64,000 nt of DNA. It comes from Flavobacteriales bacterium. GTDB taxonomy: Bacteria > Bacteroidota > Bacteroidia > Flavobacteriales_E > Vicingaceae. The stretch spans positions 53,994 through 117,993 of the forward strand of contig JADYZM010000028.1 in assembly GCA_020853105.1 (NCBI GenBank), read 5' to 3'. Positions within the stretch are counted from its first letter, which is position 1. Every line of letters starts with the position of its first letter. The notes beneath the pieces were generated by a model, which saw only the letters and a list, made by a program, of their open reading frames with translations, was not told the origin of the DNA and made no database searches. Shown here one piece after another: positions 1 through 64,000 of this stretch. Made by a program: the position numbers and the translations under genes.

Positions 1-380
1 ATTGAGCCTATTAAACTGTTAACTGAATCAAATCCTAATATTGCAAGGCTGACATAAAAACCTACAACCAGCATTATCCATAACCACATTGTTTTAGGGA
101 ATATTTTATTGGTTTCAAAAAAATATCTCAATACATTAGCTTTAACCTGATAAGCCACTTGAAATAAAGGCATTCCTGAAAAAAGAGTATTTCCCCACAA
201 AATAGTTTCTCCTTTTTTATCAAAATCTTTCATCTGTTTTGCAGCAGCAATAGAACTCAGTTCATCATGACTGATAATTTTCTTTCCAGACAATTCAGGA
301 TAAAAATAAATTGCAGATACCAAAATGATTATCAAAACTGCAAACAAATGCTTTAACATTGGTGATTGAGAAAAATTCAT
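1..380 (-). CDS. YfhO-family-like membrane protein (partial, N-terminal part)
   Basis: An open frame runs leftward from an ATG at 380 to the window edge without a stop, giving about 126 residues. It is absent from the ORF track because it is cut by the edge. The protein starts with a short cytoplasmic tail, a hydrophobic segment (about residues 11-28) followed by YFYPELSGKKI, and has a second hydrophobic segment near residues 98-118. This layout, with an extracytoplasmic loop containing LWGNTLFSGMP, resembles the large multi-pass YfhO-type proteins common in Bacteroidota (known in Firmicutes for lipoteichoic acid glycosylation). The family assignment is from memory of the N-terminal pattern only; the rest of the gene lies outside. 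Confidence 0.6.
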   Translation of the reverse strand, partial: MNFSQSPMLKHLFAVLIIILVSAIYFYPELSGKKIISHDELSSIAAAKQMKDFDKKGETILWGNTLFSGMPLFQVAYQVKANVLRYFFETNKIFPKTMWLWIMLVVGFYVSLAILGFDSVNSLIGS

Positions 381-595
381 AGAATACTTTTTTTAATATC
401 GGCTAAAATTAATGACTTTAAAATAAAAAAAATCATTTTTCGTTTTTGCTGTTTTTTTCATGGGTTCAATATACAATGAATATCCAATTATTCATAAAAA
501 CGTTTGTAAAGATTTTTTTTAATTATTTTGAAAATGTACCTTTTTTCGCATTTTTACGTAGAATTTAAAAAAATAGAACTTATTATATAATAATA

Positions 596-2176
596 GTGAT
601 AATTAGCACTTTAGCAATAAAAAGCAAATGGAATAAACAGCTGAAATTTTATTTTGTTGTTGTTTTTTGCTTTTTTTCATACTATAGCTTCACACAAACA
701 CAAGAAACCAATACGTTGCTGAAAGATGCTGATGAAAAGTTTGTGCAAAAAGATTATTCAAGTGCTGAAAAATTATATTCTCAAGCTTATATTAAAGATA
801 CTGCTAATCCAAAACTTAACTTCAAATTGGGAGTTTGCTATTTTGAATTAAACGATTATGAAAAAGCCGAAAGCTTTTTTTTAAAAACAACAAGTGGAGT
901 TAGTTTAGAGTTGTTTCGTTATAAAGCCGCCATTGCACATTTTGATCATAAATTTAAAAAAGCTATAAACTTTTATAACGGCTACAAAATAATCAACGGT
1001 AAAAAAGATTTAACAAACGACGAGGTAAATGTTCTTATTGCAAAATCAATTTATGCTGAATCTATACTCCAAAAACCAAGAGAAGTAACGATTGAGAACC
1101 TTGGAGCTTCGGTAAACAGTAAATACGACGATTATATTCCGCTGATTTCTGCCGGTGAGGATATTTTACTTTTCACCTCTCGAAGACCAGAAACCACAGG
1201 TAAACAAGTAGATATGACGGGTAAATTTAATAGCGATATTTATTTTTCTAACAGAAACGGTTCAAACTGGGGCAAACCTATTCAATTAAAACAAGGAATA
1301 AACACCGATGGAAATGATGCTTGTGCAGGGCTGTCTCCTGATGGACAATTGTTGTTTATTAATCGAAATTCTCCCAACCAAAAATCAAACGATTTATATG
1401 AAACAAGAATGGGGCTAACTGAGTGGGAAACTCCAATAAAAACAGGAGATCATATAAACTCCACGTACAATGAAACTTATGCGTCAATAACACCAAATGA
1501 CAAAATCATTTATTTTTCTAGCAACAGAGCCGGAGGTTTGGGTGGAATAGATATTTATAAAATTGAACGATTACCAAACGGAACTTGGAGCAAGGCAGTT
1601 AATTTAGGACCAACTATCAACACACCTTATGATGAAGAATCACCGTTTATTCACCCTGACGGAAAAACTTTGTACTTCAGTTCAACGGGACATCAAAATA
1701 TGGGAGGATATGATATTTTTAAAACAAAACTCAATGAAACTGGAGAATGGTCAATACCTGAGAATATTGGAACCCCAATAAATACAGTACATGATGATAT
1801 TCATTTTGTTTTAAGTGCCGACGGGAAGACAGGTTATTATTCATCAGCACAACAAGGTGGATATGGTGGACATGATATTTTTAAAGTTATTCTAAAAGAT
1901 GAGTTTGAAAACTTACAAGTAATAAAAGGTGAAATCACTTCTATTGACGATTCAAAACCGTTGGAAGCCAAGATTACACTAATAGAAAACGAAACCGCAA
2001 AAGTTCAAGGTATTTATAAATCAAAAGCAGGAACAGGTAAATTTATTTTAATTGTAGAGCCAAACAAAACGTATAATTGTGTGATTCAATCTGATGGGTA
2101 TGAGCCACAAACAGATGAATTAAAAGTTAATCCAAAAATTATTCTTCCTCTAAATTATAAGCTAAAGAAAAAATAA
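596..2176 (+). CDS. PorE-like periplasmic protein: TPR plus WD40-like (PD40) propeller, no OmpA domain
   Basis: This 526-aa exported protein has a hydrophobic leader (about residues 19-33), two or three TPR-like units (about 40-145), then a run of PD40/WD40-like propeller blades marked by LSPDGQLLF, TPNDKIIYFSSNRAGG, HPDGKTLYFSS and SADGKTGYYSSA, and a short carboxypeptidase-regulatory-like beta domain at the C-terminus. TPR, propeller and regulatory domain in that order is the architecture of PorE, a T9SS-associated outer-membrane/peptidoglycan linker, but the usual C-terminal OmpA peptidoglycan-binding domain is missing and the DNA after the stop does not encode one. The only usable start is GTG at 596: an in-frame stop lies 30 bases upstream and there is no early ATG. 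It is a paralogue or shortened form rather than a clear PorE. Confidence 0.75.
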   Translation: MIISTLAIKSKWNKQLKFYFVVVFCFFSYYSFTQTQETNTLLKDADEKFVQKDYSSAEKLYSQAYIKDTANPKLNFKLGVCYFELNDYEKAESFFLKTTSGVSLELFRYKAAIAHFDHKFKKAINFYNGYKIINGKKDLTNDEVNVLIAKSIYAESILQKPREVTIENLGASVNSKYDDYIPLISAGEDILLFTSRRPETTGKQVDMTGKFNSDIYFSNRNGSNWGKPIQLKQGINTDGNDACAGLSPDGQLLFINRNSPNQKSNDLYETRMGLTEWETPIKTGDHINSTYNETYASITPNDKIIYFSSNRAGGLGGIDIYKIERLPNGTWSKAVNLGPTINTPYDEESPFIHPDGKTLYFSSTGHQNMGGYDIFKTKLNETGEWSIPENIGTPINTVHDDIHFVLSADGKTGYYSSAQQGGYGGHDIFKVILKDEFENLQVIKGEITSIDDSKPLEAKITLIENETAKVQGIYKSKAGTGKFILIVEPNKTYNCVIQSDGYEPQTDELKVNPKIILPLNYKLKKK

Positions 2177-2238
2177 TTTGTATTAAGTTCTGATATCACG
2201 ATTTAAAAATCTTTTTCCAATTCCTTACTTTTACAGCA

Positions 2239-3546
2239 ATGAAAAAAGTGCTGATTATAACTTATTATTGGCCTCCAATGGGTGGCGGTGGTGTTCAACG
2301 ATGGTTAAAAATGTCAAAATACTTCAGAGAATTTGGGTGGGAACCAATAATTTTTACCACTGAAAATGGAGAAGCATCTGTAGTTGATGAAAGTATAGTA
2401 TCCGAAATTCCCGAAAAAACACAAACTCTCAGAGTACCCATTTGGGAACCGTTTGATCTTTATAAAAAATTATTGGGAAAAAAGAAAGATGAGAAAATTG
2501 CTCCTGGCATGGGGCAGGAAACTTCTTCAAACTCAATATTACATAAATTATCAATTTGGGTTAGAGGGAATTTTTTCATACCCGATGCCCGAATGTTTTG
2601 GATTAAACCTTCTGTTGCCTTTTTAGATGAGTACCTAAAAAAAAATACAATTGATGCAATTGTTTCAACCGGTCCACCTCACACTACGCATTTAATTGCA
2701 CTTCGAATTACTAAAAAAATTAAAATTCCATGGATTGCCGACTTTCGTGACCCATGGACAAATATTGACTTTTACCACAAACTCATGTTAACTTCTTTTG
2801 CCGACAAAAAGCACAAAAGATTGGAACTAGAAGTTCTTCGAAATGCAACTAAAGTAGTAACAGTTACTTGGAGTTGGGCAAAAGATTTTGAAAAAATAGT
2901 TAATCGAAAAATAGATGTTATTACCAATGGATTTGACCCAAACGACTTTACAGAATCAGAGGTACAACTAGACGAAAAATTCAGCATAACCCATGCAGGT
3001 TCATTAAATGAAGATAGAAATCCAAAATTCCTTTGGCAAGTATTGCATGAGTTAACCCAAGAACTTGAAAATTTTTCACAAGACTTAGAAATAAAACTTA
3101 TTGGTCAAATTGATGTTTCAGTACAACAGGACGTAAAGCAATGTAATTTGGAAAGAAACCTAACACGATTTGCTCATTTACCTCACGGTAAAGTTATTTC
3201 TCATTTAATTTCATCTCAGATTTTATTGCTTCCTCTTAATGATGTTCCAAATATTAATGGGGTAGTTCCCGGAAAATTATTTGAATATATTGGTGCTAAA
3301 CGTCCCATTTTATGCATTGGAAAATCAACAGGAGATGCCTCAAAAATAATTCAAGAAACAAATTCTGGTATTGTGGTTGATTTTAAAGACAAAACACTTT
3401 TAAAGAGAGCCATTACATCTTATTACCTTGAATACAAAAACAAAAACCTTCGCATTAGCAGCGAAGGTTTTGAAAAATACAGCAGAAAAGTTTTAGCTAA
3501 ACAATATGCTAACGCTTTAACAGAAATTACTACTCAACAACAATGA
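2239..3546 (+). CDS. Glycosyltransferase, family 4 type (GT-B)
   Basis: The 435-aa protein begins with ITYYWPPMGGGGVQRW, the glycine-rich N-terminal donor/acceptor loop typical of GT4 enzymes, and its second half has the GT-B C-terminal pattern: ITHAGSLNEDRNP, then NGVVPGKLFEYIGAKRPIL, where the EY near the end corresponds to the EX7E nucleotide-sugar region. The family transfers a sugar from an activated donor to a cell-surface glycan or lipid; the actual substrate cannot be read. No signal peptide is seen, so it should act in the cytoplasm or at the inner membrane. It stands alone between a PorE-like gene and a convergent lipoprotein gene, overlapping the latter's end by 17 bases. Confidence 0.85.
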   Translation: MKKVLIITYYWPPMGGGGVQRWLKMSKYFREFGWEPIIFTTENGEASVVDESIVSEIPEKTQTLRVPIWEPFDLYKKLLGKKKDEKIAPGMGQETSSNSILHKLSIWVRGNFFIPDARMFWIKPSVAFLDEYLKKNTIDAIVSTGPPHTTHLIALRITKKIKIPWIADFRDPWTNIDFYHKLMLTSFADKKHKRLELEVLRNATKVVTVTWSWAKDFEKIVNRKIDVITNGFDPNDFTESEVQLDEKFSITHAGSLNEDRNPKFLWQVLHELTQELENFSQDLEIKLIGQIDVSVQQDVKQCNLERNLTRFAHLPHGKVISHLISSQILLLPLNDVPNINGVVPGKLFEYIGAKRPILCIGKSTGDASKIIQETNSGIVVDFKDKTLLKRAITSYYLEYKNKNLRISSEGFEKYSRKVLAKQYANALTEITTQQQ

Positions 3547-4387
3547 CTAAGTATTTTGATGATGCCCAAAATTTTTCTGCATCAGATATAACCAATTTAT
3601 CTACAAAATCTTTTCCACCTTCCAATTTATAAGAGTCTGAAGGATGTGATGTCAACAATTTAGCTTTTTTGCTTTTTATTTCTATAAACTTCACTTGTGT
3701 TACATCTACTTTTGTAAAATAGTTTTTATTGAAATCTTGAGCTAATTTTTCTATTTTTCCGAGACCAATAAAGCCACCTTCTTTTGTCAAAACTCCTTGT
3801 GATTGCAACTCTTTTGAAGTCCCCAAGCAATAAAATGCCGTGTTAAGTTTTTCTGTTTGGTCGCCAATTTCTTCCAATCTGTTGTTGTATTCCTCAAACA
3901 AAACTTTCAATTGCTGATTAGCATTTGCTAACTGAGTTTGTAAACTAACAATTTCAGCATCTTTTTCCTGAAGTTGATTTGCCATGTTTTCAATCATTTT
4001 TTCTAGCTCAGCAATTTTTAAATTCGATTTTTTTAGTTTTGAATTCATTGAAGCCATTTTTTGTTTGTTTTGCTCCAACAAATCATTTATCAATTTAATA
4101 TCTTCAACAATCAAATCTTTGATGTTTGGACTCATTTCACCATTTAGATTAAAATTGCTTGTAACAATTTTCTGTTTTTCCTTTATCGTAGCAAGGTTTT
4201 CACTTATCTCATTTAAGGATTTGATATACCCTTCTATTTGACTGTCTTTCTCAGTTAACCCCGTTTGAAGTTCTAAGTTTTCTACTGCCATTTCATTGGC
4301 TCGTTTTTCTAATTCTTCGTCTTTGCATGAAGATAATACAACTAAAGCCATCAGAAAAATGGTGATTTTAAAATTTTTTAATTCCAT
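3530..4387 (-). CDS. Coiled-coil lipoprotein of unknown function
   Basis: The 285-aa product has a lipoprotein signal ending in VVLSSC (Cys21), after which residues about 24-175 form a long Glu/Lys/Leu-rich heptad stretch, clearly coiled coil. A compact C-terminal part follows (about 190-285) with CLGTSKELQ and a closing SSKYLVIVVE. I do not recognise an enzyme signature; similar coiled-coil lipoproteins are widespread in Bacteroidota without a firm role. It is presumably anchored in the outer membrane and reaches into the periplasm. A TATCTTTG box sits 38 bases upstream of the ATG on this strand, so it likely has its own promoter. It is convergent with the glycosyltransferase gene. Confidence 0.75.
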   Translation of the reverse strand: MELKNFKITIFLMALVVLSSCKDEELEKRANEMAVENLELQTGLTEKDSQIEGYIKSLNEISENLATIKEKQKIVTSNFNLNGEMSPNIKDLIVEDIKLINDLLEQNKQKMASMNSKLKKSNLKIAELEKMIENMANQLQEKDAEIVSLQTQLANANQQLKVLFEEYNNRLEEIGDQTEKLNTAFYCLGTSKELQSQGVLTKEGGFIGLGKIEKLAQDFNKNYFTKVDVTQVKFIEIKSKKAKLLTSHPSDSYKLEGGKDFVDKLVISDAEKFWASSKYLVIVVE

Positions 4388-4424
4388 TTTATATTTATTT
4401 TATTTAACATTTATACTAAGTTAG

Positions 4425-4432
4425 CAAAGATA
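4425..4432 (-). promoter_or_regulatory. Putative -7 box of the coiled-coil lipoprotein gene
   Basis: Read on the minus strand this is TATCTTTG, matching the Bacteroidota TAnnTTTG -7 element, 37 bases from the ATG. No clear -33 TTG is seen at the expected spacing, so it is a partial match. Confidence 0.4.
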
Positions 4433-4474
4433 ATCATACTATTTTTACATTTTAAAATTAAAGTAATATTAGAT

Positions 4475-4912
4475 ATGGAGCATCTTTTAGAAATATACAA
4501 CTCAGTAAATAATTTTGGAAGAGAAAACAACATGGTATTAACCATTGTGAAACCTGGTGAAATTATTTATGAAATGGAAATTCAAAAAAAACACTTAGCA
4601 ACAGTTAACACAGCTCATGGCGGAATGATTGCTGCTTTAATGGATGGAGTTATTGGCGTTGCAGCTTTGAGTTTGGTTGTTCAACAAAAAAAATTGGTTG
4701 CAACTGTAGAATACAAAATCAATTATTTTAAGCCTGTTTATTTGGGTGATACATTAAAGGGATACGGAAGAGTTGATTTTGCAGGTAAAAGCATTATCTC
4801 AACATCAGGCGAAATATACAATCAAAAGGGAGAAGTTGTCGCTAAAGGCATGGGGACTTTCAACGCCTATCCATTCGAAAAAAGTGATATGGCAGCTTTG
4901 ATAAACTTTTAA
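4475..4912 (+). CDS. PaaI/YbgC-like hotdog-fold thioesterase
   Basis: This 145-aa cytoplasmic protein has the single hotdog domain of the PaaI-type acyl-CoA thioesterases. The diagnostic segment is NTAHGGMIAALMDGVIGVAAL (about residues 47-68), where HGG precedes the long central helix and its Asp is the usual catalytic acid. The rest (VEYKINYFKPVYLGDTLKG, then GEIYNQKGEVVAKGMGTF) fits the strands of the fold. Family members hydrolyse CoA thioesters of aromatic or short acyl groups; the substrate here is unknown. It is divergent from the lipoprotein gene and followed closely by a convergent small ORF. Confidence 0.85.
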   Translation: MEHLLEIYNSVNNFGRENNMVLTIVKPGEIIYEMEIQKKHLATVNTAHGGMIAALMDGVIGVAALSLVVQQKKLVATVEYKINYFKPVYLGDTLKGYGRVDFAGKSIISTSGEIYNQKGEVVAKGMGTFNAYPFEKSDMAALINF

Positions 4913-4926
4913 ATCTAAATTTTCTT

Positions 4927-5118
4927 TTACTTGACTACAAAAATTGGATTTAATAAATACTTTTCTCCAAAATTAGCCACAACCCAATTCCGCAACTCCT
5001 CAATATCCTCTTCAACCAGGTTTTGATATGCTTTTGCCAATTCTTTTCTAAATAATTTAACGTCAAAACTTACTTTTCGAAGTAATTCTTTGGTGTAATC
5101 CAGCATTTTTTTCGACAT
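4927..5118 (-). CDS. Small conserved hypothetical protein (63 aa)
   Basis: A 63-aa charged, mostly helical protein with the pattern MLDYTKELLRKVSFDVKLF followed by IEELRNWVVANFG. I recognise this type of short protein (tyrosine/lysine-rich start, VSFD..LF..EL core) from many Flavobacteriia, where it is annotated as hypothetical. It has no signal peptide or metal motif. It is convergent with the thioesterase gene, 14 bases away, and divergent from the M61 peptidase. Conservation across genomes and sensible composition argue that it is real; the function is unknown. Confidence 0.65.
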   Translation of the reverse strand: MSKKMLDYTKELLRKVSFDVKLFRKELAKAYQNLVEEDIEELRNWVVANFGEKYLLNPIFVVK

Positions 5119-5188
5119 AGCACAAGAATTAATAATTAGACCTATTTACTTTTCTCAACAACCTAAAATTAGTGGAAATATTATTAAG

Positions 5189-5196
5189 TACATTTG
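5189..5196 (+). promoter_or_regulatory. Putative -7 box of the M61 peptidase-folA transcript
   Basis: TACATTTG matches the Bacteroidota TAnnTTTG element and ends 27 bases before the ATG at 5224. The ORF-track start (TTG at 5194) lies inside this box, which argues against that start. Confidence 0.45.
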
Positions 5197-5223
5197 TATT
5201 TAACAACAATTAACACTTATACT

Positions 5224-6975
5224 ATGCAACAAAAATTAAGTTTCATTTTTTGTTTACTCATTTTTAAAATTGGTTTTTCTTCAACTGTTAATTATGAAGT
5301 AAGAATGCCGAATCCCAACACTCATTATTTTGAGATAACAATGAATGTTAATGATTTCATAAAAGATTCATTTGATATTTCAATGCCTACATGGGCTCCG
5401 GGTTCATATTTGATAAGAGATTTTTCAAAAAATATTGAAAGTTTAACTGCATTTTCCGGCAAATCGAGCATTAAAATTGAGCAAATAACCAAAAATACAT
5501 GGAGAATATACTCTAAGAAATCATCTGGAATAAGTATTCAATATAGAGTTTATGCCTTTGAAATGAGTGTAAGAACCAGTTTTCTTGATGATTCACATGG
5601 GTATTTCAATGGAACAAGTATTTTCATGTTTATTGATGAACTAAAGAATAAACCATCAACGGTTTCTATTTACCCCTATAAAGATTGGAAAAAAGTTAGT
5701 ACCGCTTTAAAGAAAATTGGTTCTAATCCACTAAAATATGAAGCCAAAAACTATGACGAATTAGTTGACTCCCCTTTTGAAATTGGAAACCACGATACTT
5801 TTAGTTTTGAAGCATCAGGAGCAAAACACCATGTGGCTATTTATGGTATTGGAAACCACGACACATTGAAACTAAAAACAGATATGGCAAAAATTGTTGA
5901 AGCTGCTACTGATGTTTTTGGAGAAAATCCGAATAAAGAATATACATTCATAATTCATAATTTGACTGTTGGTAGCGGTGGATTGGAACATTCTCATTCT
6001 ACTACACTTCAAGTTAACAGATGGACTTATTCAGAAGAAGATTATAAAGGTTTTTTAAGCTTAGTTGCTCATGAATACTTTCATTTATGGAATGTCAAAC
6101 GAATTAAGCCTCTAGCTTTTACCAATTTTGATTACAACAATGAAAACTATACTGATTTGCTCTGGATTATGGAAGGATTTACAAGTTATTACGACGAATT
6201 ACTCTTGTATAGAGCCGGATTTTATTCAGAAGATGAAATACTAAACAAATTGATTGGCTCAATTTCAAGTATTGAAAATCAGCCCGGAAATAAAGTAATG
6301 TCGGTTACGGACGCAAGCTTTAACGCATGGATAAAAGGTTACAAACCCAATGAAAATAGTTACAACTCATCAATTTCATATTATACAAAAGGCTCTGTAA
6401 TTGCCAATATGCTCGATTTAAAAATAATTCAAGCAACTCAAGGGAAAAAATCATTAGACAACGTGTTTCAACTACTCTATCAGAACTACTATAAAAAAAA
6501 TAATACGGGAATTACTTTACAAAACTTTGTAGATGCTCTTCAAACAGTGTCCGGTATGGACTTTAGTGATTTTTATAATACTCATATCAAGGGAACAAAA
6601 TCAATTGACTATAAATCTATTTTTGCCTATGCCGGTTATGATTTAACTAGTATTGAGAGTAAAAAGGTTAGTTTGGGTGTAAATATCCGTGATAATGTAG
6701 TCAAAAGTGTTAACAGAAATTCTTCAGCCGAGTTTGGTGGACTTAGCGTTAATGATGAAATTTTAGCTGTTAATGGGTTTCGTTTTGAAGGAGATATGGG
6801 AAGTATCATCAGTAAAATGAATGTAAATGATACCCTTTCACTATTAATAAGCAGAGACAACATAGTAAAAACTATCTCTTTTCCATTATTAGAAGCCACT
6901 TCACTCTACTTTTCTATTAACAAAAATGGAAAAGAATCAAATTTAATATCTACAAAATGGCTTAGAAAATTATGA
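5224..6975 (+). CDS. M61-family (glycyl aminopeptidase-like) metallopeptidase with PDZ domain
   Basis: The zinc site reads HEYFHLWNVKRIKP (His283, Glu284, His287 when counted from 5224), the family signature of M61 peptidases, followed by a conserved WIMEGFTSYYDELLL segment that supplies the third zinc ligand. The N-terminal beta domain has the usual WAPGSYLIRDF motif, and a PDZ domain sits near residues 490-560 (SAEFGGLSVNDEILAVNG). A signal peptide (MQQKLSFIFCLLIFKIGFSS) points to the periplasm or surface. I chose ATG 5224 over the track's TTG at 5194 because only 5224 gives a clean signal peptide and the TTG lies in a promoter box. About 583 aa, normal for the Bacteroidota members. Its stop overlaps the folA start (ATGA). 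Confidence 0.9.
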   Translation: MQQKLSFIFCLLIFKIGFSSTVNYEVRMPNPNTHYFEITMNVNDFIKDSFDISMPTWAPGSYLIRDFSKNIESLTAFSGKSSIKIEQITKNTWRIYSKKSSGISIQYRVYAFEMSVRTSFLDDSHGYFNGTSIFMFIDELKNKPSTVSIYPYKDWKKVSTALKKIGSNPLKYEAKNYDELVDSPFEIGNHDTFSFEASGAKHHVAIYGIGNHDTLKLKTDMAKIVEAATDVFGENPNKEYTFIIHNLTVGSGGLEHSHSTTLQVNRWTYSEEDYKGFLSLVAHEYFHLWNVKRIKPLAFTNFDYNNENYTDLLWIMEGFTSYYDELLLYRAGFYSEDEILNKLIGSISSIENQPGNKVMSVTDASFNAWIKGYKPNENSYNSSISYYTKGSVIANMLDLKIIQATQGKKSLDNVFQLLYQNYYKKNNTGITLQNFVDALQTVSGMDFSDFYNTHIKGTKSIDYKSIFAYAGYDLTSIESKKVSLGVNIRDNVVKSVNRNSSAEFGGLSVNDEILAVNGFRFEGDMGSIISKMNVNDTLSLLISRDNIVKTISFPLLEATSLYFSINKNGKESNLISTKWLRKL

Positions 6976-7481
6976 TAGTTTCTATTATTGCTGCTGTTGG
7001 AAAAAACAATGAAATCGGGTATCACGGTGATTTGATATGGCATTTACCTAAAGACATGAAGTACTTTAAAGATGTTACCTATTTTCATCACATCATTACA
7101 GGAAGAAAAAACTACATATCAATTCCTGAAAAATTCAGGCCGCTCTCTAACCGTAAAAACATTGTACTGACAAGGGATAAAAATTTTTTTGAACCAGGGT
7201 GTATCATAAAAAATTCATTAGAAGAAGCATTAAGCTACGCAAAATCAAATAACGAAACAGAAGTTTTTATCATTGGAGGCGGTCAAATATATGCTGAAGC
7301 TTTAGAAAAAAAATTGGTTGATAAAATCTACATCACACATATTCACGATTGTTTTCAAGCCGATACATTTTTTCCGAAAGTTGACTATACCCAATGGAGT
7401 TTAATTTTTAAACAAGACCATACTGGCGATGAAAAAAACAAACACAACTTCACATTTGCAGTATATCAAAAAATAATTTAA
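6972..7481 (+). CDS. folA: Dihydrofolate reductase
   Basis: The 169-aa enzyme reduces dihydrofolate to tetrahydrofolate with NADPH. Visible family features are IAAVGKNNEIGYHGDLIWHLPKD (loop with the W and the D that protonates folate), IITGRKNY for cofactor binding, NIVLTRD, and FIIGGGQIYAEAL, the glycine-rich NADPH site. The length is typical of chromosomal DHFR. The ATG overlaps the last codon of the M61 peptidase gene, implying translational coupling. The thymidylate synthase gene that often precedes folA is not present here. Confidence 0.95.
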   Translation: MIVSIIAAVGKNNEIGYHGDLIWHLPKDMKYFKDVTYFHHIITGRKNYISIPEKFRPLSNRKNIVLTRDKNFFEPGCIIKNSLEEALSYAKSNNETEVFIIGGGQIYAEALEKKLVDKIYITHIHDCFQADTFFPKVDYTQWSLIFKQDHTGDEKNKHNFTFAVYQKII

Positions 7482-7508
7482 TTTAGAATTATCAAATAAT
7501 TATTCGCG

Positions 7509-8324
7509 ATGAAAATGAGATTCAATTTAATAATATCCGCAATTATTCTCTTTATTGTCAGTTCCTGTAAAGAATCTGACAGAGATGAGGACAAAACATT
7601 TCACACCAGTACTGATGTAGCTTTCTCTACTAATTTGGTGTACGATATTTTTAAAACTTTTTACCAAGCCGCAAATTATACACAAGGAATTGTAACAAAC
7701 AACACAACTGATTCTATTTCTGTGTATGGCTGCGACACTATTTTCAAAGACACTACATCAAACCCAAAATGGTTAAAAATTCAGTTCAATTCGGGTTGTA
7801 CTTCCGAAGGAATAACACGCTCGGGAAAAATCTATTCTACTTTTGATAGTTATTTTGATATAACAGGAGCTACAGCTACGTTAATTTTAGATGACTTTAA
7901 TTATGGTGCATTCAAAGTCTATTATGGAACCATCACCATCAAAAACGAAGGATTAATAGACTCAATTCCAAACTACACGATTCAATTCAATGAAGTGAAA
8001 ATTATAAATAACTACAGCCAACGAATTAACTATTCAGGAACACATCAGTTAAAAATAATACAAGGAGGCAACACTCAAACAATTGTTGATGATGTTTATT
8101 CTATAACAGGCTCAAACTCAGGAAGAGTTTTCAAAGGTAATGGTTTTTCTTCTCAGATAATAACTGCATTGAACCTGAGCGGAAATTGCAACTGGATAAG
8201 TTCTGGAGTTGTTACTGTAAAGCCCGAAAATATTCCAACCCGTACCCTTGATTTTGGATCGGGTTGCGACAAATCTATTTCAATAACAGTGTATGAAACT
8301 AAAAACATTGTTGAAATTCCCTGA
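7509..8324 (+). CDS. Lipoprotein of unknown function
   Basis: A 271-aa protein with a lipoprotein signal peptide ending FIVSSC (Cys20) followed by an acidic SDRDEDK spacer. The remainder is predicted beta-rich, with repeated strands such as ATLILDDFNYGAFKVYYGTITIKN and two or three Cys residues (YGCD, NSGC, GSGC) that could form disulfides. I do not recognise a named domain; it resembles generic Bacteroidota lipoproteins. It lies 27 bases after folA and its stop is directly followed by the flavin reductase ATG, so it is probably in the same transcript. The start could also be the ATG two codons later. Confidence 0.7.
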   Translation: MKMRFNLIISAIILFIVSSCKESDRDEDKTFHTSTDVAFSTNLVYDIFKTFYQAANYTQGIVTNNTTDSISVYGCDTIFKDTTSNPKWLKIQFNSGCTSEGITRSGKIYSTFDSYFDITGATATLILDDFNYGAFKVYYGTITIKNEGLIDSIPNYTIQFNEVKIINNYSQRINYSGTHQLKIIQGGNTQTIVDDVYSITGSNSGRVFKGNGFSSQIITALNLSGNCNWISSGVVTVKPENIPTRTLDFGSGCDKSISITVYETKNIVEIP

Positions 8325-8325
8325 T

Positions 8326-9168
8326 ATGATAACATTGACCCCAACCGAATTAGGCACTCAAAAAACCCATCAATATTTACTTGGAGCAATTGGTCCAAGA
8401 CCAATAGCTTTTGCAAGCACAATAGATAAAGCCGGAAAAAGAAACCTTAGCCCATTCAGTTTCTTTAATGTTTTTAGTGCAAATCCTCCTTTACTTATTT
8501 TTTCACCTGCAAGAAGCGGAAAAACTGGTGAACAAAAGAATACTTATGAAAATATAAAAGAAATTCCTGAAGTTGTGATAAATGTTGTTACATATAACAT
8601 TGTTCAGCAAGTTTCCTTGGCAAGTTCGCCATATCCCAAGGGAATTGATGAGTTTCTAAAAGCTGGATTAACTCCTATTCCATCAGAAGTAGTAAGACCC
8701 TTTCGAGTAAAAGAATCTCCTGTTCAATTTGAATGTAAAGTCAATCAAGTAATCGAACTTGGCAGTCAAGGTGGAGCCGGTAACTTGATACTTTGTGAAG
8801 TATTAAAAATACATATACTTGAAGATGTTTTATCCTCTGATGGATTAATTGACCAACACAAGATTGATTTAGTCAGCAGAATGGGTGGAAATTGGTATTG
8901 CAGGTCAGATAAAAACTCTATGTTTGAAATTCAAAAACCACTTTCTACTATAGGAATTGGGGTTGACCAACTACCTGAGTTTATCAAAAAAAGTAACGCA
9001 TTCTCCGGTAATGAACTTGCCTTATTAGCATGTATTGAACAAATTCCTGAAATGATTGGCTCAACATATCAAGAATCTCTAAGCATAGATACAGTTTCTC
9101 TTGTGAAAGATTGTTTAAAAAACAATAAAATATTAGCTGCATGGGAAATCTTACTCTCAAAAAAATAA
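8326..9168 (+). CDS. Flavin reductase-like FMN-binding protein
   Basis: The N-terminal half matches the flavin reductase-like split-barrel fold: AIGPRPIAFASTIDKAGKRNLSPFSFFNVFSANPPLLIFS, with the conserved NLSPFSFFN and a following KNTYENIKEIPEVVINVV. This family binds FMN and either reduces flavin with NAD(P)H or acts on small substrates; the exact reaction is unknown. The C-terminal part (about residues 190-280) is an extra helical segment seen in Bacteroidota homologues. ATG 8326 is preferred to the track's 8293 start, since the latter lies in the preceding gene and adds a non-conserved MKLKTLLKFPD; with 8326 the start sits 1 base after the upstream stop, suggesting coupling. Confidence 0.85.
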   Translation: MITLTPTELGTQKTHQYLLGAIGPRPIAFASTIDKAGKRNLSPFSFFNVFSANPPLLIFSPARSGKTGEQKNTYENIKEIPEVVINVVTYNIVQQVSLASSPYPKGIDEFLKAGLTPIPSEVVRPFRVKESPVQFECKVNQVIELGSQGGAGNLILCEVLKIHILEDVLSSDGLIDQHKIDLVSRMGGNWYCRSDKNSMFEIQKPLSTIGIGVDQLPEFIKKSNAFSGNELALLACIEQIPEMIGSTYQESLSIDTVSLVKDCLKNNKILAAWEILLSKK

Positions 9169-9169
9169 G

Positions 9170-10561
9170 ATGAGTTTTACTGAAAAATACAGCAAAACCT
9201 TCAAATATCTTTTACCATCTCCATTTACTATTGCAGTAGTACTCACCTTTATTGTATTTTTTACAGCCCTTTTTACAACCAATAAAGAAAATCAGTCATT
9301 CGCTTCTTATTCAGTAACTGTTGCAAAATATTGGGAAGATGGAGTATGGAACAACTCATCATTAGTTTTTACTTTACAAATGATGCTTATGTTGGTTCTA
9401 GGACATGTATTGGCTCTTTCAAAACCTATTAATTCTTTTATACTCAAACTGGTTAAATATTGTACAAATACAGCCAATGCAGCAGGAATTGTTACTCTTT
9501 TAACAGTTTTGGTAAGTTTGTTCAATTGGGGATTGGGTTTAATATTCGGAGCAATCTTTGCAAGAAAAGTAGCTGAACATGCTCAGGAGAATAACATTTC
9601 ATTAAACTATTCAATAATTGGTGCTGCCGGATATTCAGGATTAATGGTTTGGCATGGCGGCTTATCAGGCTCATCACTGAGTAAAGTAGCAGAAAATAAT
9701 CATTTGAAAGACATGATGACTGGATTGCTTTCTCCGGAAAAATTAGAATTACTTCCTACTCGAATTTCGTATTGGGAAACTTTAGGCTCTTCCATGAATA
9801 TTACAGTAATGATTTTATCTATAATAATTCTACCTATTTTCATGTATTTCGTTGGAAAACATGTAAAAAATGAGCCTATTCAACTACAAAAAAGTAATGT
9901 GTCTGAAAGTAATTTAGAACCTATTTCAGGGGCTGAAAAATTAGATTATTCAAGATATTTTTCTTTGTTTTTTGGATTATGTATCATGGCTTATCTTTGG
10001 ATAAAAATAGCTAGAGAAAATCAATTTAACCTATTAGATTTCTTCACCCCCGACAATATTAATATGCTGTTGTTATGTTTAGCTATTTTGCTTCATTCCA
10101 ATTTCACAAAATTCCTTTCTGCCGTAGATGATGCTATGGGAGGAGCTGCTGGTATTCTAATACAATTCCCACTTTACTTTGGTATTATGGGTATAATGAA
10201 AGGCTCAGGATTAGTTGCAGATATTTCAAATTTATTTATCTCTATTTCAACAGAAAATTCATTTCCTCTATACACCTTTTTCAGTGCTTCTATTATCAAT
10301 ATTTTTGTTCCTAGTGGTGGCGGTCAGTGGGCTGTACAAGGTCCTATTGTAATACAATCTGCATTAGAATTAGGTTCTTCTCTTCCAAAAAATGTATTGG
10401 CTCTTGCTTATGGTGATCAGCTAACTAATATGCTTCAACCCTTTTGGGCTTTACCTCTTTTAGGAATAACTGGACTAAAAGCAAAACAAATCATTCCCTA
10501 TTCTGTTTTGTTGATGCTTGTCGGATTTTTAATATTAACTACTTGTTTAATACTCTTTTAA
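9170..10561 (+). CDS. Short-chain fatty acid transporter (AtoE family)
   Basis: A 463-aa inner-membrane protein with about ten to twelve hydrophobic segments. The sequence has family landmarks of the SCFA/AtoE transporters: an N-terminal YLLPSPFTIAVVLT, a hydrophilic middle around residues 185-250, and the re-entrant NIFVPSGGGQWAVQGP near residue 385, followed by GDQLTNMLQPFWALPLLGI. Members are proposed to take up acetoacetate or butyrate. The ATG begins 1 base after the flavin reductase stop, so the two are probably co-expressed. It ends convergently with a 4-base overlap on the OppC-like permease gene. Confidence 0.9.
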   Translation: MSFTEKYSKTFKYLLPSPFTIAVVLTFIVFFTALFTTNKENQSFASYSVTVAKYWEDGVWNNSSLVFTLQMMLMLVLGHVLALSKPINSFILKLVKYCTNTANAAGIVTLLTVLVSLFNWGLGLIFGAIFARKVAEHAQENNISLNYSIIGAAGYSGLMVWHGGLSGSSLSKVAENNHLKDMMTGLLSPEKLELLPTRISYWETLGSSMNITVMILSIIILPIFMYFVGKHVKNEPIQLQKSNVSESNLEPISGAEKLDYSRYFSLFFGLCIMAYLWIKIARENQFNLLDFFTPDNINMLLLCLAILLHSNFTKFLSAVDDAMGGAAGILIQFPLYFGIMGIMKGSGLVADISNLFISISTENSFPLYTFFSASIINIFVPSGGGQWAVQGPIVIQSALELGSSLPKNVLALAYGDQLTNMLQPFWALPLLGITGLKAKQIIPYSVLLMLVGFLILTTCLILF

Positions 10562-11793
10562 ACTGTAGGTAAATCGTCAACAGATTTAGAATCTAAAGCG
10601 TCTCTTAATCCATTTCCAACCAATACAAAAGCCAACACCATAAGAGTTATTGCAACTCCAGGAAGAACAGCTAAGTAAGCGTCTCCTGTTATAATATATC
10701 CTTTGTGTTCAGATATCATTTTACCCCAAGTTGCTTGTGGTGGTTGTGCTCCAATACCTAAATAGCTCAACCCCGCTTCAATTAAAATTGCAGATGCAAA
10801 ATTTATTGCAGAGATGACAATTACTGGGCCTAGAACATTTGGAATAATATGACGTAACATAATTCTCTTATCATTAAAACCAAGGGCTCTACCCGCTTCA
10901 ACAAATTCCATTTCTCTTAAGCTTAATACCTGACCTCGCACAACTCTTGCAACTTCAACCCACATAGTTAGCCCAACAGCTACAAAAACTTGCCAGAAAT
11001 CTTTTCCTAAAGCCAAAGTGATGGCTATAACCAACAGTAATGTAGGAACAGACCAAACAACGTTAATTATCCAAATGATAACATCATCAACCCACCCTTT
11101 ATAATATCCTGCAACTGCACCAAGAGTTATTCCAATTATCAACGAAATAAAAACTGAAATAAATCCAACAGATAAAGATATCCATGCTCCGGCCATTAAT
11201 CTGCTTAATAAATCTCTTCCGTATTTATCTGTACCTAAATAATATTTTTGAGAGATAATATTGTTTTCAATAATCTCGTTTTTTAATTCTTCGATATCCA
11301 CATTTTTTTTACCCTCATTCAATGTGTAAAATTCGAGGCTGTTGTTGTTTTGTGTTACTTCATTATGGTCTAATGGAAAAACTACATCAGCCATATTAAA
11401 TCGCATTATTTGACCATTGTTAACCTCAGTGCCTGTATATTTTTCTACAACTATATCACTACCTTCAAAACTATAATCATAAATTGGAATTAATTTATAA
11501 TCACTTTCCAATCCTTTTGAAAAATAAACCCAAAAATTACGCGGTTTATCTTCTTCATTTTTTCTAACTTTTAGAATATCGACAACAAAACCTGGCTTTC
11601 TAACTGTAATTTCTAAAATTTGATTATTAGCTTTAGGGGAAGAATCTGGTCTGATAATTGGACCTAATAGGGCAATTAATGATGAAATTAAAATAATAAA
11701 TACTCCAAACATGGCTAACTTATTTCGCTTAAGTCTTTGCCAAGCATGGTAAGTTAGAGATCTGGAATATGTTTCTTTGTGCATCTTAACCAT
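10558..11793 (-). CDS. ABC transporter permease, OppC/DppC type, with large extracytoplasmic insert
   Basis: The 411-aa inner-membrane protein has the oligopeptide/dipeptide permease layout: a cytoplasmic OppC N-terminus (YHAWQRLKRNKLAMFG), a first membrane helix, then five helices at the C-terminus. The EAA loop is present as EAGRALGFNDKRIMLRHIIPNVLGP, which contacts the ATPase, and GTDKYGRDLLSRLMAG is the usual OppC motif. Between helix 1 and helix 2 lies a polar insert of about 130 residues, much longer than in E. coli OppC. No partner permease, ATPase or binding protein is nearby. The ATG overlaps the GT2 gene by 8 bases; a second Met three codons in would remove the overlap. Confidence 0.85.
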   Translation of the reverse strand: MVKMHKETYSRSLTYHAWQRLKRNKLAMFGVFIILISSLIALLGPIIRPDSSPKANNQILEITVRKPGFVVDILKVRKNEEDKPRNFWVYFSKGLESDYKLIPIYDYSFEGSDIVVEKYTGTEVNNGQIMRFNMADVVFPLDHNEVTQNNNSLEFYTLNEGKKNVDIEELKNEIIENNIISQKYYLGTDKYGRDLLSRLMAGAWISLSVGFISVFISLIIGITLGAVAGYYKGWVDDVIIWIINVVWSVPTLLLVIAITLALGKDFWQVFVAVGLTMWVEVARVVRGQVLSLREMEFVEAGRALGFNDKRIMLRHIIPNVLGPVIVISAINFASAILIEAGLSYLGIGAQPPQATWGKMISEHKGYIITGDAYLAVLPGVAITLMVLAFVLVGNGLRDALDSKSVDDLPTV

Positions 11794-12892
11794 TGTAAAC
11801 TCTTCCTTTCCAATTGAATGATATGAATGTTGATAAGAAAACTGTGCTCAAAATATATATTGGATAAAGTATTTGAACAGGTATAAAATTTATCATTTTC
11901 ATTTTTTTATTCGAGAATGAAGCTACCAAAAATAATAATATAAAATCAACAAGCCACTTTGTTAGTAGCAAGATTATATAAACAGCCTTGTTTTTATCGA
12001 CAAAAACTATTTGAGAATAGATGAAAATTGCAACTACATTTGTTATAAAAATTAAAATGCTTAAAAAAATCATCGGTTTATTTGTATAAAATTTACTCTT
12101 TGATGCCCATCTTATTCTTTGATTAAAAAAATCAAGTAAAGTATTTTCAGGTTCTGTTTCAACAATAAAATCTCGATTCAAGTTTCCAATAATTTTTTTA
12201 TCTTTTTTTAATAGTTGTTCCATCAAAAAAACATCATCACCCGATGGAGAGTTATTGTTTATTTTATTTGAGCATTCTAAATAATCTGTTTTTGAAAAAA
12301 CCAAGTTAGCAGCACTACATAATGTCGGCATATTGTAATATACTGTTCCAAATGTAATTCCTTGTAAAGCAAATATATCCAGTTGTTGGAATGAATTCAA
12401 AAATCCTTTTTTATCTTTTAAACACAAGGGACCTATCAATAAACTATAATTTGAATAATCAACTTGAGAAATTGTGTTCAACCAATTTTTCGGTAATATA
12501 CAGTCAGCATCGGTTGTGGCTATAAGTGAATGCTTTGATAAATTAACTCCTACTTTTATTGCTTCTTTCTTGGAATATGTATCGGTTAAATTCAACAAAC
12601 GAATATTACTGTTAGACTTTATTAAAGTATCAATAATTTCAACAGTTTTGTCGTTGGAATGATCATTAACAATAATAATTTCGAAGTGTTCGGTCAAAAA
12701 ATTTTGATTGACTATTGAGCTTATGCATTTCTCAATATTTTTCTCTTCGTCCCTAGCAGCAATAACAATCGATATTTTAGAATTTTTTGTTTTATTTGGG
12801 GTTGTTTTTGACAATTTGTAATATCCCCATGCAATTGATAAAATCACGAAAGCATACACGAGAGTTATTATTAAAACAATAGTAAACATCAA
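11786..12892 (-). CDS. Glycosyltransferase family 2, membrane-anchored
   Basis: The 368-aa protein has an N-terminal membrane helix, a GT-A domain and C-terminal membrane helices. The GT2 signatures are ISIVIAARDEEKNIEKCISSI, IIIVNDHSNDKT (nucleotide-sugar binding Asp), TTDADCILP (the metal-binding DxD) and QRIRWASKSKF (the QxxRW motif of processive or membrane GT2 enzymes). Three hydrophobic segments follow near residues 270-365. It likely glycosylates a lipid or membrane acceptor. It overlaps the flippase-like gene by 4 bases upstream and the permease by 8 bases downstream, so the three are translated from one message. Confidence 0.9.
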   Translation of the reverse strand: MMFTIVLIITLVYAFVILSIAWGYYKLSKTTPNKTKNSKISIVIAARDEEKNIEKCISSIVNQNFLTEHFEIIIVNDHSNDKTVEIIDTLIKSNSNIRLLNLTDTYSKKEAIKVGVNLSKHSLIATTDADCILPKNWLNTISQVDYSNYSLLIGPLCLKDKKGFLNSFQQLDIFALQGITFGTVYYNMPTLCSAANLVFSKTDYLECSNKINNNSPSGDDVFLMEQLLKKDKKIIGNLNRDFIVETEPENTLLDFFNQRIRWASKSKFYTNKPMIFLSILIFITNVVAIFIYSQIVFVDKNKAVYIILLLTKWLVDFILLFLVASFSNKKMKMINFIPVQILYPIYILSTVFLSTFISFNWKGRVYNG

Positions 12893-13833
12893 GTGATAGA
12901 ATTTTTAAAAAGTTTAATTTCTTTTAATCCATACAAACCTAATAAAGCAGGCAATGCAATGTTTATTATCCATAAAACTATTGTAGCTGCAAGAATATTA
13001 ATATCATTTTCTGATATGGTTCCAAAAACAAAAATACCAACTGAACTTCTAACTCCGATTTCAGAGAGAAGAATAGTTGGAATTGAAGAAGATATCAAAA
13101 AGAAAATTGGGATTAACCATATATAGTTTATTTGATTTATATGGATTTCAAAGGCTTTCAGGATAATCCATAATTGAATAGCAAAAATAAAATACCTGAA
13201 TAAACTATAAAGTGATGCTCCGAGCCATTTTTGTTGTATAAATTTTAACGGATTATTAATATTATACTTTTTCAGCACATTTATTTTTAAATATTTGAAA
13301 TACAGAACAATAAAAATAGTCATCAAAACTATTGCACCTATAAGAATAATAACGACATGCTTCGTTGAATAAAAACGTTCATCAAAAATAAAAATCAACC
13401 CTATAATACCAACAATATAAGTAACAATCATTTGAAACACCGAACCGATAAAAGATAAAAAAATAAGCGTATTTCTAGATTCACTTTCATTCAAAAGATA
13501 CGCTCTAACGGGTATTTCGGCAACTCTGTTGGGTGTTAATATTCCAACAGTAATACCTGTAAAAATCAATCCCAATGCTCGAAAAAATGAAATTGAAGTA
13601 ACTTCACGTATTAAGTATTTCCATTTCAAAGCTTCAATACCCCAATTCAAAAAGCTCAACAAAAAAGAAAAAGCTAGGAGCGGTATAGCATTAGAACTGA
13701 GATGAGGTTTAACATTTCCCTCAATGAAATTATCTTTTAAATGATAAAAAACAAAAATCAGTGCTGCAACGCCAATAAAAATTCGAATTATTGTGTTAAA
13801 AATGTTGTATTTTGTAAACTGAATCACACTCAA
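12889..13833 (-). CDS. Lysylphosphatidylglycerol synthetase/UPF0104-type membrane protein
   Basis: A 314-aa polytopic membrane protein with around eight hydrophobic segments. The diagnostic stretch is NWGIEALKWKYLI, followed by FTGITVGILTPNRVAEIPVRAYLL, the conserved loop of the flippase-like domain found in MprF and UPF0104 proteins. In MprF this domain moves aminoacylated lipids; in stand-alone members the substrate is unknown, but genetic pairing with a GT2 gene suggests a lipid-linked glycan. No ATG is available: the frame offers TTG at 13833 or GTG at 13827, and an in-frame stop lies just upstream. A minus-strand TATCTTTG box at 13849-13842 suggests a very short leader. The start codon is only 3 bases from the divergent ruvC start. 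Confidence 0.85.
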   Translation of the reverse strand: MSVIQFTKYNIFNTIIRIFIGVAALIFVFYHLKDNFIEGNVKPHLSSNAIPLLAFSFLLSFLNWGIEALKWKYLIREVTSISFFRALGLIFTGITVGILTPNRVAEIPVRAYLLNESESRNTLIFLSFIGSVFQMIVTYIVGIIGLIFIFDERFYSTKHVVIILIGAIVLMTIFIVLYFKYLKINVLKKYNINNPLKFIQQKWLGASLYSLFRYFIFAIQLWIILKAFEIHINQINYIWLIPIFFLISSSIPTILLSEIGVRSSVGIFVFGTISENDINILAATIVLWIINIALPALLGLYGLKEIKLFKNSIT

Positions 13834-13836
13834 TTT

Positions 13837-14391
13837 TTGATCAAAGATAAAGTAATATTAGGAATAGACCCAGGTACCAATATAATGGGGTATGGTATTA
13901 TTCATATAAAAAATAGCAAAACAGAATTAATCGCTTTAGGTTCAATAGAGCTTAATAAACTTGAAACTCATTTTTTAAAACTACAAAAAATATATGAACG
14001 AACAAGCTATCTTATTACTGAATACAAACCAGATGAAGTAGCTATCGAAGCCCCATTTTTAGGTAAAAACCCTCAATCAATGCTAAAATTAGGTCGGGCA
14101 CAAGGGATTTCAATTGCTGCAGCACTTTCTCATAACATACCGGTTTTTGAATATTCTCCTTTAAAAGTAAAGCAATCCATTACAGGAAAAGGCTCTTCAT
14201 CAAAAGAACAAGTTGCAGGTATGTTAGAATCAATGTTAAAAATGAAAGAATTGCCCAAGCATCTTGATGCAACAGACGGATTAGCTGTTGCTGTTTGCCA
14301 TTCTTTTCAAAATCAAAAAAATTCTACTGATAAAAGTTACTCAAGCTGGAAGGCTTTTATAACACAAAATCCTAAAAGAAAAATTTCTTAG
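13837..14391 (+). CDS. ruvC: Holliday junction resolvase RuvC
   Basis: RuvC cuts Holliday junctions symmetrically with RuvAB during recombination repair. The N-terminus reads VILGIDPGTNIMGYG (Asp11, first metal ligand), followed by VAIEAPFLGKNPQSMLKLGRAQG with the second acidic ligand, and HLDATDGLAVAVCH supplies the last ligands. The track's start at 13741 adds 32 residues rich in Asn and Cys that come from antisense of the neighbouring gene; I place the start at TTG 13837, which gives MIKDKVILGIDPGT and a normal 184-aa RuvC. A non-ATG start next to a divergent non-ATG start is unusual. It ends convergently with a 4-base overlap on the HIT gene. Confidence 0.9.
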   Translation: MIKDKVILGIDPGTNIMGYGIIHIKNSKTELIALGSIELNKLETHFLKLQKIYERTSYLITEYKPDEVAIEAPFLGKNPQSMLKLGRAQGISIAAALSHNIPVFEYSPLKVKQSITGKGSSSKEQVAGMLESMLKMKELPKHLDATDGLAVAVCHSFQNQKNSTDKSYSSWKAFITQNPKRKIS

Positions 14392-14777
14392 GAATTAAGA
14401 ATCACATTTTGGATATCTTTCATTTCAGCATCTGAAAGTTTCAGTTTTGGTCGTGAAAAATTGATATCTTCAACACTCTGTAGGGGTAGCAAATGAATGT
14501 GAGCATGTGGCACTTCAAGTCCAATAACTGCAATACCAATTCTTTTACAAGGTATTGCTCGTTTTAACCGGTGAGAAATTTGTTGAGCAAAACTCCACAA
14601 TCCTTTGTATGTTTCTGAATCTAAATCAAAAATGTTATCCACTTGTTTTTTAGGAACTACCAAAACATGTCCTTTTGCTAATGGAAACACATCTAAAAAA
14701 GCTATATAATCAGTGGTTTCTTCAATGATATAAGCAGGAATTTCTTTTGAAATAATTTTTGAAAATATAGACTCCAT
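14388..14777 (-). CDS. HIT-family nucleotide-binding hydrolase
   Basis: A 129-aa cytoplasmic protein with the histidine-triad motif HAHIHLLPL near residues 92-100 and the N-terminal SIFSKIISKEIPAYIIEE block of Hint-type members. The family hydrolyses phosphoramidates such as AMP-lysine or AMP-NH2. Length is normal. The start codon abuts the greA stop (1-base overlap), a pairing of greA with a HIT gene that is common in Bacteroidota, so the two are co-transcribed. Confidence 0.93.
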   Translation of the reverse strand: MESIFSKIISKEIPAYIIEETTDYIAFLDVFPLAKGHVLVVPKKQVDNIFDLDSETYKGLWSFAQQISHRLKRAIPCKRIGIAVIGLEVPHAHIHLLPLQSVEDINFSRPKLKLSDAEMKDIQNVILNS

Positions 14778-15250
14778 TATCTGCTAATTTCTATTACTTC
14801 AAAATTTACTATTCCAGTAGGAACTTTTACCTCAACTTTATCACCAACAGATTTACCTAATAAGGATTTCCCTATTGGAGAATCTACTGAAAGTTTTTTT
14901 TCTTTCAAATTGGCTTCTTTTTCAGAAACCAACATGTATTCCATTATCATCTTATTAGCAAGATTTTTAATTTTTACTTTAGATAAAATCAATGCTTTTG
15001 AAGTATCCAGTTGTGACTCATCAATTATTCTGGCATTTGCAATAATAGTCTCTAATTTAGAAATTTTGAGTTCTAACAATCCCTGAGCTTCTTTTGCTGC
15101 ATCATATTCGGCATTTTCAGACAAATCGCCTTTTTCTCTAGCCTCAGCAATTTGTGCAGAGATTTTAAGACGTTCAACGTTTTTTAATTGTTCCAGTTCG
15201 TGGGTAAGTTTTTTTAACCCCTCCTCGGTGTAATAACTAACTTGTGACAT
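14777..15250 (-). CDS. greA: Transcription elongation factor GreA
   Basis: The 157-aa protein rescues backtracked RNA polymerase by stimulating transcript cleavage. The N-terminal coiled coil ends with the catalytic tip DLSENAEYDAAKEAQ (the two acidic residues that bind the active-site magnesium), and the C-terminal globular domain carries SPIGKSLLGKSVGDKVEV, the GreA/GreB signature. Length matches GreA. It is the first gene of a greA-HIT pair; a terminator hairpin for the preceding operon lies in the 76-base upstream gap. Confidence 0.95.
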   Translation of the reverse strand: MSQVSYYTEEGLKKLTHELEQLKNVERLKISAQIAEAREKGDLSENAEYDAAKEAQGLLELKISKLETIIANARIIDESQLDTSKALILSKVKIKNLANKMIMEYMLVSEKEANLKEKKLSVDSPIGKSLLGKSVGDKVEVKVPTGIVNFEVIEISR

Positions 15251-15273
15251 AAAATAAAGTGTTTATTAAAGCG

Positions 15274-15301
15274 AAAAAGAGAACGCATGATACGTTCTCT
15301 T
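15274..15301 (-). terminator. Rho-independent terminator after the TonB receptor/PorV-family operon
   Basis: On the minus strand AAGAGAACG pairs perfectly with CGTTCTCTT across a 7-base loop, followed by TTTCGCTTT. It sits 25 bases past the stop of the PorV/PorQ-family gene and before greA. Confidence 0.7.
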
Positions 15302-15326
15302 ATTAATTATACTATTTATTTAATAA

Positions 15327-16409
15327 TTATAAATCCAAACGGATACCAATACTATGTGAGCCTGAAAAACGTTCAGTCATTTCATAAGCATAGTGCAATC
15401 CGAAAGTTGTTCCATTTTTTCCAAGTGGAGCAATAACTGATGCTCCAAAGGAAGGACCGGTAAAAGCAGTAGTTCTTAATGTTGAATCGAACCAAGTTGT
15501 ACTTTCTAACACATAACCGGCTCTCAACATAAATAAATTTCTAAAACCATATTCTAATCCAACTCTGTATTGGTCTTTTGTAAAAGAATTTGCTGTAAAA
15601 TTACCGGCAACAGTTACTCTGTGGTCAGCTTTAATCTGATTTGATGAAGAATCTTTAACAGGAGCGATATAAAAATCATAGGTTGCTCCAATGTTTAAAG
15701 ATGAAGGCAATTGATAACTAGCTGATTTACGTTGTTGAGTTGCGGTAACACCTGTTTTTATATCAACGTTGGTAAACGATAATCCTTCACCTGATGATTG
15801 AAGAGAAGGTCCAACATTATTTAAAGATATGCCGAACTTTATTCTATCATTTTCTCCGGTAACATATTTAACACCGGCATTAAATGCAACTCCTCTTGTG
15901 TCAATATTTGATATAGACTCATTTATTACACGCAAAACAAATCCACCGGAAATACTATTTGAGAATAATTTTGCATAAGCAACATCAAAATTCAAATAGC
16001 TTGGAGAAAATGTACCTACACCGCCTTCTGGTAAATTAACAGTTGTAATATCAATATCACCAAAATCCATTGACATCACAGCAATACCAAGTACACCTGT
16101 TTCACCAAGTTTTTGAGAGATACCAAACGAATTGATTTTAGTATCACTACCAACTAACCAATTTTTATGAGTAACCATAGCTTCAGTTTTAGTTGTAAAT
16201 GCTAAACCAGCTACGTTCAGGTTCATTGCCTCTAATCCTATTGCAGAAGCAGTATTAGCACCGCCAAAACCAACACTTCTAACCCATGGATTTATAAGTA
16301 ATTGAGATGACCCCGCTTCACCAGCTCTGTTTTCATTTCCGGCAAATGCATTTTGTGAAGCAGTAAATCCAGCTAAAAACAAGGTTATCAGTATTTTAAC
16401 ATTCTTCAT
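15327..16409 (-). CDS. PorV/PorQ-family outer-membrane beta-barrel protein
   Basis: A 360-aa exported protein with signal peptide (about residues 1-23), then GEAGSSQLLINPWVRSVGFGGANTASAIGLEAMNLNVAGLAF, the characteristic start of the PorV/PorQ family (FadL-like barrels). The remainder is alternating beta strands and ends with a barrel-like SHSIGIRLDL. PorV shuttles T9SS cargo from the translocon to the attachment complex; PorQ/PorZ pairs act at the surface. This copy is a paralogue of the window's true porV (54572-55789) and sits behind a TonB-dependent receptor and a giant secreted protein, suggesting a role dedicated to that unit. Function is inferred. Confidence 0.8.
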   Translation of the reverse strand: MKNVKILITLFLAGFTASQNAFAGNENRAGEAGSSQLLINPWVRSVGFGGANTASAIGLEAMNLNVAGLAFTTKTEAMVTHKNWLVGSDTKINSFGISQKLGETGVLGIAVMSMDFGDIDITTVNLPEGGVGTFSPSYLNFDVAYAKLFSNSISGGFVLRVINESISNIDTRGVAFNAGVKYVTGENDRIKFGISLNNVGPSLQSSGEGLSFTNVDIKTGVTATQQRKSASYQLPSSLNIGATYDFYIAPVKDSSSNQIKADHRVTVAGNFTANSFTKDQYRVGLEYGFRNLFMLRAGYVLESTTWFDSTLRTTAFTGPSFGASVIAPLGKNGTTFGLHYAYEMTERFSGSHSIGIRLDL

Positions 16410-16472
16410 ATTCTTTACTTTTTATAGTCAAATGCTTATTATAAGCTTAAAGTTAAATTATTATCTAAATTA

Positions 16473-19400
16473 TTACAATCCATTTAAGTCGGTTGGTCGA
16501 GTTACTCCAAACCATTTCAGAACCACTTCGCCAACATCAGGAACTTCAACATGTATCAAATAAACACCACCTGCAACAGGAATTCCTGCATGATTTTTCA
16601 AATCCCAATCTAAACTAGCTAAAGAATTTGCTTTAGTATATCTTCTCATTAAAGTACCGCTAACATTATAAATAGATATTGTACAATTCTCTGGAAGATT
16701 AGTAATTTTTATTCTATTATCAAATTTATCCGATTCGTATTCTGAATAAGCATAATATGGATTTGGTACTGCTCTTATTTTGCTTAACATATCTTTTGCA
16801 GCTTGATTAACACCGGATTCGGCAGCAAAATCATCCATACTAAACATATACATCGGACGTTTACTATTGCCTGATGGCGAAGGAGCCAATGAATTAGCTG
16901 TTTCAAAAGAACGATATGGTGTTTTTACTCTCAACTTAACTCTTGCATCGGTTGCTAATAAAGACTGACCGCCTGCAACAAGTGGAATACCACACCACAT
17001 AGCTGTTTCCGCAATATATCTTGCAGTTTTTCTACAAGTTTTTTGTATTGAGGCTATACCTGATGGAGCGACATTTCTATTGATTGATAACAAACTATCT
17101 AAATATTTGCCTTGATCATATCTTGAATTAAACACATACGTATAGTGTCTAGAACCATGTACAGTGTCAAGTATCATATTTAATGTATCAAAACGGAACA
17201 TATCGCCATCGGGATTCCACTTCATGTCTCTTCCATTGTGATTGATAAAACGGCTATCTTCTCCAAATGCCATATTTAATCTTTCACCAGTTTCAATATT
17301 AATTGCGTAACCGGGGAACCAACCCATACCATAACCTATATTACCAAGTGGATTGAGTGAGCCATCAGGAACACCGTTTTTATCAACGTTCAATGATTTA
17401 CGTTTTGCAAAATATCTTGCATTTCCTTCATTTTGAGTAGAATCAAAACCGGTTTCAAAAACTACACATCTTGTCCATTTGCTTTTATCATTTGTAAAAA
17501 CAATATCAACCGATTGTAAATTTTTAAGATGTGATGCATATATACCTACAACAGAAGTATCAATATCAGGATCTTTAGATGGAGAATACTGATAATCAAC
17601 TGTTGAATAGAATTTTGCAGCAGTATTATTTACCCAATAATGATCAAGAATACCAGGTGCATTTCTTACGTCTTTAAAGGGTAATGTAACATTATCTCCA
17701 TTTGATCTGAATAACGCGTGTGCAACTAAACGATATGGAGCCCATGTTCCTCTCAATATATCTTCAAAGTCTTGATTTGGGTCAAAAAATACACCATTAT
17801 AAAAATAATCGTTGTATGGACTAACATAAGGGTTTGGATTTCCTCTGTCGTAATCTTGACTACCTGAACGAATCCAATTCAAATCATTTTGACTATCAAA
17901 ATCATAAGCTCCGGATAACCAAGGCTTAGTTGGGTCAGAGTAAGAAACACTTGCTGAAATGAATCCGCTTTTATTATCAGTTTCTTGCCCGGGTGATTCA
18001 GATTGTCTGATTGTTACAGAAAACCCTAAATCGGCAAATACTTGTTCATTACGCATAGTAATGGCTCTTTCGGAATAAATTGTATCGGAACCTTCAATTA
18101 ATCTCCAGTAAGCATCATCAATCGGGTTTAAAATTGGTGCAGATGTAGAATCTAAAAATTGAAGATAGTAAGTGCCTTTTTTCACATTCAATGGGTCAAC
18201 AACTTTAACATCAATAGGACCTAATCCTGCTTGGTAAATCGGATAATTCATGAAATTACTAGAAAGAATTTGTAACTCAGAAGCATAAGTCAATTCTAAA
18301 GTTAATCCTCCATTTCCTGCACCTTCAATTCTTGTTACTTCAGGAGAATCACCATAATCAGAATTTAGGATTGTACCTCCATTTGTCTGTTTTGGGGTAT
18401 GCGGAATACCGCTATATGTTTTAATACTACCACCTGTTGAGTTGGTTCTACTAGCTAAGTAGGGTTTCAACTGACCTCCCAAAGAGAAATTTTGTGGGTC
18501 AACTGTTTTCCAATTGTTATAAGCATAAGCAATAGCAATAAAATGATACGTCAAGTGATTAACTAATTTTTTATTTGTTCCTGTTGCGAATAAATCTTCT
18601 GTAACACGGAATGAATGAGAAATTCCTTTGTTATTTCCTTTTACCATTTCTTTAGGAACGTTGGACAGTATAGATTCATCATACGTGTAGTTAACAATTT
18701 GGGAAATATTATCCTCTATGTCCACTTGTGCTACAAGTCTTGAATAGTTTGGATCGTCAAGCTGACTCACAGAAACAGAAGCATTTTTTACTTGATAGAT
18801 TTGATATCCTTGGAATTTATAATATTTCAAAGTGTCTTTATCAGCATCAGTTCCTTGATAAACTCCATCTAAAGTATCCGGAATTGAAATAAACGGATCT
18901 TTTAAATTAGCCCCTTCTTTATAGTTATTTGAAATTTGATTATTGTTTGATATAAACAAAATCAGCTCATTTTCTAATTCTTGAATGGTTACATCAGGAG
19001 CATTCGGTCCTTCCAATATTTTGAAGCAGTTATCAAACAAAGATTGGGCTTTATCATCAGCAACACGCAATGCGTCGAGTGAAGCAGTATTATCTCCACT
19101 AACTGCTCTTCCATATACAACTCCAACAGTTAAATCATTAACAGCTCCGGGTAATAATGTAAATGGACCTGCAGATTGAATAAAACGACGGTCACCGGGT
19201 GTATTCCCTGCTTCCACCTCAGTCCATTTTGTAGGTGTTGCAGCAACCCCTTGAGTGCTCCAAAAATAGGGGTCAGATTCACCGGGAAATAAAATATCAG
19301 CTTCAGGTCCTAATCCGGTTGAAAGAGGATTACCATCACCTCCCCAACGCATTCTTCCTACTCCATCAAGCCATTTTCCTTGTAGATAACTGTAATAATC

Positions 19401-20705
19401 GGTAGCATTTCTTACATCACCATTACCATTGATAACCGCTCCGATATTATAATATACAAATTTACGCATACCATAACGTTCGTTATCAATAATACCATCT
19501 CCGTAGCCAATTCCTAATCCAGAATAAGGAATACCATTTTCAGAAATTGCTAAAGGAATATTTGTGGTTAATGGATTGTCTTTGTTATCGTTATCCATGT
19601 ATGGTCCTTCAAAGAAATCAACACCAATTGCTGGTGGAGTTTGTCCAAATCCGCTTACACCATTAGCATCTTCGTCATTGTTATCACCATTATAAGCATA
19701 TCCTAATCCTCTAGAAGCATCACAACCAACATAATCATCTGCCGAATTACCTAAGTCTGCATCAACCCACTGACCAAAATATGTTCCTGTAAAAGTAAAA
19801 CTAGAACGATTTATTAATTCGTAATTATAAAAGGTCATGTTGTTGATTTCATCATTGGTAGCAAAAGCAAATGCTTGACCTCGTATTTCCATACCAATAG
19901 AAACACCTTGAGATTCAGAGTGTATATTCCCTTTATCGTTAAAAACAAACCAAAGTGTAGTATCACCAAATAAGCGAATGTCACGTGTAGTTCGACAATC
20001 AACCAGCCCTAGCAAATCGTATTTAGGATAGTCTCCTTGACTTGGGTCGTAAAAGTCATCACCATCATTGTCATAAAAAGGAGCTAAATGATCAGCAACA
20101 TAATAGGATTGTTGTTTCTTTTTTACAGTATTTCCTTTAGCAGGATAGTTTAAAATGGCATAAGGAATTTGATAATCCGGGTAAGCACTTTGGTCAGCAA
20201 ACCATGCAACGAAAGCATTAACCATAGCACGAGAAATACCAAAGTACTGATCAAATATTTCACAAGTAGAAGCTGTAACTTCAGCATTTGCGTCTAAAGG
20301 TCCTGGCCAAAAATCATTACCAATATTTCTAAAACTAACAGCAGCTACTTTTAACTGTCCATTCAAGTCGATGCCGCCAATCCATAGAGCTCCTGCATAA
20401 ATGAGAGTATGTAATGGATCAGATTCTGAGTTCTGTTTGGGAACGTTATATGCAGCAATATTGTTTGAACGATCTTGCCACATACTACCTCCTGTTCCTT
20501 CTATACGTGCCCGAACATTATTAAATTCAAGAACAGCAATAGCTGTAGCAGGTGAACAACCTGCAGCAGGAGTCGGGTTATTACCTCCGCCTTTGTTATT
20601 TCCTTTATTATTTCCAATTGCTGCATTCAGTTGCAATGAACTTATCAACAACAGAGCAATAATCACTGAAGCAATTGTTGTTTTATGGTTACGTCCGTTT
20701 TTCAT
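16473..20705 (-). CDS. Giant secreted protein with FlgD/T9SS-like C-terminal domain (1410 aa)
   Basis: A 1410-aa protein with a signal peptide (about residues 1-28) and a Gly/Asn-rich linker (NNKGNNKGGGNN). The body contains Asp/Asn-rich calcium-loop-like segments (YDNDGDDFYDP, NGDNNDEDANG) and a conserved block RRFIQSAGPFTLLPGAVNDLTVGVVYGRA, which I associate with a family of large secreted Bacteroidota proteins of unknown function. The last 90 residues (RAVPNPYYAYSE, ISIYNVSGTLMRRY, GIPVAGGVYLIHVE) form an immunoglobulin-like FlgD/T9SS type A-like domain, but it continues with VLKWFGVTRPTDLNGL rather than ending in the usual Lys-rich strand. Gene order with the TonB receptor (27-base gap) and the PorV-family gene (63-base gap) implies one operon. 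Confidence 0.8.
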   Translation of the reverse strand: MKNGRNHKTTIASVIIALLLISSLQLNAAIGNNKGNNKGGGNNPTPAAGCSPATAIAVLEFNNVRARIEGTGGSMWQDRSNNIAAYNVPKQNSESDPLHTLIYAGALWIGGIDLNGQLKVAAVSFRNIGNDFWPGPLDANAEVTASTCEIFDQYFGISRAMVNAFVAWFADQSAYPDYQIPYAILNYPAKGNTVKKKQQSYYVADHLAPFYDNDGDDFYDPSQGDYPKYDLLGLVDCRTTRDIRLFGDTTLWFVFNDKGNIHSESQGVSIGMEIRGQAFAFATNDEINNMTFYNYELINRSSFTFTGTYFGQWVDADLGNSADDYVGCDASRGLGYAYNGDNNDEDANGVSGFGQTPPAIGVDFFEGPYMDNDNKDNPLTTNIPLAISENGIPYSGLGIGYGDGIIDNERYGMRKFVYYNIGAVINGNGDVRNATDYYSYLQGKWLDGVGRMRWGGDGNPLSTGLGPEADILFPGESDPYFWSTQGVAATPTKWTEVEAGNTPGDRRFIQSAGPFTLLPGAVNDLTVGVVYGRAVSGDNTASLDALRVADDKAQSLFDNCFKILEGPNAPDVTIQELENELILFISNNNQISNNYKEGANLKDPFISIPDTLDGVYQGTDADKDTLKYYKFQGYQIYQVKNASVSVSQLDDPNYSRLVAQVDIEDNISQIVNYTYDESILSNVPKEMVKGNNKGISHSFRVTEDLFATGTNKKLVNHLTYHFIAIAYAYNNWKTVDPQNFSLGGQLKPYLASRTNSTGGSIKTYSGIPHTPKQTNGGTILNSDYGDSPEVTRIEGAGNGGLTLELTYASELQILSSNFMNYPIYQAGLGPIDVKVVDPLNVKKGTYYLQFLDSTSAPILNPIDDAYWRLIEGSDTIYSERAITMRNEQVFADLGFSVTIRQSESPGQETDNKSGFISASVSYSDPTKPWLSGAYDFDSQNDLNWIRSGSQDYDRGNPNPYVSPYNDYFYNGVFFDPNQDFEDILRGTWAPYRLVAHALFRSNGDNVTLPFKDVRNAPGILDHYWVNNTAAKFYSTVDYQYSPSKDPDIDTSVVGIYASHLKNLQSVDIVFTNDKSKWTRCVVFETGFDSTQNEGNARYFAKRKSLNVDKNGVPDGSLNPLGNIGYGMGWFPGYAINIETGERLNMAFGEDSRFINHNGRDMKWNPDGDMFRFDTLNMILDTVHGSRHYTYVFNSRYDQGKYLDSLLSINRNVAPSGIASIQKTCRKTARYIAETAMWCGIPLVAGGQSLLATDARVKLRVKTPYRSFETANSLAPSPSGNSKRPMYMFSMDDFAAESGVNQAAKDMLSKIRAVPNPYYAYSEYESDKFDNRIKITNLPENCTISIYNVSGTLMRRYTKANSLASLDWDLKNHAGIPVAGGVYLIHVEVPDVGEVVLKWFGVTRPTDLNGL

Positions 20706-20732
20706 ATATCTAAATAAAATAAGTCGTTCAAA

Positions 20733-23700
20733 TTAAAAATTTAGTTGTAATCCCAATCTAATTCTTCTTGGTAAAGAAAAATTACCCGGGTCTAATAATT
20801 TAGCTTGGTATAAGTCTCTATAGGCTTGCTCGTCAGGATTACTAGCAATAAGAGTTTGCCATTCAGCAGCAGCTAGAAATCCGTCATCATCAGGATTACC
20901 GGTAGCAGAATAAACATCAAGAATGTTTTTTGTATCTAATAAATTTAATACTTGAAGATACACATTCAAATAGGCTTTTGTTCTCTCTTCGCCTTCACCT
21001 TTACCCCATTTCAAGTCAATATTTTTATCAATTTTTAAATCAACGTTGGTTTGCCATGGTAAACGTGAAGAATTTAAAGATGCTTCAATTGGACTGGAAA
21101 ATGCTCCAGTGATTACTGCACTGTTCACAATTCTAGATGTTTTGGTGTATGGAGTACCAGAAGCTGTTCTAACAATAAGGTTAAGCCCGGTATTGGATAA
21201 TATATCTTTACCAAAAAGTACAGGTCCGTTGTAACTTTTTCCTGAACCATATCTATAATCGGCAGAAAGTACAAAAGCATGACGTTGATCAAAAGCTAAA
21301 GGTATCAGAGTTTTCAAATTACTGTTACCGCTAGATACTAAGTTTAAAGAAGTTGTTGAACTAGAACCCGTTCCATCAGCAAATTGTAGTGTATAAGATG
21401 CTCTCATTGAGAAGTTTTTTTGTCTTCTTAAATCATAAGAAAAAGTTAATCCTTTAACTGTTCCAAAATCTTGATTACCGTAAGATAAATAGTTTTCTGG
21501 ATAAGCACCGGTTACTCTAATTGCCTGAACCATGTCTCTTTGTTCGCGATAGAAGGCTGCAATTTTAACAGAAGAATAATTATTTAATTTTTGTTGAAAC
21601 CCTAATTCGTAGTCGATTGTTTTTTCGGCTTTCAAATCAGGATTGTTGATTGTATTATTTGTATTTTGAATTAACAAATAATCAATCAATTGTAAACTGC
21701 TGTTTGATGATGGTCGTTGTGTTAACACATCGTAGTGAGCAAAAAACAAAGCTTCATCTGAAATCGGGAATGAGAATGCAATACGAGGAGAAACATTTAC
21801 CTGTGGTTCATAATCCTTAAATGAGGCAGGACTTAAATCTTTCAAAACTATATTATCGTTAGCATCAACCAACCATGGGTTTGGAGTTCCTGTTGAATGT
21901 AGAACTGTTGGGTCAGTAATTAACTTACCATCAGCATCATACCATGTATCTCCATCTCGATAACCCACAATGTTACTAACTTTTGGGTCAGCTGCATCAG
22001 AAACATAAACAACAAAATCATTTCCTATATTTGATGGTTTGTCTGGAATATTACCAACTTCAGCAACAGTTTTAACAGGGAACATAGAGTATTTATCAAT
22101 AAGAACAGGCTGGTTAGCGTCGTATCTATCAACACGAACACCTATATTAAAAATTAAATCTTCAAAGGCAAATTTATCTTGAATATAGCCCGCCATATAA
22201 ATTGGTTTAAATGCACCTTGCTCTCTCAACAGATTCCCATTTGCATCTTTTTTTGTAAAGAAGTCATCTAAACTGGTGTTGCCAGATAATTTTTTACCTG
22301 TATAATCATATCCATAATAGTTGATACCATTTTGCCCATAGTTGTTTAACAAATCTTCGGCAGTAAAATCAGAAATTTCCCATAAACCATTACCATAAGA
22401 ATCAAAATCAATCCAATCAGTACCTTTCTCAGATAGTCCAAGTTTTTTTCTGATATTTTTATCAAATTGAGTTTGGTTTGGTCCATAATAGGGTCTGAAA
22501 GTGTATTCATATACTGTATCAATTCCACCACCGGAATTTGGAACATAAAATTCTTGAGTTCCAACATCGTAGTTTCCTTGTGTGAAATCTCTATTGTCTA
22601 TATGAGTATTAACTAACCCTCTACCAGTAGTCCATAAAGCACGTGGAGCAATATTATAATTGCTTGTAGAACGTTGTTCGTATTGGAATCCGATTTTAAT
22701 AGAATGGCCTTTGATTTCAGCACTACCTGAAGTAGTGATTCTTAATTGGTCACTTGTTGTCATTTCATATCCATTATATGGAGTACCCATAGATGACCAC
22801 AAGTTATAAACAGAACTTGGGCCATCTCCATTTAATAATCCACCATTTCCTTGAACTTGCACAGGTCTTTCCCAGTGTCCCTCCATTTCATTTGCAAAAA
22901 TTGTATAGTAATTATCGGTATAATTAGCTAGGACTGGGTTTATTTCATCTCTTTGGAACTGATATTGAACTACCTCAGGAGTAGATAAATATCCTCTCAA
23001 AGTATCCACTACATTTCCGTTAGCATCGGTTGGATAAAATGTCTCGAAATTATAGGTATTTTGTCTGATTGATTTGAACTTTCCAACATAACCATAGTTA
23101 GCAAGTTGATCTTGATGTTGCTCAGATTGAACTTTTTGGTACACATTTGAATAGTCAGCCTGTAATGAAACAAAAGCATTTTTAATTAGTGAAGGATTGT
23201 CTTTATCCTCGTTGTTATCAAAACGTTGAGTAAAACGAACATACGAACGCCAAGAACGATCAATTAATTGGGGATTGTTTTGAGAGTTTAATAATGCAAA
23301 ACTTCGAACATAAGCCAATCTATCGCTATAATCAAATGTACCTCCCAAAGTAATTGTTGTATTTTTAGTAGGAGAAATATCAATTTTTCCTGCTAAATTC
23401 ATACCTAAAGCCCCCACATTTTGACGAAATTTGATTGTTTCCATATCTTTAGCTTTGATAAAGGAACCGTTATTTATTATACCGCTACCACCTTCATCAA
23501 TACGTCTTGAATATGGATTAGAATTTAATTCAGCCATCATTTCGTTTGTGAGTTTGTAATTATCAATTGCAGAAGGTCTTGGATCAACCTCATGTTTAAA
23601 CTCACCTGAAATAAAGAAACCTGCAATAGCGTCAGTTTTATTTCCTGCTGTATCTTTTTTGGTTAAAATAGGACCTGCTAAATTAAAACCTAACAAGTTG

Positions 23701-24467
23701 AAACCAAATTGGTCTAATCCAACTACTTTTTCACCGCTTTTAAACCCTGAAGTTAAATATTCAAGACCACCAAACCATTCTTTAGAAGCACCTCTGGTTG
23801 TGATGCTGACAATACCACCTGTAGCATCACCGTATTCAGCTGGCATACCACCAGTAATAACAGTTACTTGCTCAATTGCAGCATTTGGTAAATTTGCAGA
23901 ACCTCTAACACGAATACCATCTATATATGTATCAGTACCCGAACTTCTAGAACCCCTGATATTATACGAACCATCTTCGTTGACATTAACACCACCAACA
24001 GTTTGAGCAATAGATGCAGCAGAACGTCCTGGCATTTTAGCAATATCCTCTCTACTAACAGTACCTCCTGTTGAGGTTTGATCTTTTGAAATTAATGGCA
24101 CCTCATAGTCAACCAATTCAAATTTATCCAAATCAATACCTTGTCCTGCCTTTATATCAGCAAACGTGATTTTACCATCATTTACAACAATACCTGATAT
24201 TTTTACAGGTTGATATCCAACATAAGATGCTTGAATCTCATACGAACCCGGTGTTAACGCAGAAATGGTATATTTACCATCCATGTCGGTCATAGAGCCT
24301 GCAACCTGAGCTCCTCCTTTAAATACCACAACGTTGGCAAATGGGAGCGGCTCATTGGTTGCCTTATCAATCATTTTTCCTTTAATAGTACCACCTGATT
24401 GTGCTTGAGCTAACAACACAAAAAACATGGAAAATGTAAAAACAGCTAGTTTTTTCAACATATTCAA
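20733..24467 (-). CDS. TonB-dependent receptor with carboxypeptidase-regulatory-like N-terminal domain
   Basis: The 1244-aa outer-membrane receptor has a signal peptide (MLKKLAVFTFSMFFVLLAQAQ), an N-terminal extension (GTIKGKMIDKATNEPLPFANVVV, about residues 27-110) typical of SusC/RagA-type and other Bacteroidota receptors, a plug with GGVNVNEDGSYNIRGSRSSGTDTYIDGIRV and GGMPAEYGDATGGIVSITTRG, and a long barrel ending in the terminal phenylalanine RIRLGLQLNF. The family imports ligands using TonB energy. No SusD-like partner is present; the next gene encodes a giant secreted protein, so the ligand or partner may be that protein. The upstream gap has a TATAATTTG sequence, a one-base-longer variant of the promoter box. 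MLKKL two codons in is an alternative start. Confidence 0.92.
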   Translation of the reverse strand: MNMLKKLAVFTFSMFFVLLAQAQSGGTIKGKMIDKATNEPLPFANVVVFKGGAQVAGSMTDMDGKYTISALTPGSYEIQASYVGYQPVKISGIVVNDGKITFADIKAGQGIDLDKFELVDYEVPLISKDQTSTGGTVSREDIAKMPGRSAASIAQTVGGVNVNEDGSYNIRGSRSSGTDTYIDGIRVRGSANLPNAAIEQVTVITGGMPAEYGDATGGIVSITTRGASKEWFGGLEYLTSGFKSGEKVVGLDQFGFNLLGFNLAGPILTKKDTAGNKTDAIAGFFISGEFKHEVDPRPSAIDNYKLTNEMMAELNSNPYSRRIDEGGSGIINNGSFIKAKDMETIKFRQNVGALGMNLAGKIDISPTKNTTITLGGTFDYSDRLAYVRSFALLNSQNNPQLIDRSWRSYVRFTQRFDNNEDKDNPSLIKNAFVSLQADYSNVYQKVQSEQHQDQLANYGYVGKFKSIRQNTYNFETFYPTDANGNVVDTLRGYLSTPEVVQYQFQRDEINPVLANYTDNYYTIFANEMEGHWERPVQVQGNGGLLNGDGPSSVYNLWSSMGTPYNGYEMTTSDQLRITTSGSAEIKGHSIKIGFQYEQRSTSNYNIAPRALWTTGRGLVNTHIDNRDFTQGNYDVGTQEFYVPNSGGGIDTVYEYTFRPYYGPNQTQFDKNIRKKLGLSEKGTDWIDFDSYGNGLWEISDFTAEDLLNNYGQNGINYYGYDYTGKKLSGNTSLDDFFTKKDANGNLLREQGAFKPIYMAGYIQDKFAFEDLIFNIGVRVDRYDANQPVLIDKYSMFPVKTVAEVGNIPDKPSNIGNDFVVYVSDAADPKVSNIVGYRDGDTWYDADGKLITDPTVLHSTGTPNPWLVDANDNIVLKDLSPASFKDYEPQVNVSPRIAFSFPISDEALFFAHYDVLTQRPSSNSSLQLIDYLLIQNTNNTINNPDLKAEKTIDYELGFQQKLNNYSSVKIAAFYREQRDMVQAIRVTGAYPENYLSYGNQDFGTVKGLTFSYDLRRQKNFSMRASYTLQFADGTGSSSTTSLNLVSSGNSNLKTLIPLAFDQRHAFVLSADYRYGSGKSYNGPVLFGKDILSNTGLNLIVRTASGTPYTKTSRIVNSAVITGAFSSPIEASLNSSRLPWQTNVDLKIDKNIDLKWGKGEGEERTKAYLNVYLQVLNLLDTKNILDVYSATGNPDDDGFLAAAEWQTLIASNPDEQAYRDLYQAKLLDPGNFSLPRRIRLGLQLNF

Positions 24468-24741
24468 TAATTTAATCCTTTAATATAAATCGTGCAAATT
24501 ATAGAGGCGTAAAGATATGGAATATAAAATCATTAAAACAAATTAATGAGGTGCATTTTTAATAAAAATCTTGGAAACTTATTCACATTTCTTTATAATT
24601 CAGTGAAAATCAATCTCTAATTTTTTAATATGTATAACTTTTTTACTCGTTAAAAGATACATTTTTAAGACATTCTTTTTTTAATGAAAAAATATTTTAT
24701 TTAAAAAATAATCCTTTGAATTTGGAAAGTAGTTTTATTTT

Positions 24742-25854
24742 ATGCATATTTACAACAATCTACTAATAAATAAAGCTGTATTGAGTAAACTTTTAGCCAT
24801 ATTTTTATACCCACTTTCTTTTCTATACGGATTAGCTACGTATTTGAGAAACAAATGTTTTGATTTAGATATTTTTAAATCTATAGAATTCAGGTTACCA
24901 ATTATTTCTGTTGGTAATTTGAGTGTTGGAGGTGTTGGAAAAACACCTCATGTTGAATATTTGATTAGATTATTATTAAGAGAACAATTTAAAACAGCTA
25001 CATTGAGCAGAGGCTATGGTCGGCTTACTTCTGGCTATTATATCTCCGATAATAATTCAACTATTTTTGAAATTGGCGACGAACCTATGCAATTTAAAAG
25101 AAAATTTCAAGAAATTACTGTTGCAGTTGATGAAAAAAGAGTAAGAGGAATACGTAATATTATTAAGGAATCACCGGTAACTCAAGTAATAATTTTAGAT
25201 GATGCATATCAGCATAGGGCGGTAAAACCGGGTATTAACATTTTGGTAACAGACTACAGTAAATTATATATCGATGACCACGTTTTGCCTTCGGGAAGAT
25301 TACGAGAATGGGCTATGGGAAGTGATAGGGCAGATATTATTATTGTTTCAAAAACTCCATCTATTTTATCCCCAATTGATTTAAGAAGAATTAAAGAAGA
25401 ATTGAACCCAAAACCCTATCAAGAAATTTATTTCTCATATACAAAATATAGCGAATTAATTCCATTTACTAAAGCTGCTATTGAATTTTCAGAAAATATT
25501 TCCAGCAGTAACTCAGTTTTATTAATCACCGGAATTGCGAAACCACTACCCTTATACTATTATTTAAAAGATAAATACACACACATTGAACATTTAAAAT
25601 TTCCTGATCATCACTATTTCACAAGTAAAGATATAGAAACTATAAAAAATACTTTCATCAGTTTATATGGTAATAATAAATTATTGATAACAACCGAAAA
25701 AGATATAATGAGATTATCTTTGCAAGAAATAAAGGAAAATATTGAAGATATTCCGTTGTTTTATTTACCGATAGAAATATGCTTTCATGGAAATGGTGGA
25801 GAGGAGTTTGACTCTAAAATAATTAAATATGTTAAATCGAATACAAGAAACTAA
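24742..25854 (+). CDS. lpxK: Tetraacyldisaccharide 4'-kinase
   Basis: LpxK phosphorylates the 4'-position of the lipid A disaccharide at the inner membrane. The 370-aa protein has an N-terminal membrane helix (about residues 13-33), the P-loop ISVGNLSVGGVGKTPH (about 55-70), TATLSRGYGR, and DEPMQFKRKF, then ILDDAYQHRAVKPGINI and the DYSKLYIDDHVLPSGRLRE stretch shared by LpxK proteins. Length is typical for Bacteroidota. It heads a rightward cluster; the punA start lies within its last 26 bases. The 274-base gap to the divergent TonB receptor presumably contains both promoters. Confidence 0.93.
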   Translation: MHIYNNLLINKAVLSKLLAIFLYPLSFLYGLATYLRNKCFDLDIFKSIEFRLPIISVGNLSVGGVGKTPHVEYLIRLLLREQFKTATLSRGYGRLTSGYYISDNNSTIFEIGDEPMQFKRKFQEITVAVDEKRVRGIRNIIKESPVTQVIILDDAYQHRAVKPGINILVTDYSKLYIDDHVLPSGRLREWAMGSDRADIIIVSKTPSILSPIDLRRIKEELNPKPYQEIYFSYTKYSELIPFTKAAIEFSENISSSNSVLLITGIAKPLPLYYYLKDKYTHIEHLKFPDHHYFTSKDIETIKNTFISLYGNNKLLITTEKDIMRLSLQEIKENIEDIPLFYLPIEICFHGNGGEEFDSKIIKYVKSNTRN

Positions 25855-26668
25855 GAAATACATTCAATCAATTACGCAGTTAAATCCTGTGGTTGGTATT
25901 GTACTAGGTAGTGGTTTGGGGAATTTAGCACATCAAATTGATATAGAGGTGAGTATTCCTTATAGTCAAATTCCTAATTTTCCTGTTTCAACTGTTGAAG
26001 GGCACGAAGGAAACCTTATTGTTGGTAAAATTGAAGGAATTAGTATTGTAGCCTTACAAGGCAGATTTCATTATTACGAAGGATATTCAGCCCAAGAATG
26101 CACCTTTCCAATTCGTTTATTTAAATCATTAGGCATTCAACTTTTGATATTAAGCAATGCCAGCGGTGGAGTTAACTCTTCATTTCAAATTGGAGATATA
26201 ATGATTATCAACGACCATATTAATCTGTTGCCGGATAATCCACTACGAGGCAAAAATATTGATGAGTTAGGTCCACGCTTCCCTGACATGAGCGCTCCCT
26301 ACTCTATTGAATACATTAAAAAGTTAAAAACTATTGCGTCTAGACATAATATTACGCTTAGAGAAGGTGTTTATGCTGCTCTCTCAGGACCAACGTACGA
26401 AACTCCTGCAGAATATGCATTTGTAAAATTCTTAGGTGCAGATGCAGTTGGTATGAGTACAGTCCCTGAAGTAATAGTTGCAAATCACATGAACATACCG
26501 TGTGTTGCACTTTCTGTTATTACTGATTTAGGAGTTTCTGGCAAAATTGTTGAAATTTCTCACGAAGAGGTTCAAGAAATTGCTGCTAGGGCTGAACCAA
26601 AACTAACACTTCTAATTAAAGAATTAGTAAAAAGTGTTCAGGAACCAAAATCAGAACTTTGTTTATAG
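25829..26668 (+). CDS. punA: Purine nucleoside phosphorylase (class II, trimeric type)
   Basis: The 279-aa enzyme cleaves purine nucleosides with phosphate in the salvage pathway. Visible motifs are VVGIVLGSGLGNLA (phosphate site), STVEGHEGNLIVG, LQGRFHYYEGYSAQ, LSNASGGVNSSFQIGDIMIINDHINLLPDNPL and ALSGPTYETPAEYAF, with VGMSTVPEVIVANH near the C-terminus. These are the class II PNP/MTAP signatures. The ORF overlaps lpxK by 26 bases, indicating coupling. The stop is followed by a 78-base gap with a possible hairpin before udk. Confidence 0.93.
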   Translation: MLNRIQETKKYIQSITQLNPVVGIVLGSGLGNLAHQIDIEVSIPYSQIPNFPVSTVEGHEGNLIVGKIEGISIVALQGRFHYYEGYSAQECTFPIRLFKSLGIQLLILSNASGGVNSSFQIGDIMIINDHINLLPDNPLRGKNIDELGPRFPDMSAPYSIEYIKKLKTIASRHNITLREGVYAALSGPTYETPAEYAFVKFLGADAVGMSTVPEVIVANHMNIPCVALSVITDLGVSGKIVEISHEEVQEIAARAEPKLTLLIKELVKSVQEPKSELCL

Positions 26669-26679
26669 AAAAATTCTAC

Positions 26680-26718
26680 TTTTGAGTTTATTTTCTAATA
26701 AAATTTAGGCACTCAAAA
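26680..26718 (+). other. Possible hairpin between punA and udk
   Basis: TTTTGAGT and ACTCAAAA are perfect inverted arms around a 23-base AT-rich interior that includes TTATTTT and AATAAAA, able to extend the structure. There is no following U-tract, so a terminator is uncertain. Confidence 0.25.
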
Positions 26719-26746
26719 TTTAAGAATAGCAGTTATTTATTCAAAC

Positions 26747-27358
26747 ATGATTATCATTGGAATAGCAGGAGGAACAGGTTCAGGAAAATCAACCGTTGTT
26801 AAACGAATTGCAGAATTATTGCCAAAAGAAAATATTTCAGTTTTAATGCAAGACTCATATTATTTAGATAATAAAAATCTTTCGTTTGATGAGCGAATAC
26901 AAATTAACTACGATCACCCAAACTCCATTGATTTCGAATTGCTGAACAAACATATAGAAGATTTAAAATCTGGAAGTAATATAGAACAACCTATATATTC
27001 ATACTCAACTCATTCCAGAACGGGGGAATACAATTCAATTCAACCAAGAGACATTCTGATTGTCGAAGGAATTTTAATTTTTACAAACGAAAAATTAAGA
27101 AATCAATGCGATATAAAAATTTTTGTACATGCTGATTCAGATTTAAGATTGATGAGAAGAATAAAGAGAGATATTTCTGAAAGAGGAAGATATTTATCAG
27201 AGGTATTGCATAGGTACGAAAACACACTAAAACCCATGCACAATCAATTTATAGAGCCAACAATGAAATACGCAGACATCATCATTCCAATTGGAGGAGA
27301 AAATAAAGTAGCTATTGATATTTTATCTTCAATGATTAAAGAAAAAATAAAAAAATAG
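26747..27358 (+). CDS. udk: Uridine kinase
   Basis: A 203-aa cytoplasmic kinase that converts uridine or cytidine to the monophosphate. The P-loop is GIAGGTGSGKSTVV (residues 5-18), followed by MQDSYYLDNKNLSFDER and NYDHPNSIDFELL, which bind the nucleoside, ILIVEGILIFTNEKLR (Walker B region), and RLMRRIKRDISERGR (lid). Length and motifs are those of bacterial Udk. It starts 78 bases after punA and is followed 3 bases later by the M1 peptidase gene. Confidence 0.95.
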   Translation: MIIIGIAGGTGSGKSTVVKRIAELLPKENISVLMQDSYYLDNKNLSFDERIQINYDHPNSIDFELLNKHIEDLKSGSNIEQPIYSYSTHSRTGEYNSIQPRDILIVEGILIFTNEKLRNQCDIKIFVHADSDLRLMRRIKRDISERGRYLSEVLHRYENTLKPMHNQFIEPTMKYADIIIPIGGENKVAIDILSSMIKEKIKK

Positions 27359-27361
27359 GTT

Positions 27362-30300
27362 ATGCTAAAACTTCGCCTGAAAATAATCTTACCATTTCTT
27401 CTTTTTTTCAGTACCATTGCTTTATCCCAAAATAAGACTAATCCTTATTTTCAGCAGCATGTTGAGTACAACATTTCTGTAACTTTGAATGATAATTTGC
27501 ATGAACTTAACGCCAACCAAACAATCAAATACACAAACAATTCTCCGGACAAACTGGAATTGATTTATTTTCATTTATGGCCAAACGGTTACAAGAGCTA
27601 CAAAAGTGCTTTGAGCAAACAAAAATTAGAATCCGGTAGTACCGACCTTTATTTTGCAAAACAAGAAGAATTGGGTTTTATAGATGGATTAAACTTTACT
27701 TCATCAAATAAGAAATTGGAATGGGAATATGTTTATCCTGATGAAGATATTTGTAGGATATACTTGCCAGAAGCTTTACTACCTGGAGAAACTATAGAAA
27801 TTTCTACTCCATTTAGAGTAAAAATTCCAGTTGGAAAATTTTCCCGATTAGGACATATCGGCCAATCCTATCAAATTACTCAATGGTATCCAAAACCGGC
27901 AGTATATGACAGAGATGGTTGGCATGCAATGCCCTATTTGGATCAAGGAGAGTTTTATTCTGAATACGGAACTTTTGATGTAAAAATAACTTTACCAAAA
28001 AATTATGTTGTAGGTTCTACCGGAGATATAGTTGATGGTGAAGATGAGATAAACTGGCTTAATCAAAAGGTTGACAGCACAAGACGAATTACTGATTTTG
28101 TTTCTACAGATTTAAGTTTTCCTGAATCGAGCAGTTCGTTAAAAACTTTACATTTTCATCAAGAAAAGGTTCATGATTTTGCTTGGTTTGCCGACAAAAG
28201 ATATCATGTTTTAAAAGGTGAAGTAGAATTGCCCCACTCAAAAGAAAAAGTTACTACTTGGGCAATGTTTACTAACAATGAAGCTGATTTATGGAAAAAT
28301 AGTATTGACTATTTAAACGACGCAATATATTATTACTCTTTATGGAATGGAGATTACCCATACAAACAAGTAACCGCAGTTGATGGAGCATTGAGTGCCG
28401 GTGGCGGCATGGAATATCCAAATGTAACAGTTATTGGAAACTCAGGAAATGCATTTGGTTTAGAAACCGTCATTATGCATGAGGTTGGACACAACTGGTT
28501 TTATGGAATATTAGGTTCAAATGAAAGGCTACACCCGTGGATGGATGAAGGTATAAATTCATTGAACGAAAACAGGTACATTGAAACCAAGTATCCAAAT
28601 AAAAAATTATTTGATTTGGGAAAAGACTCATCAGTTTCTGGGTTATCCAATTTTTTTGACTTAACAAAATATCCACACAAATGCTCATACGAGCTCATGT
28701 ATCTGATTAATGCAAAACGTAATCTTGATCAGCCTATTGAAGAGCATAGTGCCGAATACACCTCATTAAACTATGGTGGAATTGTTTATTCAAAAACAGC
28801 AATAGTGTTTGATTACTTAAAAGCATACTTAGGTAACGACATGTTTGACAATTGCATGCAAGAGTATTTTAACCGATGGAAATTCAAGCATCCTCAACCA
28901 AGTGATTTACGACAAGTTTTTGAAGATGTTACCAATAAAGACTTGGGTTGGTTTTTTGATGATATTATAAAAACAACAAAAAAAATAGATTATAAAATAA
29001 TATCTGCCAAGCCAGACACTTCAAATCCAGAAAATATCTTAATTAAGATAAAAAATAAAGGAGGAATCAATGGTCCTTTTTCTATTTCAGGAATTAAAGA
29101 TTCACAATTAAAAACTACACAGTGGTACGAGCCAATTGGAAAAAAAGCATTTGTACCATTTAAAAAAGAAGAATATGATTCATATAGGATTGATGCTCAA
29201 CTAGAAATTCCTGAAATATCAAGAAAAAATAACACCTTAAAAAGTTCTGGTTTGTTCAAAAGAATGGAACCCATCAGATTTCAATTGATAGGAAGTTTAG
29301 AAAACCCAGATAAAACACAACTTTTCTTCTCACCAATTGTAGGGTGGAACAGCAACGATAAATTCATGCTCGGAACAGCTATATATAATTCAGTCATTCC
29401 GAGTAAGAAATTTGAATACATTATCTCTCCCATGTATGCTTTTGGGTCAGAAAAAGTGAATGGATATGCTTCTACTTTTTATCATTTCTATCCAAATCAA
29501 ATTTTTCAAGACATAAACTTTGGTGTTAAAACAGCTTCATTCAGTTATTTAGTGTTTAACAAACCGAACAGCGGCTCAATACAACCACTTAAATATTACA
29601 AACTTGCACCTCAAATCAACTTTGAGTTTAAAAAAGCAAGAGCAAGACAGTTTCATAGCTACTTTGCAAGTATTGAAAACACAAATATTTACGAAGAAAA
29701 AGCGAGGTTTTACAGGACGCCCGATAATACTCTTAAGTACGAATTAAATCTCGAACAATTCTATGTAAATCAGTTGACATTAGGCGTTTTGAGCAAAAAT
29801 CCTATCAATCCTTATAATGCTTCAATTAACATTCAACAATCAGAAAAATTTTTAAAAATTAATATAGAGGCAAATTATAAATTTGCATACAAGAAAAAGA
29901 ACAGTGGCTTAGATATTCGTTTTTTTATCGGACGGTTCTTATATAACGATAAAGCAAACACAAGATTTAACTATAATTTAAGCGGAAATTCTGATTACTT
30001 GTATAATCATATTTTGTTGGCAAGAAACACCATTAATGGTTTTTTAAATCAGCAGGCAATGATTAGTGATGGAGGATTTAAAAATTATACAACAACAAGT
30101 TCTTCAAATAAATGGTTGAATGCAATTAATTTAAAAACCACACTACCGGCACGTTTTATAGGTCTTTATGCTGATTTTGGTTTAACCGGATATACCACTA
30201 AAAATTACAAAGGTGATGAAGTTGATGAAGCCTCTGATATTACTTATGGATTTGGAACAACTTTAATTCTATTTCCTGATATGTTTGAAATCTATTTTCC

Positions 30301-30415
30301 AATTAAACTTTCAAGCGATTTGAATCAATTGAAATATATGGAAACTGTTCGGTTTATGTTGAATTTAAACCTGGTTAAACCTTTTGAAAGGATTAGAAAC
30401 CTACAAGTAAATTAA
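27362..30415 (+). CDS. M1-family zinc metallopeptidase with C-terminal beta-rich extension
   Basis: The 1017-aa protein has a signal peptide (about residues 1-22) and an M1 catalytic module: the substrate-recognition motif GGGMEYPNV (about 344-352) and HEVGHNWF with His373, Glu374, His377 and the third ligand Glu396 in WMDEGINSLNE, exactly the 18-residue spacing. This predicts an aminopeptidase active outside the cytoplasm. The last 380 residues or so are repeated beta segments rich in aromatic residues, reminiscent of an outer-membrane barrel. It follows udk after 3 bases and precedes lpxH by 18 bases. Confidence 0.88.
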   Translation: MLKLRLKIILPFLLFFSTIALSQNKTNPYFQQHVEYNISVTLNDNLHELNANQTIKYTNNSPDKLELIYFHLWPNGYKSYKSALSKQKLESGSTDLYFAKQEELGFIDGLNFTSSNKKLEWEYVYPDEDICRIYLPEALLPGETIEISTPFRVKIPVGKFSRLGHIGQSYQITQWYPKPAVYDRDGWHAMPYLDQGEFYSEYGTFDVKITLPKNYVVGSTGDIVDGEDEINWLNQKVDSTRRITDFVSTDLSFPESSSSLKTLHFHQEKVHDFAWFADKRYHVLKGEVELPHSKEKVTTWAMFTNNEADLWKNSIDYLNDAIYYYSLWNGDYPYKQVTAVDGALSAGGGMEYPNVTVIGNSGNAFGLETVIMHEVGHNWFYGILGSNERLHPWMDEGINSLNENRYIETKYPNKKLFDLGKDSSVSGLSNFFDLTKYPHKCSYELMYLINAKRNLDQPIEEHSAEYTSLNYGGIVYSKTAIVFDYLKAYLGNDMFDNCMQEYFNRWKFKHPQPSDLRQVFEDVTNKDLGWFFDDIIKTTKKIDYKIISAKPDTSNPENILIKIKNKGGINGPFSISGIKDSQLKTTQWYEPIGKKAFVPFKKEEYDSYRIDAQLEIPEISRKNNTLKSSGLFKRMEPIRFQLIGSLENPDKTQLFFSPIVGWNSNDKFMLGTAIYNSVIPSKKFEYIISPMYAFGSEKVNGYASTFYHFYPNQIFQDINFGVKTASFSYLVFNKPNSGSIQPLKYYKLAPQINFEFKKARARQFHSYFASIENTNIYEEKARFYRTPDNTLKYELNLEQFYVNQLTLGVLSKNPINPYNASINIQQSEKFLKINIEANYKFAYKKKNSGLDIRFFIGRFLYNDKANTRFNYNLSGNSDYLYNHILLARNTINGFLNQQAMISDGGFKNYTTTSSSNKWLNAINLKTTLPARFIGLYADFGLTGYTTKNYKGDEVDEASDITYGFGTTLILFPDMFEIYFPIKLSSDLNQLKYMETVRFMLNLNLVKPFERIRNLQVN

Positions 30416-30433
30416 TTACTACCTTCGTGAAAT

Positions 30434-31183
30434 ATGCAAAACAGAACCAAAATATATTTTGCTTCCGACTTTCATTTGGGAGCACCAAACGAAACCGAAA
30501 GTAAAACAAGAGAAAAAAATATTGTGAACTGGTTAGATTCTATCAAGGTAGATGCAAAAGAAATTTATTTGGTCGGCGATGTTTTTGATTTTTGGTTTGA
30601 GTATAAACACTCTATTCCGAAAGGATTTGTAAGACTTCAAGGTAAAATTTCTGAATTAACCGATAGTGGCATCATCATTTATTGGTTTACAGGAAACCAC
30701 GACATGTGGATTTTTGATTATATCCCCAAAGAATTGGGAGTACAATTGGTTAGAGATAACGTAGTGAAGACTATTAACGGAAAAAAATTCTTTATTGGTC
30801 ACGGAGATGGCTTAGGACCTGGAGACCATGGTTATAAACTCATCAAAAAAATATTTGCAAACAAACTTTGCCAATGGGCATTTGCAAGAATTCATCCTAA
30901 CCTGGGAATTGGAATAGCAAATTTTTGGAGCAGAAGTAGTAGAAAATTAAATGCTGAACATGATGAAAAATTTTTAGGCGAAGAAAACGAGTGGCTTGTA
31001 ATCTTTTCGAAAGAATATTTGAAGAAGGAACACATCGATTATTTTATTTTTGGGCATAGACATCTCCCACTTGAAATTAAACTAAACGAGAAATCAACCT
31101 ATATAAATTTAGGGGAATGGATTAAATACAATCCTTATGCAGTTTTTGATGGTAATGATTTAAGTTTAAAGTATTTCAAATAA
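30434..31183 (+). CDS. lpxH: UDP-2,3-diacylglucosamine diphosphatase (LpxH-type)
   Basis: The 249-aa metallophosphoesterase cleaves UDP-2,3-diacylglucosamine to lipid X in lipid A synthesis. Metal-site motifs are SDFHLGAPN, VGDVFDFWFEY, TGNHDMWIFDYIP, GHGDGLGPGDHGYK and FGHRHLPLEI, in the order of the calcineurin-like fold; the FWFEY and GHRH patterns are those of LpxH in Bacteroidota. Length is normal. A TACCTTCG sequence, close to the TAnnTTTG box, lies just 6 bases before the ATG. It shares the cluster with lpxK six kilobases upstream, so two lipid A steps lie in one run. Confidence 0.88.
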   Translation: MQNRTKIYFASDFHLGAPNETESKTREKNIVNWLDSIKVDAKEIYLVGDVFDFWFEYKHSIPKGFVRLQGKISELTDSGIIIYWFTGNHDMWIFDYIPKELGVQLVRDNVVKTINGKKFFIGHGDGLGPGDHGYKLIKKIFANKLCQWAFARIHPNLGIGIANFWSRSSRKLNAEHDEKFLGEENEWLVIFSKEYLKKEHIDYFIFGHRHLPLEIKLNEKSTYINLGEWIKYNPYAVFDGNDLSLKYFK

Positions 31184-31198
31184 GTTCACTTTTATAAC

Positions 31199-31206
31199 TA
31201 TATTTG
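31199..31206 (+). promoter_or_regulatory. Putative -7 box directly before the MerR gene
   Basis: TATATTTG matches the Bacteroidota -7 element; only 5 bases separate it from the ATG at 31212, so any transcript from it would be leaderless or nearly so. A -33 TTG is not obvious. Confidence 0.4.
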
Positions 31207-31211
31207 TTTCA

Positions 31212-31532
31212 ATGTCTGAATCCAAATTATATTACTCAATAGGAGAAGTATCTAAAATGTTAGGTGTTAATGCATCTTTAATCCGCTTTTGGGAAAAAGA
31301 ATTTGAAATATTAAAACCTAAAAAAAACACAAAGGGGAATCGTTCGTTCACATCACAAGATATTGAAAATTTGAAATTTATTTACCACTTGGTTAAAGAA
31401 AAAGGTTATACACTTGAAGGGGCAAAAAATATGTTAAAAACGTATCGTTTTCAAGCGAAGGAAAACTACGATATTATAAAATCACTTGAAGATATTAAAA
31501 GATTCTTGATAGAACTAAAAGAGGAGCTATAA
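31212..31532 (+). CDS. Short MerR-family transcriptional regulator
   Basis: A 106-aa DNA-binding protein consisting almost only of the MerR winged helix: YYSIGEVSKMLGVNASLIRFWEKEF (helix-turn-helix, residues 7-31), then RSFTSQDIENLKFIYHLVKEKGYTLEGAKNML (wing and second helix). No effector-binding domain follows, only a short helical tail for dimerisation. Such minimal MerR proteins are common near lpxH or M23 peptidase genes in Bacteroidota, with unknown targets. Its last codons form one arm of a terminator and its stop codon lies in the loop. Confidence 0.9.
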   Translation: MSESKLYYSIGEVSKMLGVNASLIRFWEKEFEILKPKKNTKGNRSFTSQDIENLKFIYHLVKEKGYTLEGAKNMLKTYRFQAKENYDIIKSLEDIKRFLIELKEEL

Positions 31533-31550
31533 AGCTCCTCCTTTTTTTTT
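31521..31550 (+). terminator. Rho-independent terminator overlapping the MerR gene end
   Basis: GAGGAGCT and AGCTCCTC are perfect arms around a 4-base loop, followed by nine T residues. The TAA stop of the MerR gene occupies the loop. It closes the lpxK-to-merR cluster; the secreted protein gene on the other strand ends 11 bases later. Confidence 0.9.
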
Positions 31551-31560
31551 GCATTCAGAA

Positions 31561-33948
31561 CTAAAGTTTAACTATCTTCTTTACAACGTAGTTTTTATTA
31601 TTATCAGAAATGCTGATGAAATAAACTCCGTTTTTATAATTATTTGACAATTGAATTGTTTCTTGATTCATGGTGTTCACTTGCTCGACAACTTTTCCTG
31701 CAATATCCATAATTTGAATATTCAGTTTACTTGATTTTATTTGTTGAGGTATTTTGATAGTTAAAAAAGTACTAAATGGGTTAGGGTATATTTCAAAATC
31801 TTGGAAAGTTAAAATTTCATCATCTCCAACAGCACCATTAGTAATTTCAAATTTATCAAATCCGCCCTCAGCAACATGTGGTGATGCATTCAAATCACTA
31901 ACAGATACAGAAATTCTCATATTATTTGTTGGTGTTAAATAATCAGAAATTTTAAATGACTTGTTTACCCAACTTGAAACACCTGGTGTAGCAAGAGTAA
32001 CGGTTTCAATAGTAACATTTGTTGAGCCGTTATCCAACTTAACAAGTAGTCTATCATTTGGAGCACCTGAACCACCACCATTAAAAAACCATCTGAAATA
32101 ATTTACATACGGTTCCGAATAAGATGTTAAATCAAACACAGGTGATGTTATTATGGTTTCACCCCCATCTACATCATCATCTCCTGCTGAACCTCCGCCA
32201 TTTCCAGTAACATAAGCCTCTTCATTACAATCAGTTGTAACATCAACTTCAGGGTTGGATTGAGATGAGTTTAACATTGTTCCAGATGGTTCTCCTCTAA
32301 ACCAAAGTCCATCGGTAGCAGTTCCTGTTCTGGTCCAACTAAAATCAAATGAAAAATCGTCATAATACCCTTGGTTTAATTCGATTGTATAAGTATTATT
32401 TGCTCCATTGACTAAAATATTTTGTTCACATTTAGTAATATACCCCCATTTTCCGGCAGTAATGGTATATGTAGCTTCAGTAAAATTATTAAACACATAT
32501 ACGCCAGAAGCATTGGCTGTAACTGTATTTGTATATCCTGAATTATATACCTTAATTTGAGCATTTGGAACAGGATTTTGAGTTTGTGCATCAATTACGT
32601 TGACTTGAAATTGGAAAGGAACTAAAGGTTTTAATTGAACATTCAATAAAGTTGGATCACAAGTTAATGAGTTTAAACTAACTCCTGTTATTGTTTTTGA
32701 TTCGTATCCTGATTTTGTAAAGGATATATCATAAGTACCTGTTTGAGCTATACCTATTTGATATTCTCCAATAACATTTGAATTTGAATTAATTGCAGTA
32801 GAAACAATATTAACTAAGACACCATTTATTGGTGATGCAGTTACTGAATCTGTTACAATTCCCTCTAATTTTTGAGCTCTGGTATAATTAACATCTAAAA
32901 TAAAAAGTCCATTTTCAATATCACTTGCAATTATATTTCCAGAAGGGAAATATGGGAAAACACCCCAACAGCCGTTAAATCCATTACCAGACATAGAAGG
33001 AGAAGTGTCATAATTTCCAACTTCAACCATATTTGTTGGATCACAAACATCATGTACAGTTACTCCGTCGCGATAGTATGAAGTGATGGCATAATTATTC
33101 AAAAAATATGTGTTGTGAGGAATTACCATTGAGCCAGGGTTAGATTGCACCCTGTCCAACTCAGTAATATTATTTATATCACTTACATCATAAGCTGTAA
33201 CAAAAGAATTGCTTTCCTCATCAGTTGTAAACAAAGTTGTTCCTTCATCATTAATCCAAGTATTATGAGTAAAAACATTAGGAGTTATTTGAGTAACCCA
33301 AGTTTGAGGGTTTGCTTTATTCGAAACATCAACTACAATAAAAAAACCATCATTAATTGCTGCTGCCCACAATGTATCTCCCCTCACATAGCCATCATGA
33401 ACATAAAAATCATCATAAGTGCCAACCTCAAAATTTGGGTCTGAAATAGGTTTGTTTAGGTCTAAAATGATTGTATTTTTTGGGTTGCTTTTGTTATCTG
33501 AACCAAAAAGGTAACAGTAACCGTTTTCATCGATAAAAACGGTGTGTGCAGTAGTGAAAGGAAAATTATTTCCTGTATAATTTACAAAAGATAAAGAATT
33601 AGAGCCTGGTAGCGGAGATAAATCAATTATCATTAAACCATCATCACCTTCATTAGTAATATATGCCTTATCTTGGTAAACTTTTACCTCTCGCCATATC
33701 GTGCTGACTCCGGTTGCAAAATAAATCTGAGTAGGGTTTGCTGGGTCAGTAACGTCAACAACAGCAACACCTTCTTCCATACCCACAATTGCATATTCAT
33801 TGCCCATTTCATCAACATAACCCCAGAGATTAGCTAAATCACCTTTTCCGGGAAAAGTTAACTGCCCTAATTTACTCATATTCAGTTGTGAAAATGAAGG
33901 TTGAAAAAGGAATACAAAAATGAAACCGATTATTATCTTTTTTAACAT
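31561..33948 (-). CDS. Choice-of-anchor B family secreted protein with T9SS type A sorting domain
   Basis: The 795-aa protein has a signal peptide, then a propeller of LVIVD-like repeats (GYVDEMGNEYAIVGMEEGVAVVDVTDPANP, AYITNEGDDGLMIIDLS), which is the choice-of-anchor B pattern (about residues 25-350). Two carboxypeptidase-regulatory-like domains follow (LEGIVTDSVTASPINGVLVNI, VNVIDAQTQNPVPNAQIKVY), then a jelly-roll-like segment (about 545-700) and a C-terminal sorting domain (FEIYPNPFST, NGVYFISISDNNKNYVVKKIVKL). T9SS export and cell-surface attachment or release is expected. The role is unknown; such proteins often bind metal or partner proteins. Confidence 0.88.
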   Translation of the reverse strand: MLKKIIIGFIFVFLFQPSFSQLNMSKLGQLTFPGKGDLANLWGYVDEMGNEYAIVGMEEGVAVVDVTDPANPTQIYFATGVSTIWREVKVYQDKAYITNEGDDGLMIIDLSPLPGSNSLSFVNYTGNNFPFTTAHTVFIDENGYCYLFGSDNKSNPKNTIILDLNKPISDPNFEVGTYDDFYVHDGYVRGDTLWAAAINDGFFIVVDVSNKANPQTWVTQITPNVFTHNTWINDEGTTLFTTDEESNSFVTAYDVSDINNITELDRVQSNPGSMVIPHNTYFLNNYAITSYYRDGVTVHDVCDPTNMVEVGNYDTSPSMSGNGFNGCWGVFPYFPSGNIIASDIENGLFILDVNYTRAQKLEGIVTDSVTASPINGVLVNIVSTAINSNSNVIGEYQIGIAQTGTYDISFTKSGYESKTITGVSLNSLTCDPTLLNVQLKPLVPFQFQVNVIDAQTQNPVPNAQIKVYNSGYTNTVTANASGVYVFNNFTEATYTITAGKWGYITKCEQNILVNGANNTYTIELNQGYYDDFSFDFSWTRTGTATDGLWFRGEPSGTMLNSSQSNPEVDVTTDCNEEAYVTGNGGGSAGDDDVDGGETIITSPVFDLTSYSEPYVNYFRWFFNGGGSGAPNDRLLVKLDNGSTNVTIETVTLATPGVSSWVNKSFKISDYLTPTNNMRISVSVSDLNASPHVAEGGFDKFEITNGAVGDDEILTFQDFEIYPNPFSTFLTIKIPQQIKSSKLNIQIMDIAGKVVEQVNTMNQETIQLSNNYKNGVYFISISDNNKNYVVKKIVKL

Positions 33949-34079
33949 AAATTTTAATTTTTTTTAAATAGGCAATAAATTTAAAGACAAAAGCATCTAA
34001 ATTTTTGAATTTATTGTCAAAATAATTGAAATCCTATTTTTTTGAGTTAAAAAATTGAAATCTTAATTTACTGAACAAA

Positions 34080-35921
34080 TTATTCAATAATCTTGATTTG
34101 ATTATCAGAATATTCAACTATTCTTACATAGGTGTTTTCGTATCCACTTTCAATTCCTGTTTTAAAGAAATTAAATTGTGTTGAAATTTGATTTGAATTT
34201 ATTTTTTCACCTTGAAATACCTTACCACTTTGAATCAAATTTGTTCCAAAATATGATGCAATATCAAATCCCAAAAAGGAAATAAAAGATGGGTAAGTTT
34301 CGGTTTTTTCGTAATATTTTTTAATCATTGCTTTTGTTGATTCTTTTTCATAATCAACAAACTGGCTAATCGGTAGATGAACATTTAATGTATTAAAATA
34401 TTCTAAATCAATATTCTCAAGATTATACCATTCCTCAAGACCAATAAGGGTGATTCTTGTATTGCTATATTCTTTCAACTTGAGTTTTGATATTAACCCG
34501 GTGAAAAGATTGGTAAGAAATACTGTATTGTTTGTGGGTATAAAAATAACATTATTCATATCTGTTCTAATTTGAGCAACAATATCTTCATTTTTTGATA
34601 CAACGAGTTTTTTTACTGATGAATATCTAGAGGTATCTGTTTTTTTGAGCAAAATTGAGTTATATTCTTTTATAAAAACATCAGCTAAAACACTCTCTGC
34701 ATTGGTTTGGTATTGAACTGCTATTATATTATCTCGACTGAAGCTATCAACAACTAACTTGGCAATATGTTGAATAGACGATGTCTTTGAGGAAACAACT
34801 TTGAAGATATTGTCATTCCCAAGTAGAATTTTATTGGTTTGTTTTACAGGAGAAACTATCGGAATATTATGTTTTCCTGCAAACTTTGCCGCTTTCTCAA
34901 AATTTACCGGATAAAGAGGACCTATGATTAAATCCATTTGTTTTAATTCAGATTTAGAAAGGATTTTTTCAGTTTCTAATGAGTCTAATCCTTTTGAATC
35001 ATAAACAAATAATTCAAATTTGTTCTTTTCTGTTGAGATAGAATCTAAAGCAGTTAACACTCCTTGATAAAATTCAACGGCAAAAGTTGAACGTGGATAA
35101 ATTTTTTTCTTTTCTAGCACGGATACAGGAAGCTCTCTATTTTCCTCTATGTAAAAAGGAAGCAATAATGCAACTTTATAGATTGGTTTTACTCCTGGAT
35201 TGGATTGTTGAGACTTAATTTTTGTAGTGTCAACTGCAATTGAATTTAATCCTTTGGGGTTTAGGTTTAAAATGTGGCTTGATTCCGATTTTATGATGGG
35301 TATAAAAATAGTTTGATCAACTTTAAGCCCTTCTTTCAATCCGTTATTTACAATTTTAATAGAATCTACACTAACGTTATATAGTTTGCTCAAAGAGTAT
35401 AATGTTTCTCCTTGTTTGACTTGATGATTCAAATAGTTTATTTGTGGATTGTTCTCTTTAATATCGGGCTGCTGTTGTTTTAACTGCTTTATCGGAATTT
35501 TTACCTCTTGCCCTTCTTTTATTCCAAATTCATCAATCTCTGGATTTAATGCAATAATATCGTTTTGCTGAATGTTGAATTCTTTTGCAAGTGAATATAA
35601 CGTTCTTCCTTTTTCAACTTTATGAATAAGATAATTTCCATTTACAGGCTGAGTGCCAATACTTTCATCTTTTTTTACTGGAATAAAAATTTTTTCTCCC
35701 AAGCTAAGCCCGTCAGAAACTGAAGGGTTTTCTTTTTCAAGAATATCAATCGGAGTATTGAATTTTTTTGATATAAAATATAAAGTATTTCCAGGTTCAA
35801 CAACATGAATGTAGTAATTCTTGCCATTAATTTGATGAACTTCAAACTCGCTGTTTTGTGAAAATAGCGAATAAGAGGACATTAAATATATCAGAATGAA
35901 TATTAAATATTTTTTAGTCAT
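34080..35921 (-). CDS. LysM-repeat protein fused to periplasmic-binding-protein-like domain
   Basis: The protein has a signal peptide (MTKKYLIFILIYLMSSYSLFS) and three LysM peptidoglycan-binding motifs at about residues 36-81, 96-144 and 162-209 (VEPGNTLYFISKKFN, VEKGRTLYSLAKEFN, VKQGETLYSLSKLYN). After a linker, residues about 250-613 resemble a type 1 periplasmic binding fold (VALLLPFYIEENRELP, MDLIIGPLYPVNFEKAAKFA, IPIVSPVKQTN), the ABC-type amino-acid receptor or LpoA-like class. I take ATG 35921 because the upstream 20 residues in the track overlap the guaA end and lack a signal. A 10-base gap separates it from guaA, so they are likely co-transcribed. Binding of a cell-wall fragment is inferred, not shown. 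Confidence 0.8.
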   Translation of the reverse strand: MTKKYLIFILIYLMSSYSLFSQNSEFEVHQINGKNYYIHVVEPGNTLYFISKKFNTPIDILEKENPSVSDGLSLGEKIFIPVKKDESIGTQPVNGNYLIHKVEKGRTLYSLAKEFNIQQNDIIALNPEIDEFGIKEGQEVKIPIKQLKQQQPDIKENNPQINYLNHQVKQGETLYSLSKLYNVSVDSIKIVNNGLKEGLKVDQTIFIPIIKSESSHILNLNPKGLNSIAVDTTKIKSQQSNPGVKPIYKVALLLPFYIEENRELPVSVLEKKKIYPRSTFAVEFYQGVLTALDSISTEKNKFELFVYDSKGLDSLETEKILSKSELKQMDLIIGPLYPVNFEKAAKFAGKHNIPIVSPVKQTNKILLGNDNIFKVVSSKTSSIQHIAKLVVDSFSRDNIIAVQYQTNAESVLADVFIKEYNSILLKKTDTSRYSSVKKLVVSKNEDIVAQIRTDMNNVIFIPTNNTVFLTNLFTGLISKLKLKEYSNTRITLIGLEEWYNLENIDLEYFNTLNVHLPISQFVDYEKESTKAMIKKYYEKTETYPSFISFLGFDIASYFGTNLIQSGKVFQGEKINSNQISTQFNFFKTGIESGYENTYVRIVEYSDNQIKIIE

Positions 35922-35931
35922 CAACTTTGTA

Positions 35932-37461
35932 TTATTCCCACTCAATTGTCGCAGGCGGTTTTGAACTGATATCATATACAACTCGATTCACACCTTTAAC
36001 TTTATTTATTATTTCGTTTGAAATTTTAGCCAAAAATTCATACGGCAAATGACACCAGTCAGCAGTCATTCCATCAGTAGATTCAACAGCTCTAAGGGCA
36101 ACAACACGTTCATAAGTTCTTTCGTCTCCCATAACTCCAACGGATTGTATCGGTAGCAGAATTGCACCTGCTTGCCAAACCTTATCGTATAAATTTGATT
36201 TTTTCAATCCTTCAATAAAAATGTAGTCAACCTCCTGCAAAATTTGTACCTTTTCAGAAGTAATATCTCCCAAAATTCTAATTGCCAAACCAGGACCGGG
36301 AAATGGGTGTCGTCCAAGCAGGTTATCATTTAATCCTAACGTTTTCCCTACTCTTCTTACCTCATCTTTAAACAATAATCTTAACGGTTCAACAATTTTT
36401 AGTTTCATATAATCGGGCAATCCTCCAACATTATGATGAGATTTTATTGTAGATGACGGTCCACCAGTTGCAGAAACAGATTCAATAACATCAGGATAAA
36501 TTGTTCCTTGTGCCAACCATTTCACATCGCTAATTCTATTTGACTCTTCATCAAAAACTTCAATAAATGTTTTACCAATGGCTTTTCTTTTTTGTTCAGG
36601 ATCTGAAAGCCCATCTAGTGAATTATAGAATTTATCTTTTGCATTAACGCCTTTTACATTTAAACCAAGATGTTTGTACTGTTCCAACACATTTTCAAAT
36701 TCATTTTTTCTGAGAAGTCCATTGTCAACAAAAATGCAATACAGGTTAGTGCCTATCGCTTTATTAAGAAGCACAGCAGCAACAGTACTATCAACACCGC
36801 CCGACAAACCCAAAACTACTTTATCATTACCCAGTTGTGCTTTTAAATTTTCAACTGTTGATTCCACAAATGAGTTTGGTGTCCAATTTTGTTTACAGTT
36901 ACAGGTGTCAACAATAAAATTTTTCAATATTTGCAACCCATCTGTTGAATGATATACTTCCGGGTGAAACTGAATCGCATAGGTCTTTTCTCCAACAAAT
37001 TCATATCCGGCTATTTCAACATCTTTAGTACTTGCAATGATTTTAGTATTCTCAGGTAATTTTTTAATAGTATCCCCATGACTCATCCATACTTGAGATT
37101 TTAATGGAATATTTTTCATTAGCGGATGGCTTGATTCAACATAAGTCAAATTAGCTCTTCCGTATTCTCTGATTTTAGAAGGTAAAACTTCACCGCCATT
37201 GCTTTGAGCCAAATATTGAGCACCGTAACATATTCCTAACAAAGGCAGTTTTTTTCTAAAAAGAGTCAAGTCCGGTTTGGGCGAATTTTCATCTCGTACA
37301 GAAAATGGGCTACCAGAGAGAATAATTCCCTTAACGGTTTCATCTATCATAGGAATTTTATGAAACGGGTGAATCTCGCAATACACATTTAATTCCCTAA
37401 CTCTTCGGGCAATCAACTGTGTGTATTGTGAACCGAAATCAAAAATCAGAATTTTTTCCAT
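35932..37461 (-). CDS. guaA: GMP synthase (glutamine-hydrolysing)
   Basis: GuaA aminates XMP to GMP using glutamine and ATP. The N-terminal class I amidotransferase has [11 protein letters not shown] (catalytic Cys) and QFHPEVYHS (His and Glu); the ATP-pyrophosphatase domain has [15 protein letters not shown], and the dimerisation domain ends with the family's [17 protein letters not shown]. At 509 aa it is normal. ATG 37461 gives [15 protein letters not shown]; the track's seven extra residues (MIFYLCD) fall on a TATCTTTG promoter box, so they are rejected. It is followed by the LysM protein gene. Confidence 0.96.
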
Positions 37462-37465
37462 GTCG

Positions 37466-37473
37466 CAAAGATA
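37466..37473 (-). promoter_or_regulatory. Putative guaA -7 box
   Basis: Minus-strand TATCTTTG matches the Bacteroidota -7 element, with only 4 bases before the guaA ATG. A leaderless or near-leaderless transcript is implied. No TTG at the usual -33 distance was found. Confidence 0.5.
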
Positions 37474-37693
37474 AAATATCAATCTGTAAATTGATTTATT
37501 TCAAAAAATTAGTTTGACTCAAGGCTCTATTTTTTATAAACAATTGATTAAAAACTTAAAATCCGTTTCAAAATACGCTTTATACTCAATATTTTCCATC
37601 TAACTATAGTTAGTTATTTAGTTTTCAACTAGTTGTTTAAAAATTCACAATACATTTATTTGATTTTATCCAAAAGTTAAAAATTGAAAATTG

Positions 37694-37701
37694 TATATTT
37701 G
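37694..37701 (+). promoter_or_regulatory. Putative -7 box of the 641-aa secreted protein gene
   Basis: TATATTTG matches TAnnTTTG and lies 71 bases before the ATG at 37773. The -33 element is not evident. Confidence 0.4.
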
Positions 37702-37772
37702 TGTAGTAAATTATAAAGTGACCACCTATAGGGATATTCCCGAAACCATTTTATAATTAATTCTTTTTCAGA

Positions 37773-39698
37773 ATGATAGTCAGAGTTTCCATATTCTGCT
37801 TTGTTCTTCTAAATGCAGTTATAGTTTTTGGTCAAGCTACTTTGCCCCTTTCACGTACAACGTGGAATTCAGGAGCGCCTTTAGGCTGGACTGATGGTAA
37901 CGGAGGCTCACCTGCTTATACGTCTTCATTTGCTTGTTCAGGTAGCAATGGAGGAAGACTAGACAATACTGCTGAATATTATTTAGTTTATTTTTCTGAT
38001 AGCCCAGATGTTTTAACTTATACGATAAAAGTATCAGGAGTAACAACATCTTCTCTTTTAGTTGAAGAGTCGGTTGATAACATAACATTTTCGACAGTAG
38101 TAAATCATACCCCATTACCAACGAGTTGTACAACATACAATTACACTTTAGCCCCAAGCTCCAGATATGTGAAATGGACATACACAAAGGTTTCAGAAAA
38201 CTTAACTATTGACGATGTATCAATAACCAAAGTTTTATCATGTACTCCGGCTGCACAACCAACAGTAAATTCTTCTAACCTATCTTTCCCAGATACAACT
38301 TGCAGTAGTATCGACTTATCTTGGACTAACGGTAATGGTGCAAATAGAATTGTTGTTGCTTCAACATCACCCATAGCAGGAACACCTGTTGATCAAACAA
38401 ATTATATTGCAAACGCATCATTTGGTTCTGGGAGCACAATTGCGGCAAATGAATATGTGGTTTATAATGGTAGTTTAAATAGTTTAACGGTTACAAATTT
38501 AAACGCATCAACCACTTATTATTTTGCAATATTTGAATATAACGGAGTTAGTGTAAATTGTACCGAAAATTACCTTACAAGCTCAGTATTGACTGGAAGT
38601 TTTACAACTCCTAGCTGTCCAATTCAAACCTGTTCTGAAATTACCGGAATATTGGTTGATGCTTGTGGCGGAGCGAGTGAAGGAATAAATGAATTTTTTA
38701 CGTTTACTAATGGTGCAAAAACTTTGTCTGTTGATAGTCTGACAGCTAATTTCCCAAGTGGAGGAAGCTTTTGTAATTCCGGCTGTGGTGCTCAGACGTG
38801 GGTAACTAATCCTGCTTATGTTTCATCTTTAAACACTACTGCTGCATGCCCGGGTTTATTTGTTGAAGTTAATCCTATTCCAGCAAATGCAAATGTTATA
38901 GTTTTTACCGGACAAACACCAACCTATAATTTTGATTTCTCAGGACTATGTGGTACAGGTCCATATTATGCTGTATTCGCAAATAACACCAATATTGGTG
39001 GGCGGTTTGCAAATTATGCAGCTTGTGCATCCAGAACTCTAACTGTTAGTTTTGGCACTTCATGTTCAGATACGGTAAATTACGACAGATGTTTACTCGC
39101 AAATTCTGATGGAGCTTATGTTGCTTATGATGCTTCTGGAAATGCTGTTTACGACAACGATGGTTGTACGCCAATAGAATTATTACCAATTACATTAATT
39201 AATTTTAAAGGAAAAGCCGTTGGTAGCTCAAATATACTGGAGTGGGAAACTTCAATAGAAATAAACAATGATTATTTTACTATTGAACGATCAAATGATG
39301 CTTTTTCTTTCAATGAAATAGGAACACAAAAAGGCTCAAATAACAGCACCACAACTCAACATTACAAATTTATAGACGATAACCCCCATAATGGGATTAG
39401 TTATTACAGGTTAAAACAAACCGACTATAATGGAGAATTCAGTTATTCTTCTATTATTTCAATTGATAATTTTAATGCCGGTTATTTGGTTTGGAATACA
39501 TCATCTTCTTTATTCATCAAGTCTGAAATTGAAAATGAACAATGCCAACTATTTTTATACAACTGCATAGGTAAACTAGTATTGGTAAAAGAATTTATTT
39601 CTGAAGCTCAAATCAACACTACTCAATTTCCAAGTGGTTTTTATTTGGTGAAAATAAAAAGTTCTAATTCGCTATTCTCAAAGAAAGTACGGTTTTAA
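37773..39698 (+). CDS. Secreted protein with Fn3-like segment and T9SS type A sorting domain
   Basis: A 641-aa protein with a signal peptide (about residues 1-21), an N-terminal beta module (residues 25-150), a fibronectin type III-like part with ASTTYYFAIFEYNG, and a Cys-rich segment (residues about 285-465, with CSEITGILVDACGG and GTSCSDTVNYDRC), likely disulfide bonded. The C-terminus has FKGKAVGSSNILEWETSIEINNDYFTIERS and a sorting domain ending GFYLVKIKSSNSLFSKKVRF. T9SS secretion to the surface is expected; no enzymatic motif is seen. It ends with a 4-base overlap on convergent bshC. Confidence 0.85.
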   Translation: MIVRVSIFCFVLLNAVIVFGQATLPLSRTTWNSGAPLGWTDGNGGSPAYTSSFACSGSNGGRLDNTAEYYLVYFSDSPDVLTYTIKVSGVTTSSLLVEESVDNITFSTVVNHTPLPTSCTTYNYTLAPSSRYVKWTYTKVSENLTIDDVSITKVLSCTPAAQPTVNSSNLSFPDTTCSSIDLSWTNGNGANRIVVASTSPIAGTPVDQTNYIANASFGSGSTIAANEYVVYNGSLNSLTVTNLNASTTYYFAIFEYNGVSVNCTENYLTSSVLTGSFTTPSCPIQTCSEITGILVDACGGASEGINEFFTFTNGAKTLSVDSLTANFPSGGSFCNSGCGAQTWVTNPAYVSSLNTTAACPGLFVEVNPIPANANVIVFTGQTPTYNFDFSGLCGTGPYYAVFANNTNIGGRFANYAACASRTLTVSFGTSCSDTVNYDRCLLANSDGAYVAYDASGNAVYDNDGCTPIELLPITLINFKGKAVGSSNILEWETSIEINNDYFTIERSNDAFSFNEIGTQKGSNNSTTTQHYKFIDDNPHNGISYYRLKQTDYNGEFSYSSIISIDNFNAGYLVWNTSSSLFIKSEIENEQCQLFLYNCIGKLVLVKEFISEAQINTTQFPSGFYLVKIKSSNSLFSKKVRF

Positions 39699-41284
39699 CA
39701 TTCTATAATGATAAATTCTTGTTTCAATGGATTTAGTTCTTTTATTAAAACATCAATTGCATCGTTTCCTAACAATAGAAATAAATACAATACGTTTTCT
39801 GTTCTTTCTTGTAAATTTCCTGCTGGAAAAAGTTTTTCTTTCAGCCTAGCAATTTGATTGACAGAATCTTCCTCTTTTAATTTTTGAACTTTAATTAGTT
39901 TAGATTCAATATGTGAGAGTGATTTTATTATCTTTTGAAACTCAGCTTCAATCATAGGTTTTAAGGTTGCATCAATCGTCTCGGCTTTTTTTGTTAGTTC
40001 ATTGAAAATGGAACTGATTTTTTTTTGTTCTTCACTCAAATTAACTGTACCTGTAAATTTGGATTTTAAATACTCTTTAATAAGTGTCTCAGTCGGATTA
40101 AAAATTTGATTTAACCCAATTCCGATTTTGTCAAGCTTCTTCTTTGTTAATTCATCTATCAGCAGTACCGAATTTCTTAAAATTAAAATAGGATAACTGA
40201 TATGATTAAAATCAAAGGCTTTTTTTAATTGAAGCCAGTAAGCTAATTCGCCTCCACCTCCAATATATGCCAAGTTGGGTAATATTTTTTCTTGATACAT
40301 CGGGCGAAGAGCAACATTCGGGCTAAATCGTTCTGGATGTGTCTCTAATTCAGTAATGATATCCGTTTCTGAAAACGAAATGGAAGTATTCAATACTTTA
40401 TACAATCCTTTTTCAAAAACAATACGTTCTCTAAAGTTTTCTTGCAAATAAAATAAGTTGATTTCGCGAGGAGTGATTTGAGCTTTGTATCCTAAAGTTT
40501 CTAATTTAGTTGTAGTTTCATTTATGATTGTAACATTTTGTTGATGAGTTAATTCAACCTTAAACTCCTCTACCATTTGTTTTTTCAAGTTGGTATCATC
40601 CCCATCAATAACAACCAAGCCATGTTTACCAAACAAATGATTTACAAATGATCTAGTGGCGTCAGCAAAGGTATTTTCAGCAGTATAATGTTTTTTAAAA
40701 ATCGAAATTATTTTTTCTGCTTCTGGTCGATTTCCAAGTAATTCAGCTAACTGAGTAAAAACCTTATCTATTCCAGTTAATTTCATTTTACCAACTGCAC
40801 CATTTTGAGTTTTTGTCAATTCAACCTTTTTACCAAATAAGTTAAAATGGTTGATTTCTTCAAAATCATGGTCTTCGGTTGCCATCCAGTAAACAGGCAC
40901 AAAATCAAACTCAGGGTAGTTGTTTTTTAAAGACTTTGCTAAACTAATTGCCGAAATGATTTTGTAAATAAAATAAAGTGGACCTGTAAACAAGTTCAAT
41001 TGATGCCCAGTTGTTACGGTAAAAGTATTTTCGGAAGAAAGTTTTAGAATGTTTGTATTAGTTAATTCGGAAATAGCTACAGTTTGATATTGCTTTTGAA
41101 GCGACTGAACCAAAACATTTCTATCAATGGGCATCATTTTTCTTTGCTCAATCAGTTGAGCAAATGATTCCATTTTAACAGGTAAATTATAAAAAGAAGA
41201 CATCTTCTCTTCTCCATTCAAATAATCGATAATGAGTTTCGAAAAATAATCGGTTTGTTGATATGGAAAAGTATAGGTTTGCAT
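39695..41284 (-). CDS. bshC: Bacillithiol biosynthesis cysteine-adding enzyme BshC
   Basis: BshC joins cysteine to glucosaminyl-malate in bacillithiol synthesis. The 529-aa protein has the family's FTVTTGHQLNLFTGPLYFIYKIISAI block, FVPVYWMATEDHDFEEINHF, and PMYQEKILPNLAYIGGGGELAYWLQLK in the Rossmann-like core, then a long helical region (about residues 385-480) and a C-terminal helical bundle. Length is typical. bshA and bshB are not in the window. A consensus TTG-N23-TAGATTTG promoter lies 21 bases upstream. Confidence 0.95.
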   Translation of the reverse strand: MQTYTFPYQQTDYFSKLIIDYLNGEEKMSSFYNLPVKMESFAQLIEQRKMMPIDRNVLVQSLQKQYQTVAISELTNTNILKLSSENTFTVTTGHQLNLFTGPLYFIYKIISAISLAKSLKNNYPEFDFVPVYWMATEDHDFEEINHFNLFGKKVELTKTQNGAVGKMKLTGIDKVFTQLAELLGNRPEAEKIISIFKKHYTAENTFADATRSFVNHLFGKHGLVVIDGDDTNLKKQMVEEFKVELTHQQNVTIINETTTKLETLGYKAQITPREINLFYLQENFRERIVFEKGLYKVLNTSISFSETDIITELETHPERFSPNVALRPMYQEKILPNLAYIGGGGELAYWLQLKKAFDFNHISYPILILRNSVLLIDELTKKKLDKIGIGLNQIFNPTETLIKEYLKSKFTGTVNLSEEQKKISSIFNELTKKAETIDATLKPMIEAEFQKIIKSLSHIESKLIKVQKLKEEDSVNQIARLKEKLFPAGNLQERTENVLYLFLLLGNDAIDVLIKELNPLKQEFIIIEC

Positions 41285-41304
41285 AATTTAAAAAAATAGT
41301 TATA

Positions 41305-41338
41305 CAAATCTACGTTTAATAAAAATCTTCCTTACCAA
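41305..41338 (-). promoter_or_regulatory. Putative bshC promoter with both boxes
   Basis: On the minus strand TTG (41338-41336), 23 bases, then TAGATTTG (41312-41305) fit the Bacteroidota -33/-7 pattern at the upper spacing limit; the ATG follows 20 bases later. Confidence 0.55.
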
Positions 41339-41345
41339 TTTTCTG

Positions 41346-41353
41346 TATATTTG
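41346..41353 (+). promoter_or_regulatory. Putative -7 box of the giant secreted protein gene
   Basis: TATATTTG, 31 bases before the ATG at 41385; it lies back to back with the bshC promoter. No -33 TTG is evident at the usual spacing. Confidence 0.45.
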
Positions 41354-41384
41354 TTTAGTTTAACCCCTTAAACATATACCTTTT

Positions 41385-44300
41385 ATGAAATCGAATATCC
41401 AGTTAATCAACACTTTAACAATCATCTTCATATTGTTTTCCTCTAACTTATTTTCGCAACAAGAAGGGAAAAATGGATACATGATACCAGTAAAAGATAC
41501 AATTAGAATGTTTATCGTATATGTTGAAGTTGATTACACATCTGGGAACGACCCGTTTACTCCAAGCTATTGGCCGATAGATCTCAACGGTAAAACTTTA
41601 CCACCAGCAGATGCCGATAGTTTATTCGATCCGGTTGTTCCGGTAGATGGAATCCTCAAAGGATGGATTTCAGGGATATATCAAGATGCCTCTATGAATA
41701 ATTATTACTTGTTAGGAGATTATTACCCAGAAGTAATTACTGTTCCTGAAAATTTTCAAGATATAGAAACAGTTATAGACTCGTTAAATAATCGTGACCC
41801 ACTTTCTCCAACATTAACTACGGCACATGGGTTAACGCTAAATGATTTTGACTATTACCAAATAGAAGGAACAAGTGCTGGTCAGGTTAAACCAAAATAT
41901 TCAAACAATAAGATAGATGTTATATTGTTTATTTGGCGAAATAAGAGCGGTTGGATTTGTACTGCTGGCAACGGACTTGGTCAAAGCTCTGGTTATTTTA
42001 ATACTGCTATTAAAAACATGAATGGTTTTGAATCTTCAGCCAGTTATAATGCTTGTGGTGACGCAAAAGGTTCAATAAATATTATACTGGCAGAGCATTT
42101 TCATGGAATGTATGGGGGCAATAACTGGCATACTGCTGGTGGAGCAGGTACGCATAATTTTATGGGAATTCCACATACTTATAGTCTTTCAGGTCAATCA
42201 CAATCTACTATGAGGTTTGTAAATGGATTTGACAGATGGTTTTTAGATTGGAAGCATCCTTTAAAAACCCACGTACTGAGTGCAAAAGACATTAGCATGA
42301 ATGAAGTTTCTTCTGATTGGTCTATACAAAATCATCCGAACGATTCTATTTTTGTATTAGAAGATTTTGTTACCACAGGAGATGCTATTCGTATAAAGCT
42401 ACCACACATTGAAAACACAAATGCCCTTCCTCAATATTTGTGGCTAGAAAACAGGAGAATGAATACCCGTTATGATGTTTTTTATGATGAAAGTTGTGCC
42501 GACAATAATAACGGAATGTTTCCAAGAGGAACTCCAGGATTATATGCTTTTATACAAGTAGGAAGAGAAAATAAAATAGGCACGGGAATCTACAATGGAA
42601 ACGCAAGTTATATTTTTCCATTATCTGCAGAGGGCAGCTATGATTTTAATTATCGTTTTGACTTAACTCAAGCTGGAGATGTTAACATTTGCGGTAATTG
42701 GGGTAATCCAAACATACCAATAGACAAAGCAACCAGTCTACCAAATGCTTTTACAGGACATTCGGATTTGTATAATATTCCTCCAAACTTGAATGGGTCA
42801 AATATTATTGTAAATCCAGGATCATTTGCTGGTTTAAGTGAAGTATTTAATGGCATTGTGGTTCACAATGCCAATATGTTTGGTGATTGGGAGGATGCTT
42901 TTTGCTTTGCAACCAATAATACTAAAATCGGATTAGCCCACAACCCTGCTCCAGTTACGGTTTATACTCAAACAGCTAATTATGTAGACAAAACTGTTTC
43001 TTTATCACCAACAAATAATAAAACGATTTGGTTAAATGGTATTTCTATCGAAATTTTATCGGAAACCCCTAACATGATTCTAAAAATAAAATGGAATGAT
43101 TATGAAATTGATAACGATGTGAGATGGTGTGGAAACGTAGTTTTAAAAAATGATGTTAATGACCCTGATAACAACATTTCAAAAATTAACTTAAAGATGG
43201 GAAAAACTCTTAAACTTGACCAAGGTACCGCTCCATCAAAACCAACGGCAACAATAACTCAAGACAACAAGTTTCTTTTTGCCGACCCAACCATACTTAC
43301 CTTAGAGAGTGGAACAATAACAACTATTGAAGATGGAGCTGAGTTATTAGTCAATAATGAGTCCACCTTACATATTAAAAGTGGAGCTACAGTTATTGTA
43401 AAAGGTTCTGGAAAAATTACCATAAATAACGGTTCTTTTTTATGTGTTGAAAGTGGTGCAAATATTAATTTACAAACAGTTAATAGTCAAATTAATATTG
43501 TAGATGGCAATATTGGTATAAACCCAATCTTAAGCTCATCAGGAAATTGTATAGGATTTTGTGAAATAGCCAATTTAATTACTGGACTGGGAAGTATAAC
43601 AGGAAAAACCATTGCCGATGCTGGGATTGACCAACTAGCTTGTCCAAATCCTGCAAATAACATTTTAGGAGGCAATCCGTCTGCAGTATCTGGAGTTGCT
43701 CCTTTTACTTATTCGTGGTCGCCAACAACAAATCTAAATGATCCTACTAGCTCAAACCCATTTTTAACAACTGCATTAACAACGAACTCTAGTTATGTTT
43801 TACAGGTAACAGACGCTAATGGTTGTATAGGAGTAGATACCATCAATTTAACTTATAATCCATTAACAACCATTACAACAAGCACAACAAACTCACCTTG
43901 CCCTGGCACAGGAACAGCTACCGTAAATGTTTGTGGTAACCCTGATGCTTATACCTATTATTGGAATGATCCACAATTTCAAACGACACAAACAGCAACA
44001 GGGCTTTTTTCGGGAACTTATACCGTTCAGGTAACTGATGCTAATGGAAATGTTACAACTGTTAATGCTATAGTAAATCCTACGCATACGACCCCAGTTT
44101 ACGATTACGTAAACCCAGTAATAACAGGAAGTGTAACATGGAATAATCCAAGCTCAATCATTAAAGTAAAGGGTGAAGTAATAGTCGAAGCTGGAGGAGT
44201 TTTAACCATTAACAGCAGTAATGTGGAATTTTCATACGATTTAATCAACGAATTGGGTGTCTTCTACCCGAGAGCTAGAATAACTCTCCAACGAGGTGGA

Positions 44301-46796
44301 AAATTAATTGTAAATAATTCAACACTAACAGGATGTAGTGATGGCAGGTGGGATGGAATAGAGGTTTGGGGTACAGCTGACAACTCTCTACGTACTACAG
44401 CAGTACAAGGGTTTGCAAAACTAACTAACTCAACTGTGAAAAATGCGTTAAGAGGAGTTTACTGTAATCGGTCGATAAGATTAAATGAACGAACGGCTAT
44501 TTTTCAGGGAGGTAGATTAGAAGTAGATAATTGCCAATTTATTAACAATAGGAACTCGATTATTTTAGGAAGTTATGCTTACAATAGCCAAAACTATATT
44601 AAAAACTCTACCTTTAAATACACCTATAACAATACATTTACAAATTATGATAAAATACGTGGAGATGGAGAGTTTTTTGATGTGGTATTTATTCAGGTAG
44701 GTAATAATAAGATTAGCTCGATTTCAGATAATGTGTTTAGTGATATAAACAGTCAGGAGAGTGTGATTGGTATTCGATCTGAAGACGTAAATTTTCTCCC
44801 TATAAGTACAAATACCTTTAATGATTTAAGCATCGGAGTTGATGCATTAGGGGTAAATTCGTTGCAAGGTATAGGAATAAATCAAAATATTTTTAAACGT
44901 TGTAAAAAAGGTATCTATGCAAAAGGAATAACGGGTTCATCTTTAAATCAAAACACTTTTAATGTACCCTCTAGCCCTACTGATACCACTTACGGCATGT
45001 ACCTGCTCGATTGCAATATGTATAGTGTACAGGAAAACACCTTTAACGGTACTCCTGCCAACAACATGGTTGGCTTATACATTTACAATACCGATGTTGC
45101 CAACAACACCCAAACCAATCAAGTATACCGCAACACCTTTAACAACCTCAGCTATGCCTCGTTTGGTAATGGGGTAAATAGCAATGCTGGAGACCCAACT
45201 AAAGGATTAACCTTTAAATGCAACACGTATGTGGGCAACGATTTTGATATATTAACTACCGTAGCTCCTGGTATTGCTACCCGACAAGGTGCAGCGGGTA
45301 GCTCAACCACCCCTGCCGGTAATAAATTTACCGATGCCTGCGGTGCAATTACCGATGGCGAATTGTTTAATGCTGCTGTTATAGGTACGCAACCCAACAG
45401 CTACCAGTACTGGTACCACAATACCCTCACCTACATACCCGATGCAGGTTGTTACACACCTTTTCAGGTACAACCAAACAATGCTGGTGTTCAATTTGAA
45501 GCATCTGGACCAGGAGAATCATGCCCTACCAATTTTGGAGGTTGTGGTGGAGCATGTAGAGACAGTATCCGACTGATACAGTTTGCCAACACCAATACCA
45601 TTAACCAATTAACTACTACGTTAGATGGCGGAAACACCACAGCATTAACCACCGCAATAACGGCAGGAACTACCTCTGCTGGGCAGCTCAAAAATCTGCT
45701 ATTGCAAAACAGTCCGCTTTCGTCTGTTGTGTTAATGGCGTTAATCAACAGCAACTATTCAGCAGGAATTATAAAAGAAGTACTACTACAAAACTCTCCT
45801 CTTAGTAATCAATTATTGTACGCATTGCTTATTCGTCAGCCTCAATTATCATCGGGAATCGTAAAAGACATTTTAAGACAAAGTGCTCCTTTAGCTCCCG
45901 AAATCTTAAATTTGGCAATGGCAAACAATTATCCGGGCGGCATTACCAATCAAATTACCAATAACCAACAAAATGCTCCGTTGCCACCTTCGGTTACTCA
46001 GCTAACAGAAGGTTATATAGGTGAATTAACCCGAGAAAACAATTTGCTGACCAACCGATTGGTTCGTTCGTTTTTACACGATGTGGAGGACGAATACCGT
46101 TTCGACAGCATCAGCGTATTGTTAAAAACAGGAGGCGGAATAATTCCACCGGGAGTATGTAAAACGTGTGCCATTGAAGCAGACGTAATAGGCAAAAACT
46201 ACACTGCTGCTTTACAAGAAATTACCGCTTTAGAACAACAAGGCAGCGAATTGGAATTTACATCGTTGCAACGTACTTTAATAGACATGGAAACCATGCC
46301 TGATAAATTAATGAGCATAAAAACCGATACCGTATTAAAAAACAAAGTAGAGGCAGTAGCGATACAAACTACTAAAAAAGGCAGTATCAATGCTAGAAAT
46401 CTTTTAGACATGGCTTTTAAACAGAAAGTAAAAGAAACATTTCATTTTCCTCAGAACAATAATACAGCTAGGTTAATTAACCCTGTTAAAAATGAATCAG
46501 AAGATAATAAATTGAAGTCAATCAATAATTTAGAGAGTAATGAATTGTTTAATTTGTATCCAAATCCAAATCAGGGAACATTTACATTACTTCACATTAC
46601 TCAGGAAAAAGAAAGTTCTTATTTAAGTATAATAGATTTTACAGGCAGAATGGTATATCAACAAACATTATCGGCAAAACAACAAGGTAAAGAAACTATT
46701 AATATGACACACTTACCAACTGGAATTTACTTTATACGTATAAGCGGTGTTGAAGGGAAATTATTATACACTAATAAATTAAGTATAACTAAGTGA
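41385..46796 (+). CDS. Giant mosaic secreted protein A (1803 aa) with T9SS sorting domain
   Basis: After a signal peptide (about residues 1-25), the first 560 residues have an M6-peptidase-like order of blocks: AEHFHGMYGG at 236-245, GFDRWFLDW and LWLENRRMNTRYD, then GLYAFIQVG. The canonical HExxH is not present, so activity is doubtful. Residues about 750-905 hold SprB-like repeats (QVTDANGCIG, QVTDANGNVT), about 910-1320 a right-handed beta-helix-like part (GRWDGIEVWG, LEVDNCQFINN), about 1405-1530 a leucine-rich repeat of LLLQNSPLS units, and about 1715-1803 a type A sorting domain (LYPNPNQGTFT, PTGIYFIRISG). Base composition changes around 44950, after which GC is visibly higher. The stop overlaps the start of gene B (GTGA). 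Surface export is expected; function is unknown. Confidence 0.82.
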   Translation: MKSNIQLINTLTIIFILFSSNLFSQQEGKNGYMIPVKDTIRMFIVYVEVDYTSGNDPFTPSYWPIDLNGKTLPPADADSLFDPVVPVDGILKGWISGIYQDASMNNYYLLGDYYPEVITVPENFQDIETVIDSLNNRDPLSPTLTTAHGLTLNDFDYYQIEGTSAGQVKPKYSNNKIDVILFIWRNKSGWICTAGNGLGQSSGYFNTAIKNMNGFESSASYNACGDAKGSINIILAEHFHGMYGGNNWHTAGGAGTHNFMGIPHTYSLSGQSQSTMRFVNGFDRWFLDWKHPLKTHVLSAKDISMNEVSSDWSIQNHPNDSIFVLEDFVTTGDAIRIKLPHIENTNALPQYLWLENRRMNTRYDVFYDESCADNNNGMFPRGTPGLYAFIQVGRENKIGTGIYNGNASYIFPLSAEGSYDFNYRFDLTQAGDVNICGNWGNPNIPIDKATSLPNAFTGHSDLYNIPPNLNGSNIIVNPGSFAGLSEVFNGIVVHNANMFGDWEDAFCFATNNTKIGLAHNPAPVTVYTQTANYVDKTVSLSPTNNKTIWLNGISIEILSETPNMILKIKWNDYEIDNDVRWCGNVVLKNDVNDPDNNISKINLKMGKTLKLDQGTAPSKPTATITQDNKFLFADPTILTLESGTITTIEDGAELLVNNESTLHIKSGATVIVKGSGKITINNGSFLCVESGANINLQTVNSQINIVDGNIGINPILSSSGNCIGFCEIANLITGLGSITGKTIADAGIDQLACPNPANNILGGNPSAVSGVAPFTYSWSPTTNLNDPTSSNPFLTTALTTNSSYVLQVTDANGCIGVDTINLTYNPLTTITTSTTNSPCPGTGTATVNVCGNPDAYTYYWNDPQFQTTQTATGLFSGTYTVQVTDANGNVTTVNAIVNPTHTTPVYDYVNPVITGSVTWNNPSSIIKVKGEVIVEAGGVLTINSSNVEFSYDLINELGVFYPRARITLQRGGKLIVNNSTLTGCSDGRWDGIEVWGTADNSLRTTAVQGFAKLTNSTVKNALRGVYCNRSIRLNERTAIFQGGRLEVDNCQFINNRNSIILGSYAYNSQNYIKNSTFKYTYNNTFTNYDKIRGDGEFFDVVFIQVGNNKISSISDNVFSDINSQESVIGIRSEDVNFLPISTNTFNDLSIGVDALGVNSLQGIGINQNIFKRCKKGIYAKGITGSSLNQNTFNVPSSPTDTTYGMYLLDCNMYSVQENTFNGTPANNMVGLYIYNTDVANNTQTNQVYRNTFNNLSYASFGNGVNSNAGDPTKGLTFKCNTYVGNDFDILTTVAPGIATRQGAAGSSTTPAGNKFTDACGAITDGELFNAAVIGTQPNSYQYWYHNTLTYIPDAGCYTPFQVQPNNAGVQFEASGPGESCPTNFGGCGGACRDSIRLIQFANTNTINQLTTTLDGGNTTALTTAITAGTTSAGQLKNLLLQNSPLSSVVLMALINSNYSAGIIKEVLLQNSPLSNQLLYALLIRQPQLSSGIVKDILRQSAPLAPEILNLAMANNYPGGITNQITNNQQNAPLPPSVTQLTEGYIGELTRENNLLTNRLVRSFLHDVEDEYRFDSISVLLKTGGGIIPPGVCKTCAIEADVIGKNYTAALQEITALEQQGSELEFTSLQRTLIDMETMPDKLMSIKTDTVLKNKVEAVAIQTTKKGSINARNLLDMAFKQKVKETFHFPQNNNTARLINPVKNESEDNKLKSINNLESNELFNLYPNPNQGTFTLLHITQEKESSYLSIIDFTGRMVYQQTLSAKQQGKETINMTHLPTGIYFIRISGVEGKLLYTNKLSITK
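45600..46130 (+). repeat. Tandem 'QNSPLS' helical repeats inside protein A
   Basis: The encoded sequence repeats a unit of about 32 residues with a core LLLQNSPLSSVVLMALI, VLLQNSPLSNQLLYALL, ILRQSAPLAPEILNLAM, and a weaker fourth copy QNAPLPPSVTQL. The units alternate Leu/Val and Ser/Pro, suggesting stacked short helices. Confidence 0.6.
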
Positions 46797-48283
46797 TAAA
46801 TAGAATTTGCATAGTAATTTCGATGTTGATTTGTAATATTGATTTAATACAAAGCCAAACATATTTTAACAAACGTTACCCTGTTACTGATGGTTGGGGT
46901 AGCGTAGGGTTTAATGCAGTAGAAAATGATAGTGGTTATTTTTCGGCTAGTGTTTATATTTCACTTACTACCGGAAAGCAAAATCTTCGAATGTTACAAA
47001 CCGATTTTGAAGGGAATATACTTTTTGAAAAAATATATGGAGATACAACCTACTCCTACTTTGTAGGTTTTCAGGGTTCATTACAAAAAGTAAATAGTGG
47101 TGGTTATATTATGTTTGGAGGGAAACAAAATATCAATAAAAATTACGATTTACTTTACCGCTTTAACGATGTTGGTGATACCTTATGGACAAAAACATTA
47201 GGAGATACTACTGTTGCCTATGGTCATGTAGGCGACAACATGAAAGTAACCCCCGATGGAGGTTTTATTTGTATAGGCGACCGTGGCAGCCCGAGTGCTC
47301 CTATATCCATTATAAAAACCGATAGTTTGGGCAACCAGCAATGGGGAAAATTTTATGGTGGCACAACGTACGACAAACCCACTAGTATAGCCCTTTGCAG
47401 CGATGGAGGATATATATATTGCACCACCACCAAAAGCGGAGGAGTAGGTTTACCCACTTATTACAACATTAGGGTAATGAAAGTGGATAGTTTAGGCAAC
47501 ATGGTGTTTAACAAGTTTTATGGTGATGTGAAAGACGATGAAGCTCTTGGTATCATTCAAACCCAGGATGGAGGTTATGTGGTGGCAACATCTTATTCAA
47601 CAGCATCAGGTTTATACTTTCCTAGTCTGTTAAAATTAAATAATTTAGGTGACTCGTTATGGTTAAGAAAAGTAGTTCCTTTTACAGGTAATGGTTTCAA
47701 TAATTTCAGTACAGTGCTGGAGTTAAGTGATGGTAGTTTGGTAGCAGCAGGGAAAAATTGGTTTACCGATAGCGTTACTTTTGGTAGAGATAAAGGCTTA
47801 GTGGCTAAGATAACAGCCTCAGGCGATTTGGTTTGGCAAAGAGAACATGATTTAACCACATGTGCTACGTGTACTAATTACAATAGTTACTTGTATGATA
47901 TGAGAACCACCAGTGATGGCGGTTTTATCTGTTCGGGAGTAACCACACCGCCACAAGATATGTGGCTGTTAAAACTCGATAGTTTGGGTTGTGCAGATAC
48001 GGCATGTGCGTTGGCTACGGCTTTGGAGGAAACTAAAGAAATCTCCTTTTGGGATTTTAAAGTGTATCCGAATCCAGCCCATTCTTTTATTACAGTTGAA
48101 TTACAACATCCCATCTCATCAGTTAATTTTAAACTAATCGATTTAACAGGTAAGCAGGTTTTAACCCAACAACTAAATACTTCGTATACCCAAATTAATG
48201 TTCAGGAATTGCCCAAAGGCATTTATTTTTATGAGTTGATATCAGAGAAAGAAAGGTATTCAGGTAAATTGGTGGTGCAGTAA
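46793..48283 (+). CDS. Secreted propeller-like protein B with T9SS sorting domain
   Basis: The 496-aa protein has a signal peptide (about residues 1-22) and repeated units of the type PDGGFICIGDRG...IIKTDSLGNQQWGKFYGG and SDGGYIYC...VMKVDSLGNMVFNKFYGD, with DGG and DSLGN recurring roughly every 50-60 residues, as in delta-60-like propellers. The C-terminus has VYPNPAHSFITVELQ and a type A sorting domain ending YSGKLVVQ. Translation begins at GTG 46793, overlapping the A stop, and no better ATG keeps the signal peptide intact. It is a paralogue of 48810-50285. Confidence 0.82.
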   Translation: MINRICIVISMLICNIDLIQSQTYFNKRYPVTDGWGSVGFNAVENDSGYFSASVYISLTTGKQNLRMLQTDFEGNILFEKIYGDTTYSYFVGFQGSLQKVNSGGYIMFGGKQNINKNYDLLYRFNDVGDTLWTKTLGDTTVAYGHVGDNMKVTPDGGFICIGDRGSPSAPISIIKTDSLGNQQWGKFYGGTTYDKPTSIALCSDGGYIYCTTTKSGGVGLPTYYNIRVMKVDSLGNMVFNKFYGDVKDDEALGIIQTQDGGYVVATSYSTASGLYFPSLLKLNNLGDSLWLRKVVPFTGNGFNNFSTVLELSDGSLVAAGKNWFTDSVTFGRDKGLVAKITASGDLVWQREHDLTTCATCTNYNSYLYDMRTTSDGGFICSGVTTPPQDMWLLKLDSLGCADTACALATALEETKEISFWDFKVYPNPAHSFITVELQHPISSVNFKLIDLTGKQVLTQQLNTSYTQINVQELPKGIYFYELISEKERYSGKLVVQ

Positions 48284-48288
48284 GAATT

Positions 48289-48813
48289 ATGGAAAATATA
48301 CTAAAATATAAACAGCAGTCGGGTTTTTTCGTTCCTCTAAGCAAGTCCCCCTTCGGGGGATTTAGGGGGCTTCCAATAGCATTGCAAACTAACAAAAAAG
48401 GCAGCATTAATGCCCGAAATCTGTTAGACATGGCGTTTCATAAAAAAATAAAGGAGAGTTACCATTTTCCACAACATAATAGCAACAATACACGATTAAT
48501 TAACAATATAGTGCCGGCAACTGATAACCAACAGTTAATTAACCAACAACCAGCAACAGCATATCAATTAACCAATTACCCAAATCCTTTTAACGAAAGC
48601 ACAACCATACAGGCTGTATTACCTGAAAACAGTATAAATACTTATTTGGTAATGCATGATTTAATGGGGAGAGAAATTTACCGAATATCGTTAAAATCAG
48701 GGGTAAACAAACAAGTGATTGATAAAAATGTATTGCAACCGGGTATCTATCTCTATGCTATTGAAGAGAATGGTGTTGTTGTGAGTAAACAAAAACTGGT
48801 AAAATTAAAATGA
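48289..48813 (+). pseudogene. Remnant A' : truncated C-terminal copy of protein A with T9SS domain
   Basis: This 174-aa frame lacks a signal peptide. Residues about 32-60 (LQTNKKGSINARNLLDMAFHKKIKESYHFPQ) match protein A near residue 1660 (IQTTKKGSINARNLLDMAF), and a type A sorting domain follows (NYPNPFNESTTIQ, PGIYLYAIEENG). It therefore looks like the tail of a second copy of gene A whose first 1650 codons are lost. The new N-terminus is encoded by a dispersed repeat (SKSPFGGFRG). Its sorting domain is only loosely similar to that of A. It keeps ATGA coupling to B'. Without a signal peptide it should not be exported; it may still be translated as a coupling leader for B'. Confidence 0.75.
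48343..48372. repeat. Dispersed hairpin repeat (TCCCCCTTCGGGGGA type)
   Basis: TCCCCCTTCGGGGGA forms a perfect 6-base stem and is followed by TTTAGGGGGCTT. The pattern is one I know as widely dispersed in Bacteroidota genomes. Here it lies within the A' remnant; its GC content contrasts with the surrounding AT-rich DNA. Confidence 0.65.
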
Positions 48814-50285
48814 GGTTGAGGTTTAAAATAGGATTAATGGTTAGTGTTCTGTTTCCTTTACTAACCCATGCACAATACTTTAACAATAGATATCCTATTG
48901 ATAGCAGTAGTGCCGCCACAGCTTTTAATGCTATAGAAAACGACAGCGGATATTTAATGGTAGGCGGTTTTGCTCCCTTTGGTTATTATGCTTCTTTAGC
49001 ATTAATTCAAACTGATTTTAACGGTACTGAATTATTTCAAAAGATATATAAAACTAATACAGTACCCTATTATGCAGGTTCTAAAGGTTCTTTGCAAAAA
49101 GTAAATGGTGAAGGTTACATTATGTATGGAAGTACCTATAATGGTTCCAAAATTCGAGATTTACTTTATCGTTTTAACGACGTTGGTGATACCTTATGGA
49201 CAAAACAATTATCTGACACAACCTTTGATTACATAGGTCGTCAGGTTAAAGAAACTAGTGATGGTGGTTTTATCTGTATAGGAGATAGAGGAGTTTCTTT
49301 TGCTCCTATATTTATTATAAAAACTGATAGTTTAGGTAACAAACAATGGGAAAAATTTTATGGAGGTTCTCAATATGATTTGCCTACCAGTATAGCAGTT
49401 TGTAGTGATGGAGGATATATATATTGCACCACCACCAAAAGCGGAGGGGTGGGTTTGCCCACGTATTACAACATACGGGTAATGAAAGTGGACAGTTTAG
49501 GCAACATGGTGTTTAACAAGTTTTATGGCGATTTGTATAATGATAATAGTCATACCATTATCCAAACACAAGACGGAGGATATATTGTTTCAACCGCCTA
49601 TGCAATAGATACCACAACAGGTGTAAGAACCTACGCTAGCCTTTTAAAACTAGACAGTTCAGGCAATTTACTTTGGTTAAAAAAAGTGATGCCTATTAAA
49701 GGTAACGGACCTGACAGTTTCCAAACTGTACTTGAGTTGAGCGATGGTAGTTTGGTAGCAGCAGGTTTAAACCATTGGACCGACAGTATTGCCATAAGCC
49801 GCTATCACGGCTTAGTAGTAAAAACTACCCCACAGGGAGATATAATTTGGCAGAGAGAGCACCAGTTATCGACATGCAATACCTGCGACAGCTACTTGTA
49901 CGATATCAGAACCACCAGCGATGGCGGTTTTATCTGTTCGGGAGTAGCCAACTCGCCACAAGAGATGTGGCTACTAAAGTTAGACAGTTTAGGTTGTGCA
50001 GATACAGCATGTGCATTGGCTGTTGGGGTAGAAGCCCCTAAATCCCAGAAAGGGACTTTTAATGTTTATCCCAATCCTGCAAACTCTTTTATTATGGTTG
50101 AATCATCTGGTACATTAATATTATCAACTTTTAGATTAGTAGATATAACGGGTAAAGAAGTGTTAAGTAAACAAATTAATTCATCTTACACTCAAATTGA
50201 TATTCAAAATTTGTCAAAAGGTATTTATTTTTATGTAGTAACCAATGAAAAAGAGCGGTTTTCGGGGAAATTGATTATAAATTAA
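48810..50285 (+). CDS. Secreted propeller-like protein B' with T9SS sorting domain
   Basis: A 491-aa paralogue of the 46793-48283 product: signal peptide (about residues 1-21, ending LTHAQ), FNNRYPI, then the same DGG/DSLGN repeat series (SDGGFICIGDRG, IIKTDSLGNKQWEKFYGG, SDGGYIYCTTTKSGG) and a type A sorting domain (VYPNPANSFIMVES, GIYFYVVTNEKERFSG). ATG 48810 overlaps the A' stop (ATGA), mirroring the A-B junction. Some stretches are nearly identical to B in DNA while others have diverged, consistent with gene conversion. It probably carries out the same unknown surface role. Confidence 0.85.
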   Translation: MRLRFKIGLMVSVLFPLLTHAQYFNNRYPIDSSSAATAFNAIENDSGYLMVGGFAPFGYYASLALIQTDFNGTELFQKIYKTNTVPYYAGSKGSLQKVNGEGYIMYGSTYNGSKIRDLLYRFNDVGDTLWTKQLSDTTFDYIGRQVKETSDGGFICIGDRGVSFAPIFIIKTDSLGNKQWEKFYGGSQYDLPTSIAVCSDGGYIYCTTTKSGGVGLPTYYNIRVMKVDSLGNMVFNKFYGDLYNDNSHTIIQTQDGGYIVSTAYAIDTTTGVRTYASLLKLDSSGNLLWLKKVMPIKGNGPDSFQTVLELSDGSLVAAGLNHWTDSIAISRYHGLVVKTTPQGDIIWQREHQLSTCNTCDSYLYDIRTTSDGGFICSGVANSPQEMWLLKLDSLGCADTACALAVGVEAPKSQKGTFNVYPNPANSFIMVESSGTLILSTFRLVDITGKEVLSKQINSSYTQIDIQNLSKGIYFYVVTNEKERFSGKLIIN

Positions 50286-50287
50286 AT

Positions 50288-50320
50288 CGTCATTGCGAGG
50301 AGGTACGACGAAGCAATCTT
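50288..50320. repeat. Dispersed repeat of the CGTCATTGCGAGG type
   Basis: CGTCATTGCGAGGAGGTACG followed by ACGAAGCAATCTT, with ATTGC and GCAAT as inverted ends, is a pattern I recall as recurring in intergenic DNA of Bacteroidota and other bacteria. It sits 2 bases after the B' stop and touches the end of rimO. Confidence 0.6.
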
Positions 50321-51635
50321 ATAAAGTAATTATTCTACCATACAAATCAAAATCATCTGCCCCAGTAATTTCTACTGTAGCGAAATCACCAATTCTAACA
50401 AAATTATTTGCTTTTTCTACCAACACTTCATTATCTACTTCCGGCGAATCGAATTCTGTTCTTCCAACAAAATAATCGCCTTCCACTCTATCAAACAACA
50501 CTTTAAAAGTTTTGCCAATTTTACTCTCATTTAATGCCAACGAAATTCCTTGCTGTAATTCCATTACTTCGGCTGCTCTTCGCTGCTTTTCTTTTTCCGA
50601 AACATCGTCTTTCAACCCAAAAGCATGTGTATTTTCTTCATGAGAATAGGTGAAAACTCCTAACCTATCAAACTTCATTTCCTTAACCCAATCCTTCATT
50701 TCTTCAATGTCTTCTTTGGTTTCTCCCGGAAATCCAACTATAAAAGTGGTACGAATGGCAATGTTTGGAATAAGAACACGGATTTCATTAACCAATTTAG
50801 TGGTGTTTTCTCGAGTAGTTCCTCTTCGCATTGCCTTAAGCATATTGTTAGCAGCATGTTGCAGGGGTATATCTAAATAATTACAGATTTTTGGATTGTT
50901 TTTCATGGTTTCAATCACGTCCATCGGAAATCCTGTTGGGTAAGCGTAATGTAATCTAATCCATTCAATACCTTCTACTTTACACAATTCTTCTAATAAA
51001 GCGGAGAGTTTTCTTTCTTTATAAATATCTAGCCCATAGAACGTAAGTTCTTGAGCAATTAAAATCAGTTCCTTAACACCTTGTTTTGCAAGATTTCTTG
51101 CCTGTTCAACTAATTGTTCAATAGGCGTTGAATTGTGTTTTCCTCTCATAAGGGGTATTGCACAAAAAGAACAAGGTCTGTCGCAACCTTCAGATATTTT
51201 TAAATATGCATAATGGCTGGGAGTTGTTATTATTCTTTCGCCTATAAGCTCGTGTTTGTAATCGGCATTTAGTGTTTTAAGGAGCTTTGGAAGTTCACGA
51301 GTTCCGAAGAAAGCATCAACTTCTTTGATTTCAGATTCTAAGTTATTTTTATATCGTTCTGATAAACAACCCGTAACATATAACTTATCCAGTAAACCAT
51401 CTTTTTTCGCTTGTGCATATTCTAAAATAGTATCTATTGATTCTTGTTTGGCATTATCAATAAAACCGCAAGTATTTATTATAACAATAGACGAGTCGTT
51501 TTGTTCAGATTCATGCTCAACTTCATAACCGTTTGCTTTGAGTTGGGTCATGGTAACCTCCGAATCAAATAAGTTTTTTGAACAACCTAATGTAATTACA
51601 TTTACCTTGTTTTTCTTTAACGTTTTTGTTTTCAT
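50319..51635 (-). CDS. rimO: Ribosomal protein S12 methylthiotransferase RimO
   Basis: RimO is a radical-SAM enzyme that thiomethylates an Asp of ribosomal protein S12. Features: the N-terminal UPF0004 domain with VITLGCSKNLFDSEV and NTCGFIDNAKQESIDTI, the CxxxCxxC iron-sulfur motif in SEGCDRPCSFCAIPLMRG, and a C-terminal TRAM domain (residues about 375-438, ending DLYGRIITL). ATG 51635 is used; the track's extra 28 residues overlap ftsY in another frame. The ftsY stop lies 4 bases upstream, so the genes are coupled. Its end touches the dispersed repeat. Confidence 0.94.
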   Translation of the reverse strand: MKTKTLKKNKVNVITLGCSKNLFDSEVTMTQLKANGYEVEHESEQNDSSIVIINTCGFIDNAKQESIDTILEYAQAKKDGLLDKLYVTGCLSERYKNNLESEIKEVDAFFGTRELPKLLKTLNADYKHELIGERIITTPSHYAYLKISEGCDRPCSFCAIPLMRGKHNSTPIEQLVEQARNLAKQGVKELILIAQELTFYGLDIYKERKLSALLEELCKVEGIEWIRLHYAYPTGFPMDVIETMKNNPKICNYLDIPLQHAANNMLKAMRRGTTRENTTKLVNEIRVLIPNIAIRTTFIVGFPGETKEDIEEMKDWVKEMKFDRLGVFTYSHEENTHAFGLKDDVSEKEKQRRAAEVMELQQGISLALNESKIGKTFKVLFDRVEGDYFVGRTEFDSPEVDNEVLVEKANNFVRIGDFATVEITGADDFDLYGRIITL

Positions 51636-51639
51636 GAAT

Positions 51640-52596
51640 TTACTGTCCTTTAAAAAGCGAATCCACAAACTCCTGTTTATTGAATACTTGCAGATGTTCC
51701 ATTCCTTCACCAACACCAATGTATTTTACAGGAATTTTGAATTGGTCTGAGATGCCAATTACAACACCCCCCTTAGCTGTTCCATCAAGTTTTGTAATTG
51801 CTAATGCATTAATTTCAGTTGCTATTGAAAATTGTTTCGCTTGTTCATAGGCATTTTGTCCAGTTGACCCATCTAAAACTAAAAGGATTTCATTAGGGGC
51901 GTGTGGCAAAACCTTTTTCATTACACTTTTTATCTTGGTAAGCTCATTCATTAAGTTTATTTTGTTGTGCAAACGCCCGGCAGTGTCAATGATGACTACA
52001 TCAATTTTTTTAGCTTTTGCTGATTGCAATGTATCAAATGCTACAGAAGCAGGGTCAGCATTCATACCTTGTTCAACTATTGGGACATCTACACGTTTAG
52101 CCCATATCTTGAGTTGGTCAACAGCTGCTGCCCTAAAAGTATCTGAAGCACCAAGCATAACAGTTTTGCCTTGCTTTTTGAACTGATGTGCCAATTTTCC
52201 GATAGTTGTCGTTTTTCCAACACCATTGACTCCAACAACCATTATTACATAAGGTTCATCTTGAATGGGTATGTTAAAATCTTTATAATCATCTGTATTG
52301 TTTTCTTTCAATAGCTCAGAGATTTCTTCACGTAAAATAGTATTTAATTCAGCTGTGCCGAGATATTTATCTCTATCCACACGCTTTTCAATTTTTTCAA
52401 TAATTCGAAGAGTTGTGGCAACTCCAACATCAGCAGTTAATAGGATTTCTTCAAGATTATCTAATACTTCATCATCAATTTTAGATTTCCCAATTATTGC
52501 TTTTGAAATTTTTGAAAAAAAACTCTGATTGGATTGTTGTAATCCTTGATCTAATGATTGTTTTTTGTCTTTTGAAAATATATTGAACAAGCCCAT
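51640..52596 (-). CDS. ftsY: Signal recognition particle receptor FtsY
   Basis: FtsY is the SRP receptor GTPase that docks ribosomes at the membrane. At 318 aa it is a short form: an amphipathic start MGLFNIFSKDKK, a four-helix N domain, then the G domain with GVNGVGKTTTIGKLA (P-loop), DTFRAAAVDQL, DTAGRLHNKINLM and TKLDGTAKGG, the DTAGR and TKxD motifs of the SRP GTPases. ATG 52596 replaces the track's start, since MKEAFFIHT extends into the terminator region. It precedes rimO by 4 bases. Confidence 0.95.
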   Translation of the reverse strand: MGLFNIFSKDKKQSLDQGLQQSNQSFFSKISKAIIGKSKIDDEVLDNLEEILLTADVGVATTLRIIEKIEKRVDRDKYLGTAELNTILREEISELLKENNTDDYKDFNIPIQDEPYVIMVVGVNGVGKTTTIGKLAHQFKKQGKTVMLGASDTFRAAAVDQLKIWAKRVDVPIVEQGMNADPASVAFDTLQSAKAKKIDVVIIDTAGRLHNKINLMNELTKIKSVMKKVLPHAPNEILLVLDGSTGQNAYEQAKQFSIATEINALAITKLDGTAKGGVVIGISDQFKIPVKYIGVGEGMEHLQVFNKQEFVDSLFKGQ

Positions 52597-52605
52597 AGTA
52601 TGAAT

Positions 52606-52638
52606 AAAAAAAGCCTCTTTCAAAAAAGAAAGAAGCTT
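52606..52638 (-). terminator. Rho-independent terminator after the rpmG-DUF4295 pair
   Basis: On the minus strand AAGCTTCTTTC pairs fully (one G-T) with GAAAGAGGCTT over a 6-base loop, followed by a run of seven T. It lies between the DUF4295 gene and ftsY, so ftsY likely has its own start or depends on readthrough. Confidence 0.8.
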
Positions 52639-52659
52639 CAGTAATACAGTGTCTAAAAA

Positions 52660-52812
52660 TTATTTTTTAGATAAAAATTCTTGTACTTTTTCGTTTGGAA
52701 CCATACCTTGTTTAAACATATAAGCTCCTGTTTTTTCAGACTTAACCATTTTAATTACTTTAGTTAAGCTTTTTCCAGCTTTCTGTAACGAAGCAACAAC
52801 TTTCTTTGCCAT
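52660..52812 (-). CDS. DUF4295 small protein (50 aa), ribosomal-operon companion
   Basis: Too short for the ORF track: ATG at 52812 to TAA at 52660, 50 codons. The translation MAKKVVASLQKAGKSLTKV is very basic (pI clearly high) and ends VPNEKVQEFLSKK. This matches the DUF4295 protein that in Bacteroidota follows rpmG and precedes ftsY. Six bases separate it from rpmG. The function is unknown; its context suggests ribosome association. Confidence 0.9.
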   Translation of the reverse strand: MAKKVVASLQKAGKSLTKVIKMVKSEKTGAYMFKQGMVPNEKVQEFLSKK

Positions 52813-52818
52813 AGTAAA

Positions 52819-53001
52819 TTATTTAATTTCTTTGTGAACTGTAACCTTTTTAAGAATAGGATTGTATTTTTTCAATTCCATTCTCTCCGGTGTGTTTTTC
52901 TTATTTTTTGTTGTAATATATCTTGAAGTACCAGGTTTTCCGCTCTCTTTGTGCTCTGTACACTCCATGATTACTTGAATTCTATTTCCTTTTTTTGCCA
53001 T
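52819..53001 (-). CDS. rpmG: 50S ribosomal protein L33
   Basis: The 60-aa protein ([36 protein letters not shown]) is the Bacteroidota form of L33, with a single Cys rather than the zinc-ribbon tetrad. An AGGAG sequence 10 bases before the ATG is one of the few clear Shine-Dalgarno-like sites in the window. rpmB (L28), usually just upstream, is absent; murB lies there instead. Confidence 0.96.
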
Positions 53002-53031
53002 GACTTTAGTCTCCTAATTTTTTACGGACTG

Positions 53032-53039
53032 CAAATGTA
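53032..53039 (-). promoter_or_regulatory. Putative rpmG -7 box
   Basis: Minus-strand TACATTTG, 30 bases before the rpmG ATG, matches TAnnTTTG. No -33 TTG was found. Confidence 0.5.
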
Positions 53040-53066
53040 CTATTTTTTTTATTATTTCATACTTTC

Positions 53067-54077
53067 TTAAATAATATTTACTTCTCTCTCGAGTTCAACC
53101 CCAAATTTACTTTTTACTTTTTCAATAATTTCTTCAGAAAGTTTAAGAATTTCATTTCCACTAGAGCCTCCGTAGTTTACCAATACAAGTGCTTGGTTTT
53201 TATGAATTCCACAATTTCCTTTTTGTAGCCCTTTCAAACCACAAGTTTCAATTAACCATCCGGCTGCTAACTTAAAACTACCATCTTTTTGAAGATAATT
53301 TGGCATTGATGGATATTCAGATAACAATTGAATCTTTTTAGCAAAACTAACTGTAGGATTTTTAAAAAAACTTCCTGCATTTCCAATTTCATTAGGGTTT
53401 GGTAATTTACTTTTTCTAATGTTTATTACAGCGTTGGAAACATCAATAATCGAAGGCTTTAAAACACCCGTTTTCTTTAATTCGTCTTCAATTGCTCCGT
53501 ATGATGTATTAATTTTCGGATTTTTTGAAAGATTAAAAATTACAGAAGTTATTACATATTTACCTTTTGCTGAAGTTTTAAAAATACTGCTTCTATAATC
53601 AAATTCACATATTTTATTTGAAAAACTAATGGTTGTGAGTTCCTTAATATCAATAGCTTCAACACTTTCTATCACATCTTTTACTTCAACGCCATAGGCT
53701 CCAATATTTTGGATTGGACAAGCACCTACCGTACCTGGAATTAATGAAAGATTCTCGATACCTCCATAATTTCTATTAACACAATAAATTACGAAATCAT
53801 GCCAAACCTCACCAGAACCAACCTTTAGCGTTATTTCATTATCATTTTCATCAACAACATCAATTCCTTTAATGTTGTTTTTTATTATTAATCCCGCGAA
53901 ATCTTTAGTAAATAGTATATTGCTTCCACCACCTAATATGAGAATTTCGGATTGGTTATTTTTTAAAACTTCTTTGAGTTTATCTATGGAGTTTACTTCA
54001 ACAAAAGAATTGGTTTGAACTTCAATTCCAAAAGTGTTAAATTGTTTTAGAGAAACATTTTTACTAACTTCTCCCAT
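53067..54077 (-). CDS. murB: UDP-N-acetylenolpyruvoylglucosamine reductase
   Basis: MurB reduces UDP-GlcNAc-enolpyruvate to UDP-MurNAc with FAD and NADPH. The 336-aa protein shows ILILGGGSNILFTKDF (FAD diphosphate binding), NLSLIPGTVGACPIQNIGAYGVEV, and IRKSKLPNPNEIGNAGSFFKNP with the catalytic Ser and Glu region, then the C-terminal GAGFLI-like AAGWLIETCGLKG. It is the longer type I form. It lies 6 bases downstream of ispF and probably shares its transcript. Confidence 0.95.
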   Translation of the reverse strand: MGEVSKNVSLKQFNTFGIEVQTNSFVEVNSIDKLKEVLKNNQSEILILGGGSNILFTKDFAGLIIKNNIKGIDVVDENDNEITLKVGSGEVWHDFVIYCVNRNYGGIENLSLIPGTVGACPIQNIGAYGVEVKDVIESVEAIDIKELTTISFSNKICEFDYRSSIFKTSAKGKYVITSVIFNLSKNPKINTSYGAIEDELKKTGVLKPSIIDVSNAVINIRKSKLPNPNEIGNAGSFFKNPTVSFAKKIQLLSEYPSMPNYLQKDGSFKLAAGWLIETCGLKGLQKGNCGIHKNQALVLVNYGGSSGNEILKLSEEIIEKVKSKFGVELEREVNII

Positions 54078-54083
54078 GTGTAT

Positions 54084-54563
54084 TTACATTTTTTGGATTA
54101 GAACAACCGCATAAGCTGATACCCCCTCTTCTCTACCTTCAAACCCTAGTTTTTCTGTTGTTGTAGCTTTTATAGAAATATCATCTTCATCAACACAAAG
54201 AATTTCTGCTAAAACTGATTTCATTTGAGGTATATACGGGTTAACTTTTGGTTTTTCTAAAGCTATTGTAGCGTCTATGTTTCCTATTTTAAAGTTTTTT
54301 TTATGAATTAATTCTACAACTTCCTTTAAGAGAATCTTGCTGTCGATGCCTTTGTATTTCTCATCTGTTGGAGGAAAATGAAAACCTATATCTCTTAAAT
54401 TAGCAGCACCTAAAAGTGCATCACAAATAGTATGAATTAATCCGTCAGCATCAGAATGTCCTACAGCCCCTTTTGAGTGTGGAATTTTTATTCCACCAAG
54501 CCAAAAATCATATCCTTCCCTCAGTTGATGAACATCAAAACCAAAGCCAACTCGAATTTTCAT
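54084..54563 (-). CDS. ispF: 2-C-methyl-D-erythritol 2,4-cyclodiphosphate synthase
   Basis: IspF is the fifth enzyme of the MEP isoprenoid pathway. The 159-aa protein has GFGFDVHQL (metal His and Asp), HSDADGLIHTICDALLGAANLRDIGFHFPPTDEKYKG (the signature), and KATTTEKLGFEGREEG at the C-terminus. Length and order are normal for the trimeric enzyme. It is 8 bases after porV and precedes murB, so the three may be one message. Confidence 0.96.
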   Translation of the reverse strand: MKIRVGFGFDVHQLREGYDFWLGGIKIPHSKGAVGHSDADGLIHTICDALLGAANLRDIGFHFPPTDEKYKGIDSKILLKEVVELIHKKNFKIGNIDATIALEKPKVNPYIPQMKSVLAEILCVDEDDISIKATTTEKLGFEGREEGVSAYAVVLIQKM

Positions 54564-54571
54564 CTAAAATA

Positions 54572-55789
54572 TTATTTTGTTTCCGTGTCTTTTTGTTTCT
54601 TAAAATCATCGAAGTTGAACATCAATGAAAATCTAAGAGTGTTTGCAAGCGGATTGTTTTGTGTTGTTGCATATAAATATGACATATCAATAGTAAAAAC
54701 ACTCATGTTTAACCCTAACCCAACAGTAACGTATTTTCTATTTCCTTTTGTAATATGTTCATGAAAATAACCTGCTCGTACTGCAAATTGTTTGTTATAC
54801 CAATATTCCAACCCTGCTGAAATATTATATTCTCTTAATTCCTCTGTCATCCCACCTGGTGCATCATAAAAGGACTGTATAAGTCCGTTCATAACTGCAA
54901 CATCGGGATCCATTCCTTTATCTATAATCGGTTCATTGGTTACAGGGTCTAATTCGGGGCTTCCAGTTTTGTCCAATTTATAGATTGGTGGAGTTGGAAC
55001 CAAGAGTTTGTTAACATCGGTAATAATGGCAATCGAGTTGTAATCATCTAAAACGAATTGTAAAGATTGTCCGAGTTTCATATTCATTGGTATGAAGTCT
55101 TTATTAGCATCATCAGTATATGATATTTTTGCTCCAACATTTGAAACATTAAGACCAACATTAAAAACTGCTTCCTGCCCAAATATGTTCACATCAGGAT
55201 TGGTATAAAACGCACTAATATCAACAGCAAATGATGTACCTGCTCTAGTATTGGCTCCACTAACATCAATCCCTCCTGTTAAATTTGAATAAATATATCG
55301 TGCGGCAAGTCCCGCTGAAAATTTATCGGCTAATTTTCTTGAATAAGATAAGTCAACTGCAAATTCATTTGGTCTAAAATCACCAAGTGCATTTCCAACA
55401 TCATCAGTAAATTTAATATCTCCTAATGAAAAATAACGTAGAGATGATGCTATAGTGTGGTCTTTTCCCAATTTTTTATAAAAACTCACATACGACAAAC
55501 TGATATCAGGGACTAATTGTCTCAACCAAGGTGAGTAGGATATTGAAAGCCCCATGTTTTTTTCTATGAAAGCAAATTTTGCAGGGTTCCAATGAATTGA
55601 GTTTGCATCAGGAGAAGTGGCAACACCAGCATCTCCGAGAGCTCCTGCACGAGAATCCGGAGTAATTAATAAAAATGGTACGGCTGTAGTTATCGTGTTT
55701 AGTTGTAAATCACTTCTTCCTAAAACACTCTGGGCTTTTGTTTCACTAATAAAAATGCAGAGCGTTATTCCAATTAATAATCTTTTCAT
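54572..55789 (-). CDS. porV: T9SS outer-membrane protein PorV
   Basis: PorV binds the C-terminal domains of cargo leaving the SprA translocon and delivers them to the PorU attachment complex. The 405-aa protein has a signal peptide ending ETKAQS, then the family segment TAVPFLLITPDSRAGALGDAGVATSPDANSIHWNPAKFAF and barrel strands typical of FadL-like PorV, ending RFSLMFNFDDF. It is the genuine porV, because it lies next to porU. A TATATTTG box 20 bases upstream suggests its own promoter. Confidence 0.95.
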   Translation of the reverse strand: MKRLLIGITLCIFISETKAQSVLGRSDLQLNTITTAVPFLLITPDSRAGALGDAGVATSPDANSIHWNPAKFAFIEKNMGLSISYSPWLRQLVPDISLSYVSFYKKLGKDHTIASSLRYFSLGDIKFTDDVGNALGDFRPNEFAVDLSYSRKLADKFSAGLAARYIYSNLTGGIDVSGANTRAGTSFAVDISAFYTNPDVNIFGQEAVFNVGLNVSNVGAKISYTDDANKDFIPMNMKLGQSLQFVLDDYNSIAIITDVNKLLVPTPPIYKLDKTGSPELDPVTNEPIIDKGMDPDVAVMNGLIQSFYDAPGGMTEELREYNISAGLEYWYNKQFAVRAGYFHEHITKGNRKYVTVGLGLNMSVFTIDMSYLYATTQNNPLANTLRFSLMFNFDDFKKQKDTETK

Positions 55790-55809
55790 TTACTTTTTCT
55801 AAAAGAAAG

Positions 55810-55817
55810 CAAATATA
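55810..55817 (-). promoter_or_regulatory. Putative porV -7 box
   Basis: Minus-strand TATATTTG matching TAnnTTTG, 20 bases before the porV ATG; it lies in the 99-base porU-porV gap, so porV may be transcribed apart from porU. Confidence 0.5.
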
Positions 55818-55888
55818 CTTTTTTATATCTACTTTAAATTTTTAACTCAACGAAAACGGAAGTATAATTTAATTATTGTTTAAAGTCG

Positions 55889-58800
55889 TCAAAGGATAAC
55901 AAGTTTTTCGTATTTGTCAGCAATAGACATATTTTCTGCCCGTACTTTCAAATGATAAATATAAACTCCTCTTGCCAATCTATCTCCAAAATCATCTAGT
56001 CCGTCCCAAGTTATTGAGGTAGAACGAAAACCTTCGTTGGTGATATTTTTGCTTATTGTTTTTACTAATTTACCAGAAACGGTAAAAATCTGAATTTGAG
56101 CAAACATTTGTTTGTTGGATTGATTGTGCTCAAACCAAAATTCTGTGTGAGTTGTAAATGGGTTTGGATAATTATATACTCTGTTAATTACAATATTTTT
56201 CGCTTTTACAACATTAAATTCTGTAGTAATTTCAGATGAATTATTATAAACATCCCAAACTTTTAATGTCAGTTTATGTCTTCCTTCTTCTAAATTAGAA
56301 AATGGAAATTTTATCAATCCTTTTTGGTAGCTGTTCAAATCTGCTTCATAATAATTGTTTAAGATAAATGCTTTATCTGTTTCATCATCTAAAACAGCTA
56401 CTATATCATGTCCAATACCATTTCCGACCATGTTTATCCCGTGTAAATCACTCACATAAGCTAATAATTTTGGATTTTCATCGGTAATCCCTCCATACAC
56501 AAAAGTTTTATCATTCATATACAACTCCAATTGCGGGCCTTCATTATCTTGAGTATAATTTGAAGCAGTACCTCCAATATAAAACTCAGTAAAATATCCA
56601 TTGGCATCAATTTGTTGGTTCTCAGCATAGTAGCTCAATTTTCCTTTATCAATATTATACGCTATATCTTTGGGGACAACAAAAGAGAATGAAAAGTCGC
56701 CATTGGTTACACTTGCCTTTCCTTTAAAAATTTTACTATTTTGAGAATTAAAAACAAATGGAAGTGCACCTCCGTCATTTTTTAGTGAAGTAATTGTTTT
56801 ACTCTTATCAAAAACTGTAGGATAGATTGTACCGTTATAATTAGTTAGCTTATTGCCATTTTTATCTTGGATATATCCATTGATTGTAACTTTCTGTAGG
56901 GCTTTAATTGTATCCAAAACAGGATTAATTGCAACACCATTCAAATGAGTAGTTTTCACATCGTGTTTTGGATAAGCTAATTTTAAAGCCGGATCGCCTA
57001 AAAGTGTAAAATTTCTATTGTTTGAACTTGCTGCATTCAAATTTTTAACTTCTTGAAATATTTCACCTATTGTTTTATTTTCTCCATTAGCTTCTAAAAA
57101 AACTTTATCGTATAGACTTTGATTAAGTGCAAAATTTGGGCTTGAAAAAACCAATCGAACTGTGGTGAGTAACCCTATCCCTCCAGATTTGTTAATCAAA
57201 AGCAGCTCTCCGGCAGATGTTCTTTTAGGGTCATCAAACCTACTAAATTCGCATGTAGCTGTAACGATTAAGGGAAGCTTAACAGTATTTTCAAAGTTAT
57301 TGATATCATCAACAGTTAAAACTCTTTCGTGAGCCCAACCGGTTTCCCCTCCATGTCCGGTGTAATTGATTATTAATGCTCCTTCTTCAAATGAATTTAT
57401 AATTTCTTTATTTACCTCTGGATATCTATTTCCACCAGGTGTTGTTTCTTGCTTATATGTATCAAAGAATATTTTCTCAGGGTTATACTCAGGATTACTC
57501 GTTTCAACCATTTTTGCCAAAAAATCCGATTGACGCATGTGCTCATTACTATCTTCATCATCACCGATAAAAGTTAACTGATTTCGCCAGTCTTTCATTG
57601 TAGCAGATGTAGAATAATTTACTATTTTATTTACCACGTTGTCAGCTTCTTGTTGATTTTTTACAGTCATTCGACCAATTCCAATATCAATCAACTCAAT
57701 ACCTGATGACCAATTTCCTTCTGCCGGATCAAGTAACCCATAATAATCGTCAGTAACCAAAGACCCAATAACGCCAAGCGAGTTAACCGACTGATAAGTG
57801 GGAATAAAATTCGTATTACCAAAAATTCTATTTTTATTATCGTAAGAACCATCACCAAATAGAAGTAAATACTTAGGTAGTTCATTGGGATTGTTTGCCC
57901 TGTCATAAAACATTTTAACAAAACTTCTTATAGCTATAGGGTCTTGAGAGCCTGATGAAAATTCATTATAAATTTGTTGAGGAGTTACTACCACGACAGA
58001 CATTCCACTTTGTCTGTGAAAATCTGCTACTTGCTCTGCTTGGTTTAAAAAATTTGGATGGCTAACAATGATATATTCATTTTGAGACAACCCATGCAAA
58101 TTTTGATTGTCAATTTTACCAACCGGAATTACTTGAGTATCGTATGATGATGTTAGTGCAATAAATTCTCTCAGGCTGTCAGTAGTTACCACAAATGAAG
58201 CAACCATACCTGTTGTAAGTTGTTCTGAAGTGATGTTTAATGGGTCTGTAATATCCCATACTTTTTGTATATTTTCTGCAGCCGATATATAAAATTGACT
58301 GATATTGCCCAAACCAACTGAATTTAAGTCCCTGAATATCATTTGGTTCCCATTCATCACTAAATTTCTCCTGGAATTAATTTGAATTTTATCTAACCAA
58401 GCTATTGAACCGGAGTTAGGCTTACTGTAGTTTATTTTAACATTGACAATATCAGAACTAGGCATAAAACTAAGCGTATCTTCTGAAGAGGAAGCGTATG
58501 AGCAACTGTAACAGCTAATAGTTACGGGAGAAAATTGAAAACTTTTTGTAGCTCCTCCTGAACTAATGCTAAATGCACTAGCTACATCACTTCTAGCAGC
58601 GCCACTAACAGCTATTCTTACCAGACTTGATACATCAATGTTCGGAATATTAAAAACAAAATCATAAGAAGTTTTTACATCAAACAACTCTCCATACCAA
58701 TCTTGACCGGATTTAATCAAATTTGTTACTTCTTTTTCATAGTATTGAAAATCATTGAAGGATGTTACAGTTTTATTAGGTGAGGATGCTGAAACAACCG

Positions 58801-59686
58801 TTTGAATTCTTTTGGGCAACTCTCCTGTACTTGAAACAGTAATAAAATAAAATGTTGTATCGCTGTATAAGTTTATTTTGTTATAAAAATATTGTTCATT
58901 TGAGCTTAAACTTAAAGAATCTGGACTTTGACCATAGAATAATATATAATCGCCTCTGTCAAAAACGCCATCATTTTCGCCTTCAACAACAATAGCGTTT
59001 TGTTTCAAATCATCGTGGCGATATTTGGAATTTATTTCTGGTAACATTTTACCACCATTTCCATAAATCTTGATTTGTTGAGGATTAATTTGGTCAACAT
59101 CAACACCTAAATTTTTTAAGAATTCATAATCCAATTTAAACACACCATTTTTTAGCACTCCAAATTTATACCAATCACCAGTGGCTAAAACGGAATTAGT
59201 TACTGTTGATTTTTTATTTATCTTGTTAATACTGGATAATCCTCTTACAGAAACAGATAATTGAAATTTTTTTATTCTTAAATATTCATTAGATTTTTCC
59301 TTATATATTATAGGTATAAAAGTAATTATTCCGTAATTCTCTTTTTTAGATACTGAATTATCAAATTTGAGTTGATGATTGTTTGTTATAAACCTATCAC
59401 CGGAAACACCTTCAATCTTTGATTTATCAATCACCTCATATTCTACATTAGAGAACTCAACGTTAAATATTTCTTGGTTTCCAAGTTTAATTTGATGAGA
59501 GTAAAAAGGAAGAAAATCTTTATTTTCATCATACTCAGCAGATGAAAATGCAAAAAAAACTTTCTTTTTTGAATCAAGCATATCATTTATCAAGTTATCG
59601 TGCCAAAAAATTTCACTATCAACTAAAATAGTTTGAGAATAACTTGAAAACGGCAGAAAAAACAACAATAATTTGATTAATTTCAT
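55889..59686 (-). CDS. porU: T9SS gingipain-like sortase PorU
   Basis: PorU is the C25-family peptidase-like sortase that removes T9SS C-terminal domains and attaches cargo to surface lipid. The 1265-aa protein has a signal peptide, a long N-terminal beta region, and a C25 domain (about residues 560-930) with the catalytic His778 in NYTGHGGETGW and Cys812 in VTATCEFSRFDDP. Its last 80 residues (NRVYNYPNPFTTHTEFWFEH, ARGVYIYHLKVRAENMS) form a CTD-like domain that is retained in PorU. Length is normal. It lies 99 bases upstream of porV in the same direction, an order known in flavobacteria. Confidence 0.95.
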   Translation of the reverse strand: MKLIKLLLFFLPFSSYSQTILVDSEIFWHDNLINDMLDSKKKVFFAFSSAEYDENKDFLPFYSHQIKLGNQEIFNVEFSNVEYEVIDKSKIEGVSGDRFITNNHQLKFDNSVSKKENYGIITFIPIIYKEKSNEYLRIKKFQLSVSVRGLSSINKINKKSTVTNSVLATGDWYKFGVLKNGVFKLDYEFLKNLGVDVDQINPQQIKIYGNGGKMLPEINSKYRHDDLKQNAIVVEGENDGVFDRGDYILFYGQSPDSLSLSSNEQYFYNKINLYSDTTFYFITVSSTGELPKRIQTVVSASSPNKTVTSFNDFQYYEKEVTNLIKSGQDWYGELFDVKTSYDFVFNIPNIDVSSLVRIAVSGAARSDVASAFSISSGGATKSFQFSPVTISCYSCSYASSSEDTLSFMPSSDIVNVKINYSKPNSGSIAWLDKIQINSRRNLVMNGNQMIFRDLNSVGLGNISQFYISAAENIQKVWDITDPLNITSEQLTTGMVASFVVTTDSLREFIALTSSYDTQVIPVGKIDNQNLHGLSQNEYIIVSHPNFLNQAEQVADFHRQSGMSVVVVTPQQIYNEFSSGSQDPIAIRSFVKMFYDRANNPNELPKYLLLFGDGSYDNKNRIFGNTNFIPTYQSVNSLGVIGSLVTDDYYGLLDPAEGNWSSGIELIDIGIGRMTVKNQQEADNVVNKIVNYSTSATMKDWRNQLTFIGDDEDSNEHMRQSDFLAKMVETSNPEYNPEKIFFDTYKQETTPGGNRYPEVNKEIINSFEEGALIINYTGHGGETGWAHERVLTVDDINNFENTVKLPLIVTATCEFSRFDDPKRTSAGELLLINKSGGIGLLTTVRLVFSSPNFALNQSLYDKVFLEANGENKTIGEIFQEVKNLNAASSNNRNFTLLGDPALKLAYPKHDVKTTHLNGVAINPVLDTIKALQKVTINGYIQDKNGNKLTNYNGTIYPTVFDKSKTITSLKNDGGALPFVFNSQNSKIFKGKASVTNGDFSFSFVVPKDIAYNIDKGKLSYYAENQQIDANGYFTEFYIGGTASNYTQDNEGPQLELYMNDKTFVYGGITDENPKLLAYVSDLHGINMVGNGIGHDIVAVLDDETDKAFILNNYYEADLNSYQKGLIKFPFSNLEEGRHKLTLKVWDVYNNSSEITTEFNVVKAKNIVINRVYNYPNPFTTHTEFWFEHNQSNKQMFAQIQIFTVSGKLVKTISKNITNEGFRSTSITWDGLDDFGDRLARGVYIYHLKVRAENMSIADKYEKLVIL

Positions 59687-59802
59687 GTTTGTTTAAATAA
59701 TTTGAATACAAAGAAACTTTAAAAATGCTATCATTTTGATAAATATTTTTGGAAAACGCTACTTTTTTTCTATTATTGCTTTTTTTAGAATATCAAAATT
59801 AA

Positions 59803-59810
59803 TACATTTG
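59803..59810 (+). promoter_or_regulatory. Putative -7 box of the PorP/SprF-family gene
   Basis: TACATTTG, 51 bases before the ATG at 59862. A TTG at 59776-59778 lies 24 bases upstream, one over the usual spacer range, so the pair is borderline. Confidence 0.4.
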
Positions 59811-59861
59811 GAACTTCATAAAACGAAATTACGTAAACACATTGACTGAAACGTATAATTT

Positions 59862-60824
59862 ATGTGGAAAAAAGAAAGATATAAACTTCTGAAACTTGTA
59901 ATTTTATTACTAGTTTCTACAAATATATTTGCTCAAGACCCTGAGTTCACTCAATTCTATGCAAATCCTTTATATCTAAACCCTGCATTTGCTGGTTCAG
60001 CGAACTGTCCAAGGGTAAACCTCAACTATAGAAATCAATGGCCAGGAATTAGTGGTTCTTTTGTAACTTATAGTGCATCCTATGATCAACACGTTGATAA
60101 TCTTTCAGGCGGTGTTGGTTTGTTGGTTTGGAATGACCGAGCTGGTGAAGGCACATTAAATACAACAAATGTGAGCGGTATGTACTCCTATCAGTTGCCG
60201 GTTACTAGAAGATTTTCGATTAAAGCTGGTTTACAAGCAACATGGGCTCAAAAATCTGTTGATTGGAGTAAACTAACATTTGGAGATATGATTGATGCTC
60301 GAAGAGGATTTGTATATAATACCAATGAAGTAAAAAGAGATGCTCCTGCAAATTATGTTGATTTTTCTGCCGGTATTTTAGGGTACAGTGAAAAATATTT
60401 CGTGGGTGTAGCTGTTCACCACTTAACTGAACCAAATGAATCTGTAATAAAAGGTGAGAGCCCGCTACCAAGAAAATATACTTTTCATGCTGGAGCAGTG
60501 ATTCCTCTTGAAGGAAAAGGTGATGTGGCAACCTTGTCTCCAAACGTTTTATTTAGAATGCAGCAAGATTTCAAACAAATAAATTTTGGTATGTATTATT
60601 CGAAAGGTCCAATTATTGGTGGATTATGGTATAGAAATGCTGATGCATTCATTGCTCTTGTTGGAATACAAACCGGAATTTTAAAGTTCGGATATAGTTA
60701 TGACATAACCGTATCTGATTTAACCAATAAAACTGCTGGTTCTCACGAAATTTCTTTAGGACTTCAATTTGATTGTAAACCTAAAAAACGAAAATTTAGA
60801 ACAATAAGTTGTCCCTCTTTCTAG
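59862..60824 (+). CDS. PorP/SprF-family T9SS outer-membrane protein
   Basis: A 320-aa barrel-type protein with signal peptide (about residues 1-24) followed by the hallmark QDPEFTQFYANPLYLNPAFAGSANCPRVNLNYRNQWPG. The rest alternates aromatic strands and ends GSHEISLGLQFDC then a basic tail. PorP is part of the T9SS core; SprF-type paralogues each help secrete a particular type B CTD protein such as SprB. The gene is between porU and gldJ, and no type B CTD gene lies next to it, so the core or paralogue role is unresolved. Confidence 0.9.
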   Translation: MWKKERYKLLKLVILLLVSTNIFAQDPEFTQFYANPLYLNPAFAGSANCPRVNLNYRNQWPGISGSFVTYSASYDQHVDNLSGGVGLLVWNDRAGEGTLNTTNVSGMYSYQLPVTRRFSIKAGLQATWAQKSVDWSKLTFGDMIDARRGFVYNTNEVKRDAPANYVDFSAGILGYSEKYFVGVAVHHLTEPNESVIKGESPLPRKYTFHAGAVIPLEGKGDVATLSPNVLFRMQQDFKQINFGMYYSKGPIIGGLWYRNADAFIALVGIQTGILKFGYSYDITVSDLTNKTAGSHEISLGLQFDCKPKKRKFRTISCPSF

Positions 60825-60839
60825 TTTATTATATATTTG
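60809..60839 (+). promoter_or_regulatory. Putative gldJ promoter with both boxes
   Basis: TTG (60809-60811), a 20-base spacer, then TATATTTG (60832-60839) give a good -33/-7 match. It starts inside the end of the PorP/SprF-family gene and lies 21 bases before the gldJ ATG. Confidence 0.65.
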
Positions 60840-60860
60840 CACAACATAAACTTGTTAATT

Positions 60861-62360
60861 ATGAAAATTAATTCAGTGAAATCAATAATTGTGTTTCTGT
60901 CATTTTTCTCAATTGTACTGATGACCTCTTGTAAAAGAGAGCAATCAGGAGCAACCGGTTGGGAATATAACAATCCAAAAAATGGTGGTTTTCAAAAAGT
61001 TCCCTATTTGGAGCAAGAAACAGGTCCAGGATTAGTATTAATCGAAGGTGGACGTTTTACCATGGGTAGAGTTGAACAAGAAGTTAACTACGATTGGAAC
61101 AACATTCCAAGAACAGTAACTGTATCATCTTTTTATATGGATGAAGTTGAAGTAACAAACTTTTACTACTTAGAATATCTGTATTGGTTAGAGAGAGTAT
61201 TCTCTGCTGATTTTCCAGAAGTAGTTAAAAAAGCCTTACCAGATACTTTAGTTTGGAGAAGCAAATTGGCATACAACGAACCGTATGTTGAAACTTATTT
61301 GAGACACCCTGCATACAGAGATTATCCAGTTGTAGGTGTAAATTGGCTACAAGCAAATGATTTTTGTTCTTGGAGAACCGACAGAGTAAACGAATTAATC
61401 TTGATTCGCGAAGGATTGTTTGAATTCTTCACAAACCAATTGAATGAAGACAACTTCAATACCGATGCGTACATGCAAGGGCAATATGAAAGTGGTAAAA
61501 GGGTTGATGGTTTAATTGATTTAGACCCGAACAAAGAATACAGAAATGTTAAAATGGAAGATGGAATTTTACTTCCACAATATAGATTACCTACTGAAGC
61601 TGAATGGGAATATGCTGCTTATGCATTAATAGGTAATACAATAGAAGAATTAATTCCTGATAGAAAATTATATCCTTGGAATGGACATGCCGTTAGAAAT
61701 TCTAACGAAAAATACATGGGACAAATACTTGCTAACTTCAAAAGAGATAGAGGGGATAACATGGGGGTTGCAGGCAGATTAAACGATAATGCAGATATTA
61801 CTGCTCCTGTTTATGCCTATTGGCCAAACGATTATGGATTGTATAATATGGCTGGTAACGTTTCAGAATGGGTTATGGACGTGTTTAGACCTTTATCTAT
61901 GGAAGATAATGATGATTTTAGACCATTCAGAGGTAATGTTTATAAAACTAAACTTTTAGACGAAGATGGTGCTATTGCAGAAAAAGACAGTTTGGGAAGA
62001 ATTATTTATCGTGATGTAGATCCTAAGCTAGATAATTTGCAATCCAGAAGAAATTATAGAAGGGCTGATAATATCAATTATTTAGATGGAGATTGGGAAT
62101 CTAATATTAACTGGACTAGTGGAGAAATGGGTGAAAATCCTGATTTTGATAAAGAGGATATGTTAAAGATGTATCAATTTGGAGCAACCACAAGAGTAAG
62201 TGACAAAGCAAGAGTTTATAAAGGTGCTTCATGGAAAGATAGAGCATATTGGGCTGTACCAGGAACAAGAAGACATCTTTTGGAAGATCAATCAACTTCT
62301 TTCATTGGATTTAGATGTGCTATGACAAGGGTTGGTAGCCCTGTTGGTTTAGGATACTAA
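60861..62360 (+). CDS. gldJ: Gliding motility / T9SS lipoprotein GldJ
   Basis: GldJ is an outer-membrane lipoprotein required for gliding and for T9SS stability in flavobacteria. ATG 60861 gives MKINSVKSIIVFLSFFSIVL then TSC with Cys24 as the lipidation site; the track start (TTG 60837) lies inside the -7 box and is rejected. The body is a formylglycine-generating-enzyme/sulfatase-modifying-factor domain: VLIEGGRFTMG, EVEVTNFYYLEYLYWL, YRLPTEAEWEYAA, LYNMAGNVSEWV and the closing RVYKGASWKDRAYW..FIGFRCAM. The two catalytic Cys of FGE are not needed in GldJ-like members. It is followed by a strong terminator. Confidence 0.94.
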   Translation: MKINSVKSIIVFLSFFSIVLMTSCKREQSGATGWEYNNPKNGGFQKVPYLEQETGPGLVLIEGGRFTMGRVEQEVNYDWNNIPRTVTVSSFYMDEVEVTNFYYLEYLYWLERVFSADFPEVVKKALPDTLVWRSKLAYNEPYVETYLRHPAYRDYPVVGVNWLQANDFCSWRTDRVNELILIREGLFEFFTNQLNEDNFNTDAYMQGQYESGKRVDGLIDLDPNKEYRNVKMEDGILLPQYRLPTEAEWEYAAYALIGNTIEELIPDRKLYPWNGHAVRNSNEKYMGQILANFKRDRGDNMGVAGRLNDNADITAPVYAYWPNDYGLYNMAGNVSEWVMDVFRPLSMEDNDDFRPFRGNVYKTKLLDEDGAIAEKDSLGRIIYRDVDPKLDNLQSRRNYRRADNINYLDGDWESNINWTSGEMGENPDFDKEDMLKMYQFGATTRVSDKARVYKGASWKDRAYWAVPGTRRHLLEDQSTSFIGFRCAMTRVGSPVGLGY

Positions 62361-62381
62361 CATCAAAATATTAATTAAAAT

Positions 62382-62416
62382 AAAAAACCCTTTTGAAAAT
62401 TTCAAAAGGGTTTTTT
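62382..62416 (+). terminator. Rho-independent terminator after gldJ
   Basis: AAAAAACCCTTTTGAAA and TTTCAAAAGGGTTTTTT are perfect complementary arms, giving a long hairpin with a 3' T-run; the murF ATG is 14 bases further on. Confidence 0.85.
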
Positions 62417-62429
62417 ATTTTTACGATCT

Positions 62430-63704
62430 ATGGAAATAGCTGAATTATACGATATTTACAAACAACATCCCGTAATTTCTACAGATACAAGAACTATATC
62501 TAAGGGTTGTTTATTCTTTGCTCTAAAAGGTGAAAATTTTAATGCTAATATTTTTGCAGAGCAAGCAATAAATGAAGGAGCATCTTTTGCAATTATTGAT
62601 AATCCAAAATTTAAGATTTCTAATAAATGTATAGTTGTAAATAGAGTTTTAGATACTTTACAGCAATTAGCTAATTATCATCGCAAACAATTTACAATTC
62701 CATTTATAGGAATTACAGGCTCTAATGGAAAAACAACAACAAAAGAACTGATGAATACAGTTCTGTCAAAGAAATATAAAACTTCTGCTACCAAAGGAAA
62801 TCTTAACAATCATATTGGTGTTCCATTAACCATTTTATCAATTCCATTCGATTGTGAAATTGCAATTATTGAAATGGGAGCCAATCACATAGGCGAAATA
62901 GAACATTTGTGTAAAATAGCTGAACCCAACTATGGAATAATTACAAATATTGGAACAGCACATATTGAGGGATTTGGCAGTAAAGGGGGGGTAATAAAAG
63001 CAAAAAGCGAACTTTATCATTTTATTAAAGAGAAAAATGGAAAACTGTTCATTAATAAAAATGATGATTTACTAGTTAATTTAACGGAAGGGATTAAATC
63101 GGTTTATTACTCATATGAAGATATTTCCAATATTTTATCAACTCCATTTCTTTCATTCAACTGGAAAGAAATAAAAATAGAAACACAACTATATGGTGAA
63201 TACAACATACCAAATATACTAGCGGCAATTAAAATTGGAGAATATTTTAAAGTAGAGAAGACCAAAATTAAAGATGCACTTGAAGATTATGTTTCAACTA
63301 ATAATCGATCTCAAATAGTAAAACTACCTAAAATTACATTATACTTAGACGCTTATAATGCAAACCCAACTAGTATGAACGCGGCTATAGATTCATTTTC
63401 AAAACTAACTGATTCCAACAAACTATTAATTCTTGGAGACATGTTAGAATTAGGGCATATTAGCCAAGATGAGCACCAAAAAATTGCTAATAAAATCAAT
63501 ACGCTAAAATTGAATGCACTATTAGTCGGAAAGGAGTTTTTACAAATAAAAAATAAATATCAATTAACTGCTGTAAAAAATACCGATGAAGCAATTCAAT
63601 GGTTAGAAAATCAGCTTAATAATGTTAACTCAATCCTAATAAAAGGTTCAAGAGGAATTCACTTGGAAAATGTAACTCAGTTTATTCAAAAAAAATTAAC
63701 CTAA
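62430..63704 (+). CDS. murF: UDP-N-acetylmuramoyl-tripeptide-D-alanyl-D-alanine ligase
   Basis: MurF adds D-Ala-D-Ala to the UDP-MurNAc tripeptide. The 424-aa ligase has a Mur N-terminal domain (ISTDTRTISKGCLFFALKGENFNA), the central P-loop GITGSNGKTTTKELMN (about residues 92-107), NHIGVPLTILSI, and the C-terminal domain with DAYNANPTSMNAAIDSF and LILGDMLELGHISQDEH. All are standard MurF motifs. A TATTTTTACG stretch in the terminator tail could act as a promoter. Its end lies 3 bases from a convergent type B CTD gene. Confidence 0.95.
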   Translation: MEIAELYDIYKQHPVISTDTRTISKGCLFFALKGENFNANIFAEQAINEGASFAIIDNPKFKISNKCIVVNRVLDTLQQLANYHRKQFTIPFIGITGSNGKTTTKELMNTVLSKKYKTSATKGNLNNHIGVPLTILSIPFDCEIAIIEMGANHIGEIEHLCKIAEPNYGIITNIGTAHIEGFGSKGGVIKAKSELYHFIKEKNGKLFINKNDDLLVNLTEGIKSVYYSYEDISNILSTPFLSFNWKEIKIETQLYGEYNIPNILAAIKIGEYFKVEKTKIKDALEDYVSTNNRSQIVKLPKITLYLDAYNANPTSMNAAIDSFSKLTDSNKLLILGDMLELGHISQDEHQKIANKINTLKLNALLVGKEFLQIKNKYQLTAVKNTDEAIQWLENQLNNVNSILIKGSRGIHLENVTQFIQKKLT

Positions 63705-63707
63705 CTT

Positions 63708-64000
63708 TCACCTCAACAAACTAACACTTCCCTTCAAACTTTCTTTTTCTCCTGATACTTTGGTATATTCGATTACATAAAAATAAGTTCCTTCGGGGAC
63801 TTTAGCACCCGAATTTGTAGTTCCATTCCAGAGCGAGAGTTGTAGTGAGTTTTTTGAAGTGGATAATTTTTGTACATCAAAATCAGCATGGTGCAGAGCT
63901 TGCCCCCAGCGGTTGACGATGTCAACAGCAACGGTTTTGAGAAGTGTAGCACATTGAATTTCCATTACGAAATTATCGTTCATGCCGTCGGCATTAGGGG
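63708..64000 (-). CDS. C-terminal part of a T9SS type B (gliding-motility-type) CTD protein (partial)
   Basis: Only the last ~97 residues are in the window, the rest lies past 64000. Reading leftward, PNADGMNDNFVMEI...IVNRWGQALHHADF...WNGTTNSGAKVPEGTYFYVIEY matches the T9SS type B sorting domain (also called gliding motility-associated C-terminal domain). The track's Met at 63983 is internal: the preceding codons read PNADG, the usual (F)TPNGDGxND motif. Type B CTD proteins need a PorP/SprF-type partner; one such gene lies 3 kb away but is not adjacent. Confidence 0.9.
   Translation of the reverse strand, partial: PNADGMNDNFVMEIQCATLLKTVAVDIVNRWGQALHHADFDVQKLSTSKNSLQLSLWNGTTNSGAKVPEGTYFYVIEYTKVSGEKESLKGSVSLLR

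Follow-up and report, generated by a model that had tools for sequence, protein, structure and literature searches.

A conserved trio of a TonB-dependent receptor, a giant protein with a predicted type IX-type C-terminal domain and a PorV-family barrel as a candidate outer-membrane complex in Bacteroidia

Organization of the locus

The window (the whole stretch of 64,000 nucleotides analyzed) comes from a Flavobacteriales bacterium with a genome assembly of 2.87 Mb in 88 contigs. Three of its leftward genes (Table 1) encode a TonB-dependent receptor (TBDR), a giant protein of 1410 aa (BIG) and a PorV paralogue of 360 aa (PV), and TBDR-BIG-PV is referred to here as the trio. By ORF coordinates, the intergenic gaps are 27 bases between BIG and TBDR and 63 bases between PV and BIG, and the hairpin that follows PV (15301-15277) is the longest stem on the minus strand of the region. 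The three leftward ORFs, the two short gaps and the shared terminator had all been described in the initial annotation and are all borne out, the sole correction being that TBDR probably starts with the ATG at 24461 rather than with the TTG at 24467. TBDR consists of a signal peptide, a CarboxypepD_reg domain, a plug and a barrel, with LGLQLNF as its C-terminal end; the Plug (48.9 bits) and TonB_dep_Rec barrel (43.6 bits) matches both exceed their cut-offs. It belongs to a specific subfamily that has, as a rule, one orthologue per genome. No SusD-type gene was found between or beside the trio genes. The neighbors of TBDR are BIG and a divergent lpxK, which agrees with the earlier description of a receptor lacking a SusD partner.

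The window also carries the true PorV of this genome and the adjoining PorU sortase. Five ordinary type A CTD (C-terminal domain) proteins above the Pfam cut-off (31561-33948, 37773-39698, 41385-46796, 46793-48283 and 48810-50285) are located close to PorV, PorU and a PorP/SprF protein (59862-60824), so this is a region rich in type IX secretion system (T9SS) genes.

Table 1. Positions in the window of the trio, of domains within its products and of related features
Feature	Position	Strand	Remark
TBDR gene	20733-24467	-	1244 aa ORF
CarboxypepD_reg, TBDR N-terminal (residues 27-105)	24153-24389	-	PF13620, 62.7 bits
Plug domain, TBDR residues 133-219	23811-24071	-	PF07715, 48.9 bits
BIG gene	16473-20705	-	1410 aa ORF
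Presumed Sec signal peptide, BIG residues 1-28	20622-20705	-	judged by eye from sequence
Conserved N domain, BIG residues ~49-600	18906-20561	-	alignment; model pLDDT 90.9
Predicted T9SS-type CTD, BIG residues 1313-1410	16476-16769	-	Foldseek on model
Conserved Lys1397 and extra C-terminal tail, KWFGVTRPTDLNGL	16476-16517	-	specific to partners of PV-clade barrels
PV gene	15327-16409	-	360 aa ORF
Presumed mature N-terminus of PV, GNENRAGEAGS	16308-16340	-	conserved
Terminator-like hairpin	15277-15301	-	11-pair stem, then T-run; between PV and greA
greA	14777-15250	-	downstream syntenic neighbor across much of the class; outside the trio unit
HIT-family gene	14388-14777	-	second syntenic neighbor; named from its own sequence
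True PorV of the same genome	54572-55789	-	PF19572, 249.6 bits
PorU sortase adjoining PorV	55889-59686	-	NF033707, 1386 bits

The giant protein and its barrel neighbor

No lipobox was found at the signal peptide of BIG. Five cysteines of the N domain that follows are invariant at the level of the order, as judged from the alignment, and the calcium-loop-like segment that had been noticed in the protein is real: residues 211-230 (YDNDGDDFYDPSQGDYPKYD), a putative Ca loop, are conserved as DxDGDGxYDPxxGDYPxYD. Structures were modeled for residues 30-780 and 600-1410 from 66-row alignments (mean pLDDT 90.9 and 84.7, respectively). A Foldseek search with the N-terminal part returned poor matches only, to beta-sandwich domains of glycoside hydrolases/phosphorylases (TM 0.24, rmsd ~10 Å). 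Because these matches are poor, no enzyme role is claimed for BIG, and the N-domain fold yields neither a ligand nor an enzyme clue. No match to a sortase or a propeller was found in BIG.

By sequence, the C-terminus of BIG gives a weak FlgD_ig match (15.8 bits, cut-off 27) and does not reach the cut-off of the type A CTD model TIGR04183 (18 bits over residues 1332-1388, cut-off 23), and a sequence search against solved structures found only a weak match with PorZ (E = 0.22). For the model of residues 600-1410, the best PDB match is PorZ (5m11, E = 3.3×10−5), over the CTD, followed by the translocon-trapped CTD of RemZ (8gl8_D, TMt 0.69), with other T9SS CTDs and FlgD further down the list among weaker unrelated matches. 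The model matches the Ig-like CTDs of RemZ, NucA, RgpB, PorU and PorZ with probability 1.00. The FlgD/T9SS-like CTD first assigned to the 1410-aa protein is thus sub-threshold in sequence scores, and its predicted fold is that of a T9SS CTD. This CTD is strongly conserved, with columns 1321-1410 averaging 66-72% majority residue, and a near-invariant lysine, Lys1397, is found in at least 90% of the order-level alignment. The chain runs 13 residues past Lys1397, which gives it an extra C-terminal tail of ~10 residues; the consensus of the whole end is KWFGVxRPxDLNxF, and typically LKFxVVKxRxQLxxF outside the class. Every one of the 95 PV-clade barrels has a partner with the long tail, against none of the 11 valid barrels from elsewhere in the PorV family; these counts come from related, non-independent sequences, so a Fisher value for this contrast is too strong. 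Twelve non-PV pairs had been taken and 11 are valid, since at L288 a spurious overlapping ORF had been picked; the tail is missing from the genuine L288 partner too. Among the tail-less non-PV pairs is the PorU of this window, the partner of PorV.

BIG has short paralogues (~600-730 aa) that share its N domain and have an ordinary type A CTD end (KKVVKQ). One of them is encoded in the same genome (L070:7986-10136, contig C77; TIGR04183, 51 bits), and at another locus (L045:3910-12073) a standalone full-length BIG gene is followed by two short paralogues in tandem. No PV was found beside short paralogues with ordinary CTDs in the larger loci that were read. Contigs of Fluviicola and Crocinitomix carry an additional full-length BIG gene between PV and greA (L141:14746-18939 and L168:13420-17658). 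In the congener G043 (L052:6694-10907), an intact TBDR and an intact PV flank a BIG that is divided into two ORFs (720 and 722 aa) overlapping each other, which may reflect a frameshift, an assembly error or a true split.

PV passes the PorV/PorQ family model NF033709 (PorV_fam; 126.6 bits, cut-off 90) and fails the models of PorV (NF033710; 59.6 bits, cut-off 250), PorQ (NF033711; 56.2 bits, cut-off 220) and PorV2 (NF052325; 31.4 bits, cut-off 325). In a tree of 73 PorV-family proteins, built by a quick method with SH-aLRT support only, 29 PV proteins, from the class as well as from beyond it, group together (SH-aLRT 99), and PorV, PorQ and PorV2 form one group each (99-100). Together, the model scores and the tree rule out a reading of PV as a divergent form of PorV, PorQ or PorV2. 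PV therefore stands as the initial annotation had it, a 360-aa PorV-family barrel distinct from true PorV: it has its own clade, it fails the PorV model and a separate PorV exists in the genome. The conserved start of the presumed mature PV has the consensus GNEDRAGEAGA in the order and is of the RxGTAGA type in many proteins outside the class. The host genome has six PorV-family matches, namely PorV, PorQ (contig C4, 371.6 bits), PorV2 (contig C39, 530.9 bits), PV and two weak ones including a FadL-like protein. PorV, PorV2 and PV each adjoin a protein with a T9SS-type C-terminal domain, as predicted for BIG. PorV2 is directly upstream of PorU2 (1678 aa, CTD-like end; L072:4118-10300, on C39), for which the function given by NCBIfam is putative.

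Distribution and co-divergence of the trio

BIG-type proteins were found in all 46 genomes of the host's order, where nearly every complete locus has the order TBDR-BIG-PV-greA-HIT. In a sample of 295 genomes of the class, 245 have BIG, 231 have PV and 233 have a member of the TBDR subfamily; PV and TBDR occur together in 221 genomes, one without the other in 22, and neither in 52. TBDR and PV are on one contig in 106 of the 122 genomes in which both coordinates were listed and compared, and in all 106 TBDR is ahead of PV on the same strand, the median distance between them, 4.2 kb, being enough to accommodate BIG. The other 16 genomes have them on different contigs, some at contig ends. PV and TBDR are single copy in most genomes and occur in ~122 of the 156 sampled genera of the class, from very different habitats, and the trio is absent from several families represented by high-quality, zero-contamination genomes. 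Among ~73 BIG genes at named loci with room on both sides, 52 have both partners and 16 have neither; the named loci include Crocinitomix, Brumimicrobium, Fluviicola and Bacteroidales MAGs. Four contigs of Chryseobacterium gleum MAGs (L115, L122, L139 and L153) carry a trio or a BIG resembling Crocinitomicaceae-type loci, and their names are possibly wrong.

Outside the class, 20 loci were picked from the best BIG matches, and in 17 of them a PV match directly follows BIG and a TBDR match precedes it in the same orientation (one TBDR is cut by the contig end). In one of the 17 (L196), the barrel belongs to a different clade and its partner lacks the BIG tail. Two of the other three loci are cut by contig ends, and the third is an array of BIG-like genes with neither partner. 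Several diverged copies of the trio per genome are found outside the class, and eight non-Bacteroidia genomes have 6-16 PorV-family matches each. In two genomes (G353 and G471; L277-L295), most of the PorV-family paralogues that were read are preceded by a CTD-bearing protein, and for several there is a TBDR further upstream, which gives the impression of a multiplied cassette. In a scan of nine partners of these paralogues, seven matched the PorZ model at its C-terminus, one of these marginally (E = 0.07), and the remaining two gave no match. Three TBDRs upstream of such paralogues were confirmed by Pfam.

The trio is thus not a local oddity, since it recurs across the class and beyond, and the gene order in it is not due to chance. 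The initial annotation had proposed that its conservation across Bacteroidota be checked, and had held that homologues never being linked would speak against a unit; linkage is in fact common, with the order kept in all 106 same-contig genomes and at most loci outside the class. The idea of one cargo per PV fared less well. The trio is a conserved unit, but some genomes have extra full-length BIG genes without an adjacent PV or TBDR, and the C-terminal tail is retained in at least one of these; with 16 named BIG genes having neither TBDR nor PV beside them, the proteins do not form a strict one-to-one partnership.

The pairwise distances of BIG, PV and TBDR over 44 loci correlate at 0.81-0.83, and the partial correlations are 0.68-0.73 when greA and HIT are held constant, whereas greA and HIT correlate at 0.34 after BIG is removed. 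This correlated divergence is compatible with BIG, PV and TBDR being in contact and is no proof of it. PorU is present in 273 of the 295 class genomes. Because many PorU-positive genomes lack the trio, and PorU is missing from just four TBDR-positive genomes, of which three are ≤73% complete, the trio seems to need T9SS and not the reverse.

A candidate surface complex and its alternatives

Several described systems pair a surface protein with a barrel. In P. gingivalis, PorU:PorV and PorQ:PorZ each consist of a CTD-bearing surface protein held by a PorV-family barrel (PMC5562754). BIG and PV resemble these pairs in joining a presumed surface protein with a PorZ/PorU-like CTD, its fold nearest to that of PorZ, to a PorV-family barrel, and they share the adjacency and the matched lineages of CTD protein and barrel seen in attachment-complex-type pairs; however, PV forms a separate clade, the operon has a TBDR, BIG has the extra tail, and it lacks a sortase or propeller match. 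PorU2/PorV2 (NF052324, NF052325) is also a CTD protein encoded beside a PorV-family barrel, but PV is in a different barrel clade and PorU2 is sortase-related. For type B substrates, the gene of a cognate PorP/SprF shuttle, which is needed for their secretion, often lies directly downstream (PMC12618676). The order of BIG and then its own barrel, and the idea of a specialized shuttle or anchor, are similar (PMC12618676; PMC9143113), whereas PV is of the PorV family and the BIG CTD has a predicted type A fold. The trio resembles SusC/SusD in having a TBDR with CarboxypepD_reg and a large presumed surface partner in the same operon, and differs from it in the absence of SusD and of a lipobox on BIG, in the T9SS-type CTD and in the additional barrel. 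BamG, a FadL-family member of the Bacteroidota BAM (PMC12578637; PMC12611786), is likewise a barrel, with a conserved tail at its N-terminus, that holds a surface protein, but among NCBIfam models PV matches PorV_fam and not BamG. No published description of a trio complex was found in a literature search restricted to open-access papers.

The interpretation that we consider probable, with some reserve, is that the trio makes one outer-membrane surface complex, in which BIG would be exported by T9SS, its CTD held by PV, and TBDR would be the third member. BIG would cross the inner membrane via Sec and the outer membrane via the type IX translocon, with the CTD as export signal. This CTD, instead of going to the general PorV and being released, would dock into PV, which would collect BIG and retain it on the surface, as PorQ does for PorZ and PorV for PorU, and the conserved tail past Lys1397 would be the piece that fits PV. 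We infer T9SS export and capture by PV because BIG-PV pairs a type A-like fold with a dedicated PorV-family neighbor; retention through the CTD and binding of BIG to both PV and TBDR are suggested in the same way. With TBDR as its partner, BIG would most likely act at the cell surface as a receptor or lid in the TonB-driven uptake of a large or polymeric ligand, and BIG on TBDR would be a T9SS-delivered equivalent of SusD on SusC. Import of a large ligand appears to be the likeliest role because the receptor keeps the plug and the CarboxypepD_reg domain, yet it is the least certain step of the proposal.

The near-universal single copy in varied habitats would be equally compatible with nutrient uptake and with a housekeeping or general envelope role. 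The trio might instead be an outer-membrane module for structure or biogenesis, active in attachment, sorting or assembly of T9SS or surface proteins, with TBDR as a scaffold or energy coupler rather than an importer. The presence of one PV and one TBDR in most genomes whatever the habitat, the PorZ-like CTD of BIG and the fact that PorV-family members are otherwise parts of T9SS or FadL/BAM (PMC12578637) are in line with such a module. We regard it as rather unlikely, given that the trio is missing from many PorU genomes and hence is not needed for T9SS as such, that the multiple diverged copies outside the class resemble substrate specialization, and that the receptor retains its plug and CarboxypepD_reg domains.

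It is still less probable that PV is a mere shuttle pulling BIG from the translocon, after which BIG would be cleaved and released or linked to lipopolysaccharide, with TBDR merely co-transcribed. The gene order is the same as that of a type B substrate and its downstream PorP/SprF-type shuttle (PMC12618676), but TBDR is as tightly tied to the trio as PV is, both in linkage and in the divergence correlation, and the CTD of BIG is strongly conserved and structurally best matched by PorZ, a stably held protein. The existence of standalone BIG genes, together with the near-invariant lysine of type A signals in the BIG CTD, would even allow for no functional unit at all, that is, three separate genes in one operon with BIG as an ordinary PorV cargo and PV as an unrelated FadL-like pore. 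This is very improbable when the order is retained across the phylum, the separate PV clade tracks the tail of the BIG CTD, and, in the larger loci that were read, PV is not found next to the short BIG paralogues whose CTDs are ordinary.

If the trio is indeed one surface complex, it would be a widespread exception to the accepted rule that PorV is the single shuttle for type A T9SS signals, the type A CTDs being all recognized by PorV according to PMC12618676, it would link T9SS directly with TonB-dependent receptors, and the correspondence between tail and barrel would offer a simple, testable specificity rule. The absence of the trio from several families may explain why it has not been studied. 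A broader generalization is put forward tentatively, at slightly less than even chances: the trio may represent a general, undescribed class of Bacteroidota cassettes, each with a TBDR, a CTD-bearing surface protein and a barrel recognizing the CTD of its own partner, of which the copy in the window would be the ancient one kept in most sampled Bacteroidia, while other classes would have expanded it to many per genome. In that case, T9SS would supply the surface half of each transport complex, which would be anchored by a PorV-type barrel of its own.
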